In this document: positions 1-45,887 of the stretch, in pieces
How the letters are laid out: each line of letters opens with the position of its first letter
How positions within the stretch are numbered: the stretch's first letter is position 1
The notes under the pieces: model-generated
Databases searched by the model: none
What the model was told of the DNA's origin: nothing
What the model saw: the letters and a program-made list of their open reading frames with translations, nothing else
DNA from: Actinomycetes bacterium
GTDB taxonomy: Bacteria > Actinomycetota > Acidimicrobiia > Acidimicrobiales > RAAP-2
Assembly: GCA_021822565.1 (NCBI GenBank)
Contig: JAKAQM010000009.1
Location: 1 to 45,887, forward strand
Reading direction: 5' to 3'
Length of the DNA stretch: 45,887 nt
Made by a program: the position numbers and the translations under genes

Positions 1-68
1 TCGTCAGGCGAGCGGGAGCAGCTCGGTACGGCCCTCGTCAGGCGAGCGGGAGCAGCTCGGTACGGCCC
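1..68. repeat. 34-bp perfect tandem duplication at the window edge
   Basis: Positions 1-34 are repeated exactly at 35-68. The second copy holds the stop codon and last codons of the DUF3501 gene. The unit is not a multiple of three. Because the repeat begins at base 1 it could be an assembly artefact at a contig end as well as a true duplication. Confidence 0.9.
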
Positions 69-664
69 TCGAGGTCGGCGGAGAGCTCGGCACGCGCCTC
101 GTCGCCGAGCACGGCATGCGCCTCGTACTCGGGGTGGTGCACCGTCAGGGCGACGGGATCTCCACCCACGAAGCGCTCCCGTGCGTCCAGTGAGAACGGG
201 AAGCGGATGTAGTGGACCGCGGGAGTGACCGCCTCCCTGGTCAGGGCTTCGGCATGGGACTCCTCTGGCACGCTGCGCACCACGGCGGCCACCGGATCGC
301 CGAGCTCGAAGGCGAGCGCCCTCTCCACTCCCACGAGCCGCGGAAGCCAATGGCGAAGGTCGTGCTCGGTCGTGAGCTCGACGAACAAGGTCGCCGAGAG
401 CTCGCCGTCGCCCGGCAGGAGGCGGTTGTACACGTCCAATTCCTGCTGGACACCCTCGTCCGTCGCGATGCGCTCGGCCCGGGCCATCTCCTGGACCTGG
501 AACCGCACGGTGTCGAGGCATTCGAACACCACCGTGATGATGGGCCCCAGCGCGATGCGGCGCCGGCGCTTCAGCTCGATGACGCGACGGCGGTAGTCGT
601 CGCGCACCCGCTCGTAGGCACGAAGATCCAGGATGTCGTCGAGCCCGAGGGACCGGGCGGCCAT
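38..664 (-). CDS. DUF3501 family protein
   Basis: A protein of about 208 residues with the DUF3501 look: N-terminal [20 protein letters not shown], then a basic helix [10 protein letters not shown], then an acidic C-terminal half. The function of the family is not established. It often lies beside rubrerythrin, as here, where the rubrerythrin stop is only 5 bases upstream of the chosen start. The reading frame is open further upstream (to 745), but that would overlap the rubrerythrin gene, so the internal ATG at 664 is chosen. Co-transcription with the rubrerythrin gene suggests an oxidative-stress or iron role (inference). Confidence 0.75.
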
Positions 665-669
665 GCCGC

Positions 670-1089
<420 letters not shown>

Positions 1090-1144
1090 TGCTCCTCCTC
1101 GTTTGTCCTTGTTTCTCGTTGTTGGCTTGAGGCTGTGCTTGTTC

Positions 1145-1183
1145 GATGGTGCGGTGGCTCGATGGTGCGGTGGCTCGATGGTG
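1145..1183. repeat. 16-bp tandem repeat in the rubrerythrin-perR gap
   Basis: Two perfect copies (1145-1160, 1161-1176) of GATGGTGCGGTGGCTC plus a 7-base partial copy lie between the perR stop and the rubrerythrin start. They lie outside the Shine-Dalgarno region. No function is evident. Confidence 0.85.
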
Positions 1184-1230
1184 TTGGCGGCTTGCACGTG
1201 GTGGACGGACAGCCCGGCGACAGGTCGGCC

Positions 1231-1656
1231 TCAGCTCTCGCTGCGGCACCGGCCGCAGCGCCCTCGGAAGACGACATCGCTTCGCTCCACGTCGTAGCCC
1301 TGGGCAAGGCGCTCGGGCAACCCCACCGCCGGGAAGTCGACGAAGACGTCCCGGACGTCGCCGCACACGCGACAGACGAGATGGTGGTGCGCACGCTCGA
1401 CGTTCGGGTCGAAGCGCACGGCGCCCGTCCCGACCTCGAGAGGGGCGATCTCCCCGAGCTCCTCGAGATCGTGGAGCGTCTGGTAGACGGTCTTGAGCGA
1501 GATGGTCTCCATCTCCGCACGAACCGCCTCGTAGACCTTCTCCGCCGTCGGGTGGCTCTCGTTGCCCGCGAGGGCGCGGAAGATCGACTGGCGCTGCGGG
1601 GTGACGTGCCGTCCGCTCGCACGGAAGAGCTGGGTCAGTTCCGCCGGCGTCCGCAT
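1231..1656 (-). CDS. perR: Fur-family transcriptional regulator, PerR-like
   Basis: A 141-residue Fur-family repressor. The N-terminal winged helix (about residues 1-80) contains RHVTPQRQSIFRAL and ISLKTVYQTLHDLEELG. The C-terminal metal and dimer domain has the ligands VRFDPNVERAHHHLVCRVCG and a final CGRC pair forming the structural Cys4 zinc site. The Asp after RF matches the PerR-type regulatory ligand, and the downstream rubrerythrin fits a peroxide regulon; assignment to PerR rather than Fur is inference. A TATGAT hexamer lies 8 bases before the ATG and no Shine-Dalgarno is visible, so the mRNA is probably leaderless. Divergent from glpD. Confidence 0.8.
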   Translation of the reverse strand: MRTPAELTQLFRASGRHVTPQRQSIFRALAGNESHPTAEKVYEAVRAEMETISLKTVYQTLHDLEELGEIAPLEVGTGAVRFDPNVERAHHHLVCRVCGDVRDVFVDFPAVGLPERLAQGYDVERSDVVFRGRCGRCRSES

Positions 1657-1664
1657 CGCACACG

Positions 1665-1670
1665 ATCATA
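1665..1670 (-). promoter_or_regulatory. Putative -10 element of the perR-like gene
   Basis: On the minus strand TATGAT ends 8 bases before the ATG at 1656. No good -35 hexamer was found at the normal distance. The spacing predicts transcription starting at or next to the start codon. Confidence 0.45.
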
Positions 1671-1763
1671 GCGTAAAGAGTTGGCGGTTGACATCGCCTT
1701 TCGAGATGGCGACATCGGCGTCAGCGGGCAGGAGATGGCCATCACTGTGGCACGCTTGCCGTG

Positions 1764-3455
1764 ATGAGCGCATTCGACCGCAGCGACGCGCTGGCGCGAC
1801 TCGCTGCGGAGGAGTTCGACGTCCTCGTGGTCGGCGGCGGGATCACCGGTGCCGGGGTGGCCCTCGACGCGGCCAGCCGGGGGCTTCGCACGGCCCTCGT
1901 CGAGAAGGGGGACTTCGCCTCGGGAACGTCGTCGAGGTCTTCCAAGCTCGTCCACGGCGGCCTTCGCTACCTTCAGCAGGGCGAGCTCTGCCTCGTGCAC
2001 GAAAGCCTCAGCGAGCGCCAGGCACTCCTGCGCAACGCGCCCCACCTGGTGCGCCCCCTCACCTTCCTCGTCCCCCTGTTCGGGCACGAGGGCGCGGCGT
2101 CCGCGGCGGTCGCGCGGTCCTTCTCCACCGCTCTGTGGATCTACGACCTCGCTGGAGGCTGGCGCATCGGCAGCCGGCACCATCGCGTCGGACGCGACGA
2201 GGCGCTCGCCCATGTGCCGGTGCTGCGCTCCGACGATTTGATGGCCGGCTTCGTCTACCTCGACGCCCACGCAGACGACGCACGGCTCGTGCTCGCCGTG
2301 CTGCGCACGGCGGTCCTCGATCACGGCGCGGTCGCAGCCAACTACACGGCGCTCACCGCGCTCGTCACCGATCATGGGGGGTCCGTGTGCGGAGCCCGGG
2401 TACGCCCGGCCACCATGCCACCGGGAGGCGGGCCCGACGACACGCACGACGGTGCAGACCTCGACGTACGAGCCCGGGTCGTGGTCAACGCAACCGGCGT
2501 CTGGGCAGACCGAGTCCGCGAGCTCGCCGGTGGCCAGGACCCCCGCTCGCTGCGCCCTGCCAAAGGCGTGCACGTGACCGTGCCGGCATCATCACTCCCC
2601 TGCGACGTCGCCGCCGTGCTCCCAGTCCGCGACGACCGGCGCTCCGTCTTCGTCGTCCCGTGGCCTGAGGCCGGCGTCACCTACGTGGGGACCACCGACA
2701 CCGACTACACGGGGCCGCTCGAAGACCCGGCCTGCACTGCGGAGGATGTGGGCTACCTCCTCTCGGCCGTCAACGCCTCGACCACGGTCGGGTTGCGACC
2801 CGATGACGTGACCGCCGTCTGGGCAGGGCTGCGACCCCTGCTCGCTGCCCCGCACAAGAGACGCACGTCCGCGCGCACGGCCGACCTCTCGCGCCGCCAC
2901 TCGGTGCGCGCCTCTCCGGACGGCCTCGTCACCGTCGTCGGCGGGAAGCTCACGACCTACCGCCGCATGGCGGAGGACACGATGGACGAGGTCATCCGAG
3001 TGCTCGGCACTGCTCCTTCGGCCAGCCGTTCGCGCACGCGTCGGCTCACCCTGCGCGGTGCTCCGGACCAACCGGTCGAGACGACGACGCGGGCCGACCG
3101 CCTCTTCGCCCGGTACGGCACCGAAGCGGAGGAGGTCCGGGCGCTCTGCAACGCTCGTCCCGAGCTGCGCACCCCGGTCGCTGAAGGCCTCCCCTACCTC
3201 GACGCCGAGGTGCTCTACGCGGCACGAGAGGAGATGGCCCAGTCCGTCGACGACGTGCTCAGCCGCCGGACCCGGGCCGTGCTGGCCGATACCCGTGCAG
3301 CGTCGTCGGCCGCAGCGAAGGTGGCCTCGCTGATCGCCGGAGAGCTCGGTTGGAGCGACGACCAGGCGGCGCAGAACGCATGCCGCTTCCGTTCTCAGGT
3401 CCGCGCCGACCTCGAGCGAGCGGGCATCCCCGCTCCCGCCGAAAGGGGGCAGTGA
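1764..3455 (+). CDS. glpD: FAD-dependent glycerol-3-phosphate dehydrogenase
   Basis: A 563-residue flavoprotein of the aerobic GlpD family, oxidising sn-glycerol 3-phosphate to dihydroxyacetone phosphate and passing electrons to quinone at the membrane. The dinucleotide-binding motif VVGGGITGAGVALDAASRG is near residue 22, followed by the GlpD signature SSKLVHGGLRYLQQGE. The central substrate-domain motif AVWAGLRPLLAAP and VVGGKLTTYRRMAED come later, with the family's helical C-terminal domain. Either GTG 1761 or ATG 1764 may be used; neither has a strong ribosome site. It forms an operon with the following flavoprotein and glycerol kinase. Confidence 0.9.
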   Translation: MSAFDRSDALARLAAEEFDVLVVGGGITGAGVALDAASRGLRTALVEKGDFASGTSSRSSKLVHGGLRYLQQGELCLVHESLSERQALLRNAPHLVRPLTFLVPLFGHEGAASAAVARSFSTALWIYDLAGGWRIGSRHHRVGRDEALAHVPVLRSDDLMAGFVYLDAHADDARLVLAVLRTAVLDHGAVAANYTALTALVTDHGGSVCGARVRPATMPPGGGPDDTHDGADLDVRARVVVNATGVWADRVRELAGGQDPRSLRPAKGVHVTVPASSLPCDVAAVLPVRDDRRSVFVVPWPEAGVTYVGTTDTDYTGPLEDPACTAEDVGYLLSAVNASTTVGLRPDDVTAVWAGLRPLLAAPHKRRTSARTADLSRRHSVRASPDGLVTVVGGKLTTYRRMAEDTMDEVIRVLGTAPSASRSRTRRLTLRGAPDQPVETTTRADRLFARYGTEAEEVRALCNARPELRTPVAEGLPYLDAEVLYAAREEMAQSVDDVLSRRTRAVLADTRAASSAAAKVASLIAGELGWSDDQAAQNACRFRSQVRADLERAGIPAPAERGQ

Positions 3456-3457
3456 GC

Positions 3458-5077
3458 GTGCCGACCCCGGTGCCTCAGGGTCCGCCCACCCCCCTGGTGC
3501 CCCAGGGTCCGCCCACCCCCCCGGTGCCGCCGATTCCAATCGAGGGCGGCGCGGAGCGAGCCGGCCAGCGCCTCGCCACCCGCCCGGTCGCGGTGCCCGA
3601 GGCGATCCTCGAGCGCGTGCGCGAGCAAGGAGGCACCGTCGAGCTCGAGATGGCCGCGCGCGCAGAGGCAGGGCGCGACTGGTGGCCGCTCGGGATCGGC
3701 TGGGCCGCAGCCGGCCTCGTCCCGGCCATGCCGGCTGCGGTCGTACGCCCGGTGTCGGCTGCACAGGTCGCCGAGCTGCTCGCGTCCTGCGCCCGACAGC
3801 GTGTCCCCGTGACCGCGATGGGAGGCCGCAGCGGGGTGTGCGGCGGAGCGATCCCCCTGTACGGCGGCGTCGCGCTCGACTGCACCGGGCTCGTCGGAGA
3901 GGTCGAGGTGGACGAGGTGTCGCTCGTCGCCGAGGTCCCCGCGGGCACCAGCGGCCGCGACCTCGTCGAGCGCCTACGCACCAGCGGCTCCGGCTACACG
4001 CTCGGCCACTGGCCCCAGTCGGTGGACCTGTCCACGGTGGGGGGATGGATCGCATGCCGCAGCGCAGGCCAGTGCTCGACCAGGTACGGGAAGATCGAGG
4101 ACATGGTCGTCGGTCTGGAAGTCGCGCTCGCGGACGGCCGGATCGTGCGCACCGGCACCCACGCGCCGCGGGCGGCGACCGGGCCCGATCTGACGCAGCT
4201 GTTCACCGGCAGCGAGGGCGTGCTCGGGGTCATCACCCGCGCGTGGCTCCGCGTGCACCCGCTCCCCTCGGCCCGAGGCCGACGCGCCTTCGCGTTCTCG
4301 AGCTTCGATGCAGGCCTCGAGGCCTGCAGGCGGGTGCTGCGGCGGGGGGCGACGCCCGCGGTCCTCCGCCTCTACGACGCGGCCGAGTCCGAGCGCACCT
4401 TCTCGCACCCCGACGGGTGCGTCCTCATCGTCGCGGACGAAGCCGACCAGGGGCTGCTCGATGCGACGCTCGCAGTGGTCGACGAGGAGTGCTCGTCAGC
4501 CTGTCCACTCGACGCCTCGGTCGTCGACCACTGGCTCTCGACGCGCTACGACACCTCGGCACTGGCTCCGCTCTGGCGCGCGGGGATCGCGGTCGACACC
4601 TCCGAGGTCGCGGGCCCATGGGCGGCGCTGCCAGCGCTCGCCCGTGACGTCGTCGGCGTGCTGGAGGCCCTCGACGGCACCATCGCCGCGTCGGTGCACC
4701 TCTCCCACGCCTACCTCGACGGCGCGTGCCTCTACTTCACCTTCGCCGGAGGGCGCCCCCTTGGCGAGGCGACCCTGGAGCAGGCCGCATCGAGCGACGC
4801 GGGCCGCGGCGCTTCCGGGGGATCCTTCGACGCAGCGTTCGCCGAGAGGTACTACCGGCGGGCCTGGGACGCGCTGAGCGACGTCGTCGTCGAGCGCGGC
4901 GCGGCCATGAGCCACCACCACGGCATCGGCCTCAACCGCGGACGCTTCCTCGCGCGCGCGCTCGGCAGCGCCTACCACGTCCTCGTCTCGCTCAAACAGG
5001 CTCTGGACCCCGCAGGGATCCTCAACCCGGGCAAGCTCGGGATCCCGACCACGTTCGGGGAGGTGCCCTGGCCGTGA
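3458..5077 (+). CDS. FAD-linked oxidase related to alkyl-DHAP synthase
   Basis: A flavoprotein of about 540 residues in the vanillyl-alcohol-oxidase/PCMH fold. FAD-binding part: AVVRPVSAAQVAELLASCAR, AMGGRSGVCGG, WPQSVDLSTVGGWIACRSAGQ, RYGKIEDMVVGLEVALADG and FTGSEGVLGVITRAWL. The C-terminal part has VDTSEVAGPW and MSHHHGIGLNRG. The triple histidine matches the HHH active-site motif of alkylglycerone-phosphate synthase, the ether-lipid enzyme that swaps the acyl group of acyl-DHAP for a fatty alcohol. Position between GlpD (makes DHAP) and GlpK supports a glycerolipid role; ether-lipid synthesis itself is inference. GTG 3458 sits 8 bases after AAAGGGGG; GTG 3452 is an alternative overlapping the glpD stop. 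Confidence 0.75.
   Translation: MPTPVPQGPPTPLVPQGPPTPPVPPIPIEGGAERAGQRLATRPVAVPEAILERVREQGGTVELEMAARAEAGRDWWPLGIGWAAAGLVPAMPAAVVRPVSAAQVAELLASCARQRVPVTAMGGRSGVCGGAIPLYGGVALDCTGLVGEVEVDEVSLVAEVPAGTSGRDLVERLRTSGSGYTLGHWPQSVDLSTVGGWIACRSAGQCSTRYGKIEDMVVGLEVALADGRIVRTGTHAPRAATGPDLTQLFTGSEGVLGVITRAWLRVHPLPSARGRRAFAFSSFDAGLEACRRVLRRGATPAVLRLYDAAESERTFSHPDGCVLIVADEADQGLLDATLAVVDEECSSACPLDASVVDHWLSTRYDTSALAPLWRAGIAVDTSEVAGPWAALPALARDVVGVLEALDGTIAASVHLSHAYLDGACLYFTFAGGRPLGEATLEQAASSDAGRGASGGSFDAAFAERYYRRAWDALSDVVVERGAAMSHHHGIGLNRGRFLARALGSAYHVLVSLKQALDPAGILNPGKLGIPTTFGEVPWP
3470..3523 (+). repeat. 27-bp in-frame tandem repeat in the AGPS-like gene
   Basis: Two near-identical 27-base units encode VPQGPPTPL and VPQGPPTPP, giving a proline-rich N-terminal tail before the FAD domain. 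The unit is a multiple of three, so the frame is kept. Confidence 0.85.
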
Positions 5078-6579
5078 CGGACGGCGCTCTGGTGGTGGAC
5101 GTCGGCTCGACCAGCCTGCGCGCGGGGGTGGTCCGCCCCGAGGGCACGGTCGAGCACGCCCACCGGGTACCGCTCGCGACGCTCTCGCCCGCACCCGGTC
5201 TCGTGGAGCTGGACGCGGCCCACCTGGCCGACGCCGTCGTGGGGCTCGCCACGGCGGTGCTCGCGGAGTCCGGGCCGGTGGCCGGCGTGGGCGTCGCCAC
5301 CCAACGCGCGACGGCGGTCGTGTGGGACCGCCGCAGCGGCACCCCTGTCGCCCCGGCGATCGGGTGGCAGGACCTGCGCACGGTCCTCACTTGCCTCACC
5401 CTGCAGTCCGAGGGCATCCGCCTCGCACCGAACATGTCCGCGACCAAGGTCGCCGCGATCCTCGACGCCGTCGATCCCGAACGCGTGCGCGCGCGAGCCG
5501 GTGAGCTGTGCGCCGGAACGGTCGACAGCTGGGTCGCGTGGACCCTCGCCGGGGGCACGCGGGGCCCGGGTGGCGGCCTGCACGTCACCGACGCGACCAA
5601 CGCTGCGGTCACCGGCATGCTCGCCGCAGGCGGGTCGGGGTCCTGGGACGTCTGGGACGAGCGGGTCCTGGACGCGCTGGGGATCCCCGGCACGCTGCTC
5701 CCCCGCGTCGTCGACTCTTGCGGGCCCATCGGCGAGGCGGCCGCGCTCCCCGGGTCTCCACCCCTGTGCGCCCTGATCGGCGACCAGCAAGCCTCCTTGG
5801 TCGGCCAGGGCTGCACGCGCGCCGGCCTCGCCAAGGCGACCTTCGGCACCGGCGGCATGCTCGACCTGTGCACCGGGACGGCACCGCCCGAACGCGCAGG
5901 GCGTAGCGCTCAGGGGACCTTTCCGATCGTGGCATGGCGGCTCGGGGGCGAGCTCACGTGGGGCACCGAGGCGATCATGCTGACCGCCGGCGCGTGCATC
6001 GACTGGTTGCGCGACGACATGGGCCTTGTCGCGACGGCCGCAGAGACCGAGGCACTCGCAGCGTCGTGCGAGCCCACACACGACGTCTGGTTCGTGCCCG
6101 CCCTCATGGGCATGGGAGCTCCCGTGTGGGACTTCGGCGCGAGGGGCGCGCTCGTCGGGCTCACTCGCGGGTCTGGCCGGGCGCAGGTCGTCCGTGCGGT
6201 CCTCGAAGGGGTGGCCCACCGCGGGGCCGACCTGCTCGAGGCCGCCGAGACGGATGGTGCCGCGCGCGTCCCGACGCTCCGAGTGGACGGCGGCATGAGC
6301 GCGAACCGCGTCTTCGTCCAGGCCCTGGCAGACGCCTGCGGACGCCCCGTCGAGCTTTCCCGCGAGCTGGAGGCGACGACCCTCGGCGCCGGGCTGCTCG
6401 CAGGAGTTGCCCTCGGCACGCTGGGCGGGACCGAAGAGATCGCCGACGCGTATCGTCCGAAGGGAGTCGTGGAGCCTAGGCTCTCAGAGCCGACCCACCG
6501 GGAGTTGCGGGGACGGTGGCTGGAGGCACGGGAGCGGGCTGCCCGCACGATCCCCGAACTGTCGGGCATCGAGTTCTAG
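5074..6579 (+). CDS. glpK: FGGY-family carbohydrate kinase, probable glycerol kinase
   Basis: A 501-residue FGGY kinase. The N-terminal phosphate-binding motif is [13 protein letters not shown] instead of the classical DQGTTSSR. Next come [10 protein letters not shown], a domain linker with [12 protein letters not shown], and the C-terminal ATP-site motif [21 protein letters not shown] with [14 protein letters not shown]. The family phosphorylates glycerol or related polyols. Glycerol specificity is inferred from the operon with GlpD. The GTG start overlaps the upstream stop (GTGA) and follows GGGGAGGTG at 5057-5065. Confidence 0.8.
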
Positions 6580-6588
6580 GGGGTCGCC

Positions 6589-7701
6589 ATGACCGCGTGG
6601 CCGGCTACGGCGAAGGGAGGGGCTGACGGCGAGGGCTCCGGCGCGCCCGCAGGACCCGTTCCTCCTTCGGGCACCACCGCGGGTCCCGCCACGCACACCG
6701 CCCCCCCGCCGGCCGCCGTGCCCGACCTGCGGCGCACCGGGGAGCCGGCCACCGAACCGGCGGAGGACGCGATGGACCTCGTCGGCGCCACGGCGCTCGC
6801 CCGCGCGCTGCGCGACGCCGTGAGCGAGGTGGTGCTCGGCGCGCCAGATGCGGTGACGGTCGCCGTGTGCGCCGCGGTCTCCGGAGGGCATCTCCTCATC
6901 GAGGACGTCCCGGGGACGGGCAAGACCGTGCTCGCGCGAACCCTCGCGGCTGCGCTCGGCGCAGAGCTCTCCCGTATCCAGGGGAACACCGATCTGTTGC
7001 CGACGGACGTGACCGGGGTGTCCGTCTACTCGCCCGACCGTGGGGACTGGCGCTTCCACCCCGGACCCGTCTTCGCGCACGTCGTCCTCCTCGACGAGCT
7101 CAACCGCACGCCGCCGAGGACCCAGTCCGCGCTGCTCGAGGCGATGGCCGAGGAGCAGGTCACGGTCGACGGGGCGCGCTGGCCCCTGCCTCGCCCGTAC
7201 CTCGTGATCGCCACCCAGAACCCAGGTCAGCTCGGCACCTTCCCGCTCGTCGAGAGCCAGCTCGACCGCTTCGCGCTCTCCACGCAGCTCGGCTATCCCG
7301 ACGCAGAGACCGAGCTCGACCTCGCGATGGGACGAGGCGGGCGCGACGCCCTCGACAAGCTGCGGCCGGTCTGCTCCACTGCCGAGTGGGGGCGCCTCGT
7401 GGACGCGTGCGCAGCGGTGCGCGTGGCTCCCGACGTGGCCGCCTACGCGGTTCGCCTCGTACGCGCGACGAGGGGCGCAGCCGGAGTCCACCTCGGTGCG
7501 AGCCCGCGTGCGACGATCACCCTGGTCCGCTCCGCACGGGCCCACGCGCTCTTGGAGGGCCGGCCGTACGCGACCCCCGACGACGTACAGGCGATCGCGG
7601 TTGCGGGCCTCGCGCATCGACTGGACACCGACGCGCTCGCCGACCAGCGAGCGGGCATCGTGCGCGACGCGCTGCGGTCGGTACCGGCACCGAGACCGTG
7701 A
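6589..7701 (+). CDS. MoxR-family AAA+ ATPase
   Basis: A 370-residue AAA+ chaperone-like ATPase. The first 60 residues are low-complexity (Pro/Ala/Gly), so an internal ATG (VGATAL region) is a possible start, though the ATG used has AGGGGGT just before it. Walker A is [12 protein letters not shown] near residue 105; Walker B is [20 protein letters not shown] near 165; sensor region [20 protein letters not shown]. MoxR ATPases usually act with DUF58 and transglutaminase partners, and those are exactly the two genes that follow. Role in assembly or maturation of cell-surface or secreted complexes is inferred from the family. Nine bases separate it from glpK. Confidence 0.88.
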
Positions 7702-8645
7702 CGCAGCGCCGGCTCCCGCGCCCCCGACGGGCCGCGATGCCGGTCATCGCGAGCGCGGCAGCGCTCGGCATCTGGGGGATCGTCGCCCACGACGCGGGCG
7801 CAGGATGGGTCCAGTCCATCGGCGCGCTGGTCGCCGGTGCGCTGGTGGTGGGGACGCTCGCACCGGCCGCCTTCGTGGCGCGGGCGCGGTGCCGGGTCGT
7901 CGTAGCGCCACACGACGCAACGGCAGGACTCCCGGCCACGCTCGAGATCTGGACCAGCGCGCCGGTCGAGCTCCGGCCAATCGACCCGCCCGGTCCGGTG
8001 ACGACGGCGAAGGGCCGCGGCTCGAGCACCCTCGACGTGCGACCGGAGCACCGCGGCGTGGTCGACCGGTGCACGCTGACCCTCGCGAGCGCCGCCCCCT
8101 TCGGGATCTTGTGGTGGACGCGCACCGTGGTCCTCACACTCCCGCACCCGCTCGCCGTCGCACCGCGTGTCGGAGTGCCGGAGCGACGGGCGCGCACCGG
8201 CCGCAGCCCGGCGAACACGCCACTTGCCGCGCCAGGGCGGGGTGATGACCCGCGGGGCATCCGCCCCTACGAGCGCGGCGACCGGCGCACGCTCGTGCAC
8301 TGGCCCGCGACCGCGCACACGGGCTCGCTCATGGTGCGTGAGAGCGAGCGCCCCGGACCGCGCACGGCGGTCGTCGACGGGCGGCTCCCCACCGATCCCT
8401 CCGAGGCGGAGCGTCAGGCGGAGCACGTGATGGCGGAGGTGCACGCGCTGCTGCGCTCCGGTGCGCATGTCGAGCTCGAGACCGTTGAGCCCGAAGGGGA
8501 TGTCGTCGCACCGGTCGCCACGCTGCACGCCGCAGGACGGCGGCTCGCTCTCGCCCTCCCGCGGGTCGCCGCCCCGCGCGCACACGCCCTCGAACGCGAT
8601 GCGGCGAGAGCACGCCAGGAGCCCTGGGCGGAGGGACCGCCGTGA
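7698..8645 (+). CDS. DUF58 domain protein with N-terminal membrane anchor
   Basis: A 315-residue protein starting with GTG that overlaps the moxR stop (GTGA). Two hydrophobic segments lie near residues 15-30 and 38-60 ([37 protein letters not shown]). The DUF58 core motif [28 protein letters not shown] is followed by [13 protein letters not shown]58 proteins have a von Willebrand A-like fold in their C-terminal part and work with MoxR ATPases. The downstream transglutaminase overlaps by four bases, so the three form one translationally coupled operon. Confidence 0.85.
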
Positions 8646-10942
8646 ACCCGATGCGTGCCCTCCGGCGACCCGCGCGCACGTGGCCCGCCGAGAGCTCCGT
8701 CGCGCTGCGTGCGTCAGCGAGCGGCGCGGTGTGCGTCGCCGTCGCCGCGTGCGCGGCCCAGGGCGAGCTCCCGGCGTGGTACGCGGCCACCTGCAGCGCC
8801 CTCGTCTGCGCAGGCAGCGTCATCTCCTACCGGCGCCGCACGCGCCCCGTGCCCTATCTCAAGGTCGCCTTGGGCGCCGCGATGCTCGCAGCGTTCGCCT
8901 GGTTCTTCGTGACGGTGTCGGCAAACGCGTCGAGCGGCCAGCTCGGTGCGGTCGAGGGCCCCCTCGCCGTCCTCTTCAGTGCGATGCAGGTCGCCCACTC
9001 CTTCGACATGCCTTCTCGACGCGACCTGGGCTTCTCGCTCGCGGGATCCGCGACCCTCATGGCCGTTGCGGCAGCCCAGGCCATCGACCTCTCCTTCGGG
9101 CTCTACGTCGTCACGTGGGCGCTGCTCGCTCTCGTCGCGCTGCACGCGTCGTGGGCTTCGATGGCAGGGGGGCTCGCGCCGCACGCCCTCGGCGTCGCGG
9201 GGTCGAGCGCGGCTGCGCTGCTCGTCGCGGGGCTGCTCGTGGCGTTCCTCCCACTTCCGAGCCCGCCGAGCCTCGCGGTGAGCCCCAGCCTCGGAGCGCG
9301 AGCCGGTGCGTTCGGCGCGACCCAGCCCGTCCGCTTCGTCCCAGCGCCCCGCTCCACGGACGAGGGGCCTGCGTCGGCGAGCGGACCGACGGGCGTCGGC
9401 GGCTTCCTCGGCTTCGCCGGACCGCTCGACACGGCACTGCGTCCCGGGCTCGGCAACGAGGTCGTGCTCCGGGTGCGCGCGGACCGCCCGACGTACTGGG
9501 TCGCCGAGACCTACGACACCTGGTCGGGGCGCTCATGGACCCAGACCGGACCGCACCCCCAAGCCGACCAACCGACGGGCGGAAGCGGAGCGTCCGAAGG
9601 GCGCTCCGCCGTCCTCACCGGCGGCCCGCCCTTCGTCGTCGCACCGAGCGCCGTGTCTCCAAGCGGGCAGGGCGCCAGCCGGACGGCACCGCCCTCGGCG
9701 ACTGCCCGCGTCGACGTGCAGCCGGACTACCAGACCTTCTACCTCGCGGCATCGGCGTCGAACCTCGTCCTCCACGCCGACCAGGCGACCGCGGTGTGGA
9801 TCCCGACCCGGCGGTTGTACGTCGGTGCGAACGGGACCATCCGCACGGCTCGGGCGCTCGGCGCCGGGTCCGTCTACAGCGTTGCGTCCACAGTCGCGAC
9901 GCCGAGCGAAGCCGAGCTCGAGAGCGCGAACGGTACCGCAGGGCTCACCGCCGCTGCCGTGCGTGAGGATCTCCAGCTCCCCCACCCCTACCCGCGGGTG
10001 GCGTCGCTCGCCCGCCGGGTGACCGCGCACGACCCCACGGTCCTCTCCAAGATCCACGCGCTCGAGCGCTGGATCGGGGAGCACACCAGGTACACGCTGG
10101 ACATCCCACCCCTCGCTCCGGGTCGAGACACGGTCGTCGAGTTCCTCTTCGGCACCCGGCGCGGATTCTGCGAGCAGATCAGCACCTCGCTCACCGTGAT
10201 GCTCCGCACGCTCGGCATCCCTGCACGCGAGACGGTCGGCTACGTCCCAGGTCCCCTGGATCCGATCACCGGCCTCTACGACGAGGAGGCCAAGGACGCA
10301 CACGCATGGGTCCAGGTGTGGTTCCCCGGCTACGGCTGGCAGAGCTTCGACCCCACCGCCTACGTTCCGGCTGCGAACCCGTCGGCGGCGTCGACCATCG
10401 GGAACGATTTGCTCGCGGCCCTCCGCCGTGTGCCGGTCGCTCCCACCGCGGCCGCCGTGGGGGCCCTCACGCTCGTGGCGCTCGTGCTCGTACGGCGGCG
10501 CCGGCGGCCGCGCACCTGGAGCGCGAAGGTCACGCGGGAGCTCGAACGCGCCGCGAGCCGGGCGGGTCTCCACGCCGAGCCGGGGGCGACGCTCGACTCG
10601 ATCGCCGCCGCGCTCGACTCGGTCCTCCGAGCCGGGAACCGCGCGCCCGGGACCGATGCGACCGCGCCCGCCCCGCCGAGCCGAGCACGGCCCGCATGCG
10701 CCGCACGTGAGCTCGCGTCCATCGCCGCCGCCGCGGCGTGGGGCGCCGAGGAGGCAGCGCCACGCACAGAGCGCCGCTACGTCCGCGAGGCGCGAGGGCT
10801 CCGTCGCGCCGCACGCCGCCAGGCGCGTCGCCGGGACCGAGCAGAGGTGCGACCGATGCCTGGCGTCATCGTCCCGCCTCCAGGAGCTCCACCGCCTCGT
10901 CGAAGGTCGCACCCGACACGAGCAGGGGCCGGAACGCCATGA
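8642..10942 (+). CDS. Membrane-anchored transglutaminase-like protein (TgpA type)
   Basis: A 766-residue protein. N-terminal half has about five or six membrane segments (residues about 25-215), then a long extracytoplasmic region, a transglutaminase-like core and another membrane segment (AAAVGALTLVALVLV) before a basic cytoplasmic tail. The catalytic triad is visible: Cys510 in RRGFCEQIS, His554 in DAHAWVQVWFPG, Asp570 in SFDPTAY. This is the usual third partner of MoxR and DUF58 and may be a cell-surface protease or crosslinking enzyme (family-level inference). The GTG start overlaps the DUF58 stop. The last 77 bases overlap the convergent flavoprotein gene. Confidence 0.85.
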   Translation: MNPMRALRRPARTWPAESSVALRASASGAVCVAVAACAAQGELPAWYAATCSALVCAGSVISYRRRTRPVPYLKVALGAAMLAAFAWFFVTVSANASSGQLGAVEGPLAVLFSAMQVAHSFDMPSRRDLGFSLAGSATLMAVAAAQAIDLSFGLYVVTWALLALVALHASWASMAGGLAPHALGVAGSSAAALLVAGLLVAFLPLPSPPSLAVSPSLGARAGAFGATQPVRFVPAPRSTDEGPASASGPTGVGGFLGFAGPLDTALRPGLGNEVVLRVRADRPTYWVAETYDTWSGRSWTQTGPHPQADQPTGGSGASEGRSAVLTGGPPFVVAPSAVSPSGQGASRTAPPSATARVDVQPDYQTFYLAASASNLVLHADQATAVWIPTRRLYVGANGTIRTARALGAGSVYSVASTVATPSEAELESANGTAGLTAAAVREDLQLPHPYPRVASLARRVTAHDPTVLSKIHALERWIGEHTRYTLDIPPLAPGRDTVVEFLFGTRRGFCEQISTSLTVMLRTLGIPARETVGYVPGPLDPITGLYDEEAKDAHAWVQVWFPGYGWQSFDPTAYVPAANPSAASTIGNDLLAALRRVPVAPTAAAVGALTLVALVLVRRRRRPRTWSAKVTRELERAASRAGLHAEPGATLDSIAAALDSVLRAGNRAPGTDATAPAPPSRARPACAARELASIAAAAAWGAEEAAPRTERRYVREARGLRRAARRQARRRDRAEVRPMPGVIVPPPGAPPPRRRSHPTRAGAGTP

Positions 10943-12131
10943 GCTGGCGAGGGCGTGAGACCGCGACCGCCCCGCTCAACCGCCCACGCCGGCCGTAGAC
11001 GGCGACGAACCTCGCATCCGGCGCGTCGAGGCTCCCGTCGACCACGACAACCTCGTCATCGGGACCCGGGTGGCCGAGGACCTGGATCCTCAGCCCGTAC
11101 TGGTCCGACCAGAAGTAGGGCACGGGGTCGAACTCCCCGGCGTGGCCCCTGCCGGCGAGAAGGCTGCGGGCGGCGGCCGAGCCCATCTGGGACGCCACCT
11201 CCCAGTGCTCGATCCGAAGGGACTGCTCGTCGCCGAGGTGGCGCCAGCTCCATCTACACAGATCGCCGGCGCACACCACACGGTCCGCGGCGAACAGCGC
11301 GCCGTCGCACACGACGCCGTCTGCGACCTCGAGCCCGGAGCCCTCCAGCCATTCGGTGTTCGGCACCACGCCGACCCCGACGACCACGACGTCGGCGCGC
11401 AACGCCTCGCCGTCGCCGAGCACCACCTCGAAGGGCCGGTCCGAAGGGCACGTGCGCACCCCCTCGACCCTGACGCCGGTGCGCAGCTCCACTCCGTGGT
11501 GCAGGTGGAGCGCACCGAGGGCACCCCCGACCAGCTCCCCGAGGGCGGGCGCGAGCGGCGTCGGGAGCGCCTCGAGCACCGTGACGACGCAGCCGAGCCC
11601 GCGGCAGGTGGCCGCCACCTCCGAGCCGATGAAGCCGGCCCCGACGACCACGACCCTGCACCCCGGCCCTGCGCCGAGGAGGGCCGCGCGAAGCCGCTCG
11701 CAGTCCTCGAGCGTGCGCACGACGGCCACCCCCTCGAGCGTCTCCGTGCCACGCAGGCGGCGCGGTCGTGCGCCGGTCGCGACCACCACACCGTCCGCCT
11801 CGAGCGCCGTGCCGTCGTCGAGGGTGACGCGGCGGGACGCCGCATCGAGCGCCTCGGCTCGATGCCCGAGGCGGAGGTCGATCCCGAGCTCCTCGATCCG
11901 ACGGCGGTCGGCGAGAACCGTGCGCTCCGGAGGCCAGGTCCCCGCGAGCACCTGCTTGGACAGTGGGGGGCGGTCGTAGGGGTAGTGGACCTCGTCGCCC
12001 ACCATCACGAGCGACCCGGTGAAGCCGCGCTCACGGAGCTCCTCTGCGGCGCGCAGGCCCGCGAGCGACGCTCCGACGACGACCACCGAGCCGTCGAGCG
12101 GCAAGGGACCGCCAGCTCCCGCCGCGCTCAT
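10866..12131 (-). CDS. NAD(P)H-dependent FAD oxidoreductase, ferredoxin-reductase type
   Basis: A 421-residue two-dinucleotide-domain flavoprotein of the rubredoxin/ferredoxin reductase family. FAD motif VVVVGASLAGLRAAEELRE near residue 17, family motif YPYDRPPLSKQVLAG, NAD motif VVVVGAGFIGSEVAATCRGLG near residue 150, and the FAD C-terminal motif VVCAGDLCRW. The family passes electrons from NAD(P)H to a ferredoxin or rubredoxin, often for an oxygenase. The ATG overlaps the stop of the upstream hydrolase gene (ATGA), so the two are co-transcribed. The physiological electron acceptor cannot be told from the sequence. Confidence 0.82.
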   Translation of the reverse strand: MSAAGAGGPLPLDGSVVVVGASLAGLRAAEELRERGFTGSLVMVGDEVHYPYDRPPLSKQVLAGTWPPERTVLADRRRIEELGIDLRLGHRAEALDAASRRVTLDDGTALEADGVVVATGARPRRLRGTETLEGVAVVRTLEDCERLRAALLGAGPGCRVVVVGAGFIGSEVAATCRGLGCVVTVLEALPTPLAPALGELVGGALGALHLHHGVELRTGVRVEGVRTCPSDRPFEVVLGDGEALRADVVVVGVGVVPNTEWLEGSGLEVADGVVCDGALFAADRVVCAGDLCRWSWRHLGDEQSLRIEHWEVASQMGSAAARSLLAGRGHAGEFDPVPYFWSDQYGLRIQVLGHPGPDDEVVVVDGSLDAPDARFVAVYGRRGRLSGAVAVSRPRQLMAFRPLLVSGATFDEAVELLEAGR

Positions 12132-12859
12132 CGTGCGAACATGGCCAGCCACTCCTGCGCCGAGCGCGGCCTGAGCACGACGTTGGCCCGGCGCGTCTCC
12201 CCCATGGGGGCGAAGGGCTCCTCCGAGTAGCGGTGGCCGGGGTACACGAGGGTCTCGTCGGGGACCTTCGCCAGTCGCTGCGTGAGCGACTCGTAGAGGG
12301 CCTCGGGATCCCCGCCGGGCAGGTCGGTCCTCCCGCAGCCCTGCAGGAAGAGCGTGTCGCCGGACACGAGCTTGCCTGCGACGAGGAAGCACTGGCTCCC
12401 AGGAGTGTGGCCCGGGGTGTGCACCAGCTCGACCGCGACCTCTCCGACCATGACGACGTCGCCGCTCTCGTGGGGGACCAGGTCGCCTTCGCCCACCCCG
12501 GTCGCGCGCACGACCCACGGGAGCTCGGCGCGCTGGACGTGGACCGGCACCTGGACGCGTTCGAGCAGCGCGGCGATGCCCTCGACCTCCACCCCCATGG
12601 CTGCCCCCCCGACATGGTCGAAGTGGTAGTGCGTCGCGAGCACCCCGGCACAACGCATCCCGTCACCCTCGACGACGTCGAGGAGCTCCCCCACGCGGTA
12701 CGCGGGGTCGACGAGGAGCGCCTCCCCGGTCGTCCTGTCGCCGATCGCGTAGGCGAAGTTGACCATCTGGCGCGCCACCGGGTCGTCGCGGGCGAAGTCA
12801 CTCCCCGACAGGAGCTGGCGGAAGTACAGGCGGTCGAAGGCCTGCTGCTGGCTCGTCAT
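12128..12859 (-). CDS. Metallo-beta-lactamase-fold hydrolase, ETHE1/glyoxalase II-like
   Basis: A 243-residue metallo-beta-lactamase protein. Metal motif THYHFDHVGG (HxHxDH form), then HTPGHTPGSQCF, LVSGDTLFLQGCGRTDLPG and YPGHRYSEEP, which give the further His and Asp ligands. The GDTLF-GCGRTD-YPGH pattern resembles persulfide dioxygenases (ETHE1) and related hydrolases, but glyoxalase II-like activity is equally possible. It is paired with a ferredoxin-reductase-like flavoprotein. The sHdr sulfur cluster 10 kb away makes a persulfide role attractive, but that link is speculation. The ATG at 12859 is chosen because the protein aligns from there; the frame is open upstream. Confidence 0.75.
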   Translation of the reverse strand: MTSQQQAFDRLYFRQLLSGSDFARDDPVARQMVNFAYAIGDRTTGEALLVDPAYRVGELLDVVEGDGMRCAGVLATHYHFDHVGGAAMGVEVEGIAALLERVQVPVHVQRAELPWVVRATGVGEGDLVPHESGDVVMVGEVAVELVHTPGHTPGSQCFLVAGKLVSGDTLFLQGCGRTDLPGGDPEALYESLTQRLAKVPDETLVYPGHRYSEEPFAPMGETRRANVVLRPRSAQEWLAMFAR

Positions 12860-12899
12860 CCACGCCTCGCCATCGGATCGTCCACGTTCTTCGTCTTCG

Positions 12900-13268
12900 T
12901 CAGAAGAGCCCGGGTACGCCTTCGGCGCGCCCGCCACCGGCAGCGTCCTCCATGGCGTCTTCCACGACCTCGTCCTCGCCACCGCCCGTTTCCAGGGGCG
13001 CGCCCTCGCCACCGGCGGCGTCCTCGAGGACCGCCGTGAGCCGGGGCACGAGCTGCTCCACCTGCATCCGCGTCCGACGCAGCCGCGCGTCGAGCTCCTC
13101 GATGATCGCGGCCGCACGGACGAGCCGTCCCACCAGCTGGTCGACGTCGACCTCCCGGCCTTCGAAGAACGCGACGATCGTGTCCAGCTCCTCGCTCGCC
13201 TCGGTGTAGCTCATGTCCTCGACCGGGCGACCAGCAGCACCCGTCTCCTCGTCCATGAACCCTCCCAT
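12900..13268 (-). CDS. xseB: Exodeoxyribonuclease VII small subunit
   Basis: A 122-residue protein whose core SYTEASEELDTIVAFFEGRE followed by a helical heptad region LVRAAAIIEELDARLRRTRMQVEQLV matches XseB. Family XseB proteins are about 80 residues; the extra length here is an acidic, Gly/Ala-rich tail (GGEGAPLETGGGEDE) of unknown use. It partners XseA, whose stop overlaps this start (TGATG). Exonuclease VII degrades single-stranded DNA to oligonucleotides in the cytoplasm. A start at the inner ATG (MDEETG), which has GGGAGGG close by, is possible. Confidence 0.82.
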   Translation of the reverse strand: MGGFMDEETGAAGRPVEDMSYTEASEELDTIVAFFEGREVDVDQLVGRLVRAAAIIEELDARLRRTRMQVEQLVPRLTAVLEDAAGGEGAPLETGGGEDEVVEDAMEDAAGGGRAEGVPGLF

Positions 13269-14698
13269 CACGCCTCCACTCGCTCGTCTCCACGCGCACG
13301 CGCCGCGGCATCGCCGAACGCCACCTCCACGCCGTGCGTGCCGTGGGTGCCGTCCGCCACCGATCCGACGTAGCCGTCGGCGAAACGGGTCACGAGACGC
13401 CGTCCCGATCCGACCTCATGGGCATGGCGCACCACCTGACCATGCTCGTCGAGCGTCAGCGTGTAGCCGCGCTCGAGCTGGCGCTCCACGTCGTAGGCGG
13501 CGACCAGCCGGCGCCAGGCGACGAGGCGGTCGTGCGCGTGCTCGACCCTCGCCTGGGCGAGCGGCGCGACGCGTGCGCCGCGCCGGACGACCGAGGTCCA
13601 CGATTCATCGACCAGTCGTGGCGCGCTTCGCCCGACGGTCGCTGCGCACCGGACGACGTGCTCGCGCTGGCGGTCGAGAAGGTGCCGCGCCATCGCGCAC
13701 AGACGCGACCGGGCCGCATCGTGCTCACGTCGGGAGCTGGCGAGCGTCTCGGGACAGCGGCGTGCGAGAAGGGCAGCAGGCGTCGAGACGGAGACCTCCC
13801 ACCACGCCTGGACCCGCTGGACGAGCTCCCTGCCGCACTCGGTGGGGGTGATGCACGCCCGGTTCGCGACGACGTCGGCGACGGACTCGTCACCGGTGTG
13901 ACCGATCCCCGTCCACACCGGGACGGGCGAGCCGGCGACGGCCCGGGCCACGGGCTCGGCGTCGAACGCCGCGAGGTCGGCCTTGGACCCTCCGCCACGC
14001 ACCAGCACGATCAGGTCGAGACCGGCCGGCCCGAGGTCGCAGAGCCCTCGCAGCGCCGCGCTGATCGCCGACGGAGCGGCTGCACCCTGCACCGTCGTGG
14101 GGGCCACCTGCACCGAGAAGGCGAACCCGGACGCCGCGAGCTGACCGACGAAGTCGCGGTAGCCCTCCGTCCCCGGGCTCGCCACGAGGCCGATGCGCAG
14201 CGGCACCTCGGGCACGGCCAGCGCGCGGTTGCGCGTGAGCAGCCCTTCGGCCTCGAGGGCCCGGATGAGCGCAGCGCGCGCTGCCGCCAGACGTCCGAGC
14301 AGGGCGGTGACGTCCAGCTCTTGGAGCACGAAGCCGATCTCGGCCTTGGGCCTGTAGAAGTCGATGGTGCCGCGCAGGACGACCACCATGCCCGGCTGCA
14401 GCTCGATCCCCTCGCGCGCGAGCGTCGCTCGAAGTGGTCCCCAGGTGGACTGCCAGCACTTGACCTTGAGCACGGGTGCCTGGCGATCCCGGGCCGACTC
14501 GGGATCGACCAGGTCGATGTAGCAGTGTCCCTGCCCCGCACGCTGGTCGGAGACGTGCTGGATCTCGCCACGCACCCACAACGCGCGTCGGCGAGGGAAC
14601 GCGCGCTCGATCGCGCCTTGGACCTCGTCGTAGAGGTCGGTGATCGTGAGCGCGTCGGCATGCTCGCCACCGAGGGGCCCCCGGGGACCTTGTGACAT
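13268..14698 (-). CDS. xseA: Exodeoxyribonuclease VII large subunit
   Basis: A protein of about 476 residues. The N-terminal OB-fold contains ALWVRGEIQHVS and HCYIDLVDPES; the catalytic core has PLRIGLVASPGTEGYRDFV, a GL-DLIVLVRGGGSKADLAAFD segment and SPVPVWTGIGHTGDESVADVVANR. The C-terminal part is a long coiled coil, then YTLTLDEHGQVV. These are the standard XseA hallmarks. ATG 14698 is preferred to 14710 because a TATGGT hexamer lies exactly 7 bases upstream and there is no Shine-Dalgarno, which fits leaderless starts elsewhere in this window. Divergent from rnpB. Confidence 0.88.
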   Translation of the reverse strand: MSQGPRGPLGGEHADALTITDLYDEVQGAIERAFPRRRALWVRGEIQHVSDQRAGQGHCYIDLVDPESARDRQAPVLKVKCWQSTWGPLRATLAREGIELQPGMVVVLRGTIDFYRPKAEIGFVLQELDVTALLGRLAAARAALIRALEAEGLLTRNRALAVPEVPLRIGLVASPGTEGYRDFVGQLAASGFAFSVQVAPTTVQGAAAPSAISAALRGLCDLGPAGLDLIVLVRGGGSKADLAAFDAEPVARAVAGSPVPVWTGIGHTGDESVADVVANRACITPTECGRELVQRVQAWWEVSVSTPAALLARRCPETLASSRREHDAARSRLCAMARHLLDRQREHVVRCAATVGRSAPRLVDESWTSVVRRGARVAPLAQARVEHAHDRLVAWRRLVAAYDVERQLERGYTLTLDEHGQVVRHAHEVGSGRRLVTRFADGYVGSVADGTHGTHGVEVAFGDAAARARGDERVEA

Positions 14699-14705
14699 GG
14701 GGTCC

Positions 14706-14711
14706 ACCATA
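14706..14711 (-). promoter_or_regulatory. Putative -10 element of xseA
   Basis: TATGGT on the minus strand ends 7 bases before the ATG at 14698. No clear -35 was seen. It supports a leaderless xseA transcript. Confidence 0.4.
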
Positions 14712-14807
14712 GCCAGGAGGTGTGACCCGCTTTCCCTCCGTCAGACGCTCCTCGGAGCGCCGGGCCTGCGCTGTGCGGCCACGGCGCCGCCGGGTTCCTG
14801 GCAGAAT

Positions 14808-15201
14808 GGACGTGACGGTGAGCCGGCCGGGTGGCCGCGGCCCGGGTCGTGCCTAGAGCGCGGCACCGGGTCGAGGAAGGTCGGGACTCCGCAGGGCAGG
14901 GTGCTGGCCAACGGCCAGTCGGGGCGACCCGCAGGACAGTGCCACAGAGAGCAGACCGCCGATGGCGGGCCCCAGGCCCGCACAGGCAAGGGTGAAACGG
15001 TGCGGCAAGAGCGCACCAGCGGTCCGGGTGACCGGACCGGCTCGGTAAACCCCACTCGGAGCAAGGCCAAGCGTGGGACACGGGCGGCCCGTCCGCCCCG
15101 CGAGGGGCAGTCCCCAGGTAGGCCGCGTAGATGGATGGCCACCCACGCCTCTTCGAGGCTGGACAGAATCCCGCCTACAGGCCGGCTCACCGTCACGTCC
15201 A
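14808..15201 (+). ncRNA. rnpB: RNase P RNA, bacterial class A
   Basis: The region has the conserved RNase P landmarks in order: GAGGAAGGTCGGGACTCC near 14872 (CR I), ACAGAGAGCAGACCGCC near 14945 (CR IV side), AGGGTGAAACGGTGCGGCAAG with GAGCGCACCAG near 14990 (CR II/III), and ACAGAATCCCGCCTACAG near 15163 (CR V). The P1 helix is unusually clear: 14808-14828 is perfectly complementary to 15180-15200 over 21 bp, which sets the ends. The RNA is the catalytic part of the enzyme that trims tRNA 5' ends. A CAGAAT hexamer at 14802-14807 could be the -10. Exact 5' and 3' ends are estimates. Confidence 0.92.
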
Positions 15202-15278
15202 CTTGGCGCGGCTCTCGTCTGCGCTCCGCCTGCCTCGTGCCGTTCACCCCCGCCTGCCACTCGGCGGCCCGGCGCAAG

Positions 15279-15284
15279 TAGCCT
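15279..15284 (+). promoter_or_regulatory. Putative -10 element of cydD
   Basis: TAGCCT ends 9 bases before the cydD ATG at 15294. No Shine-Dalgarno is present in the gap. It suggests a separate, leaderless promoter for cydDC downstream of rnpB. Confidence 0.35.
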
Positions 15285-15293
15285 GGCGCCGAC

Positions 15294-17126
15294 ATGTCCA
15301 CCACTGCCGTACAGCGGCGCCGCGGTGGCCTGATCGACCGCCGTCTTGCCGCCCGGGTCAGTGCGACGCGTCGGTACCTCTTCACCGCGGTGGGCGTCGG
15401 GCTCGCCTCAACCGCATCGGTCGTCGCGCAAGCCGTCCTGCTCGCGTCCGTCGTGTCCTCGGTCCTCCTCCATGGGGCGACGCTCGGTGCCGTCGCGCCC
15501 CGTCTGGCGGGTCTCGCCGCGGCGTTCGCCGCTCGAGCCTTGCTCGGCTGGGCGGGCGAGGCGGCGGCCCAGCGCACGGGAGCCGCGGTCACCTCCACGC
15601 TGCGCCGGCAGTTGCTGCGCCACGCACTCGACCTGGGACCCGTCTGGCTGGGCGGGGAGCGGGCCGGCGAGCTCTCCCTCGCAGCGACCCGTGGGACCAG
15701 CGCGCTGACCACCTATTTCGGGCGCTACCTCCCCCAGGCGGTGCTCGCCGCGCTTGCCCCCATCGGGATCCTGATATGGGTCGGGGCGGAGGACTGGCCG
15801 TCGTTCCTCATCCTTCTCGGGCTGGTGGCGCTCGTCCCGTTGACGATGGTCTACTTCGGGCGGGAGTCGGCTGCCCGCACGCGTCTCCAGTGGCGCAGGC
15901 TCTCCTCGCTCTCCGCTCGCTTCTTGGACATGCTGCGCGGCCTGCCCACGCTGCGAGCCTTCGGAAGGGAGGCCCACGGCCGACGCGAGGTGGCGGAGGC
16001 GACCGACGGGCTCCGGCAGACGACCCTCAGCACCTTACGCGTCGCGTTCGCCTCCGCGCTGGCCCTCGAGTTCCTCGCAGGGATCGGCACCGGGCTCGTC
16101 GCGATGGTGCTCGGGCTTCGGCTCCTCGGCGGCCACGTGAGCCTGTACACGGCGGTCGCGGTGCTGCTGGTCTCCCCCGAGGTCTTCCTGCCGCTCCGCC
16201 GCGCCGGCGCCGAATTCCACGCGAGCGCCGAGGGACAGGCCGCAGCGGACCGCATCCTCTCGGTTCTCGACGTCGAGACGGTGCCGCACGAGGGCCGTGA
16301 GGGCGGTCAGGGCGGTCAGGGCGGTCGTACCCGGAGCCCTGGGACCCCCGCCGGCCCGGTTCGCGGCGAGCCGGCGGGCGGCACGCGTTCTCGAGAGCGT
16401 GCGGCGCTCGGCGCACACCATGTGACGGTCAGCTTCCCCGGTCGTGCCACACCAGCCCTGGTCGACTTCTCGGTCGAGGTGCGCGACGGCGAGCACCTCG
16501 CGCTCGTCGGACCGTCGGGATCAGGGAAGTCCACCGCGATCGGCCTGTTCCTCGGGTTCGTACGCCCGACCAACGGGTGGGTCGTCGTGGGCGGTCACGA
16601 CGTCGCGCTCGCCGAACCCGCCCTGTGGCGACACCTGCTCGCCTGGGTGCCCCAACGCCCGCACCTCCTTCACGGCTCGATCGAAGACAACCTGCGGATC
16701 GCGGACCCTGACGCCAGCGAGGCACGGCTCACCCGGGCGATCCAGCTGGTCGGCCTCTCGCACACCGTGCAGGGGCTCCCCAACGGGCTCGCGACCGTCG
16801 TCGGCGAAGGCGGCGTCTCCTTGAGCGCCGGCGAGCGCCAGCGTCTCGCGCTCGCGCGCGCAGTGGTGCGCGACGCCCCGATCGTCCTCCTCGACGAGCC
16901 GGTCGCGCATCTCGACGCCCACACGGAAGCCGCGCTACGCGACACGCTCGGCCCCTGGCTCGAGTCTCGGACGGTCCTCGTCGCGGCCCACCGGCCCGAG
17001 CTCGTCGCGCGCCTCGATCGCGTGGTGCGGCTCGGAGCCGGCACTCGTTACGTGGAGCACGAGACGGTACGCGCAGGGGATCTCGAGCAGCTCACCGATG
17101 ACGTCGCCGGGGCGAAGCACCAATGA
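15294..17126 (+). CDS. cydD: ABC transporter ATP-binding/permease, CydD subunit
   Basis: A 610-residue fused permease-ATPase. About six membrane segments occupy residues 30-310. The ATPase has Walker A GPSGSGKST near residue 405, signature LSAGERQRLALARA and Walker B PIVLLDEPVAHLD. CydDC is an exporter of glutathione/cysteine or haem-related thiol compounds needed to assemble cytochrome bd. A Gly-Gln-rich linker (GGQGGQGGRT, from a 9-bp repeat at 16302-16328) separates the membrane and ATPase parts. The stop overlaps cydC (ATGA). No cydA or cydB is present in the window. Confidence 0.85.
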   Translation: MSTTAVQRRRGGLIDRRLAARVSATRRYLFTAVGVGLASTASVVAQAVLLASVVSSVLLHGATLGAVAPRLAGLAAAFAARALLGWAGEAAAQRTGAAVTSTLRRQLLRHALDLGPVWLGGERAGELSLAATRGTSALTTYFGRYLPQAVLAALAPIGILIWVGAEDWPSFLILLGLVALVPLTMVYFGRESAARTRLQWRRLSSLSARFLDMLRGLPTLRAFGREAHGRREVAEATDGLRQTTLSTLRVAFASALALEFLAGIGTGLVAMVLGLRLLGGHVSLYTAVAVLLVSPEVFLPLRRAGAEFHASAEGQAAADRILSVLDVETVPHEGREGGQGGQGGRTRSPGTPAGPVRGEPAGGTRSRERAALGAHHVTVSFPGRATPALVDFSVEVRDGEHLALVGPSGSGKSTAIGLFLGFVRPTNGWVVVGGHDVALAEPALWRHLLAWVPQRPHLLHGSIEDNLRIADPDASEARLTRAIQLVGLSHTVQGLPNGLATVVGEGGVSLSAGERQRLALARAVVRDAPIVLLDEPVAHLDAHTEAALRDTLGPWLESRTVLVAAHRPELVARLDRVVRLGAGTRYVEHETVRAGDLEQLTDDVAGAKHQ

Positions 17127-18904
17127 GGTCCAAGAGAGCGGGATCGCTCACGGCCGTGGCGGTGATCCGGGAGCTCCTGCGCATCGGCGCGCCCCCCTGG
17201 CGCAAGCTCGCGCTCGCTGCCCTGCTCGGCGTGCTCGGCGCCCTCGCGACCGTCGGGCTGCTCGCCGGCTCGGGGTACGTCGTCGACCGCGCGGCGTTCC
17301 GGCCCGGCCTCGGAGCGATCGCCGGCGTTCTCGCTGCGGTCGAGGTGCTCGCCTTCCTGCGCGGACCGCTGCGCTACGGCGAACGGCTCGTCGGCCACGA
17401 CGCCGCGTTCCGGTCGCTCGCGCGCTGGCGGGTCTGGCTCTACGACCGGCTCGAACCGCTCGCGCCCGCCGGTCTGCTCGGCTGGCGCAGCGGGGACGTG
17501 CTCGCGCGCGTGACCGACGACGTCGACACGCTCCAGGACCTCTACTTGCGCTGCCTCCTCCCGGTCGGCGTCACGGTCGCTGCCGCGACCCTCGCGGTCG
17601 TGCTCGTCGCCGTGGTGCTCCCGGTCGCCGGAGCAGCGCTCGCGGCGGCACTCGTCGTCGCGCTGGCGGTCGCTCCGGCGGCGGCGGTCGCCACGGGGAC
17701 CGCAAGAGGACGCGAGGCGGAGCTGCGCGGCCGACTCGGAGCGGAGGTCGTCGACGTGCTGCGCGCCGCGCCGGAGCTGCTCGCCTTCGGCCGCGACGCC
17801 GACGCGCTCGCGGCGGTCGAAGCCACGGACCGTGAGCTCACGGCGATCGCTCGACGCCGCGCGTGGTCCACCGGCGCGTCCGGCGCCATCGTGACCGCGT
17901 GCCTCGGCGGCGCGGTGACGGCCGTCCTCGCACTTGGCGTGGGCGCCGTGCACGCGCACCACATGGCGCCGGTGATGCTCGCCGTGCTCCCACTCGCGGC
18001 GGTCGGCGCGTTCGAGACCGTCCCCGCGGTGGCGACCGCTGCGCTGCGCGCGAACGACGTCATCGCCGCCGGGCGCCGGCTGCTCGACCTCGCGTCGATC
18101 CCCGTGCCGGTCGTCGACCCCGACGAACCGGCCGCCCTTCCCCTCGGTTGCCCGCAGGTCGCGGTGCGCGACGCTCGCCTGCGGTACGCGCCCGACCTCC
18201 CCTGGGCGCTCGACGGCATGGATCTCGACGTCGCGCCCGGCGCGCACGTCGGCCTCGTGGGGGCGAGCGGCGCCGGCAAGAGCAGCCTCGTGCACGCGCT
18301 CTTGCGCTTCTGGCCCCTGCAGGAGGGATCGGCATCGCTCGGGGGCGTCCCACTCGACACCCTCCGCCAGGCAGACGTGCGCCGCGCCATCGCGCTGGTC
18401 GACCAGGATGCACACGTCTTTGCGGGCACCATCCGCCAGAACGTCACGCTCGGACGGCCCAAGGCCACCGAGGGCGACGTGGAGGACGCCCTCGCGCGCG
18501 CGCAGCTCGCGGACTGGGTGGCGACGCTGCCCGACGGGATGAACACCCAGGTCGGGGAGGAAGGGGCCCAGATCTCGGGCGGCCAGCGGCGGCGGATCGC
18601 CCTCGCACGAGCGCTCCTCACCGGTGCGCCGGTGCTCGTGCTCGACGAGCCGACCGCCGGGCTCGACCAGGAGAGCGGCGCGCAGCTCGTCGCCGGCATC
18701 GTCGACGACGCCCGGGCACGCGGCACGAGCGTCGTGCTCGTCACGCACCGAGCCAGGGACCTCGGGCACCTCGACCGGGTGGTCGTGATGGAGAACGGGC
18801 GCGTGGTGCACGTCCTCGACGGCGCCGAAGCCGCCGAGATCCACGACCCGGCACGCTCAGCGCCCCTCGACGGCGCAGGTGCCGGACACCCCGCGCCCAT
18901 GTGA
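17123..18904 (+). CDS. cydC: ABC transporter ATP-binding/permease, CydC subunit
   Basis: A 593-residue fused permease-ATPase, the heterodimer partner of CydD. N-terminal membrane domain begins with LALAALLGVLGALATVGLLAGSGYVVDRA, which resembles the CydC start, and holds about six segments. The ATPase has Walker A GASGAGKSS near residue 380, Q-loop VDQDAHVFAGTI, signature ISGGQRRRIALARA and Walker B VLVLDEPTAGLD. Four-base overlap with cydD indicates coupled translation. Confidence 0.85.
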   Translation: MRSKRAGSLTAVAVIRELLRIGAPPWRKLALAALLGVLGALATVGLLAGSGYVVDRAAFRPGLGAIAGVLAAVEVLAFLRGPLRYGERLVGHDAAFRSLARWRVWLYDRLEPLAPAGLLGWRSGDVLARVTDDVDTLQDLYLRCLLPVGVTVAAATLAVVLVAVVLPVAGAALAAALVVALAVAPAAAVATGTARGREAELRGRLGAEVVDVLRAAPELLAFGRDADALAAVEATDRELTAIARRRAWSTGASGAIVTACLGGAVTAVLALGVGAVHAHHMAPVMLAVLPLAAVGAFETVPAVATAALRANDVIAAGRRLLDLASIPVPVVDPDEPAALPLGCPQVAVRDARLRYAPDLPWALDGMDLDVAPGAHVGLVGASGAGKSSLVHALLRFWPLQEGSASLGGVPLDTLRQADVRRAIALVDQDAHVFAGTIRQNVTLGRPKATEGDVEDALARAQLADWVATLPDGMNTQVGEEGAQISGGQRRRIALARALLTGAPVLVLDEPTAGLDQESGAQLVAGIVDDARARGTSVVLVTHRARDLGHLDRVVVMENGRVVHVLDGAEAAEIHDPARSAPLDGAGAGHPAPM

Positions 18905-19020
18905 CGGTGCGACCCGGGTGCGCATTGATATCCTCGGCGTCCCATGCCGATCGGGACCGCAGCGACATCGAAGGGACCCGCCGCGTGGCCGCCGGATCCG
19001 ACGACGTTCCGAGTCCTTGC

Positions 19021-19073
19021 TGCCACAGCCGGTGACCCGGCTGGCGCTGCCACAGCCGGTGACCCGGCTGGCA
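19021..19073 (+). repeat. 27-bp tandem repeat upstream of the TetR gene
   Basis: Two copies of a 27-base unit containing CACAGCCGGTGACCCGGCTG lie in the cydC-tetR gap. Each copy contains the inverted repeat AGCCGG-TGAC-CCGGCT, so the array could form two hairpins or be an operator pair for the TetR protein (inference). The frame is open through it, so it could also encode an N-terminal extension. Confidence 0.7.
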
Positions 19074-19105
19074 CGAATCCCGGCGCCGGAGCGAAGCCCG
19101 GGGCC

Positions 19106-19720
19106 ATGCGGAGACGGGAAGCCTCGAAGGACCGCGGCGAGCGCACGCGCGCCACGATCGCCCAGGCGCTCATCGACCTCTTGAGCGAAAGCGGTGACCT
19201 GCCCACGGCGAAGGAGATCGCCGCCCGTGCGGGCGTCTCCGTTCGGCTGGTCTTCCACCACTTCGAGGATCTGGACGCGCTGTACAGCGCGGTCGGCCGA
19301 ACCCAGATCGACCGTTATTGGCGCACAATCCATCCCGTCCGGCCCGATCTCCCCCTCCCCCAGCGCATCGAGCGGACCGTCGCGCAGCGCGCGGCGCTCT
19401 TCGAGGCGATCAGCCCGGTCCGCCGTAGGGCCGTCGCGCTTGCATTGCGTCACCGCGGGGTGGCCGAAGCGCTCGACGTGACCAACACGATGCTGCGGAC
19501 GTGGCTCGAAGAGACGTTCGCCGAAGAGCTCCGCGCAGCCGAGCGCGACCGCCGGGAGCTCGGTGCCGCGCTCGAGGCGATCGGATCGTGGGAGATGTGG
19601 GAGCGCCTCCGCCACGTCGAGGGCCTGCCGAGAGCCGCTGCACGCCGGGTCGTCGTCCGGATGCTGACGGCGATCTTGGAGCCGTCGCCATCGCGAGCGG
19701 GCGGTCCCCGGTCGTCCTGA
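19106..19720 (+). CDS. TetR-family transcriptional regulator
   Basis: A 204-residue regulator. The N-terminal helix-turn-helix spans about residues 10-58: RGERTRATIAQALIDLL, PTAKEIAARAGVSVRLVFHHF and EDLDALYSAV. The C-terminal ligand domain is helical and not assignable. Target genes are unknown; the upstream neighbours are cydDC and the downstream neighbour is convergent. The frame is open to an ATG at 18944 that follows a TATCCT hexamer, but the extra 54 codons have visibly more A/T at third positions than the gene body and are low-complexity, so the ATG at 19106, right before the canonical TetR start, is preferred. Confidence 0.82.
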   Translation: MRRREASKDRGERTRATIAQALIDLLSESGDLPTAKEIAARAGVSVRLVFHHFEDLDALYSAVGRTQIDRYWRTIHPVRPDLPLPQRIERTVAQRAALFEAISPVRRRAVALALRHRGVAEALDVTNTMLRTWLEETFAEELRAAERDRRELGAALEAIGSWEMWERLRHVEGLPRAAARRVVVRMLTAILEPSPSRAGGPRSS

Positions 19721-19734
19721 TCCCGGTATCCCGG

Positions 19735-20664
19735 TCAGTCCTCGGAAGAAGAGCCCTCGGAAGAAGAGCCCGACGGGGAAGCGTCCGCCGAAGAAGAGCC
19801 CGCGGGGGAAGGGGAGGTCGGCACGAGGATGCGGCCACACTGCTCGCAGGTGACCACAGTGCCAGGAGGAAGATGGCGGATGCGATCCACCTCCATCGAG
19901 GGAAGCTCGAGGTGGCAACCGCTGCACCGGTTGCCGACGAGACGTGCTGCGCCGGTCCCGCCAAGACGCGCACGGAGTGCGTCGTAGCGACTGCGGAGGT
20001 CCTCGGGGACCGCATTGGCCGCCGCCGCACGCGCCACGCGTTGGACGGAGAGCTCCGCGTCGATCTCGGCCTCTGCGTCGCGCAGTGCGCCGCGCAACTG
20101 GGCCGATTCGGTGCCCAGCGCGGCATTCTCCGCCTCGAGCGCCGCGCGCTCCGCGTCGAGGGGCTCGAGGGCGACCATCACCTCGAGGTCGGCGTCTTCC
20201 ATCTGGTCCTGCCGCTCGCGCAGGTGGCGGATCTCGTCGTCCATGGCCTGGAGCTCCCGGGCCGGGGTGCCGCGCGCGGCGTACATTCGCTGCTCGAGCA
20301 CCTCGCGACGAGCGGTCGCGGCGGCGATCTCCGATTCGAGCGCCCGCTGGCGCTCCACGAGGACGGCCCGTGACGTCTCCACCTGCGAGACCCGAGCCTC
20401 GACGTCCTGGAGAGCTGCCGCCACTCGGGCCAGCTCCTGGCGCTCGGGGAGCGCCGCCTTGCGGTGCTCGAGCTGGGAGATCGCCGTGTCGAGGTCCTGG
20501 AGCTCGAGCAGGGCGTCCAGCACGCGGCGCCCGTCCACTGATGCCTGCGCCGAGGTCGCCGCACGGTCGTCGGCACCCGCCGCACGGTCGTCGGCACCCG
20601 GCGCACGGTCGTCGGCACCCGGCACGTGCTCGTTGCGACCTGTCGCACGCTCCTCACCCGTCAT
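19735..20664 (-). CDS. C4-type zinc-ribbon coiled-coil protein
   Basis: A 309-residue protein. Most of it is a long antiparallel coiled coil (about residues 60-230, for example LEHRKAALPERQELARVAAA). It is followed by the zinc ribbon CSGCHLELP...CEQCGRILVP, giving the four cysteines. This matches the widespread C4-type zinc-ribbon family found in actinobacteria next to RNase H/NUDIX-type genes; its exact function is not established. The N-terminus carries a 21-bp repeat (ADDRAPG units) and the C-terminus a Ser/Glu-rich repeat tail (GSSSEGSSSED). The ATG overlaps the NUDIX stop (ATGA). Confidence 0.82.
   Translation of the reverse strand: MTGEERATGRNEHVPGADDRAPGADDRAAGADDRAATSAQASVDGRRVLDALLELQDLDTAISQLEHRKAALPERQELARVAAALQDVEARVSQVETSRAVLVERQRALESEIAAATARREVLEQRMYAARGTPARELQAMDDEIRHLRERQDQMEDADLEVMVALEPLDAERAALEAENAALGTESAQLRGALRDAEAEIDAELSVQRVARAAAANAVPEDLRSRYDALRARLGGTGAARLVGNRCSGCHLELPSMEVDRIRHLPPGTVVTCEQCGRILVPTSPSPAGSSSADASPSGSSSEGSSSED
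20560..20622 (-). repeat. 21-bp in-frame tandem repeat (3 copies) in the zinc-ribbon gene
   Basis: Three near-perfect 21-base units encode GADDRAP/GADDRAA repeats near the N-terminus of the zinc-ribbon protein. The unit length keeps the frame. Confidence 0.85.
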
Positions 20665-21257
20665 GATGGTCCGATCCGCTCGAGCTCGGCGTGTGCCGCG
20701 CGCAACGCGCCTCGGAGCGCCCCGTCGGCGATCTCTTCGGCGTGCCCCCAGCTGAACCATCGCACGTCGGGGCTCTCCCCGAGGGCGGGAGCGGGGTCCC
20801 GGTCTCCTGCGACCTGCAGGAGGAAGCAGAGGTCGAGGTGGACGTGGGTCGCGGCGGCGTGCACGTCGAGACGAACGAGCGAAGGCCCCGCAGCCGGGTG
20901 CGAAGCCTCGAGCCCGGTCTCCTCGAGCACCTCACGCACGGCGGCCTCCGCGGCCGATTCGCCGGGGTCCACGTGACCGCCGGGCTGGAGCCACCGTCCC
21001 AGGCGCCGGTGGCGGTGGAGCACGGTCCCCCGTGCCCCTGCCACGACGGCCGACGCCGTGACATGGACGGGGTCCGCGTCGCGGTCGAACGGTCGCGTGA
21101 GCCGGTCGAGCTCGACGAGGAAGCGCTCCTTCGACGCGCGCTCGCGCGCGTCGCTCGGGACATGGGCTTCGACGAGCGCCCGCAGCCGCGCAAGAGCCGG
21201 TGACCCAGCCGCCTCCCGCGCCACTTCGGAGTGGGAGGGCTCGGGACGCGTCTGCAC
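20661..21257 (-). CDS. NUDIX hydrolase
   Basis: A 198-residue protein. The Nudix box lies at about residues 93-115 (GGHVDPGESAAEAAVREVLEET-GLE), matching GX5EX7REUXEEXGU. Nudix enzymes cleave nucleoside diphosphates linked to another group; the substrate cannot be read from sequence. The N-terminal 60 residues form a helical extension (SKERFLVELDRLTRPFD) seen in a subgroup with the same layout. The GTG start has TAACGA 7 bases upstream and no Shine-Dalgarno, so it is probably the leaderless first gene of an operon with the zinc-ribbon gene. Confidence 0.87.
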   Translation of the reverse strand: MQTRPEPSHSEVAREAAGSPALARLRALVEAHVPSDARERASKERFLVELDRLTRPFDRDADPVHVTASAVVAGARGTVLHRHRRLGRWLQPGGHVDPGESAAEAAVREVLEETGLEASHPAAGPSLVRLDVHAAATHVHLDLCFLLQVAGDRDPAPALGESPDVRWFSWGHAEEIADGALRGALRAAHAELERIGPS

Positions 21258-21264
21258 GGGCCCA

Positions 21265-21270
21265 TCGTTA
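21265..21270 (-). promoter_or_regulatory. Putative -10 element of the NUDIX gene
   Basis: TAACGA on the minus strand ends 7 bases before the GTG at 21257. No -35 was recognised. Confidence 0.35.
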
Positions 21271-21325
21271 CCACAGCCCGCTCGAACGGGCGAAGAGCTG
21301 CGGCGAAAGGCCGCCGTGACCTTGC

Positions 21326-22405
21326 TCAGGAACGATCTGACGCGGTCCCGGGATCACCGGTGATCGCTTCGGTGAAGTCTGCGGCGGTCACACCAGGGCA
21401 TTCGACACCTCGGGAGAGGAAGAAGGCATCGATGACAGCCCGTACCGTGCTCGGCTCGAACGGCGCACCAACGAGCGTCTGCACGAGAACCGTGAAGCCA
21501 CTCTTCGGGATGAACGTGAAATCGCCGGACAGCTGGAGGTCGGCAATTGCGTTGTCGCGTATCGTCACCGACGACCGGATGTACCCTCCTTGCGCCTTGC
21601 GCTGGCCATGGCGAACGACCACGCCCTCGCGGATCTTGGTCGTCACGTGCTTGCGAGAGCGTGGCTCGAAGAGGACGTCGGGGGATTGGAGATGCTCGGC
21701 CAACTGCGCGGCCAGATCCTCGACTTCGGGCGGCAGCGGGCGCAGGTCGAGCGGGCCCAGCACGAGAGAGAAGAAGTGCTCCAGGGCGGCGATGACGTCT
21801 TCGGTCGAAGGCTCACGGCCGATCTCCCGCGAGATCGAGGTCACATTGTCGTCGAGCACCTGACGCAGGTGAGCCCGCAGCTTCTCGTCGGGCACTCGAA
21901 TGACCGATGCCATGCGGACGATGTCGAAGTGGCGCAGTACCGCTCCCACGAAGCAGAAGCGATCGGCGATGTCCGCTGCCCCCTGCCCAGTGATCTTGCG
22001 TCCCGCGGCCGTCACCAGATCGTTGATCGGACGGTACTGCACGTCGAGGCCGAAGTGCCGGTACGTCTCGATCACGGGTTCGGAAAGATACCGGTAGATG
22101 TCGTCGAGGATGGGTGGCAATACCGGATCTGACCTCGGCAGGACAAGGTTGTAGAAGACCTGGCCAGGTCCGAGCAGCACCGGACCTCCGCCGATCTCCC
22201 TCCTGACGACCGGAAGACCTTGACGGCGGCAGGCGTCGATGTCGACAGCTTCAGCGGTGGCGTCGAAGTAGCCGACGCTGACGAACGAGTCGGTCGGCTC
22301 GATGAGGACGAGACCGTCATGTCCGAGGCGCGCGAGTGCGTGGACGTAGGCGATCGGCAGCACACCATCGCGGGTGGACGGTCGATACAGCGCCAATCCC
22401 TTCAT
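21326..22405 (-). CDS. Lipoate-protein ligase associated with sHdr/LbpA (sLpl type)
   Basis: A 359-residue lipoate/octanoate ligase. The lipoyl-AMP site RREIGGGPVLLGPGQVFYNL is at residues 68-87, and the catalytic lysine region NDLVTAAGRKITGQGA puts Lys137 at the expected place. A C-terminal accessory-like domain (LQLSGDFTFIPKSG, VECPGVTAADF) follows, making it a single-chain ligase. From known sHdr loci, dedicated ligases load lipoyl groups onto LbpA rather than onto pyruvate dehydrogenase or GcvH. Two LbpA genes 3 kb away support this. No LipS1/LipS2-type sulfur-insertion genes are in view. It diverges from the first ArsR gene and probably shares its control region. Confidence 0.85.
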   Translation of the reverse strand: MKGLALYRPSTRDGVLPIAYVHALARLGHDGLVLIEPTDSFVSVGYFDATAEAVDIDACRRQGLPVVRREIGGGPVLLGPGQVFYNLVLPRSDPVLPPILDDIYRYLSEPVIETYRHFGLDVQYRPINDLVTAAGRKITGQGAADIADRFCFVGAVLRHFDIVRMASVIRVPDEKLRAHLRQVLDDNVTSISREIGREPSTEDVIAALEHFFSLVLGPLDLRPLPPEVEDLAAQLAEHLQSPDVLFEPRSRKHVTTKIREGVVVRHGQRKAQGGYIRSSVTIRDNAIADLQLSGDFTFIPKSGFTVLVQTLVGAPFEPSTVRAVIDAFFLSRGVECPGVTAADFTEAITGDPGTASDRS

Positions 22406-22515
22406 ATCGAGGCGGCCGCCCGCTCTCTCCCGCGTCGCTTCCGGGCGCCCGGTGAACCGCCCTCCCGTTGAGCCGCAACGCGGGTCACCATGTGCCTTCC
22501 CGAATATGCGTCCAT

Positions 22516-22536
22516 GAACATGTTCCCTTGTATGAT
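22516..22536. promoter_or_regulatory. Palindromic operator candidate plus -10 before the first sHdr-linked ArsR gene
   Basis: GAACATGTTC at 22516-22525 is a perfect 10-bp palindrome. It is followed by TATGAT at 22531-22536, which ends 6 bases before the GTG start. The palindrome would sit in the promoter spacer, a normal place for an autoregulating ArsR repressor. It lies in the shared region with the divergent ligase gene and could control both (inference). Confidence 0.5.
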
Positions 22537-22542
22537 GCGAGC

Positions 22543-22917
22543 GTGCACACCGCGAATGCCCTTGATCCCTATCTCCGTCAGGAGCTCGACGAGCTGGTCT
22601 CCGGCATCTGCAAAGCGCTGAACGACTCCAAGCGGCTGACCATCCTGTACGCCCTGCGCTCCGGTCCGCACACGGTGTCCGAGCTCTGCGAGGTGATCGA
22701 CGCCCCGCAGTCGAACACGTCCCAGCACCTCGCCATCCTCCGAGACCGCGGCCTGGTCAACACCGTACGTCAAGGCAACAACGTGATCTATTCGCTGAGA
22801 CATCCCAAGGTGATCGAAGCGGTCGACTTCCTGCGCGAGGTGATGGCCGACGAGATCGCCCGGCGGAGCGGGCTTCGGAACCGCCACGAGGAGAGCGCCC
22901 GCACCCTGTCATCGTAG
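22543..22917 (+). CDS. ArsR-family regulator, sHdr-associated (paralog 1)
   Basis: A 124-residue ArsR-family winged-helix protein. The recognition part is HTVSELCEVIDAPQSNTSQHLAILRDRGLV, then the wing RQGNNVIYSLRHPKVIEAVDFL. Two cysteines (SGICK near residue 23 and SELCEV near 49) are conserved in paralog 2; metal-binding motifs of arsenic sensors (CVCDLC) are absent. In other sHdr loci an ArsR-type repressor (sHdrR) senses sulfane sulfur through cysteines. That role here is inference, since the cysteine positions are not those usually described. The GTG at 22543 is chosen from the paralog alignment and the leaderless -10. Confidence 0.83.
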   Translation: MHTANALDPYLRQELDELVSGICKALNDSKRLTILYALRSGPHTVSELCEVIDAPQSNTSQHLAILRDRGLVNTVRQGNNVIYSLRHPKVIEAVDFLREVMADEIARRSGLRNRHEESARTLSS

Positions 22918-22943
22918 AACCCGCACCCTGCCGCCGTAGAACC
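22900..22943 (+). repeat. 22-bp tandem repeat across the stop codon of the first ArsR gene
   Basis: Two imperfect copies of a 22-base unit (CGCACCCTG...GTAGAACC) at 22900-22921 and 22922-22943. The TAG stop at 22915-22917 is repeated in the second copy, so the coding end is not changed. Confidence 0.75.
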
Positions 22944-23021
22944 GGCACGAGCCGTCGCCCCGGCGACAGCGGGAAGAACCCGCCTCACCCCTGGGCTCAC
23001 CTCATCGTCAGCCGTTGAACA

Positions 23022-23041
23022 GCTCCATGGAGCACTATGCT
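23022..23041 (+). promoter_or_regulatory. Palindromic operator candidate plus -10 before the second ArsR gene
   Basis: GCTCCATGGAGC at 23022-23033 is a perfect 12-bp palindrome; TATGCT at 23036-23041 ends 5 bases before the ATG. TTGAAC at 23015-23020 is a -35 candidate at a short 15-bp spacing. The layout repeats that of the first ArsR gene, with a CATG-centred palindrome just before a leaderless start. Confidence 0.5.
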
Positions 23042-23046
23042 CTTGG

Positions 23047-23445
23047 ATGGTGGGGATCGACCCCGCATTGCGCCACGAGCTCGACGACCTGGTCGACGCC
23101 ATCTGCAAGGGCGTCAACGATCCCAAGCGGTTGCACCTGCTCTATGCGCTGCGTGGTCAACCGCGGACCGTGACCCAGCTCTGTGCCTTGGTCGGCGCCC
23201 CACAGTCCAACGTCTCGCAGCATCTCGCCGTGCTGCGAGACCGAGGCCTCGTCGAAGCGTTGCGGGCCGGAAACAGCGTCATCTACTCCTTACGACACCC
23301 GAAGGTGCTGGAGGCGATCGACATCCTCCGGACAGTCATGGACGATGAGCTGCAACGTCGCCACGCGCGAGCCGCCGGTCGAGCGGCCGATACGCACGAC
23401 CGCAGCTCTTCGACCCTTCGTCATCCAGAGGAGCTGCCTGGCTAG
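23047..23445 (+). CDS. ArsR-family regulator, sHdr-associated (paralog 2)
   Basis: A 132-residue ArsR-family protein clearly paralogous to the preceding one: ALRHELDDLVDAICKGVNDPKRLHLLYAL, APQSNVSQHLAVLRDRGLVEAL and SVIYSLRHPKVLEAIDIL align without gaps. The same two cysteines (AICK, QLCALV) are kept. The C-terminal 35 residues differ and are Arg/Ala-rich. It points toward the sHdr operon and ends convergently to the Rieske-fusion gene. Two neighbouring paralogs could divide sensing of different sulfur states, or form heterodimers (inference). Confidence 0.83.
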   Translation: MVGIDPALRHELDDLVDAICKGVNDPKRLHLLYALRGQPRTVTQLCALVGAPQSNVSQHLAVLRDRGLVEALRAGNSVIYSLRHPKVLEAIDILRTVMDDELQRRHARAAGRAADTHDRSSSTLRHPEELPG

Positions 23446-23475
23446 GGCGGAGACCGCCGGCATGCGTCGACCGAG

Positions 23476-23495
23476 CGATCGCCTCATCGCGATCG
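23476..23495. terminator. Stem-loop between convergent ArsR and Rieske-fusion genes
   Basis: CGATCGC-CTCATC-GCGATCG forms a perfect 7-bp stem with a 6-base loop in the 59-base gap between the two convergent stops. There is no T-run, so it would be a non-classical, bidirectional terminator at best. Confidence 0.35.
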
Positions 23496-23504
23496 GGCGC
23501 CCGG

Positions 23505-24149
23505 TCAGAGCACCAGCCAGGCGCGTCCCGCCTCTTCGACGACCCGGTGCACGCGGATCCCTGCGTCGGCCGGTCCCCGCACGCGTTCTCCGGTGCTCAC
23601 GTCGAACTGGCTCCCATGGCGCGGGCACGTGAGCACGACCCCGTCGAGGGTTCCGGCCGACAGCTGGGCACCAGCGTGAGGACAGAGATCGTCGACCGCC
23701 ACCAACGACGATCCAACGCGATAGAGCGCCAGCGGTCCCGCCGGGCTGTCCTCGATCCGGGCTACGAGTCCGAGGCGCCCAGCGACGTCGGCGCTGTCGA
23801 CGAGGGGGAGACGTCGCAGCCCCGGTGCGCGCAACCGGCTCCTCGCTTGGGCGACGGCCGCTCCTCGATTCACCACGACGTCGCACCCTGCTCGTTCGGC
23901 GACCGTCCAGCGCTTCCGGTCAGGAACTGCGAGGAAGCCGACCACCAGTGCGTCTGGGAAGCGGTCGTGCCAGGCAGAGATCGTCTCGGGCGGCTGGCAG
24001 GCATCGACGACGATCACCTCCGGCCGCGTCCTGCCATTGGCGACCGCATCGGGACCGCCCCGACCGACCGCCACGAGGTCAGCGTCTCGCTCGGCCGCCA
24101 ACCGTTCCATGCCGCGCCGCACCAATGCGTCGTCGCCCACCAGGACCAT
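23505..24149 (-). CDS. Receiver-like domain fused to a Rieske [2Fe-2S] domain
   Basis: A 214-residue protein of unusual design. Residues 1-105 resemble a response-regulator receiver: acidic pair GDD near 5-7, putative phospho-acceptor Asp49 in EVIVVDAC, then VVGFLAVPDRKRWTVAERAGCDVVVNRG, where the usual lysine is not seen. Residues 115-214 are a Rieske ferredoxin: CPHAG at 156-160 and CPRHGSQFD at 175-183 give the two Cys and two His ligands, and DVSTGERVRGPAD follows as usual. It is the last gene of the sHdr-linked series, 59 bases after DsrE2. An electron carrier with a signal-responsive or protein-docking domain is a possibility; no function is established. Confidence 0.7.
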   Translation of the reverse strand: MVLVGDDALVRRGMERLAAERDADLVAVGRGGPDAVANGRTRPEVIVVDACQPPETISAWHDRFPDALVVGFLAVPDRKRWTVAERAGCDVVVNRGAAVAQARSRLRAPGLRRLPLVDSADVAGRLGLVARIEDSPAGPLALYRVGSSLVAVDDLCPHAGAQLSAGTLDGVVLTCPRHGSQFDVSTGERVRGPADAGIRVHRVVEEAGRAWLVL

Positions 24150-24208
24150 CCACCGGTCGACCACCTCCGGGCCTGATCCCCCCGTCGTGCCGTAGTGAGG
24201 CCGCCGGG

Positions 24209-24745
24209 TCAGATGAAGAGGTTGATGGACGATTCGGCAGCCATCTCGATGTAGCTTGCGGCACCGATCGGCGGTTCGATGCCCTCGATGAAGTCGTCCT
24301 TGGTGAGTCCGTAGAGCTCCATCGTCATCTGGCATGGGTAGAGCCGAACCCCGAGGTCCATCCCCATCTCCAGGAGCTCCGTCGGGCTGGCGATCTTGTG
24401 CTGCTTGGCCAAGCGCTTGATCATCCACGTGCCCATCCCGCCGAACCGCACTTTCGAGAGGCCCAGATGGTCGGTACCGCCGTGGTCGACCGCGGACTCC
24501 CCAATCTGCATCCAATTCTTCCCGGTGACCCGTTTCGTGTTCTTCTGCAGCACACGCAAGCCCCAGAAGGTGAAGAAGATGCTGGTGTCCAACCCCGATG
24601 CAGCCCCAGTGGTCGCGAGGATGAGCACGGGCCATACTCGGTCCAGGTCAGAGCTCCAGCAGACGACCGTCATGCGTTGCGGGCGGCGGTCGTCTGGCGC
24701 TGCCTGGGCTTCCGGGATCACTGCCTGCACTGGCGCATCGTCCAT
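24209..24745 (-). CDS. DsrE2-family sulfurtransferase-like protein
   Basis: A 178-residue DsrE/DsrF-superfamily protein of the DsrE2 (DrsE_2) type: MTVVCWSSDLDRVWPVLILATTGAA, then DTSIFFTFWGLRVLQKN and LGVRLYPCQMTMELYGL. Cys138 aligns with the sulfur-carrying cysteine of the family; Cys29 is an extra one. Such proteins move persulfide sulfur in the cytoplasm together with TusA and rhodanese. Unlike many DsrE2 proteins there is no obvious membrane anchor. A good AGGAG-type ribosome site precedes the ATG, and a putative own promoter lies about 90 bases upstream. Confidence 0.82.
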   Translation of the reverse strand: MDDAPVQAVIPEAQAAPDDRRPQRMTVVCWSSDLDRVWPVLILATTGAASGLDTSIFFTFWGLRVLQKNTKRVTGKNWMQIGESAVDHGGTDHLGLSKVRFGGMGTWMIKRLAKQHKIASPTELLEMGMDLGVRLYPCQMTMELYGLTKDDFIEGIEPPIGAASYIEMAAESSINLFI

Positions 24746-24835
24746 GCCGTGCCCCCCTTCTCCTCAGCCGTCAGCCGATGAGAAGCACACCTTCGGTCCA
24801 ACCCCTGAATGGCCGGCGGAACCAAGTTTCTCTTC

Positions 24836-24864
24836 ATCGTAGTACGTGGCCGAATCGAGGACAA
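24836..24864 (-). promoter_or_regulatory. Putative sigma70-type promoter for dsrE2 and the Rieske fusion
   Basis: On the minus strand TTGTCC (24864-24859) is followed after exactly 17 bp by TACGAT (24841-24836). Transcription would start about 85 bases before the dsrE2 ATG. The -35 lies inside the first unit of a 12-bp repeat, so further copies of TTGTCC lie upstream. Confidence 0.45.
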
Positions 24865-24900
24865 TGGCCAGGACAATGGCCAGGACAATGGCCAGGACAA
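24859..24900. repeat. 12-bp tandem repeat (3.5 copies) overlapping a -35 element
   Basis: GGACAATGGCCA is repeated at 24859, 24871 and 24883, with a half copy at 24895. It falls in the 199-base gap between lbpA and dsrE2. Each unit carries the -35-like TTGTCC on the minus strand. Confidence 0.9.
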
Positions 24901-24944
24901 CGCGTCGGCGCGTCGGCGCTGTCGCGGAGATGACGCACCGCCGC

Positions 24945-25400
24945 TCACTCCGCGCAGCGGAAGCAGCGGATGCCTCGTTCGTCGATGATCGAGCGGTAAC
25001 GCTCGAACGCCTCCGCTCCAGTAACCAATGCCGAACGCTCGGCAGCGAGGTTCGCCGGGCGCATGCGGATGAGCCACCCCTCTCCGTACGGGTCACGGTT
25101 GGCCACCAGGATGTCGGCGGCGAACGCTGCTTCATTGGTCTCCAGCACCTCGCCCGTGAACGGCGACGGGAACGGCCCGACCCACTTGGCGCTCTCGATG
25201 ACGGCCAGCGGCTTGCCGCGGGCCACCCGCCGACCTCGCGGCTTGAAGGAGATCTGGACCAACTTCCCCCCGAGCGACTGGGCCACGTCCGTCATGCCGA
25301 GCACCGCCTCGTCGCCCTCGAGCCGGACCCAGACGTTGCGCTCCACGTCGTAGAGGAGGTCGTCGGGGAGCACGCAACCGCCCCACACTCGCTCGCTCAT
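24945..25400 (-). CDS. lbpA2: Lipoate-binding protein LbpA, second copy
   Basis: A 151-residue GcvH-like protein. Core: LPDDLLYDVERNVWVRLEGD, VLGMTDVAQSLGGKLVQISF, then the lipoylation site AVIESAKWVGPFPSPFTGEV with Lys72, then DPYGEGWLIRMRP. In sHdr systems LbpA carries the sulfur substrate on its lipoyl arm, unlike glycine-cleavage GcvH. The pattern Glu-Ser-x-Lys-Trp-Val is shared with the upstream copy. The extra C-terminal CFRC pair (residues near the end) is absent from the first copy. It is separated from the first copy by 28 bases. Confidence 0.87.
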   Translation of the reverse strand: MSERVWGGCVLPDDLLYDVERNVWVRLEGDEAVLGMTDVAQSLGGKLVQISFKPRGRRVARGKPLAVIESAKWVGPFPSPFTGEVLETNEAAFAADILVANRDPYGEGWLIRMRPANLAAERSALVTGAEAFERYRSIIDERGIRCFRCAE

Positions 25401-25428
25401 CTCTCGCCCCGTTCTTCCCCGCCCACTC

Positions 25429-25863
25429 TCAGCCGCCCTCGCAGACGATGCCCTCCTGCTCGAGGAACCGCTGGTACGCATCGACACCTTCGGCCCCAGT
25501 GGCCAGATCGGTCGAGTCGGCCTCCCAGTCGTCCGGCCGGACACGGGCGATCCACCCCTCCCCGTACGGGTCACTGTTGAGCGTGGTCGGCGACTCGGTC
25601 ACCGCGTCGTTCACCTCGACCACTTCGCCACTCACCGGGCTCGGCACTGGACCCACCCACTTGCTGCTCTCGACGGTGGCCAGGCTCTTGCCCTTGGCGA
25701 CCCGCTTTCCCACGCTCTTGGGCGTCACGGCGACCACCGTCTTGGCCAGATGCTGCGCCACGTCGCTCAGGCCGACGGTGACCACCTCGCCGTCGTAACT
25801 CGCCCAGACGTGCTTCTCCACGAGGTAGAAGAGGTCGTCGGGGATGTTGCAGCCTCTGATCAT
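25429..25863 (-). CDS. lbpA1: Lipoate-binding protein LbpA, first copy
   Basis: A 144-residue GcvH-like lipoyl carrier. IPDDLFYLVEKHVWASYDGE and VTVGLSDVAQHLAKTVVAV form the hammerhead fold; Lys68 in ATVESSKWVGPVPSPVSGEV is the lipoylated residue; DPYGEGWIARVRP completes the core. It is similar to the second copy over its whole length but clearly diverged, so the two are an old duplication or separately selected forms. The ATG is chosen because it overlaps the stop of the zinc-finger gene (TGATG); a GTG lies one codon upstream. Confidence 0.88.
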   Translation of the reverse strand: MIRGCNIPDDLFYLVEKHVWASYDGEVVTVGLSDVAQHLAKTVVAVTPKSVGKRVAKGKSLATVESSKWVGPVPSPVSGEVVEVNDAVTESPTTLNSDPYGEGWIARVRPDDWEADSTDLATGAEGVDAYQRFLEQEGIVCEGG

Positions 25864-26162
25864 CACTGTGCCCCTTCATCGATCAGGTCACCGTGCTCGG
25901 CCAGCAGGTGGTTCACGAGCATGTCGAAGGCGACCATGCGAATCTCACGACGGAACTCCTCCAGAAATCCCGGATCACGTAGGTGCGGGTTCACCTGGTG
26001 CTCGTAGGCAGCGTGGCACACCGGACACTCGATCGCGTAGTAGCGCGCGCCCTGGCGCTCGACGAAGCGCACCTCGTCGGCGTGCACCTCCGACAGGTGC
26101 GCATGGAGTGCACGAGGCTGAGCTTTCAACGGACACCACGGACATGTCATCGCGACAATCAT
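25863..26162 (-). CDS. Small double zinc-finger-like protein of unknown function
   Basis: A 99-residue protein with two treble-Cys/His motifs. The first is CPWCPLKAQPRALHAHLSEVH (C-x2-C with two His, C2H2-like); the second, CPVCHAAYEHQVNPHLRD, again has C-x2-C with nearby His. A helical C-terminal tail (EEFRREIRMVAFDMLVNHLLAEH) follows. I do not recognise the family. It overlaps the lbpA1 start by one base and follows the EtfD-like gene after 40 bases, so it belongs to the sHdr operon. Zinc-dependent assembly factor, regulator or persulfide relay are all possible. The start (ATG 26162, or 26150) lacks a clear ribosome site. Confidence 0.65.
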   Translation of the reverse strand: MIVAMTCPWCPLKAQPRALHAHLSEVHADEVRFVERQGARYYAIECPVCHAAYEHQVNPHLRDPGFLEEFRREIRMVAFDMLVNHLLAEHGDLIDEGAQ

Positions 26163-26202
26163 GCCAATAGGAGGGCTGGAGCCCTGGCGGATCGCGGCGG
26201 GG

Positions 26203-28245
26203 TCATGCGGGCGCGGAGGCGACCGCCGCGGCCGCGTCGCGGGACCGAGACTTCGCGGTGCGGGCTTCGGCAACCAGCTGGACGAGGTCGATCACCTGAA
26301 GCCGGTCGTCGTAGCCGGTCGTCTTGGCAGCGTCCGAGTACATCGTGAAGTCTTTCGGGCACGCCACCACGAACCGGTCGACGCCCAGCGCCATCGCTTC
26401 ACGGATCCGGCTCTCGCTGGGTCGCTCGCCGGCGCCGGGCTCGTCGGCCATCCAGATCCGTCCGCCCCCTGCGCCGCAGCAGAAGGTGTTGACACCGTGG
26501 CGGGGCATCTCCACCAGCTCGCAGCCGAGCGATCGCAGCACGCGGCGTGGGGCGTCGGTGATCCGGTTGTGGCGACCGAGGTAGCACGGGTCGTGGTAGG
26601 TGACCCGCCTACCCAGCGGCTCGACCGGGATGGCCCCGGAGGCAAGCAGCTCGGCCAGCAGCTCCGAGTAGTGAAGGACCGGCTTGTCCAGGCCGAACGC
26701 CGGATACTCGTTGCGCAGCGTGTTGAAGGAATGGGGATCAGTGGTGAAGATGGTGTCGAACTGCGCGCCTGCGAAGGCTGCCATGTTGTGCTCGACCAGC
26801 ATCTGGAAGAGCCCTTCTTCCCCGACTCGGCGAACGTCGTTGCCCGCATTCCGCTCGGCTTCGTACAGCAGCCCGAAGTCGACGCCGGCGTCGTACAAGA
26901 GGCCCGCGAGCACGCGCGAGAGGTCGGCCAGCCGCTCGTCGAACGACGCGAAGTCGCCGACGAACCACAGGTAGCGCACGGGCTCTTTGCGGGCGTCCGT
27001 GGGCGTGAAGCCCAGCTGTCGGGTCCATCGCGCGCGCATACGCTCCGACTTTCCGAACGAGTTTCCCTGCACGGCGATGGCCTGGAGCGCATCCTGGAGG
27101 CTGGGTTCCATGTTCCCCTGCTCCACCTGGCTGCGACGGAGGTCGACGATGGCGTCGACGTGCTCGATGTCGACCGGGCACTGTTCGACGCAGGCACCGC
27201 ACGTGGTGCACGACCAGATCACGTCCGGGTCGATCACGTTGGGAACGAGCACCGGGGCGTCGCCGGCACTCCGGTCGCCCATGCCGCGGCGCAGCAGGGT
27301 CCCAGCGGAGGCGAACATGCCGTCACGGAGGGACATGACCAGCAGCTTCGGCGACAGCGGCTTGCCGGCGCTCCATGCCGGGCACGCCGCCTGGCACCGC
27401 CCGCACTCGGTGCACGTGACGTAGTCGAGCAGGTGCTTCCAGCTGAGGTCGTAGATGCGCTCTGCGCCGGCCGTGCCCGAGGTCACCTCGAGAGCGCCGA
27501 GTGCTCGCGGGCGCCGCGAGAAGGCCACATTGATCGGCGCGAGGAAGATGTGGAGGTGCTTCGAGTGGGTGACGAACACCAGGAACCCCATGATCGCCGC
27601 AACGTTCAGCAGGAGAAGGACTGTCTCGAGTACCGAGTTCACGCCGCGCCCCAGCGGGTGGAGGAGATCGCCGAGGCCGTGGGAGAAGAATGCCCATGAG
27701 CCGTACGGGAAGTCGCCGGTGTTCGCCTGGGCGGCCCGGTACCCGACGAGGGTGAGCATCACGACCGCGATCATGGCGAGCGTGACCCATGCGACGCCGG
27801 TATGCGAGCCGTAGAAGCGGGACCGCCGCTGACGGCGCGCCGGCGCGTCCACCAGCCGGATCACGCTGAAGGTGGCGACGGCGAGGAGCACGACGACGAT
27901 GAAGAGGTCCTCGATGAAGCCCAGCGCCGCCGAATGGCCGATACCCGGGATGGCGAACCGTTTGCTCCACAGCGCGTCGCCGTACGCCTCGACGATGGTG
28001 AAGAGCAGGATGATGAACCCCCAGAACGTCAGCGCGTGCGGGATGCCCGACTGGGGGCGCTTCAGCAGCTTGCGCTGGCCGATCACCTCGACGACCTCGG
28101 CACCGAGGCGACGGAGCGCTCTGCGCGTCCTTCCGGGGGCAGGGGCTCCGGCCCGCACCAGCAACGCCAGCCGTCCCAGGCGGGCCCCGGCCAGGGCGAG
28201 CCCTGCCGCGGTGAGGAGGGCGGCGACGACGATCCGAACCGTCAC
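26203..28245 (-). CDS. Membrane Fe-S oxidoreductase, EtfD-like (NarI-like plus HdrD-like)
   Basis: A 680-residue fusion. About five membrane segments cover residues 3-28, 67-88, 107-130, 150-170 and 202-226 (NarI/DsrM-like). Then come two [4Fe-4S] motifs: Cys278/281/284/288 (CTECGRCQAACP) and Cys346/349/352/356 (CTTCGACVEQCP). The HdrD-like region ends with CYLGRHN (Cys554), FCCGAGGG (Cys589-590) and ACPKD (Cys629), a CCG site. This is the layout of EtfD, which takes electrons from EtfBA into the quinone pool. It directly follows etfA with a GTGA overlap, supporting that partnership. It is probably the membrane exit of the sHdr system (inference). Confidence 0.85.
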   Translation of the reverse strand: MTVRIVVAALLTAAGLALAGARLGRLALLVRAGAPAPGRTRRALRRLGAEVVEVIGQRKLLKRPQSGIPHALTFWGFIILLFTIVEAYGDALWSKRFAIPGIGHSAALGFIEDLFIVVVLLAVATFSVIRLVDAPARRQRRSRFYGSHTGVAWVTLAMIAVVMLTLVGYRAAQANTGDFPYGSWAFFSHGLGDLLHPLGRGVNSVLETVLLLLNVAAIMGFLVFVTHSKHLHIFLAPINVAFSRRPRALGALEVTSGTAGAERIYDLSWKHLLDYVTCTECGRCQAACPAWSAGKPLSPKLLVMSLRDGMFASAGTLLRRGMGDRSAGDAPVLVPNVIDPDVIWSCTTCGACVEQCPVDIEHVDAIVDLRRSQVEQGNMEPSLQDALQAIAVQGNSFGKSERMRARWTRQLGFTPTDARKEPVRYLWFVGDFASFDERLADLSRVLAGLLYDAGVDFGLLYEAERNAGNDVRRVGEEGLFQMLVEHNMAAFAGAQFDTIFTTDPHSFNTLRNEYPAFGLDKPVLHYSELLAELLASGAIPVEPLGRRVTYHDPCYLGRHNRITDAPRRVLRSLGCELVEMPRHGVNTFCCGAGGGRIWMADEPGAGERPSESRIREAMALGVDRFVVACPKDFTMYSDAAKTTGYDDRLQVIDLVQLVAEARTAKSRSRDAAAAVASAPA

Positions 28246-29222
28246 TCCTGCACCCGCTTCACCAGCTCGTCGGTGAGGTCGAAGAGGTCGACGGTGGTGC
28301 CGTAGGTCGCCACGTCGAAGATGGGTGCCTTGGGATCCGTGTTGCATGCGATCACCGTCTCGGCGTGCTGCATCCCCTCCAGGTGCTCGGGAGCGCCCGA
28401 GATGCCGAGGGCCAGATAGACCTTGGGCCGTACGGTGAGGCCCGACTTGCCGACCTGCCGGGCCTTGGGTAGCCACCCTTGGTCGATGAGCGGTCGCGAG
28501 GCGGCGAGGGGGGCGCCCAGGGCGTCCGCGAGCTCCTGGACGACCTCGAGGTTCTCACGCGACCCGATCCCCCGTCCCACCGAGACCAAGAGATCCGCCG
28601 CCGTGATGTCGACGTCGCCCTTCTCGGGCTCCACCACCTGCGCGACCGAGACGCCGAGGCCGTCGAACACGCCCTCGAGGTCCAGCAGCTCGACCTGCCC
28701 GGCCACTTCGCTCCGCCCGGCCACTTCGCTCCGACCGTCCGCCGCGGGGAAGCACCCGGCGATGACGGCGCAGATCGCCCGCGGCCCGGTCAGCGCCACC
28801 TCTGCCAGCAGCTTGCCTCCGTATGCCCTGCAGGTGACCGCCAGGTCTTCGCCATCACGCCTCACGTCGACCACGTAGGAGGCCAGCGGGGCGGGCCAGT
28901 GCACGGACAATGCGGTGCTCACGTCCATGCCGACGGTGGTGGTCGACGTCAGCACCAGGCGCGGCTGCTGGCGTTCGACGACGTGCACCATCGCTCGCTC
29001 GTAGGCCTGGGCGTTGTACGTGGCGACGGCGGGATCCTCGGAGCACAGCACCACGTCTGCAACGCCGAGCTCGTGCGCCAGCGACGTTTCGCCGAGAAGG
29101 ACGGCGAGCACGCGGCCCCCTCCTCGATCGGCGAGCTCACGCGCCTTGCCGACGAGCTCGAACGTCACGTCCGAGAGTCGACCGTTCCGGTGCTCCGCGA
29201 GTACCAGCACGTCGTTGCCCAT
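28242..29222 (-). CDS. etfA: Electron transfer flavoprotein alpha subunit
   Basis: A 326-residue EtfA. N-terminal domain: VLVLAEHRNGRLSDVTFELVGKARELA. The C-terminal FAD domain has VGRGIGSRENLEVVQELADALGAPLAASRPL and VYLALGISGAPEHLEGMQ with IACNTDPKAPIF, the standard EtfA FAD motif. The protein accepts electrons in the cytoplasm and passes them on as a heterodimer with EtfB. In sHdr operons, etfAB marks the so-called type II arrangement. An 18-bp in-frame repeat (28701-28736, GRSEVA twice) sits in the interdomain linker. GGAGG lies 7 bases before the ATG. Confidence 0.9.
   Translation of the reverse strand: MGNDVLVLAEHRNGRLSDVTFELVGKARELADRGGGRVLAVLLGETSLAHELGVADVVLCSEDPAVATYNAQAYERAMVHVVERQQPRLVLTSTTTVGMDVSTALSVHWPAPLASYVVDVRRDGEDLAVTCRAYGGKLLAEVALTGPRAICAVIAGCFPAADGRSEVAGRSEVAGQVELLDLEGVFDGLGVSVAQVVEPEKGDVDITAADLLVSVGRGIGSRENLEVVQELADALGAPLAASRPLIDQGWLPKARQVGKSGLTVRPKVYLALGISGAPEHLEGMQHAETVIACNTDPKAPIFDVATYGTTVDLFDLTDELVKRVQE
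28701..28736 (-). repeat. 18-bp in-frame tandem repeat in etfA
   Basis: Two 18-base copies encode GRSEVA repeats in the EtfA linker. The frame is kept. Confidence 0.85.
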
Positions 29223-29235
29223 GACCCTGCCTCCG

Positions 29236-30009
29236 TCAGCTCCGCACCAGGCCCTTGGCCCGGAGCAGCTCCACGATCCGATCAGCGACCTCGCCGGCGC
29301 CTCCGGCCAGCATCTCGGCGTGCCCAGCGGCCTCCGGGGCGACCAGCCGCCGCAACGCGAACTGCTCCGTCCCGAGCTCGGCTGCCTGGACCTCGACCTC
29401 GGTGATCCCACCGGACTGCTGGGCCTGGCGGATCCGGCTGATCGACACGTAGCGAGGCGCCTGCCGTGCCGCTTGGACGCCGATCACGGCCGGCAGGCGC
29501 ACCTCGTCGACCACCACCGTGCCGCCGGCCAGCTCCTGCCAGACCTTGGCCATCCCGTCTTCCGCCTCCACCCGCACCGCGACCGAGATGTGGGGAACCT
29601 CGAGCTGAGCCCCCAGCAGGCCCGGGAGCTGGCCGTCGAGGTCGTCCGCCGCCTGGACACCCGTCAGCACGAGGTCGAAGGACTGCCCGGAGAGCCACGA
29701 CGCCAGGAGGGCCGCTCGGCGGTGGGAGTCGATCCAGCCGGTCAGCGCGCCGGTCAGCTTGATCGCGGCGTCGGCTCCCTTGGCCAAGGCAGCGTGCAGC
29801 GTCTGATCGACGTCCGGCTCGTCGAGGGCAACCACCACGAGCTCGGCGTCTCCGGCCTCCTTCAGGCACAGCCCCTCTTCGAGTGCCTGGTCGTCGAACT
29901 CGTTGACCACCATCTTCAAGAGCTCCCGGTCGACGTCGGTCCCGTCGGCCGTGAGCTCCAGCTCTTCGACGAGATCCGGGATCTGCTTGACGGCCACCAC
30001 GATGCGCAT
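29236..30009 (-). CDS. etfB: Electron transfer flavoprotein beta subunit
   Basis: A 257-residue EtfB: MRIVVAVKQIPD at the start, VVNEFDDQALEEGLCLKEAGD, then TGVQAADDLDGQLPGLLGAQL near residue 120 (nucleotide-binding loop), and PRYVSISRIRQAQ. It forms the heterodimer with EtfA. The nucleotide site could hold AMP, or a second FAD if the complex is bifurcating; the sequence read by eye does not settle this. The order etfB-etfA-etfD-like is compact. An AAGGGGCGA site precedes the start; a GTG one codon upstream is an alternative. Confidence 0.9.
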   Translation of the reverse strand: MRIVVAVKQIPDLVEELELTADGTDVDRELLKMVVNEFDDQALEEGLCLKEAGDAELVVVALDEPDVDQTLHAALAKGADAAIKLTGALTGWIDSHRRAALLASWLSGQSFDLVLTGVQAADDLDGQLPGLLGAQLEVPHISVAVRVEAEDGMAKVWQELAGGTVVVDEVRLPAVIGVQAARQAPRYVSISRIRQAQQSGGITEVEVQAAELGTEQFALRRLVAPEAAGHAEMLAGGAGEVADRIVELLRAKGLVRS

Positions 30010-30072
30010 CACTCGCCCCTTCGACTGGTGAACTGCCCCCTGCGATCGAACGCCCGCCGGATCCGGAGGACG

Positions 30073-31374
30073 TCACCCACCGCCGCCTCCCATCGCCTCG
30101 TCGACGAGCTCGATGATGTCGCGCACCTGCAACTGGTCGTTGCCGGTCGACTTGGCACCGTCTTCGAACCGGGACACCTCGTAGGGGCAGCACACGGCGA
30201 GCACGTCCGCACCGCTCTCCACCGCTTCGCGCACTCGGCGCTCGGACAGCCGCTCGCTCGTGTGGTTCGCCGTGAGCCCGTCGAGCCACATCCCGCCCCC
30301 TCCTCCACCGCAGCAGTAGCCGTTCTCCCGGCACCGGCCCATCTCGACCAGACGCACACCGGGAATGGCGCGTAGCAGCGTCCGCGGGGCGTCGTACTCC
30401 CCGTTGTGGCGCCCGAGGTAGCACGGGTCGTGAAAGGTGACCGTGCAGTCGAGCTCCTTGCGCCATTCGATGCGGTCGACCAGCGGCGCGAGGAGCTGGG
30501 TGTAGTGCAGCACGTCGTAGCGGTGACCCCGCTTCGGGTACTCCTTGACCAGTGCGTTGAACCCGTGCGGGTCCGGCGTCACGATCCGCTGGAACTCGTA
30601 GCGATCGAGAGTGGCGACGACGTCCTCCATGAGCGCCTCGAACAGCCCCTTCTCACCGGCGAGACGCTGGGAGTCCCCGATCGTCTTCTCCTCGGGACCC
30701 AAGATGGCGAAGTCGACGCCGAGGGCGGTCGCCACACGAGCGAACGACCGGGCCGCCTGCATGCCCCTCGGGTGGTAGCTCCAGTAGTCCTCGACGTAGA
30801 AGAGCACGTCGACCGGCCGCGGGTCCGACGCCAGGACCCGCACATCCACCCCGGCGTCCCGCGTCCACGCATGGCGCCTCCTGGGGTTCTCGCCGAGGGC
30901 GTTGCCGTACCGGAACGTCTTCTCGAAGACATCGGCCAGCTCACCCGGCACCTGTCCCTCGGCGACAGCCACCTCGCGGACGGCCGGCATGACCTTGACC
31001 ATGTCGACCTCCTTCGGGCAGACCCGCAGGCAGTTCATGCACGTCGTGCACAGCCAAAGGTCATCGGAGGTGAAGAGGTCGAGCCCGGTCTGCACCTTGC
31101 GGTGGATCTTGCGTGGCCCGTACTCGCCCACCAGGTCGACGGGGCACACCGGAACGCACTTGCCGCAGCCGTAGCACCACTCGAGCGACTCGCCGCCCTC
31201 CAGGGAGCCGATCTTCTCGAAGCCCTCGGTGGTGAAGTCCCACTCCACCCGCTGCTCGAACATTCGGTTCCACATCCCCGGGAGCTCCCACTCCCGGCCG
31301 GAGAGGGGCGACGTGACGGTGGCGTGCTCGAGCTCCACCGCAGTGGGCGGCTGCTTCCTTCCCCCGATTGGCAT
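30073..31374 (-). CDS. HdrD-like Fe-S protein (sHdrB3 type)
   Basis: A 433-residue soluble HdrCB fusion. Two [4Fe-4S] motifs near the N-terminus: Cys67/70/73/77 (CYGCGKCVPVCP) and Cys109/112/115/119 (CTTCMNCLRVCP). The C-terminal CCG site is complete: Cys318 (CYLGRH), Cys348, Cys354-355 (CCGGGGGG) and Cys395-396 (CCPYE); the N-terminal CCG half is degenerate. No membrane segment. In type II sHdr operons such a protein together with EtfAB replaces the HdrC2/HdrB2 pair. It lies between sHdrHyp and EtfB, with GGAGG before the ATG. Confidence 0.85.
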   Translation of the reverse strand: MPIGGRKQPPTAVELEHATVTSPLSGREWELPGMWNRMFEQRVEWDFTTEGFEKIGSLEGGESLEWCYGCGKCVPVCPVDLVGEYGPRKIHRKVQTGLDLFTSDDLWLCTTCMNCLRVCPKEVDMVKVMPAVREVAVAEGQVPGELADVFEKTFRYGNALGENPRRRHAWTRDAGVDVRVLASDPRPVDVLFYVEDYWSYHPRGMQAARSFARVATALGVDFAILGPEEKTIGDSQRLAGEKGLFEALMEDVVATLDRYEFQRIVTPDPHGFNALVKEYPKRGHRYDVLHYTQLLAPLVDRIEWRKELDCTVTFHDPCYLGRHNGEYDAPRTLLRAIPGVRLVEMGRCRENGYCCGGGGGGMWLDGLTANHTSERLSERRVREAVESGADVLAVCCPYEVSRFEDGAKSTGNDQLQVRDIIELVDEAMGGGGG

Positions 31375-31375
31375 C

Positions 31376-32122
31376 TCAGGCCTCCTGATGGCGAACGCCG
31401 AGCAGGGTCCGGACGAGCCCCTCGAGCCCGGGAACGATCCTGTTGAACTCCTGGGTCATGCGCATCCGCAGGACCGTGTACATGTACACGGCGTACACGC
31501 AGGCAAGGAAGACGTCGATGCCGAACGGGCCGTCCTCGAACGTCGTGAAGCCCGCAGCCCGACCGGTCTCGTTCACGAAGGCGAGTGCCCGGCCGACCCC
31601 GACATACGTCGCGCCCCGACCCTCGGCCACGAGATCGAGCTCTTCCGTCGTGACCAGCCGCAGGGCGCCCGTCTCGATCCTGGGGTCCCACATCCAGCGC
31701 GTCCACAGCCAGTAGTGCTCGGGGTGGGCGAAGTGGAGGAGCTCACCGGGAAGATCGAACCCGATCCCGGGAGCGGCCTCCAGCACCGCGTCGAACCGCT
31801 CGATGCGCTCTCCGACCGGCTCGAGGCCTCGCAACAGGCGATCGATCTCCGCCGCCAGGCGCTCGGCGCCCACCGCCTCAAGGATCATGTCAGCCTTGCG
31901 CCGGCACGAGAAGATGCGGCGGAGCACCTCGCGCAGGTCGGCGCGGCTCGCGCGGGCGGCACGGCCGTCACCCAGCACCTCGGCGAACCGGTCCGACTTT
32001 CGCCTGCAGTCGGCGCCGACCGCGGCGAGGTCGCCCTCGGTGGCACGGCCGAGGATCTCGCGCAGGAACTCCTGGGCCGCCCCGGTGTCGACCACCGGGC
32101 CCGATGGGGCACCGACCGGCAT
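31376..32122 (-). CDS. Conserved sHdr operon protein of unknown function (sHdrHyp)
   Basis: A 248-residue cytoplasmic-looking protein. The first half is helical and charged (VLRRIFSCRRKADMILEAVG); the second half has a striking aromatic segment FAHPEHYWLWTRWMWDPRIE and a late hydrophobic helix DVFLACVYAVYMYTVLRMRM. I know no enzymatic motif here. A gene of this position (after shdrA, before the second HdrB/D gene) is constant in sHdr operons and essential or structural roles have been discussed. It starts 3 bases after the shdrA stop and ends 1 base before the next gene, so it is tightly coupled. Confidence 0.7.
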   Translation of the reverse strand: MPVGAPSGPVVDTGAAQEFLREILGRATEGDLAAVGADCRRKSDRFAEVLGDGRAARASRADLREVLRRIFSCRRKADMILEAVGAERLAAEIDRLLRGLEPVGERIERFDAVLEAAPGIGFDLPGELLHFAHPEHYWLWTRWMWDPRIETGALRLVTTEELDLVAEGRGATYVGVGRALAFVNETGRAAGFTTFEDGPFGIDVFLACVYAVYMYTVLRMRMTQEFNRIVPGLEGLVRTLLGVRHQEA

Positions 32123-32125
32123 CGT

Positions 32126-33184
32126 TCAAGCCCCGACCGGCTGGTGCGAACGGGCGTGAGCCACCGCCCTGACGGCGGCCGCGGCAGCCGAGGACACCGA
32201 GTCCTCCAGGTCCGCAGGCCCTAGGGCGGCTCCACAGGCGAAGATGCCGGGCCTGGAGGTCGATACCGTGTCCAGTGGCGCGTGTGCGGCGTCGATGAAC
32301 CCGTACTTGTTCTGAGCGACGCCGAACGTCTTGGCCATGAGCCGCGTCCCGAGCGAGGGCTCCATCCCCACTGACAGCACGACGAGGTCCATGGTCACCT
32401 CCATGGGCCTGCCCATGGTGGTGTCTTCGCCGCGCACCAGGAGCTTGTCGCCTTTCTGCAGGACCTCGGTGATGATGCCCTTCACGTACTGCACGTGGTA
32501 CTGCTCCTGGGCCGGCCAATAGATCTGGTTCTCCCAGTAGCCGTACATACGCATATCGATGTAGAAGATGAACACCTTGCAGTCCGGCAGCTGCTGGCGG
32601 ACCTCGATCGCCTCCTTGGAGGCGATGCCGCAGCACACCTTGGAGCAGTACTCGTTGCCGATCTGACGGTCGCGGCTGCCGACACACTGGACGAAGCAGA
32701 TGCGCTCGGGCGGCTGGCCGTTGGAGGGGCGCACCACATGGTGGTCCTTCAGCATCGCCTCGAGGTCCTGGAGGGCGACGACGTCCGGGAATTCGTAGTA
32801 GCCGTACATCTGGGTCTCGCGTCCGGGGTCGAAGTGCTGAAAGCCCGTCGCCACGACCACCGCGTCGGCGTGCAGCGGGCCGGCACCGTCTCCGCTGAGC
32901 TCGAGGCGGAATCCATGGCCATCCGGTTCGCATGCGGCGACCTGGGACCCGAGCCGCACGTCGACCAGCTCGTTCGAGGTGACGCGGTCGATCATGCGCC
33001 CCATGGCCACCTCGGCGCTCTCCATGTTCGGGGTGAGCGCGGCGTAGTTCTCCGCGATCGGCGTGCCGCCGAGGAACGGTGCCCATTCCACCAGCGTCAC
33101 CGCGCTCCCCACGTCGGCAACGGCCGCGGCTGCTGCCAGGCCCGCCGGACCGCCACCGATCACGACCACACGCTCGCTGCCCAT
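32126..33184 (-). CDS. shdrA: sHdrA, flavin and Fe-S subunit of the sulfur-oxidising Hdr-like complex
   Basis: A 352-residue protein, short compared with methanogen HdrA, as is normal for sHdrA. FAD motif VVVIGGGPAGLAAAAAVADVG starts at residue 6. The cysteine set Cys163, Cys167, Cys180, Cys184-185 (CFVQCVGSRD, YCSKVCCGIASKEA) is the HdrA [4Fe-4S] site. FIFYIDMRMYGYWE and the C-terminal FAD motif GIFACGAALGPADLEDSVSSA follow. The protein is the electron hub of the sHdr complex in the cytoplasm. GAGAGGAAGG lies right before the ATG; a stem-loop occurs just upstream. Confidence 0.9.
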   Translation of the reverse strand: MGSERVVVIGGGPAGLAAAAAVADVGSAVTLVEWAPFLGGTPIAENYAALTPNMESAEVAMGRMIDRVTSNELVDVRLGSQVAACEPDGHGFRLELSGDGAGPLHADAVVVATGFQHFDPGRETQMYGYYEFPDVVALQDLEAMLKDHHVVRPSNGQPPERICFVQCVGSRDRQIGNEYCSKVCCGIASKEAIEVRQQLPDCKVFIFYIDMRMYGYWENQIYWPAQEQYHVQYVKGIITEVLQKGDKLLVRGEDTTMGRPMEVTMDLVVLSVGMEPSLGTRLMAKTFGVAQNKYGFIDAAHAPLDTVSTSRPGIFACGAALGPADLEDSVSSAAAAAVRAVAHARSHQPVGA

Positions 33185-33203
33185 GACCTTCCTCTCTCGA
33201 CAT

Positions 33204-33218
33204 GCCCGGGTCCCGGGC
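33204..33218. other. Perfect inverted repeat between shdrB1 and shdrA
   Basis: GCCCGGG-T-CCCGGGC, a 7-bp inverted repeat with one central base, in the 54-base gap before shdrA. In RNA it would give a short stable hairpin (loop opened by one or two pairs). It is the only sizeable intercistronic structure in the shdrC1B1A part and might tune relative expression or act as an RNA-end stabiliser (inference). Confidence 0.45.
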
Positions 33219-33238
33219 GTCCGCGTGGCACGAACGCC

Positions 33239-34426
33239 TCAGGCGTCCACGTCCTCCCAGGTGAGAAACTCGATCTCGCCTCGCTCGAGGCGCTTGACGT
33301 CTGCCTCGAACTCGGCCCACGCCGCCTCCCAGTCGATGCCCATCCGCTCCAGAAACGGCCGGTAGTCAGCCGAGTGCCAGTGCAGCTGGCACACGCGGTA
33401 CGGGTGTGCACCCATGGCGAGGGCGGCGAACTGCGCTTCCGACATCACCGGGACACCGACATTGCGGTCGTGGGCCCGGGCGGCGAACTGGCTCTTGTCG
33501 AGGGTGGTGACGCAACCGGTGTCGTGGGTGAGGACGACGTCGGGATCGGCCTCCTCCTTCATCACCTCTATCTTGCGCTGGGTGGCGAATGACCTGGTGA
33601 AGTCCCGCTGCACCAGGATGTGCCGGAAGCCGAACCCGCAGCAGTCGAACCACGTGGAGTAGGAGCGCACCTCGGCGCCAAGCGCCTCTGCCAGCCCGGT
33701 GACGACGGCCGTGCGCTGACCGCCGTAGATGTCGGGGTCGTAGATGGCATCTCCTTCGACCAGCTTGTAGTAGTGGCAGGCCGGATGCACGGTCACGGCG
33801 ATCCCGTCGAAGTTCCGAACCTGGTGGGCCGCGATCTCCTGGCGCATGGCGTAGAACCACTCGGAGTAGTGGACGATCTCCTCGGGCATCACCAGGGGCT
33901 TGCCCAGCTTCGCCAGGATGTCGCGCACCTGCTGGCGCAGCTCGGGATGGAGGAGCAGCTCCTCGCGGACCTCTTTGTAGTGCCCGTAGGAGGTTCCGCA
34001 GTGGATCAGCGGAAAGTACCCCGTCTCTCTGGCGGCGGCGAAGTTGCGCAGCGCCACCGCGGCCTGCGCCGTCGAATTGGACGTGGCGCTGGCGTAGTAG
34101 TTCCACGCCGTGCACGACGTCTGGTCTCGGGGGTCGTGGTAGTCGTAGCCGAGCTTGCGCATGACCCAGAAGATGGAGGTGGAGTAGCCGGGGATGTGAC
34201 CGCACTGCCCGCACGACTTGTGGTGCCAGAGGTGGGCTTTCGGGATCTTCTTGGTCCGCCCGTACTTGGTCGGCACCTCCACGTACGGTTCGCGAACCCG
34301 GTCGACGATCCACTCACCTTCCTCTTCGAGCCGGAACAGCTCCTCGTGGAAGTCCCCCGGCAGCCGCTCGGTGCCGCGCTCGAAGCGCTCCTTCTTCCGC
34401 AGGACCACGTCGACGGGTGCGGTCAT
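33239..34426 (-). CDS. shdrB1: sHdrB1, CCG-domain subunit of the sHdr complex
   Basis: A 395-residue protein with two cysteine clusters. N-terminal: Cys72, Cys75, Cys105, Cys143 (KSCGQCGH, TSCTAWNYYA, HCGTSYGHY). C-terminal: Cys217, Cys262-263, Cys305 (HPACHYYK, FDCCGFGFRH, DTGCVTT). This is a CCG-domain protein of the HdrB family that holds noncubane-type or related Fe-S sites and handles the sulfur substrate. The ATG overlaps the shdrC1 stop (ATGA). The aromatic-rich stretch near residues 80-112 is typical for the sHdrB1 branch. Confidence 0.88.
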   Translation of the reverse strand: MTAPVDVVLRKKERFERGTERLPGDFHEELFRLEEEGEWIVDRVREPYVEVPTKYGRTKKIPKAHLWHHKSCGQCGHIPGYSTSIFWVMRKLGYDYHDPRDQTSCTAWNYYASATSNSTAQAAVALRNFAAARETGYFPLIHCGTSYGHYKEVREELLLHPELRQQVRDILAKLGKPLVMPEEIVHYSEWFYAMRQEIAAHQVRNFDGIAVTVHPACHYYKLVEGDAIYDPDIYGGQRTAVVTGLAEALGAEVRSYSTWFDCCGFGFRHILVQRDFTRSFATQRKIEVMKEEADPDVVLTHDTGCVTTLDKSQFAARAHDRNVGVPVMSEAQFAALAMGAHPYRVCQLHWHSADYRPFLERMGIDWEAAWAEFEADVKRLERGEIEFLTWEDVDA

Positions 34427-35136
34427 GGCTCGATCCCTTCCTCCTCGAGGCGGTCTTGCATGATTTCCTCCAGGATGGCGTGCAGGCCCTCGTCGACCTC
34501 CCGGATCATCTCCAGTACGCCGCTCTCCAGCCAGATGACGTACAGCTCGATCAAGGTCCGCTCGGCCACGTCCCACCCGGTGGAGGTGGTGTGCAACGTC
34601 TCGGGCGGGAGCGCCCGTCGCCACAGTGCCAGGTTGTCGGACACGTCCTTCACCTCGGGTCCCCAGTCGGGGAAGGCGTCGGGCTGCAGCATGTCCGGGG
34701 ATACCTGCGTCCCCGTCGACATGATCTTGTAGATGATCCGCGAGTAGCCCTCCAGCGCCTCCCGAGCGGAGGCCAGGCCGTTGTTGATGGCCACCTCCCG
34801 CATGATCGTGATGAGCCCGCCCGGGTTGTTCCCCCGCGGGCACCGCACACACGAGAAGCATTGGGAACACTCCCAGATGTCCTCTTCCATCTGCTGGTAC
34901 ACCAGCGCGACGTCCTCCCGGGCGATCGCCTGGGCGATACGACGCGGGCTGAAGTCGTAGAAGCGCGCCGAGGGGCACGCGGCCACGCAGATGCCGCACT
35001 CGTAGCAGCCGTAGAGATAGTCGGGGAAGCGCAGGTCGGCCTTGACCTCGTCGAACAGCCGCGCCTTTACGTCGTGAGCGACCTCTGGGTAGCCCGCCAC
35101 GTCGTCGGACTTGTACAGCGCCGAGGTCTCGGCCAT
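34423..35136 (-). CDS. shdrC1: sHdrC1, ferredoxin-like subunit of the sHdr complex
   Basis: A 237-residue protein with two [4Fe-4S] motifs: CYECGICVAACP and CSQCFSCVRCPRGNNPGG (the second with the C-x2-C-x2-C-x2-CP spacing seen in the sHdrC1 branch). The rest is helical and forms the contact to sHdrB1. The start MAETSALYKSDD is chosen because the dsrE stop lies one base away and the longer frame (to 35163) would overlap it. It is coupled to shdrB1 by a 4-base overlap. Confidence 0.88.
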   Translation of the reverse strand: MAETSALYKSDDVAGYPEVAHDVKARLFDEVKADLRFPDYLYGCYECGICVAACPSARFYDFSPRRIAQAIAREDVALVYQQMEEDIWECSQCFSCVRCPRGNNPGGLITIMREVAINNGLASAREALEGYSRIIYKIMSTGTQVSPDMLQPDAFPDWGPEVKDVSDNLALWRRALPPETLHTTSTGWDVAERTLIELYVIWLESGVLEMIREVDEGLHAILEEIMQDRLEEEGIEP

Positions 35137-35137
35137 C

Positions 35138-35521
35138 TCAGAACGACACCACGGCGTCTGCACGCATGGCCATGTCGTTGAAGGCCGCGCCTCCGATCAT
35201 CTCCACCCCGTCGATCAGCTCGTCCATCGAGAGATCGTTCAGCTCGAGCGACGGCTGGCAGACGTACAGCCGGACGCCCAGCTCGGTGGCCTGGCGCACG
35301 AAGTACGAGAGCGGCTGACCCCGGTCACCCTTCGGGCCGATCTTGCCGATGACCTGACGCTGGAGGAGCTGGGGCCCGTACATGGTGAAGTAGATGGCCG
35401 CCTCGCACTCCATTGCCGCCGCCGACGCCGCGAGGAAGAACGGCGTCGCACAGCGCCCCGGGTCATCGGTGCCGTGCGTCTGCACATAGAGGACCTTGCT
35501 GCTGTCCTCGCTGGACCACAT
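35138..35521 (-). CDS. DsrE-family sulfurtransferase-like protein (DsrE3 type)
   Basis: A 127-residue DsrE-superfamily protein. KVLYVQTHGTDDPGRCATPFFLAASAAAM forms the N-terminal Rossmann-like unit; LGVRLYVCQPSLELNDL gives the conserved Cys88 that carries persulfide; EMIGGAAFNDMAM is the family C-terminus. DsrE3 with TusA is the usual sulfur-delivery pair at the head of sHdr operons. It lies 6 bases after tusA and 1 base before shdrC1. Confidence 0.87.
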   Translation of the reverse strand: MWSSEDSSKVLYVQTHGTDDPGRCATPFFLAASAAAMECEAAIYFTMYGPQLLQRQVIGKIGPKGDRGQPLSYFVRQATELGVRLYVCQPSLELNDLSMDELIDGVEMIGGAAFNDMAMRADAVVSF

Positions 35522-35527
35522 GGTCGC

Positions 35528-35755
35528 TCAGCCGACCTTCCGAAGAAGGACGTGGAACACGTCACCCACCCGTTCCAGCTTGACCAGCTCGTTCCCGGTC
35601 CTGTTGGTCCAGGCCTTCATGTCGGGTTCGACACCCGGATCGGTGGCCAAGAGCTCCAACACCTGGCCAGGATCAAGGCTCTTCATCGCCTGTGCCGTCT
35701 TCACTACCGGCAGTGGGCAATTCAACCCAGTGCAGTCGAGCACCTGGTCGGCCAC
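35528..35755 (-). CDS. tusA: TusA, sulfur carrier protein
   Basis: A 75-residue TusA. DCTGLNCPLPVVKTAQAM contains the CPxP motif with Cys13 as persulfide carrier; the C-terminus is GVEPDMKAWTNRTGNELVKLE. TusA hands sulfane sulfur on in the cytoplasm. The GTG at 35755 is preferred to the ATG at 35779: AGGGGGG lies 5 bases before it, the length is then typical, and the ATG would be only about 11 bases from the predicted transcript start. First gene of the sHdr operon. Confidence 0.9.
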   Translation of the reverse strand: MADQVLDCTGLNCPLPVVKTAQAMKSLDPGQVLELLATDPGVEPDMKAWTNRTGNELVKLERVGDVFHVLLRKVG

Positions 35756-35786
35756 GATGCCCCCCCTAAGCAACAGCATGCGGACT

Positions 35787-35808
35787 CGCTAATGTGATTA
35801 TATCAGCG
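35787..35808. promoter_or_regulatory. Imperfect palindrome over the -10 of the sHdr operon promoter
   Basis: A 22-bp AT-rich imperfect palindrome with outer arms CGCT/AGCG and 8 of 11 positions paired covers the -10 box of the tusA promoter. Its place and make-up fit an ArsR-type operator. The two ArsR genes of the cluster are the natural candidates (inference). Confidence 0.4.
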
Positions 35809-35824
35809 CTCCAAAGGGTGTCAA
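35797..35824 (-). promoter_or_regulatory. Near-consensus sigma70 promoter of the sHdr operon
   Basis: On the minus strand TTGACA (35824-35819) is followed after 16 bp by TATAAT (35802-35797). Both hexamers match the consensus exactly, rare in this GC-rich window. Transcription would start near 35790, about 35 bases before the tusA GTG. Confidence 0.7.
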
Positions 35825-35955
35825 GGTACCATGCGACCAGGGGCATCGGGAACGACCCGCCTGGCGGCCACATGCGTCCCCGCTGTCCTCATTGTGGGGC
35901 CATGTCTTGTTTGGACTGGATCGTGTGAGCCTGAGTGACGGCGCGTCGTGCGGGC

Positions 35956-36015
35956 GGCACCCACCCGTGCGGCACCCACCCGTGCGGCACCCACCCGGGC
36001 GGCACCCACCCGTGC
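35956..36015. repeat. 15-bp tandem repeat (4 copies), G-quadruplex-prone
   Basis: Four copies of GGCACCCACCCGTGC (one with a T-to-G change) lie between the sHdr operon promoter and the aminotransferase stop. The minus strand holds repeated GGGTGGG runs, at least eight G3 tracts, and can form G-quadruplexes. No gene is evident at 35825-36022. Confidence 0.85.
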
Positions 36016-36022
36016 GGAGTGC

Positions 36023-37183
36023 TCAGCGAGCGAGCACCTCCAGGCGACCGAGCGCGTCGCGCAGCACCTCCGGACGCTTGCAGAAGGCCCACCGCACGAG
36101 CGTCCTGCCCGGAGCCGGGTCGCGGTAGAAGACGGACGAGGGCACTGCCACCACCCCGCAGCGCTCGGGAAGCTCCCTGCAGAACGTGAGCGCGTCGTCC
36201 TCTCCGATGGAGGCGATGTCGGTGGTCGCGAAGTACGTCGCCGACGGGCGGTGCACGGTGAGGCCGAGCGCCTCGAGCCCGTCGCAGAGGAGATCACGAC
36301 GTTCGTGCAGCGAAGCCCGCAACGGCGCGATCAGCCGGTCACCCGCGTCGAGCGCCGCGGCGACCGCATGCTGGAAGGGCGTGCCCGTCGCGAACGTGAG
36401 GAACTGCTTGGCCGCGCGCACACGGGCCACCAGCTGCGAGGGCCCGCACGCCCAGCCGATCTTCCAGCCCGTGAACGAGAACGTCTTGCCCGCCGAGGAC
36501 AACGAGACGGTGCGATCGCGCATCTGCCCCAAGCTCGCGATGGGCACGTGGATGCCGTCGTAGACGAGGTGCTCGTAGACCTCGTCGGTGACGACGACGA
36601 GGTCGTGCTCCACGCAGATCTGCGCGACCGCGTGCAGCTCTTCGGGGGAGAAGACCTTCCCCGTCGGGTTGTGCGGGGAATTGAGCAGCACGAGCCGGGT
36701 TCGGGCCGACACCGCCGCGGCCAGCTCCTCGGGGTCGAAGGACCAGTCCGGCGCGCGCAGGGTGACCATCTTGGCGACAGCTCCCGCCATCGCGACGCAT
36801 GCCGGGTACGAGTCGTAGAAGGGCTCGAACATCACGACCTCGTCGCCTGGCTCGCACAAGCCGAGAAGGGCCGCGGCGATGCCCTCCGTCGCACCGGTCG
36901 TCACGAGCACCTCGCCGTCGGGGTCGTAGTCCAGCCCGTAGCACCGGCGCTGGTGTTCCGTGACGGCGGCGCGCAGCGAGGGCACGCCAGGGCCCGGGGG
37001 GTACTGGTTCTCGCCGGCCCGGATCGCCGCGATCGCCGCCTCGGCCACCTCGGCGGGGCCGTCGGTGTCGGGAAAGCCCTGCCCGAGGTTGAGCGAGCCG
37101 GTCGCGACGGCGAGCGCGGTCATCTCGGCGAAGATCGTCGTCGAGAAGGGCGCGAGCCGCCCGGAGGGCGCAGGGGTCGACAC
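36023..37183 (-). CDS. PLP-dependent aminotransferase, class I
   Basis: A 386-residue fold-type I aminotransferase. LNLGQGFPDTDGP and ENQYPPGPGVPSLRAAVTEH mark the N-terminus; VTTGATEGIAAALLGL binds PLP phosphate; LNSPHNPTGKVFS and VTDEVYEHLVYDG carry the Asn and Asp/Tyr PLP contacts; SSAGKTFSFTGWKIGWA has the Schiff-base Lys; VRWAFCK carries the substrate Arg. It resembles succinyldiaminopimelate or methionine/kynurenine aminotransferases; the substrate is uncertain. The GTG at 37183 has TACCAT 8 bases upstream and no ribosome site. Confidence 0.87.
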   Translation of the reverse strand: MSTPAPSGRLAPFSTTIFAEMTALAVATGSLNLGQGFPDTDGPAEVAEAAIAAIRAGENQYPPGPGVPSLRAAVTEHQRRCYGLDYDPDGEVLVTTGATEGIAAALLGLCEPGDEVVMFEPFYDSYPACVAMAGAVAKMVTLRAPDWSFDPEELAAAVSARTRLVLLNSPHNPTGKVFSPEELHAVAQICVEHDLVVVTDEVYEHLVYDGIHVPIASLGQMRDRTVSLSSAGKTFSFTGWKIGWACGPSQLVARVRAAKQFLTFATGTPFQHAVAAALDAGDRLIAPLRASLHERRDLLCDGLEALGLTVHRPSATYFATTDIASIGEDDALTFCRELPERCGVVAVPSSVFYRDPAPGRTLVRWAFCKRPEVLRDALGRLEVLAR

Positions 37184-37191
37184 GCGACGCG

Positions 37192-37197
37192 ATGGTA
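37192..37197 (-). promoter_or_regulatory. Putative -10 element of the aminotransferase gene
   Basis: TACCAT on the minus strand ends 8 bases before the GTG at 37183. No -35 was seen. Confidence 0.3.
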
Positions 37198-37274
37198 CCG
37201 GGCGCCGGGCGCGCCCTGGCGCCCCGAACGCTCTGCGCGTGGCCAACCGCTGCAACGGTGGCCGTCCCACGGCC

Positions 37275-37280
37275 TATCGT
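37275..37280 (+). promoter_or_regulatory. Putative -10 element of the EEP-family gene
   Basis: TATCGT ends 10 bases before the GTG at 37291. It supports a leaderless or near-leaderless start. Confidence 0.3.
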
Positions 37281-37290
37281 CGGAGCGCCC

Positions 37291-38136
37291 GTGGACGGTC
37301 CTGACCCCTCGCTCGTCTTCAGCGTCGCCACCTTCAATGCGCACGCGGGCGTGGACGGGTGGGGGCGGCCCTACGACGTCGTCGCCGCGTGCCGGCTGAT
37401 CGACGCCGACGTGCTCGTGCTCGAGGAGAACTGGGCACCCGACGACGGGCCCAGCGTGGCAGCACGCGTCGCCGACGCGCTCGGCTACGAGGCGCGCGAG
37501 CTGGCCCTCGCCGGCGGGCGGCTGGCAGGCCCCCACCCCGACGCGGACACAAGATGGATGCGCCCGCTCGACTGGCGCGGGAAGAGCCACGCGATCTACC
37601 TCGACAGCGAGCTGGCGTTCAGCGAGAAGGTGGCGCGGTCACGGCGCTTCTGCGAAGCCGAGCCGGGACGATGGGGGATCGCGGTGCTGAGCCGCTTGCC
37701 CGTCGTGCGCACCGACGCGCTCGACCTCGGCCGCCTCGCACGGGACCGGGCGCGCAGGGCCGCGTTGGCGGTGACCGTCGGCACGGCGGCCGAGGTCACG
37801 GTCGTGGGCACGCACATGTCCCACCTCACCTACGGCGCACCGCGCCAATTCCTCCGCCTGGCCGCCGCCGTGCGTGGCGCGCTCGGCGCGGGCCCGGCGG
37901 TCCTCGCTGGCGACATGAACCTGTGGGGACCCCCCGTGAGCCTGCTGCTCCCCGGATGGCGCAGGACGCTGCGCGCCAAGACCTGGCCGGCATGGCGCCC
38001 GCACAGCCAGGTCGACCACGTGCTGGTGCGTGGCCGGCTCCTCGTGCTCGGCGGCACCGTGCTCGGCACGGTTGGCTCGGACCACCTTCCCCTGCGGGTG
38101 ACCCTCGGGATGGACGGGCTGGAGCCGTCGACATGA
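37291..38136 (+). CDS. Endonuclease/exonuclease/phosphatase family protein
   Basis: A 281-residue EEP-fold protein. FSVATFNAHAGVDG gives the N-terminal metal Asn, VLVLEENW the metal Glu, VVGTHMSHLTYGAPRQF the catalytic His, LAGDMNLWG the Asp/Asn pair and GSDHLPLRVTL the final Asp-His. The fold includes nucleases, sphingomyelinases and inositol phosphatases; the substrate is unknown. No signal peptide is obvious. The frame is open to 37192, but the GTG at 37291 is preferred since the fold starts there. The stop overlaps the next gene (ATGA). Confidence 0.8.
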   Translation: MDGPDPSLVFSVATFNAHAGVDGWGRPYDVVAACRLIDADVLVLEENWAPDDGPSVAARVADALGYEARELALAGGRLAGPHPDADTRWMRPLDWRGKSHAIYLDSELAFSEKVARSRRFCEAEPGRWGIAVLSRLPVVRTDALDLGRLARDRARRAALAVTVGTAAEVTVVGTHMSHLTYGAPRQFLRLAAAVRGALGAGPAVLAGDMNLWGPPVSLLLPGWRRTLRAKTWPAWRPHSQVDHVLVRGRLLVLGGTVLGTVGSDHLPLRVTLGMDGLEPST

Positions 38137-38582
38137 GCGCAGGCCGCCGCCTCCGGCTCCCGCCGCAGCAGAACCAGGAGGCGGGCACCTGGCGCACGAC
38201 TGCCCTCGCGCTCTGTGCCGTCGCGCTCTACGCGGGGCTCGCGTCGGGCGTGAAGCCCTTCACGGGCCTCGCCTACGCGGCGGTGGCCCTGCCATCGGTG
38301 CTGGGTGTCGGCGTGCTCGTCGTGCAGCGGCTCCGGCCCGACGCCGGGCCGTGGCGCCGCTTGGACCCGGCCCGCCCGAAGAGCGAGGGCACGGGGATCG
38401 TCTGGCTGGCGTTGATCGTCCTGCTCCTCGGAGTGGAGCTGGCCTCCTACTTCCACCCCGGACCGCGTGCCGACTACCCCACCCTCAGCTTCGGGTTGGA
38501 CGCACTGCTGCGCTACCGCGCCGCGAACGCGGCAGCGTGGTTCGCCTGGCTCCTCCTCGGCTGGTACCTCGCACGGCGGTGA
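38133..38582 (+). CDS. Small integral membrane protein, unknown function
   Basis: A 149-residue protein with four likely membrane segments: ALALCAVALYAGLA, FTGLAYAAVALPSVLGVGVL, IVWLALIVLLLGVELAS and ANAAAWFAWLLLGWYLA. I do not recognise a family. It overlaps the upstream EEP gene and the downstream small protein by 4 bases each, so the three are translated together and may work together at the membrane. Confidence 0.7.
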   Translation: MSAGRRLRLPPQQNQEAGTWRTTALALCAVALYAGLASGVKPFTGLAYAAVALPSVLGVGVLVVQRLRPDAGPWRRLDPARPKSEGTGIVWLALIVLLLGVELASYFHPGPRADYPTLSFGLDALLRYRAANAAAWFAWLLLGWYLARR

Positions 38583-38794
38583 CGTGGGCCGAGGCCACCT
38601 ATGGGCTGTGGGCGGCGGTCGCTGCGGCTGCGCTCGTGCTATGGCTCGTCGCCGCGCGCGCCTGGCGGCTGGGCGGTGCCCGGATCCGCCGTCCCTCGGC
38701 CGCGCTGCGTGATGCCCTCGGTGCTCGCACGTGGCTGCGCGTCGCGGTGGTGCTCGGCTGGGCGTGGCTCGGCATCCACGCCTTCGCCCGCTGA
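38579..38794 (+). CDS. Very small membrane protein, unknown function
   Basis: A 71-residue protein starting with GTG that overlaps the previous stop (GTGA). Two membrane segments (YGLWAAVAAAALVLWLVAARA and LRVAVVLGWAWLGIHAFA) flank a basic middle. Family not recognised. Its last 156 bases overlap the convergent MFS gene, an unusually long overlap, yet the tight coupling on its own strand supports it. Confidence 0.6.
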   Translation: MTWAEATYGLWAAVAAAALVLWLVAARAWRLGGARIRRPSAALRDALGARTWLRVAVVLGWAWLGIHAFAR

Positions 38795-40153
38795 CCGCGC
38801 CGACAGGGCCGGCCAGAGCTCTTCGGGCTCCTTCCCCCGGGTCTCGGGGAGGAGCAGGAGGAGCCCCGTCGTGAGGATCATCGGGAGGAACACGACGACG
38901 GCCGCGAGCGCGAGGTGGTGAGACGTGCCCCGGACGTCGGCGACCAGACCGAAGGCAAGGAGCCCCACGACCGCACCCACGACGCCGGCCGCGATGTACC
39001 ACCCGGCGACCGACGCACGCACCGACGTCGGGAACAGCTCGTTGGCGAGCGACCCGCCTGCCGGTGCGAACACGGCGCCGCACGCCACGCCGACGACGTA
39101 CCCGGCGAAGAGCGCCCACGACGGTCCGGTGTACGCGAGGGTCCCGAAGATCGCCATCCCCGCCATCGCGATCGCGACCGTGGGACGTCGGCCGAGCCGG
39201 TCCGACAGCCAGCGCCCCACGAGCAGACCGCCGAGACCCGCCGCGCCGGCTGCGACCACCATCCCGCTCGTGACGATGCCGCTCAGATGGAGGAAGTTCT
39301 CGGCGTAGATGAACACGAGGCTGTCCGCCGGCCCGGTGATCACCGAGATGCTGAAGGCGAGCAGCGCGACGACGAGGAGCCGGCGCCGGTACGGACGGGC
39401 GACCGCACCGAGGACCGGCGCGGCGCCGCTGGCAGAAGCCTCCGCACGTGCGAAGCGGTCGGGCTCGACGACCCTGCGCACGACCAGGGGGAGGAGGACG
39501 AGCGGCACCACGGCGAGCGCGAAGAACCCCCGAAAGCCAAGGGTCTTCTCGGCGAGGCTGTGGACGATCGCAGCGAGACCGGCGCCGACGGCGTAGCCGG
39601 CCGCCACGAGGGACACCGCCTTGGCCCGCTCGTGCGACGTGGTGAGCTCCACCGCGCTCACCTGGGTGAGCCCCACGGCCGCGCTCAGAAAGGGCCTACC
39701 GAGGGCGAAGATCGCGACGAACCACCAGTAGCTGGGGCTCAGGGTCGTCAGCGCCGTCAGCGCGAGCCCCGTCGCACACGTCGCCGCGAGCACGGGCTTG
39801 CGGCCGAAGCGGTCCGCGAGCGCGGCCAGGGGGAGGCCGAGGAGGGACGCGGCGCGGATGATGGCGAGGCCGATGCCGATCACGCTCCCCGAGAGCCCCG
39901 CCTGGTCGGCGAACGTCGCACCGTGCTCGAGGTGGCCGAACATCTTGGACACGTCCCCGAGTGCGGCCACCGCCCCGAACTGCCCGAAGCCGGACGCAAG
40001 CGCGAGCAGGGCGACCGCCACGAGTGAGGGGGCCGCCCACCGGTACGTGCGGAAGCCGGTCGTCGTGACCTCGACCGCGTCACCCACCGCGTCACCCACC
40101 GCGTCACCCATCGCGTCGCCCATCGCGTCGCCCCCACGCGAGGTCGGCACCAT
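38639..40153 (-). CDS. MFS transporter
   Basis: A 504-residue major facilitator with about 12 membrane segments. The loop 2-3 motif ADRFGRKPVL is present, with the equivalent SDRLGRRPTV in the second half and VRASVAGWYIAAG late on. The N-terminus carries a 12-bp repeat (GDAM/GDAV units). The cytoplasmic C-terminal tail of about 65 residues is low-complexity and overlaps the convergent small membrane gene. The substrate is not evident; sugar- or aromatic-acid-type MFS members have similar loops. The 268 bases upstream (40154-40421) hold no recognisable gene. Confidence 0.82.
   Translation of the reverse strand: MVPTSRGGDAMGDAMGDAVGDAVGDAVEVTTTGFRTYRWAAPSLVAVALLALASGFGQFGAVAALGDVSKMFGHLEHGATFADQAGLSGSVIGIGLAIIRAASLLGLPLAALADRFGRKPVLAATCATGLALTALTTLSPSYWWFVAIFALGRPFLSAAVGLTQVSAVELTTSHERAKAVSLVAAGYAVGAGLAAIVHSLAEKTLGFRGFFALAVVPLVLLPLVVRRVVEPDRFARAEASASGAAPVLGAVARPYRRRLLVVALLAFSISVITGPADSLVFIYAENFLHLSGIVTSGMVVAAGAAGLGGLLVGRWLSDRLGRRPTVAIAMAGMAIFGTLAYTGPSWALFAGYVVGVACGAVFAPAGGSLANELFPTSVRASVAGWYIAAGVVGAVVGLLAFGLVADVRGTSHHLALAAVVVFLPMILTTGLLLLLPETRGKEPEELWPALSARSAGEGVDAEPRPAEHHRDAQPRASTEGITQRGRGTADPGTAQPPGARGDEP
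40074..40133 (-). repeat. 12-bp in-frame tandem repeat (5 copies) in the MFS gene
   Basis: Five copies of a 12-base unit (three ACCGCGTCACCC, two ATCGCGTCGCCC on the plus strand) encode GDAV/GDAM repeats at the N-terminus of the transporter. Confidence 0.88.
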
Positions 40154-40421
40154 GCGACCGAGGTTGGGTCAGGGTCCCGCGCTCGGCGGTGCCGTGGCCT
40201 TCCTCGGCGCAGAGCGCGACGAGCGCCGCCCGCCTCGTGGCCACCGCCACGGCGCAGCGCGTCGGTCGCGCAGATGGTCCCGCGCCGAAATGGCCAGGCC
40301 ACGCGCCCATTCGAGGGGTGGCCTCGACTCGCCCGCCGATGCCTGCCAGCATCGGACCGGGCGCGAAGGGCGCGCCACACGTCACCGGCGTGGGGGAGAC
40401 GACGAGGAGCTCCGGTAGCAA

Positions 40422-42362
40422 ATGCCGCGACCAGTCGAGGGATCGAGCCCATACAACGCAGGTCTGGACGGCATCCGCGCCGTCGCCGTGCTCGGCGTCA
40501 TCGCCTACCACCTCGATCTCGGGTGGGCGAGCGGCGGCCTGCTCGGCGTGGGCGTGTTCTTCGTCCTCTCGGGGTACCTGATCACCGATCTGCTCGTCGC
40601 CGGCATCCGCAAGAGGGGGGCGGGCTCGTTCGGAAGCTTCTGGGTGCGTCGGGCACGGCGACTGCTGCCGGCGCTGTTCGTGATGCTGCTGGTGACCGTG
40701 GCGTGGGCGACCTTGCTCGACAGGTCCCAGCTTCCCAGCCTGCGCGCCGACATCCTTCCCGCCGTCTTCTACTACAGCAACTGGTGGTACATCTTCCACC
40801 ACGTCTCCTACTTCGCCCAGTACGGGCCTCAGTCGCCGCTCGGCCACCTGTGGTCACTGGCGATCGAAGAGCAGTTCTACCTCGTCTGGCCGTTCGCCCT
40901 CCTGGCCGCCCTGCGCTGGGTGCGCAGCCGCCGGATGCTGGTCATCGGCTCCCTCGTGCTCGCGGCAGGCTCTGCCGTCGAGATGGCCCTGTTGTTCGTC
41001 CCCTACACGGATCCCACCCGGGTCTACGACGGCACCGACACGCGGGCGTTCGAGCTCCTCATCGGCGCGGCGCTCGCCTTCGTCTGGCCGCGCACCAGGC
41101 GCTTCGCGCCGATCACCCCCCGGGCGCGCACCGTGCTCGAGGTGGCGGGGGGCGCCGCGCTCGCGGGCATCATCGTCATGTACTGGCAGACGGGGCAGTT
41201 CGACCCTTTCGTCTACCGCGGCGGCATGGTGCTGCTCTCCGTGCTCACCGCGATCCTCATCGCCGTCTGCGTCCACCCGGGGGCACGCGTGGGGCGCGCG
41301 CTCGGGGTCGGGCCCTTGCGCTGGATCGGTGAGCGATCGTACGGCATGTACCTGTGGTCACTGCCGGTGATCGTGCTCACCACCCCGCAGGGGGCCAAGG
41401 AGAACCTGCTGCGTGACGCCCTTCAGGTCGCCGGGATCGTCGTCGCCGCCGCGCTCTCGTGGCGCTTCATCGAGCAACCGATCCGACATGGCGCGCTCAC
41501 CAGGCGCTGGCGCGACCTCCGCGACGCCTGGGGCCGCAGGGACTGGGAGAACCTCGCGCCGGGCACGCAGGCGTGGACCGTGACGGGCGCGGCGCTCGCC
41601 GCCACGTTCGTCTGCGGGCTCGGGCTCTCCGGCGTGATCTCCGGCGCGCCGGCGGTCCCCGAAGCGACCAGGAGCATCCTCCCTCCGCGCCACCACCTCG
41701 AGCGCACCTCGGGGAGCGCCCCGACCCGGGACCCGGGCGGGTCAGCCGCCGGCGAGCACGGGCAGGGCACGCTGCCGGCCGGGCGCCCGACCACCACGAC
41801 GACCGTCCCCGCAGGGACCGGGGTCACCGTCATCGGCGACTCGATCATGGTCGATGCCGCGCCGTACCTGCGCCAGATGCTCCCAGGGGCCGTGATCGAC
41901 GCGCAGGTGGGACAGCAGCTCTACGAGGTCCAGGCGCAGGTGCCGCAGCTCGAGAAGGCCGGGGACGTCGGCGACGAGCTGATCCTCGAGCTCGGCACCA
42001 ACGGCTACTACAGCGTGGCGCAGCTCGAGACGCTCCTGCGCTCGCTCGGGCCGATGCGACGGATCGTGCTCGTGAACACCCGTGAGGCACGCCCCTGGGA
42101 ACAGGCCGTCAACCAGACCATCGCGACGGTCGCCCGCAGCTACCCCCGCACCACGATGGTGAACTGGTACGGCCTCAGCGCGAGCACGCCGCAGGACTTC
42201 TATCCCGACGGCGTCCACCTCGATCCGCAGGGCGCCCGGTACTACGCCTCGCTGCTCGTCCACGCGCTCGAGGCTCCCCTCCCTGCGTCTGCGGCCGCCG
42301 GCCGCGCACGTCATGCTGGAGACGTGGCAAAGCCGACGAGGTGCACCCGCTCATGCGGCTGA
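40422..42362 (+). CDS. OatA-like acyltransferase with SGNH domain
   Basis: A 646-residue protein. The membrane acyltransferase-3 domain covers about residues 10-370: YNAGLDGIRAVAVLGVIAYHL with the catalytic His, GVGVFFVLSGYLIT, RRARRLLPALF and HLWSLAIEEQFYLVWP. A Pro/Thr/Ser-rich linker leads to an extracytoplasmic SGNH hydrolase part: VTVIGDSIMVDAA (Ser near 475), ELGTNGYYS and DGVHLDPQG (Asp-His near 596). Such proteins O-acetylate peptidoglycan or surface glycans. The 3' end overlaps the urease start by a few bases. GAGGAG lies 11 bases before the ATG. Confidence 0.87.
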   Translation: MPRPVEGSSPYNAGLDGIRAVAVLGVIAYHLDLGWASGGLLGVGVFFVLSGYLITDLLVAGIRKRGAGSFGSFWVRRARRLLPALFVMLLVTVAWATLLDRSQLPSLRADILPAVFYYSNWWYIFHHVSYFAQYGPQSPLGHLWSLAIEEQFYLVWPFALLAALRWVRSRRMLVIGSLVLAAGSAVEMALLFVPYTDPTRVYDGTDTRAFELLIGAALAFVWPRTRRFAPITPRARTVLEVAGGAALAGIIVMYWQTGQFDPFVYRGGMVLLSVLTAILIAVCVHPGARVGRALGVGPLRWIGERSYGMYLWSLPVIVLTTPQGAKENLLRDALQVAGIVVAAALSWRFIEQPIRHGALTRRWRDLRDAWGRRDWENLAPGTQAWTVTGAALAATFVCGLGLSGVISGAPAVPEATRSILPPRHHLERTSGSAPTRDPGGSAAGEHGQGTLPAGRPTTTTTVPAGTGVTVIGDSIMVDAAPYLRQMLPGAVIDAQVGQQLYEVQAQVPQLEKAGDVGDELILELGTNGYYSVAQLETLLRSLGPMRRIVLVNTREARPWEQAVNQTIATVARSYPRTTMVNWYGLSASTPQDFYPDGVHLDPQGARYYASLLVHALEAPLPASAAAGRARHAGDVAKPTRCTRSCG

Positions 42363-43072
42363 CGCCAGCCGAGCGAGACCGGCTCCTCGTGTTCGCCGCC
42401 GCGGAGCTGGCGAGGGCACGACGCGCCCGAGGGTTGCGGCTGAACGCCCCAGAGGCCACCGCCCTCATCGCGGACACGGTGGCAGAAGCCGCCCGGGACG
42501 GTCTCAGGCTCGCCGGCGCCATCGAGCGAGGGCGCAGCGTGCTCACGCCCGGCGACGTCCTCGACGGGGTCGTCGAGCTGGTCGACGAGGTCTGGATGGA
42601 GGCCACCTTCGACGACGGGACGCGTCTCGTCGTGGTGAGCGACCCCTTCGGCGCCACGGGCGGGTCACGTGGCGCTCCTCGCGGTGACCGCCATGGCGAA
42701 GATCGGCTGGCGCCGGGAGAGGTCGTGGAGGCGACGCGGGACCACGAGCGCCGGGTCGACGCCGTGGTCGAGGTCACCAACGAGAGCCGCGTCCCCATCA
42801 GCGTGTCGAGCCACTTCCACTTCTTCGAGGTGAACCCGCGTCTTCGCTTCTCCCGGGCCGCCGCCTACGGCCGGCACCTGGCGGTCGACGCCGGCACGAC
42901 CATCCGCTTCGACCCGGGCGCGACGGTCAGCGTCGAGCTCGCCGACATCCAGGGCGCGAGAGTCGCCTACGGGTTCGCCGGGCTGGTCGACGGGCCCCTG
43001 GACGCGCCCGGGGCGAAGGAGCGGGCCCTCGAGAAGGCCCGGCTCTGCGGCTACCTCGACCGCGACCGATGA
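42353..43072 (+). CDS. Fused urease gamma-beta subunit (UreAB)
   Basis: A 239-residue fusion. Residues 1-100 are UreA-like (MRLTPAERDRLLVFAAAELARAR, LNAPEATALIADTVAEAARDG, DVLDGVVELVDEVWMEATF). The rest is UreB-like (APGEVVEA, VEVTNESRVPISVSSHFHFFEVNPRLRFSR, GTTIRFDPGATVSVELADIQGARVAYGFAGLVDG). UreB contributes a structural layer around the nickel subunit. A GTG four codons upstream is an alternative start; the ATG at 42353 matches UreA starts. The stop overlaps ureC (ATGA). Confidence 0.85.
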   Translation: MRLTPAERDRLLVFAAAELARARRARGLRLNAPEATALIADTVAEAARDGLRLAGAIERGRSVLTPGDVLDGVVELVDEVWMEATFDDGTRLVVVSDPFGATGGSRGAPRGDRHGEDRLAPGEVVEATRDHERRVDAVVEVTNESRVPISVSSHFHFFEVNPRLRFSRAAAYGRHLAVDAGTTIRFDPGATVSVELADIQGARVAYGFAGLVDGPLDAPGAKERALEKARLCGYLDRDR

Positions 43073-44745
43073 GCCCGCCCCGTCACGCCGTGTACGGCCC
43101 GAGCGCGGGCGACCTGGTGCACCTGGGCGACACCGGTCTGGTCCTCCGCGTCGAGTCGGACGCCGAGAGGCGAGGCGACGAGCTCCTGGTCGGGTTCGCG
43201 AAGACGGCTCGCGACGGCATCCATCTGAAGGCAGCCTCGGTGGCCGACACCTGCGATCTCGTGATCGCCAACGTGGTGCTGGTCGACCCGGTGCTCGGAT
43301 GTCACAAGGTGAGCATCGGGGTCCGCGAGGGACGGATCGCAGGGATCGGGCGTGCAGGCAACCCCGACACGATGGACGGCGTCGACGTGGTGGTGGGGAC
43401 CGGCACCTCGATCGTCCCGGGGACCGGGCTCATCGCCACCCCGGGCGCCATCGACACGCACGTCCACCTGCTGTCGCCCAGGATCATGGAGGCGTCCTTG
43501 TCCTCGGGCGTGACCACCATCATCGGCCAGGAGTTCGGTCCCGTCTGGGGAGTCGGGGTCAACTCCCCGTGGGCCCTCTCGCACGCCTTCTCCGCCTTCG
43601 ACGCCTGGCCGGTCAACATCGGGTTCTTGGCACGCGGGTCGTCCTCGCACCCTGCGCCGCTGGTGGAGGCGCTGGAGCAAGGGGGGGCCTGCGGGTTCAA
43701 GGTCCACGAGGACCTGGGGGCCCACCGCCGATCGATCGACACCGCGCTCAGGGTCGCAGAGGAGCACGACGTGCAGGTCGCACTGCACTCCGACGGCCTC
43801 AACGAAGGCATGAGCGTCGAGGACACCATCGCCGTGCTGGAGGGTCGAACGGTCCACGCGTTCCACGTCGAGGGGTGCGGCGGGGGGCACGCACCCGACG
43901 TGCTGCGGCTCGCGGGGCTCCCGAACGTGATCGGCTCGTCGACCAACCCCACCCTCCCCTACGGCCGGGACGCGCTGGCCGAGGCGTTCGACATGATCTG
44001 CGCCACCCACGGGCTCAGGAAGGACGTCGACTCCGACGTGCGCATCGCCCGGGACCGCGTCCGAGCGACCACGATGGGCGCCGAGGACGTCCTGCACGAT
44101 CTCGGGGTCATCCCCATCACGTCGTCGGACGCGCAGGGCATGGGCCGCGCTGGTGAGACGTTCCGGCGCACGTTCGCCATGGCGGCCAAGATGAAGCGCG
44201 AGCGTGGGCCCCTCGAGGGCGACGTGCGCGACGACAACCAGAGGATCCTGCGCTACCTGGCGAAGCTGACCATCAACCCTGCGATCGCCCACGGGCTGAG
44301 CCACGAGGTCGGCTCCGTCGCGCTGGGCAAGCTCGCCGACATCGTCCTGTGGGACCCGCGGTACTTCGGCGCGAAGCCCTCGCTCGTCTTGAAAGCCGGG
44401 TTCCCTGCCTGGGGGGTGACCGGAGACCCGAACGCCAGCGTCGAGCTTTCCGAGCCCCTCGTGATCGGGCCCCAGTTCGGGGCGATGGGCGCGACGGCGG
44501 CCGAGCTCTCCGTGGCGTTCGTCGCCAGGTCCGGGCTCGACGGTCCGCCGGCTGCCTTTCCCACCAGGCGCCGGCGCGTCGCCGTCACGCATTGCCGCGG
44601 CATCGGGCCGGCGTCCATGTGCCGCAATGCCGAGATGGGCACGGTCGAGGTGGACCCGGCGACGCGCGAGGTGCGACTCGACGGGCGGACGCTCACCTCC
44701 GAGCCCGCCGACGAGGTGTGCCTCTCGCGCCTGTACTTCCTCTGA
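43069..44745 (+). CDS. ureC: Urease alpha subunit, atypical
   Basis: A 558-residue UreC. Nickel ligands are present: His131 and His133 (IDTHVHLL), the carbamylated Lys211 (GFKVHED), His240 (VALHSDGLNE), His266 (HAFHVEGCGGGHAP) and Asp354 (TSSDAQGMGR). The substrate His (314) and Arg (330) are retained. Changes: the mobile-flap cysteine (CHH motif) is Thr313 here, and HEDWG is HEDLG. No ureD, ureE, ureF or ureG follows; the next gene is a regulator. Either the nickel accessory genes are elsewhere or this is a divergent enzyme with another amide substrate (inference). Confidence 0.83.
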   Translation: MSPPRHAVYGPSAGDLVHLGDTGLVLRVESDAERRGDELLVGFAKTARDGIHLKAASVADTCDLVIANVVLVDPVLGCHKVSIGVREGRIAGIGRAGNPDTMDGVDVVVGTGTSIVPGTGLIATPGAIDTHVHLLSPRIMEASLSSGVTTIIGQEFGPVWGVGVNSPWALSHAFSAFDAWPVNIGFLARGSSSHPAPLVEALEQGGACGFKVHEDLGAHRRSIDTALRVAEEHDVQVALHSDGLNEGMSVEDTIAVLEGRTVHAFHVEGCGGGHAPDVLRLAGLPNVIGSSTNPTLPYGRDALAEAFDMICATHGLRKDVDSDVRIARDRVRATTMGAEDVLHDLGVIPITSSDAQGMGRAGETFRRTFAMAAKMKRERGPLEGDVRDDNQRILRYLAKLTINPAIAHGLSHEVGSVALGKLADIVLWDPRYFGAKPSLVLKAGFPAWGVTGDPNASVELSEPLVIGPQFGAMGATAAELSVAFVARSGLDGPPAAFPTRRRRVAVTHCRGIGPASMCRNAEMGTVEVDPATREVRLDGRTLTSEPADEVCLSRLYFL

Positions 44746-44747
44746 GA

Positions 44748-44771
44748 CCGCGGGGCTCGGGAGCCTCGCGG
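44748..44771 (+). terminator. Stem-loop just after ureC
   Basis: An 11-bp stem (one G-T wobble) with a very short loop, arms CCGCGGGGCTC and GAGCCTCGCGG, starts 3 bases after the ureC stop. There is no T-run. It is a likely transcript end for the urease operon. Confidence 0.55.
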
Positions 44772-44811
44772 ACTAGCCTCACCACGGAACGCTGCACGTC
44801 GAGGAGGTTCG

Positions 44812-45213
44812 ATGCCGCCCCCCCAGCCGACGATCGACCCAGGCCAACGACGCCTTCTCGGAGCGCTGACCGTCCCCCCCGTGCCCGACGACCCCGCCGG
44901 CCGTGATCTGCTCGCCCGCTTCTACCGCGCGCTGGGCGACCCCACCCGCCTGGCCCTCCTCGCCTTCTGCGCGGCCGGCGAGCGGACGGGCAGCGAGTGC
45001 GTCGCCTACGCCGGGCTCACCCAAGGGCGAGTCTCGGCACACCTCGGCTGCCTCGTCGACTGTGGCCTGATCGAGGTGCGGAGGGAAGGACGCTTCGCCT
45101 ACTACCAGGTGACCGACCCGCGCGTGGCGGAGCTGGTCGGCATCGGCGCCTCGATGGTCGCCGACCACGCTGCGGGGGTCGCAGCGTGCACGAGGGTCGC
45201 GCCCGCACCCTGA
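44812..45213 (+). CDS. ArsR-family metal sensor, CmtR-like
   Basis: A 133-residue ArsR-type repressor. The helix-turn-helix is SECVAYAGLTQGRVSAHLGCLVDCGLIEVRREG. The C-x3-C pair in the recognition helix (GCLVDCG) matches the Cd/Pb site of mycobacterial CmtR, and a further Cys near the C-terminus (AACTRV) fits its third ligand. Metal identity is inference. GAGGAGG lies before the ATG. The convergent P-type ATPase fragment downstream is a proton/cation-pump type and not clearly a cadmium pump, so the regulated gene is unknown. Confidence 0.8.
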   Translation: MPPPQPTIDPGQRRLLGALTVPPVPDDPAGRDLLARFYRALGDPTRLALLAFCAAGERTGSECVAYAGLTQGRVSAHLGCLVDCGLIEVRREGRFAYYQVTDPRVAELVGIGASMVADHAAGVAACTRVAPAP

Positions 45214-45312
45214 GCGAGCGGCAGGGCACGCTGCACGAGCGCGCTGGAAGGAGTCCGTGCGAGCTACGGAAGTGGTGCGCCGACCGGGGGGAGGAAGAGG
45301 CTGCCTCGGCCC

Positions 45313-45887
45313 TCACACGGATCCCAGCGGCTGCCTGGGACCCCGGGAGAGGCCGGCGAGGCGAAAGGCGGCCGTCTTCACAACCTCTGCCACCAACAGG
45401 AATAGGACGCCCATCCCCATGCCGATCCCGATCACCTCGGGGGTGACGGCGGTCATGAGCCATCCTCGCCAGGCCAGGATCGCCACGACCACGAGGTCGA
45501 CAACAGAGCTCGCGGCCAACCATGCGCTCGGCCGGGAGTGCCAGAAATGCTGGCGTTCCCGCACCGCGTAGATCGTGGCCTGTGCCGACGCGACCAGCCA
45601 CACGAACACGAGGGTCTGCAGCGATCCGAGGTGAAGGCCGAGACCGTCGCTCCCCACGTACCACAGGCCGAAGGAGAGCAGGATCAGGGGAAGGGCAAGG
45701 CTCGCCGATGCGATCACCAAGCCGGCCACTCGCCAGCGCTCGGGGAGACGAGGAGTAGAAACCCGGTCAGTGGCCAGGGACATCGTGGCGAAGTTGTTCG
45801 CCAAGAGGAGCAGCACCACGAGCAACGGCGTCGTGGCGAACTTCCCGAACACGACGATCCCAAGGCTCAGGAAGATGGACACCTGGA
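45313..45887 (-). CDS. P-type ATPase, C-terminal membrane region (5' end beyond window)
   Basis: The visible 191 codons encode the last membrane segments of a P-type cation ATPase: FLSLGIVVFGKFATTPLLVVLLLLANNFATMSLATDRV, a pattern typical of plasma-membrane H+-type (PMA-like) pumps. Then four more hydrophobic segments follow, with VRERQHFWHSRPSAWL between. The frame runs open through the right edge, so the catalytic domains with DKTG lie outside. Ion specificity cannot be judged from this part. Confidence 0.75.
   Translation of the reverse strand, partial: QVSIFLSLGIVVFGKFATTPLLVVLLLLANNFATMSLATDRVSTPRLPERWRVAGLVIASASLALPLILLSFGLWYVGSDGLGLHLGSLQTLVFVWLVASAQATIYAVRERQHFWHSRPSAWLAASSVVDLVVVAILAWRGWLMTAVTPEVIGIGMGMGVLFLLVAEVVKTAAFRLAGLSRGPRQPLGSV

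Follow-up and report, generated by a model that had tools for sequence, protein, structure and literature searches.

Gene content of the locus

The window analysed here, a stretch of 45,887 nucleotides from an Actinomycetes bacterium, carries at 23505–24149 on the minus strand a gene for a pseudo-receiver–Rieske protein of 214 residues, named RecRie in this work. The gene is read from 24149 down to 23505, and an in-frame GTG at 24164 offers a second possible start. These coordinates agree with the initial annotation, which had left the strand unstated. RecRie starts 59 bases past dsrE2 (24209–24745, minus strand), a sulfurtransferase-like gene lying directly upstream, in whose product Cys29 and Cys138 are kept in 27/27 aligned rows.

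Further upstream and on the same strand come two genes for GcvH-like lipoate-binding proteins, the second lbpA copy (24945–25430; lipoyl Lys in 25/25 rows) and the first (25429–25866; lipoyl Lys in 27/27 rows). The small conserved gene at 25863–26273 (minus strand) is zinc-finger-like, with Cys/His pairs in the motifs CPWC...HxxxH and CPVC...H; it matches no Pfam or NCBIfam family above cut-off and, in nearly every cassette, separates the gene for the membrane Fe-S protein from lbpA. That membrane protein, with Fe-S and CCG domains (26203–28245), is probably ETF:quinone oxidoreductase-like, a function that we infer. It is followed by etfA (28242–29225), assigned by a domain match, and by etfB (29236–30012), named from its conservation and its place beside etfA rather than from domains.

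The hdr-like genes continue on the minus strand. A domain scan recognised an hdrB2-type gene with 4Fe-4S and CCG domains (30073–31374), by content a C2–B2 fusion, an hdrA-like flavoprotein (32126–33184), an hdrC1-like 4Fe-4S protein (34423–35163) and a dsrE3-like sulfurtransferase (35138–35521). Between hdrA and hdrB2, a gene of conserved position encoding 248 residues (31376–32122) has neither a Pfam or NCBIfam match nor a clear Fe-S motif, and hdrC2 is for it a guessed label. The hdrB1-like gene of 395 codons (33239–34426) is named by its place and a CCG motif, not by domains, and the motif of the 75-residue product of 35528–35755 is taken here to be that of a tusA-like sulfur carrier.

On the other side of RecRie, domain matches identify a lipoate-protein ligase (21326–22405, minus strand) and two ArsR-type regulators on the plus strand (22468–22917 and 23047–23445), the second of them convergent with RecRie. 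Both regulators have a Cys before the recognition helix and may be related to the sHdrR/SoxR sulfane-sulfur repressors. The clustering of hdr genes, lbpA and etfBA, in the window and in its relatives, is that of an ETF-linked sHdr locus (Group III).

A Rieske ferredoxin behind a predicted receiver fold

Pfam detects only Rieske models in RecRie, with PF00355 at residues 139–198 (E = 1.6e-13; 50.8 bits against a cut-off of 20.3), and PF00355 matches 23/23 members of the family. The corresponding domain spans residues 110–214 (23505–23822, minus strand), and its ligands C156, H158, C175 and H178 are invariant in 23/23 rows, as are S180 and F182, which confirms the four-ligand Rieske domain of the initial annotation. 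The nearest solved relatives of this part are dioxygenase ferredoxins: the profile of CarAc (1vck) matches RecRie at E = 5.8e-18, and 2qpz superposes with Z 16.7 and rmsd 1.5 over 102 aligned residues. RecRie nevertheless falls outside the dioxygenase ferredoxin equivalogs, because the window protein scores far under the NCBIfam cut-offs (at best 54.3 bits against 113). Rieske proteins of the bc1 type carry extra disulfide cysteines; the alignment has none beside the RecRie ligands. The tail holds a conserved TGERxRGPAD motif. Judged from sequence and model, the C-terminal half is a Rieske [2Fe-2S] ferredoxin, predicted to bind the cluster and to transfer electrons.

For the N-terminal half (residues 1–109; 23823–24149, minus strand), the receiver model PF00072 finds no match at E = 1 in any of the 23 members, and the assignment is based on structure and profiles instead of Pfam. 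AlphaFold2, run on the full protein with the 23-row alignment, gives a mean pLDDT of 93.4 and a pTM of 0.71, with alternating strands and helices in (beta-alpha)5 order over residues 2–107, followed by the Rieske part. Residues 1–109 alone yield pLDDT 93.0 and pTM 0.86, and the (beta-alpha)5 fold is present in both predicted models. Each of the 50 Foldseek matches listed for the N-terminal model is a receiver, a response regulator or a CheY-like protein. In a second structural comparison this model aligns to 2qxy with Z 13.1 and rmsd 2.5 over 107 residues, while the whole model aligns to the receivers of TorR (1zgz; Z 13.2, rmsd 2.4, 110 aligned) and ArcA (1xhe; Z 13.0, rmsd 2.4, 109 aligned). 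Profile alignment with hhalign against 14 receivers reaches a probability of 95.4 and E = 1.7e-8 over 89 columns; 13 of these receivers come from the window's own genome, taken from 17 matches after leaving out L122, L124 and L128 (offset at contig edges) and L131 (short), and one comes from Amycolatopsis.

Residues 1–108 are thus predicted with high confidence to adopt a receiver (CheY-like) fold. AlphaFold2, Foldseek and hhalign all back the receiver-like N-terminus proposed in the initial annotation, and residues 1–105, where a non-receiver fold would have spoken against that proposal, are predicted as a receiver. A chance fusion or frame artefact is rejected because RecRie is the same single open frame in all ortholog loci read; none of them has the split gene that had been considered a possible refutation.

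An eroded phosphorylation pocket and a conserved face

The pocket positions in RecRie were set by the hhalign alignment to receivers, except that the Lys position, residue 95, lies four residues past the alignment end and was placed by ungapped extension. The protein of the window itself has the acidic pair D6 and D7, the central D49 and no Lys, just as the initial annotation had described it. Across the family, position 6 (the canonical Asp) is acidic in 7/21 rows (four D, three E) and position 7 is D in 20/21; the phospho-Asp position 49 holds D in 12/22 rows and E in 4/22, position 73 holds the Thr or Ser in 7/22, and position 95, where Lys is expected, is R in 15/22, K in one and another residue in six. 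Among the pocket and Rieske sites taken together, only D7 and the Rieske ligands are steady. The receiver half keeps the predicted fold, without a PF00072 match and without a conserved phosphorylation pocket.

Conservation in this half lies elsewhere. W81, G88 and G96 are found in 22/22 rows, and A84, E85, R86, D90 and V92 in at least 90% of them. Residues 76–97, the alpha4-beta5 stretch, form the most conserved of the 85 windows of 22 residues in the receiver, by a difference reached in 0 of 10,000 position shuffles. For this test and for the co-occurrence test, 20 rows were used, L085, L057 and L077 being left out as truncated or near-duplicate. An acid at 49 and a base at 95 occur together in 12/20 rows, are both lost in four and mixed in four, a pairing with a Fisher p of 0.037 that is weak since the rows are related. 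Because the phosphorylation pocket is not kept and the alpha4-beta5 stretch is the most conserved, the N-terminal half is read as a pseudo-receiver, more likely to serve as a docking module than as a phosphorylation switch. The Asp retained at the phospho-position in 12/22 rows counts against loss of the switch.

Distribution of the family

RecRie is a real family, with 24 distinct carriers besides the window (20 order genomes, plus two and two), all of them Actinomycetota, drawn from the order and phylum samples and a contig scan. Of the 397 genomes sampled from the order, 44 show a match at 1e-11, namely the window's own genome, 20 with full or contig-cut orthologs and 23 in which mainly the Rieske region matches. 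The phylum sample of 396 genomes gives 104 matches at 1e-15, with full RecRie in four (the window's own, G067, G619 and G429); within G429's class, one genome of 24 carries it. The contig scan returned 10 loci, of which three are orthologs, in Amycolatopsis alkalitolerans, A. acididurans and one MAG contig that, judged by length and coordinates, is the same as that of G085, and the other seven match in the Rieske region. The family spans seven families of the order, the window's f1 counted, together with Amycolatopsis and G429, and half of the 20 order carriers belong to a single family (f32).

Closer to the window, full RecRie is restricted to the window's own genome among 61 genomes (its own and 60 relatives), and none of 36 same-family genomes carries it. 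The sHdr island (21326–35755) appears gained, its flanking genes glpD, xseA and cydD matching a same-genus genome, G010. A mis-binned contig was considered when xseA appeared nearest to another family (f45), a hint for which no same-genus genome stood among the matches listed. The contig is probably native, given sequence identities to G010 of 75% for glpD, 77% for xseA and 88% for cydD. Viral or plasmid spread was rejected: the viral sequence scan found no relative, and none of 100 matching plasmid records covers 80% of the protein, the 20 plasmid matches listed being limited to the Rieske half (query residue 117 onwards).

Linkage to dsrE2 and the sHdr genes

The initial annotation had proposed to look for homologs next to lbpA or dsrE2 in other genomes, and the outcome is strongly positive. 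The alignment takes in the window, 20 order genomes and two Amycolatopsis; in 21/23 of these genomes or records, RecRie lies directly after dsrE2 on the same strand. In the remaining two, G213 and G426, it stands at a contig start, and a second contig has this cassette close to its end, with dsrE2 as the last gene. The recurring order, etfB–etfA–membrane Fe-S/CCG protein–small zinc-finger-like gene–lbpA–lbpA–dsrE2–RecRie, is present wherever the contig reaches; it is rearranged in G340 (L075), where the dsrE2–RecRie pair is intact and the other cassette genes are encoded on the opposite strand. Locus L056 (1–3669) shows a third LbpA and a lipoate ligase just before etfB, an arrangement similar in L066 and L074, and in L056 two radical-SAM-like genes, which by motif we take to be LipS-like, stand there as well.

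Leaving the window's own genome aside, a dsrE2 ortholog accompanies RecRie in 20/20 carriers of the order sample. Conversely, RecRie is present in 20 of the 23 genomes outside the window's whose dsrE2 reaches at least 65% identity, and in 0/34 further genomes whose dsrE2 match at 1e-15 is weaker. For this link the hypergeometric value, 8e-31, ignores kinship and merely restates the counts. The three exceptions, G100, G274 and G377, are dsrE2/sHdr genomes with hdrB2, and a profile search of their fetched loci gave no RecRie match; two of the three also have no second lbpA. G429 has every cassette gene up to and including dsrE2, and RecRie is found at the far side of the island, apart from dsrE2 yet 1.2 kb from tusA–dsrE3–hdr. 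The dsrE2 gene of G429 (L109, 8907–11253) is flanked on both sides by opposite-strand ArsR-type genes, with a further lbpA after. In G619, whose assembly is 84% complete, RecRie lies at a contig edge next to a lipoate ligase, with no cassette nearby; a dsrE2-like gene at 52% lies with tusA on another contig, and hdrB2 has no match above 39%. On the whole, the recurrent dsrE2, lbpA, ETF and sHdr neighbourhood supports the connection to sHdr-linked genes first drawn from the window.

Proposed role and alternatives

The sHdr system oxidises lipoate-bound sulfur to sulfite, and the electrons must be passed on. To our knowledge, the route by which they leave sHdr in cytoplasmic sulfur oxidation has yet to be settled, especially for the ETF-linked form, and RecRie, tied to dsrE2 and lbpA, is a concrete candidate carrier. 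It is likely part of the sHdr machine because it is kept beside sulfur-oxidation genes in scattered actinobacteria, and its absence from some sHdr loci marks it as accessory. We see an even chance that RecRie is a soluble accessory electron carrier of actinobacterial ETF-linked sHdr sulfur oxidation, docked by its pseudo-receiver. The pseudo-receiver would no longer act as a phosphorylation switch, and its conserved alpha4-beta5 face would dock the ferredoxin onto a pathway partner, sHdr or its ETF. The [2Fe-2S] cluster could then shuttle single electrons between the sHdr/LbpA side, where flavin and Fe-S centres would oxidise protein-bound sulfur, and the ETF/membrane Fe-S protein, which would deliver electrons to quinone. 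The pairing with dsrE2 would also permit a role in reducing DsrE2-bound sulfur species. Against a carrier role count the sHdr genomes G100, G274 and G377 without RecRie and the carrier G619 without a visible sHdr core.

The initial annotation had left the choice between a redox-linked sensor and a docking electron carrier. The second fits better and the sensor less well, because the phospho-site is not conserved, the protein lacks any DNA-binding or enzymatic output domain, and the conserved residues cluster in alpha4-beta5 and in the loops of the Rieske ligands. A sensor, in which the Rieske cluster would read the electron state of sHdr/ETF and the pseudo-receiver would relay it to a partner such as a neighbouring ArsR regulator, is unlikely in our judgement, even though receiver domains are signalling modules and ArsR genes lie convergent with or near RecRie in many loci. 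The structural matches do include the atypical receivers HP1043 (2pln) and CosR (8uvk), which work without phosphorylation, and the Rieske ferredoxin ThnA3 is reported to act on gene expression in tetralin degradation (PMC3771892). RecRie has no output domain, however, comes after enzymes and not regulators, and has no constant regulator partner, the ArsR genes being unmatched in several loci. Gating of the ferredoxin by a histidine kinase that phosphorylates D49, and so switches docking or electron transfer, is rather improbable: D6, D7 and D49 are there in the window, position 49 is Asp or Glu in most rows and its acid pairs with Arg/Lys at 95 in 12/20, but the low occupancy of position 6 and of the Thr/Ser position, the replacement of Lys by Arg and a subgroup without both acid and base speak against it. 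Nor was a kinase noticed beside RecRie, in loci mostly compared with the genes of the window only.

About equally improbable is that RecRie serves an enzyme outside the sHdr system, such as an oxygenase, and lies in the operon by chance. The nearest named Rieske models are indeed dioxygenase ferredoxin subunits, and G619 has RecRie without a visible sHdr core; yet the sHdr link holds across the seven families of the order, Amycolatopsis and G429, even after rearrangement, and no oxygenase was recognised beside RecRie, most loci having been matched against the window genes only. Least probable by far is another alpha/beta fold for the N-terminal part, for instance a piece related to KDPG aldolase, to which Pfam PF01081 weakly matches in 4/23 members (best E = 0.00042). 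The top structural matches are receivers, and the hhalign control against one aldolase sequence, the best of three loci, gives a probability of 1.0 over 9 columns as against 95.4 over 89 for receivers, so that an aldolase-like N-terminus is rejected.

Going further with the docking carrier, we suggest, still more tentatively, that a receiver stripped of its switch may have been reused as a handle plugging a Rieske ferredoxin into sHdr, a one-electron branch not described before. If true, actinobacterial sulfur oxidation gains such a branch.

Comparison with known systems

According to PMC6067878, the Group III sHdr loci of Actinobacteria and Firmicutes hold hdr-like genes, two or three lbpA and etfBA, and the locus of the window resembles them in joining hdr-like genes to lbpA genes and etfBA. 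The main text of that article has no occurrence of a Rieske protein, and RecRie extends the arrangement it gives by one gene in many loci of actinobacteria. Within the open-access papers searched, none pairs Rieske with 'lipoate-binding protein', those containing both 'receiver domain' and 'Rieske' are unrelated by title and abstract start, and 'pseudo-receiver' is absent among the matches listed. RecRie is not spanned in full by any Pfam or NCBIfam model, which upholds the earlier view that the receiver–Rieske order belongs to no named family. RecRie is made of known domain kinds, in an order found in no searched model and within a known pathway, and is likely an undescribed part of the cytoplasmic sulfur-oxidising machine.

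Sulredoxin and the archaeal soluble Rieske proteins are, like RecRie, soluble Rieske ferredoxins, and the sulredoxin model weakly matches 15/23 members; it differs in having no receiver domain, and the window protein scores 21.9 bits against a cut-off of 170. The ferredoxins of aromatic dioxygenases (CarAc, the NDO ferredoxin, HcaC) share with the C-terminal half the fold, the two-Cys two-His ligands and the lack of extra adjacent cysteines. These ferredoxins are single-domain proteins serving oxygenases, whereas RecRie has a receiver ahead of the Rieske domain, an sHdr locus and the conserved TGERxRGPAD tail. The atypical or pseudo-receivers of HP1043, CosR and the TadZ type resemble RecRie in their receiver fold with an incomplete phosphorylation site. 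In those proteins the receiver is joined to a DNA-binding or ATPase domain; in RecRie the partner is an electron-transfer domain, which makes RecRie a clear example of an electron-transfer protein with an attached receiver fold.

Follow-up and report, generated by a model that had tools for sequence, protein, structure and literature searches.

The transfer of electrons from the sHdr system to respiration is unsettled, and the locus described here raises the question of how a type II sHdr system disposes of them. The window, the whole stretch of 45,887 nucleotides that we analyzed (contig JAKAQM010000009.1 of an Acidimicrobiales genome), carries an sHdr operon together with genes for an electron transfer flavoprotein, EtfBA, and for a membrane protein resembling EtfD. 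The sHdr clusters have been tied to sulfur oxidation (PMC6067878), and the type II systems are defined by shdrC1B1AHB3 with etfAB (PMC11582611). A trio of etfAB and a 6-TM CCG protein was reported from Sulfobacillus in 2014 (PMC4378227), and for Thermomicrobium the proposed way out was "possibly via the ETF complex" (PMC6776052). The earlier note presented the route from sHdr through EtfBA and the membrane protein to quinone as an explicit answer to our question; the linkage, haem ligands and fold given below speak for this route, which is not a new answer given these precedents.

Our proposal, which we consider likely, is that electrons leave the type II sHdr system through EtfBA and EtfD to menaquinone, with an EtfD that is chimeric in the lineage of the window. 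The sHdr core would oxidize protein-bound sulfane sulfur, the dedicated EtfBA would take electrons from sHdrB3 or sHdrA, and would hand them to the membrane EtfD. They would enter at the D2 site of its CCG tandem and travel via two cubane clusters and one b haem to menaquinone. The proposal is built from gene content, linkage, ligand pattern, predicted fold and two-part ancestry, from which we infer the direction of flow, the entry at D2, the donor to EtfBA, the acceptor menaquinone and the role of the CCG tandem in determining the partner.

A type II sHdr operon with a probable electron exit of its own

The operon is one tight unit, with the order tusA, dsrE, hdrC1, hdrB1, hdrA, hdrH, hdrB3, etfB, etfA, etfD, lbpA1, lbpA2 and dsrE2 (Table 1). 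Domain matches and the hit to a solved EtfD confirm what the earlier note had read: on the minus strand, behind the sHdr core, follow in this order a gene for a soluble HdrD-like protein, etfB, etfA and the gene of the membrane fusion. The soluble protein already has a name, sHdrB3. Two GCV_H-like proteins and a lipoate-protein ligase complete the lipoate part of the type II gene set, so that shdrC1B1AHB3, etfAB, lbpA and the ligase are all shared with the type II sHdr-LbpA system (Group III in Cao et al. 2018; hdr cluster II in the Sulfobacillus study of Justice et al. 2014). In the latter cluster the 6-TM CCG protein adjoins etfAB as EtfD does here, a likeness that we draw from its description. 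The sHdr-etf gene set is far beyond chance and recurs in dozens of actinobacterial contigs.

Table 1. Features of the sHdr island and parts of its EtfD (positions in the window)
Feature	Position	Strand	Basis
Island with entire sHdr cluster	21284..36020		empty-site alignment; lower GC
Lipoate-protein ligase (LplA)	21326..22405	-	PF21948
DsrE2-like protein	24209..24745	-	PF13686
LbpA-like lipoate-binding protein 2	24945..25400	-	PF01597 GCV_H
LbpA-like lipoate-binding protein 1	25429..25863	-	PF01597 GCV_H
EtfD-like membrane protein, 680 aa, GTG start	26203..28245	-	Fer4 + CCG; PDB 9ojn match E 1.1e-145
EtfD residues ~378 to 680: CCG tandem, sHdr-EtfD type	26206..27114	-	ligands, trees, diagnostic sites
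Chimera junction, residues ~369 to 377	27115..27141	-	switch of diagnostic sites
EtfD residues 1 to ~368: membrane domain, haem, quinone site, both cubane clusters; housekeeping-EtfD ancestry	27142..28245	-	identity, membrane tree, diagnostic sites
etfA, 326 aa	28242..29222	-	PF01012 + PF00766 (ETF, ETF_alpha); ATG behind GGAGG-like site
etfB, 257 aa	29236..30009	-	PF01012; PDB 1o94_C E 1.4e-31
sHdrB3, 433 aa, D1-less	30073..31374	-	Fer4 + CCG; ligand pattern
sHdrH, hypothetical protein of sHdr clusters (no match in Pfam)	31376..32122	-	position conserved in type II loci
sHdrA	32126..33184	-	HdrA-type matches
sHdrB1	33239..34426	-	HdrB-type match + CCG domain
sHdrC1	34423..35136	-	HdrC-type match
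DsrE-like sulfur carrier	35138..35521	-	PF02635
TusA sulfurtransferase	35528..35779	-	PF01206

The overlap between the membrane fusion and etfA, also claimed before, holds for 4 bases (GTGA), an ordinary case of translational coupling. The start of etfD is very probably GTG 28245 and not GTG 28476 of the listed 757-aa ORF, whose 77 extra residues are etfA in another reading frame; the apparent overlap of 235 bases was an artefact of that upstream GTG. The start of etfA is likewise ATG 29222 and not the mechanical GTG 29411.

The electron-exit genes and the sHdr operon lie in one island (GC 67.3% vs 72-73%), absent from congeners and missing at the corresponding site of congener G296; no flanking repeats were found at its ends. 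Misbinning is an unlikely cause of this absence, since both flanks are about 90% alignable to the congener with the empty site and a contig of another assembly (L027) is 99.9% identical.

Linkage of EtfD to type II loci across the Actinomycetota

Far from being rarely linked to sHdr loci, a case that the earlier note had envisaged, etfD is the next gene after etfA in all 35 type II loci that allowed the test. They come from many families and are all Actinomycetota found by actinobacterial peptide patterns, the related ones among them being non-independent. In 14 loci the EtfBA-EtfD genes lie within the sHdr operon. This linkage count is new. Among 17 type II loci, sHdrB3 is 69-87% identical, and the EtfD type is scattered over both the tree of the sHdr core and that of EtfBA. 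Searches of plasmids returned EtfD-like proteins of other pathways only.

The linkage bears on a competing explanation, that EtfBA-EtfD serves some other flavin dehydrogenase (of acyl-CoA or dimethylglycine, for example) and is a mere neighbour of sHdr. In other bacteria the EtfBA-EtfD cassette does adjoin amine, dimethylglycine-like and GMC-type oxidoreductases. Such a neighbour would not be expected in every testable locus over so many families, nor inside the operon, nor in joint transfer with sHdr as one island, and no other dehydrogenase of the acyl-CoA or dimethylglycine kind was identified in the sHdr island. Moreover, the genome encodes other ETFs and a second EtfD (C21 EtfD), which leaves the operon's EtfBA-EtfD pair spare as far as other uses are concerned. 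We regard service to another dehydrogenase as decidedly unlikely.

EtfD is predicted to have the known fold and lacks the D1 ligands

Ligands were mapped on the solved EtfD of Mycobacterium smegmatis (PDB 9ojn, PMC13083937). The window protein shares with it the whole fold, the haem His pair, the quinone Phe, the D3 and D4 cubanes and most D2 ligands, and keeps all cofactor ligands except D1 and one D2 Cys. The pair of haem-ligand histidines anticipated by the earlier note is there: H70/H232, equivalent to H78/H241 of the mycobacterial protein, and conserved in 38/38 sHdr EtfDs. So are both cubane [4Fe-4S] sites (CCCC and CCCC in 38/38; C278/281/284/288 and C346/349/352/356 in the window), and the quinone Phe and the D3 and D4 ligands are conserved among sHdr EtfDs. 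The predicted model (mean pLDDT 83) superposes on 9ojn with TM 0.83 and a VIA-align Z of 36.6 over 652 residues, so by the model the overall fold is that of the solved EtfD. Operon and ligands together suggest that ETF would reduce menaquinone through this protein.

In the CCG tandem, at D1, the linear [3Fe-4S] site, the four Cys are replaced by D431/N466/D503/S506; at the noncubane D2 site C554/C589/C590/C629 and H505 are kept and the fifth Cys has become D632. The four D1 Cys and the five D2 Cys plus one His of mycobacterial-type EtfDs are thus not all present, and the long C-terminal tail of the mycobacterial protein is also missing. D1 is gone from every sHdr-linked EtfD covering the site, whereas all cofactor ligands, D1 included, are kept in the C21 EtfD of the same genome and in 29/29 generic EtfDs, a set retrieved with a D1-containing query. 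With D1 absent, electrons would enter at D2.

Loss of D1 is not confined to sHdr EtfDs: plasmid proteins of the DgcB, GMC and FadF types lack D1 too, and so does one protein of a congener (L125, G307) in which no sHdrB1 was found. Loss of the D1 Cys was known in the EtfD relatives DgcB, of the dimethylglycine pathway, and FadF, of Bacillus beta-oxidation (PMC13083937), which share with the window EtfD the nearby ETF genes and differ from it in their donors and membrane branches. With its absent D1 Cys and largely kept D2 site, the window protein has the pattern of this D1-less branch. Some D1-less relatives also have D at the fifth D2 position; the FadF- and DgcB-like plasmid proteins, unlike the window EtfD, keep the Cys.

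A chimeric EtfD

Judged by its sequence, the window EtfD is a natural chimera of the housekeeping-EtfD and sHdr-EtfD branches. Its membrane half is 56-62% identical to housekeeping EtfDs of its own family and 19% identical to most other sHdr EtfDs, and the pattern is reversed in the CCG half, which is nearer to sHdr EtfDs. The trees place the CCG half among sHdr EtfDs and the membrane half among those of housekeeping type, with AU tests in either direction at 4e-53 and 1.9e-8; the mycobacterial EtfD falls in the same branch for its membrane half and has a CCG tandem of another branch. The AU tests reject sHdr-EtfD as a single clade over the full length, which leads to the chimeric reading. Diagnostic sites switch sharply at residues 369-377 in all eight type-1 proteins, on eight contigs, and the chimeric form is common to eight loci. 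One could object that the halves merely differ in rate or have converged, since membrane domains differ greatly from one EtfD branch to another (about 20% identity), which makes deep branching hard there. The opposite identities of the two halves, a single switch at one shared position in the eight contigs and AU tests in both directions make this objection highly improbable.

The missing D1 and the chimeric ancestry are new: the cited type II sHdr literature does not describe the identity of EtfD, its missing D1 ligands or its chimeric ancestry. Both features of the membrane protein had escaped the earlier note.

The wire of membrane domain, haem and ferredoxin would thus belong to the housekeeping type, presumably that of beta-oxidation, and the CCG tandem to the sHdr type; we assume a housekeeping role for the C21 EtfD. 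From this combination, the CCG tandem is likely the partner-specific part, predicted to dock EtfBA, with ancestry as the basis of this assignment, and the remainder of EtfD would be an interchangeable quinone-reducing wire.

sHdrB3, EtfBA and the direction of flow

The model of sHdrB3 also has 9ojn as its best structural match. Its N-terminal CCG ligands are all replaced, as in EtfD, so that the Cys for both noncubane clusters of a catalytic HdrD/HdrB are not there. With the heterodisulfide reductases HdrD/HdrBC the window protein has in common the architecture of Fer4 and tandem CCG domains and the CCG fold; since the ligands for the catalytic noncubane pair are incomplete, it probably serves as an electron wire rather than as a disulfide reductase. 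The idea that sHdrB3 is the adjacent EtfD stripped of its membrane part is not supported: sHdrB3 branches as a separate clade next to the EtfDs as a whole, and it probably lost D1 independently.

EtfB comes nearest to the ETF of Methylophilus, and the motif in EtfB is NEFDD (NEWDD in Methylophilus), not the NPDD of the aligned bifurcating ETFs; the operon EtfBA is probably a plain, non-bifurcating carrier. This matters because both ETFs and Hdr-type enzymes can work in reverse, and some Hdr and ETF complexes bifurcate. Quinol might accordingly feed electrons into EtfD, with EtfBA passing them on to sHdr, or EtfBA might bifurcate, for instance for a low-potential reductant. The kinship of EtfB and its lack of NPDD, together with the published tie of sHdr clusters to sulfur oxidation (PMC6067878), make such schemes very unlikely. 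Another exit would be lipoamide and NAD+, with EtfBA-EtfD as a side branch: the operon has two LbpA proteins, and for type I systems it has been suggested that some of the electrons pass from dihydrolipoamide to NAD+ (PMC6067878). That proposal covers only two of four electrons, and with NAD+ as the sole acceptor there would be no need for a quinone-reducing module so strictly linked; we find a main exit by this path unlikely.

Implications for sHdr electron transfer

The proposed passage from sHdr through EtfBA and EtfD suggests a wider, more tentative idea, to which we give somewhat less than even credence: the CCG tandem may be an exchangeable adapter that chooses the ETF, membrane domain and ferredoxin being the common wire, and sHdrB3 (donor) and EtfD (acceptor), the likely partners of EtfBA, may have matching D1-less ports. 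The EtfD structure paper of 2026 did not settle the docking site of ETF or which cluster receives electrons first (PMC13083937). If type II sHdr operons have made the swap in nature, the docking region and the entry point (D2, not D1) may be read from the chimera. A housekeeping-type wire joined to an sHdr CCG tandem, with a separate housekeeping-type EtfD in the same cell, would be a ready-made domain-swap pair that bears on both points, and this natural hybrid touches the question of how sHdr electrons reach respiration. With a quinone-reducing module so strictly linked, type II loci would form a complete, movable pathway from sulfur to quinone that can be tested as one unit.

A type II sHdr operon with a linked EtfD

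On the minus strand, the window carries tusA, dsrE, hdrC1, hdrB1, hdrA, hdrH, hdrB3, etfB, etfA, an etfD-like gene, lbpA1, lbpA2, dsrE2, a gene for a Rieske-domain protein and lplA, in this order. The cluster is of type II by the published definition, shdrC1B1AHB3 and etfAB within one cluster (PMC11582611). The earlier note had placed a soluble HdrD-like protein in the electron exit, next to EtfBA and a membrane EtfD-like protein; the gene is indeed present, and its product is sHdrB3, encoded by one of the genes that define type II. The ArsR-family regulator (see table) is possibly an sHdrR-like sulfur sensor.

Features of the window
Feature	Position	Strand	Remarks
RNase P RNA, bacterial class A	14819-15193	+	outside the island
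sHdr island	21284-36020		holds the whole sHdr cluster; empty site in congener G296
ArsR-type (ArsR-family) regulator	22468-22917	+	divergent from lipoate ligase gene
Rieske-domain protein	23505-24206	-	[2Fe-2S] domain at C terminus; N-terminal part without Pfam match; inside sHdr cluster
EtfD-like ORF	GTG start at 28245	-	GTGA overlaps etfA stop; 680 residues

Parts of this arrangement have been described. Sulfobacillus hdr cluster II has etfAB and a 6-TM CCG protein (PMC4378227), Group III clusters contain EtfBA (PMC6067878), and the ETF of Thermomicrobium is a possible exit (PMC6776052). The structure of EtfD and homologues lacking its linear [3Fe-4S] cluster, D1, are also published (PMC13083937). 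A full-text literature search, mostly without subscription journals, returned no paper on the EtfD of sHdr loci; an earlier description is possible.

The membrane protein matches Mycobacterium smegmatis EtfD (9ojn; phmmer against PDB, E 1.1e-145), and its AlphaFold2 model (mean pLDDT 83) resembles this structure with a TM of 0.83 and a Z of 36.6 across 652 residues. Using 9ojn numbering and the ligand assignments of PMC13083937, we found the haem-ligand His pair sought in the membrane part (H78/H241), the menaquinone Phe85/230 and all 8 Cys of the cubane clusters D3 and D4. The four Cys of D1 are replaced by D, N, D and S. The noncubane cluster D2 keeps Cys637/672/673/709 and His583, with Asp at Cys712.

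A single scan of the GTDB genome collection, run with an alignment of sHdrB3, yielded 57 loci, every one of them actinobacterial by name. As to the co-occurrence that the earlier note proposed to check, etfD directly follows etfA in 35/35 loci having etfA and at least 1.5 kb of sequence past it. In 14 loci the etfBA genes come immediately after hdrB3; in 30 an lpl/lbp insert lies in between. Every sHdr-linked EtfD spanning the site lacks D1, and 33/33 have Asp instead of the fifth D2 Cys. Both clusters are complete in the second, housekeeping-type EtfD of the window's genome (contig C21) and in 29 generic EtfDs, a set found with this D1-containing query. D1 is likewise lost in sHdrB3, and its fifth D2 position holds Glu, in 57/58 rows; the remaining row comes from L022 and is a different HdrD-like protein. 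That locus (G005:C22) is a distinct sHdr-like cluster, with an hdrB1 about 40% identical and several lbpA; its HdrD-like protein retains every Cys of D1 and D2, and no etf genes lie near it. A further locus carries additional hdrA-like genes together with an hdrB3-like one, 57% identical, at L042:370-4476, upstream of its main sHdr cluster.

D1 loss is not a mark of sHdr alone. The D1-less branch is wider, including plasmid loci (L113, L114, L143, L144, L146-L148, L150-L152), a congener's protein (L125), and FadF and DgcB, for which D2 has been suggested as the entry point in a 2026 structure paper (PMC13083937).

Chimeric ancestry and probable exchange of EtfD

The full-length EtfD tree does not unite the sHdr EtfDs (AU p 1.4e-6 against their grouping), whereas the tree of the Fe-S/CCG part does (97/98), because the two halves of the protein differ in ancestry. 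With housekeeping EtfDs, the membrane half of the window EtfD shares up to 62% identity, versus 19% with most sHdr EtfDs, and that of the C21 EtfD has a median identity of 56% to the window-type (type-1) group. The CCG half of the window EtfD is 64% identical to these sHdr EtfDs and 42-48% to housekeeping ones. In the membrane tree, the window type lies within the clade of housekeeping EtfDs, where its sister is a protein of the same family (99/96, inside a 100/100 set). AU tests on a reduced set rejected the wrong grouping in both the membrane half (4e-53) and the CCG half (1.9e-8). Across 86 diagnostic sites, the protein is of housekeeping type through residue 364 and mostly of sHdr type from residue 377. 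The switch falls at the identical place in 8/8 tabulated type-1 proteins from separate contigs, two of them incomplete in the CCG half; the simplest reading is a single fusion event. The junction lies just after the second ferredoxin motif; therefore, haem, quinone site, D3 and D4 arrived as one wire and the CCG tandem as the other part.

Other membrane domains occur in the family. D1-containing EtfDs of the same order (L132, L134, L109) belong, compared with 9ojn, to another membrane-domain branch (Fe-S/CCG and membrane trees), so that EtfDs may often have swapped their membrane halves. The sHdr-linked EtfDs of Paraconexibacter and Conexibacter (L078, L082) have a third, very divergent membrane domain on an sHdr-type CCG half.

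On quick trees built for the sHdr core and for EtfBA, in which related loci are non-independent, starred branches force at least four changes of EtfD type. L056 and L072, of the chimeric type, adjoin L067, of the other type, in both trees, and an EtfD tree constrained to group L056, L066, L067, L065 and L068 was rejected (p 1e-40). Hence, it appears that etfD was swapped at its site immediately after etfA and that EtfBA remained with the core. Each apparent replacement is D1-less.

Probable acquisition of the island

The sHdrB1 gene was not found in 12 congeners and 7 other relatives. Congener G296 aligns with window positions 15340-21283 (89%) and 36021-45887 (91%), and these flanks are 0.24 kb apart in G296 versus 14.7 kb in the window. 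The island has a GC content of 67.3% versus 72-73% in the flanks; we saw no integrase and no flanking repeat. A contig of another assembly (L027) is 99.9% identical. Most likely, the sHdr pathway and its putative electron exit were acquired as one piece.

Implications for electron flow

From the linkage, the co-transfer in the island and the separate EtfD elsewhere, we infer that EtfBA and EtfD function together with sHdr. EtfB is closest to Methylophilus ETF and has NEFDD in place of the NPDD of aligned bifurcating ETFs; its sequence is suggestive of EtfBA being a plain electron carrier. Elsewhere in the window's genome, two long open frames, one of 715 aa (G000:C150, L026) and one of 800 aa (G000:C212, L025), have two ETF-domain matches each, suggesting EtfBA fusions.

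In the most likely chain, the sHdr core would pass electrons to EtfBA, which would deliver them to D2 of EtfD, the probable entry because D1 is missing; from there they would move through D3/D4 and the b haem to menaquinone. The chimera points to the CCG tandem as the part that would set the partner of EtfD.
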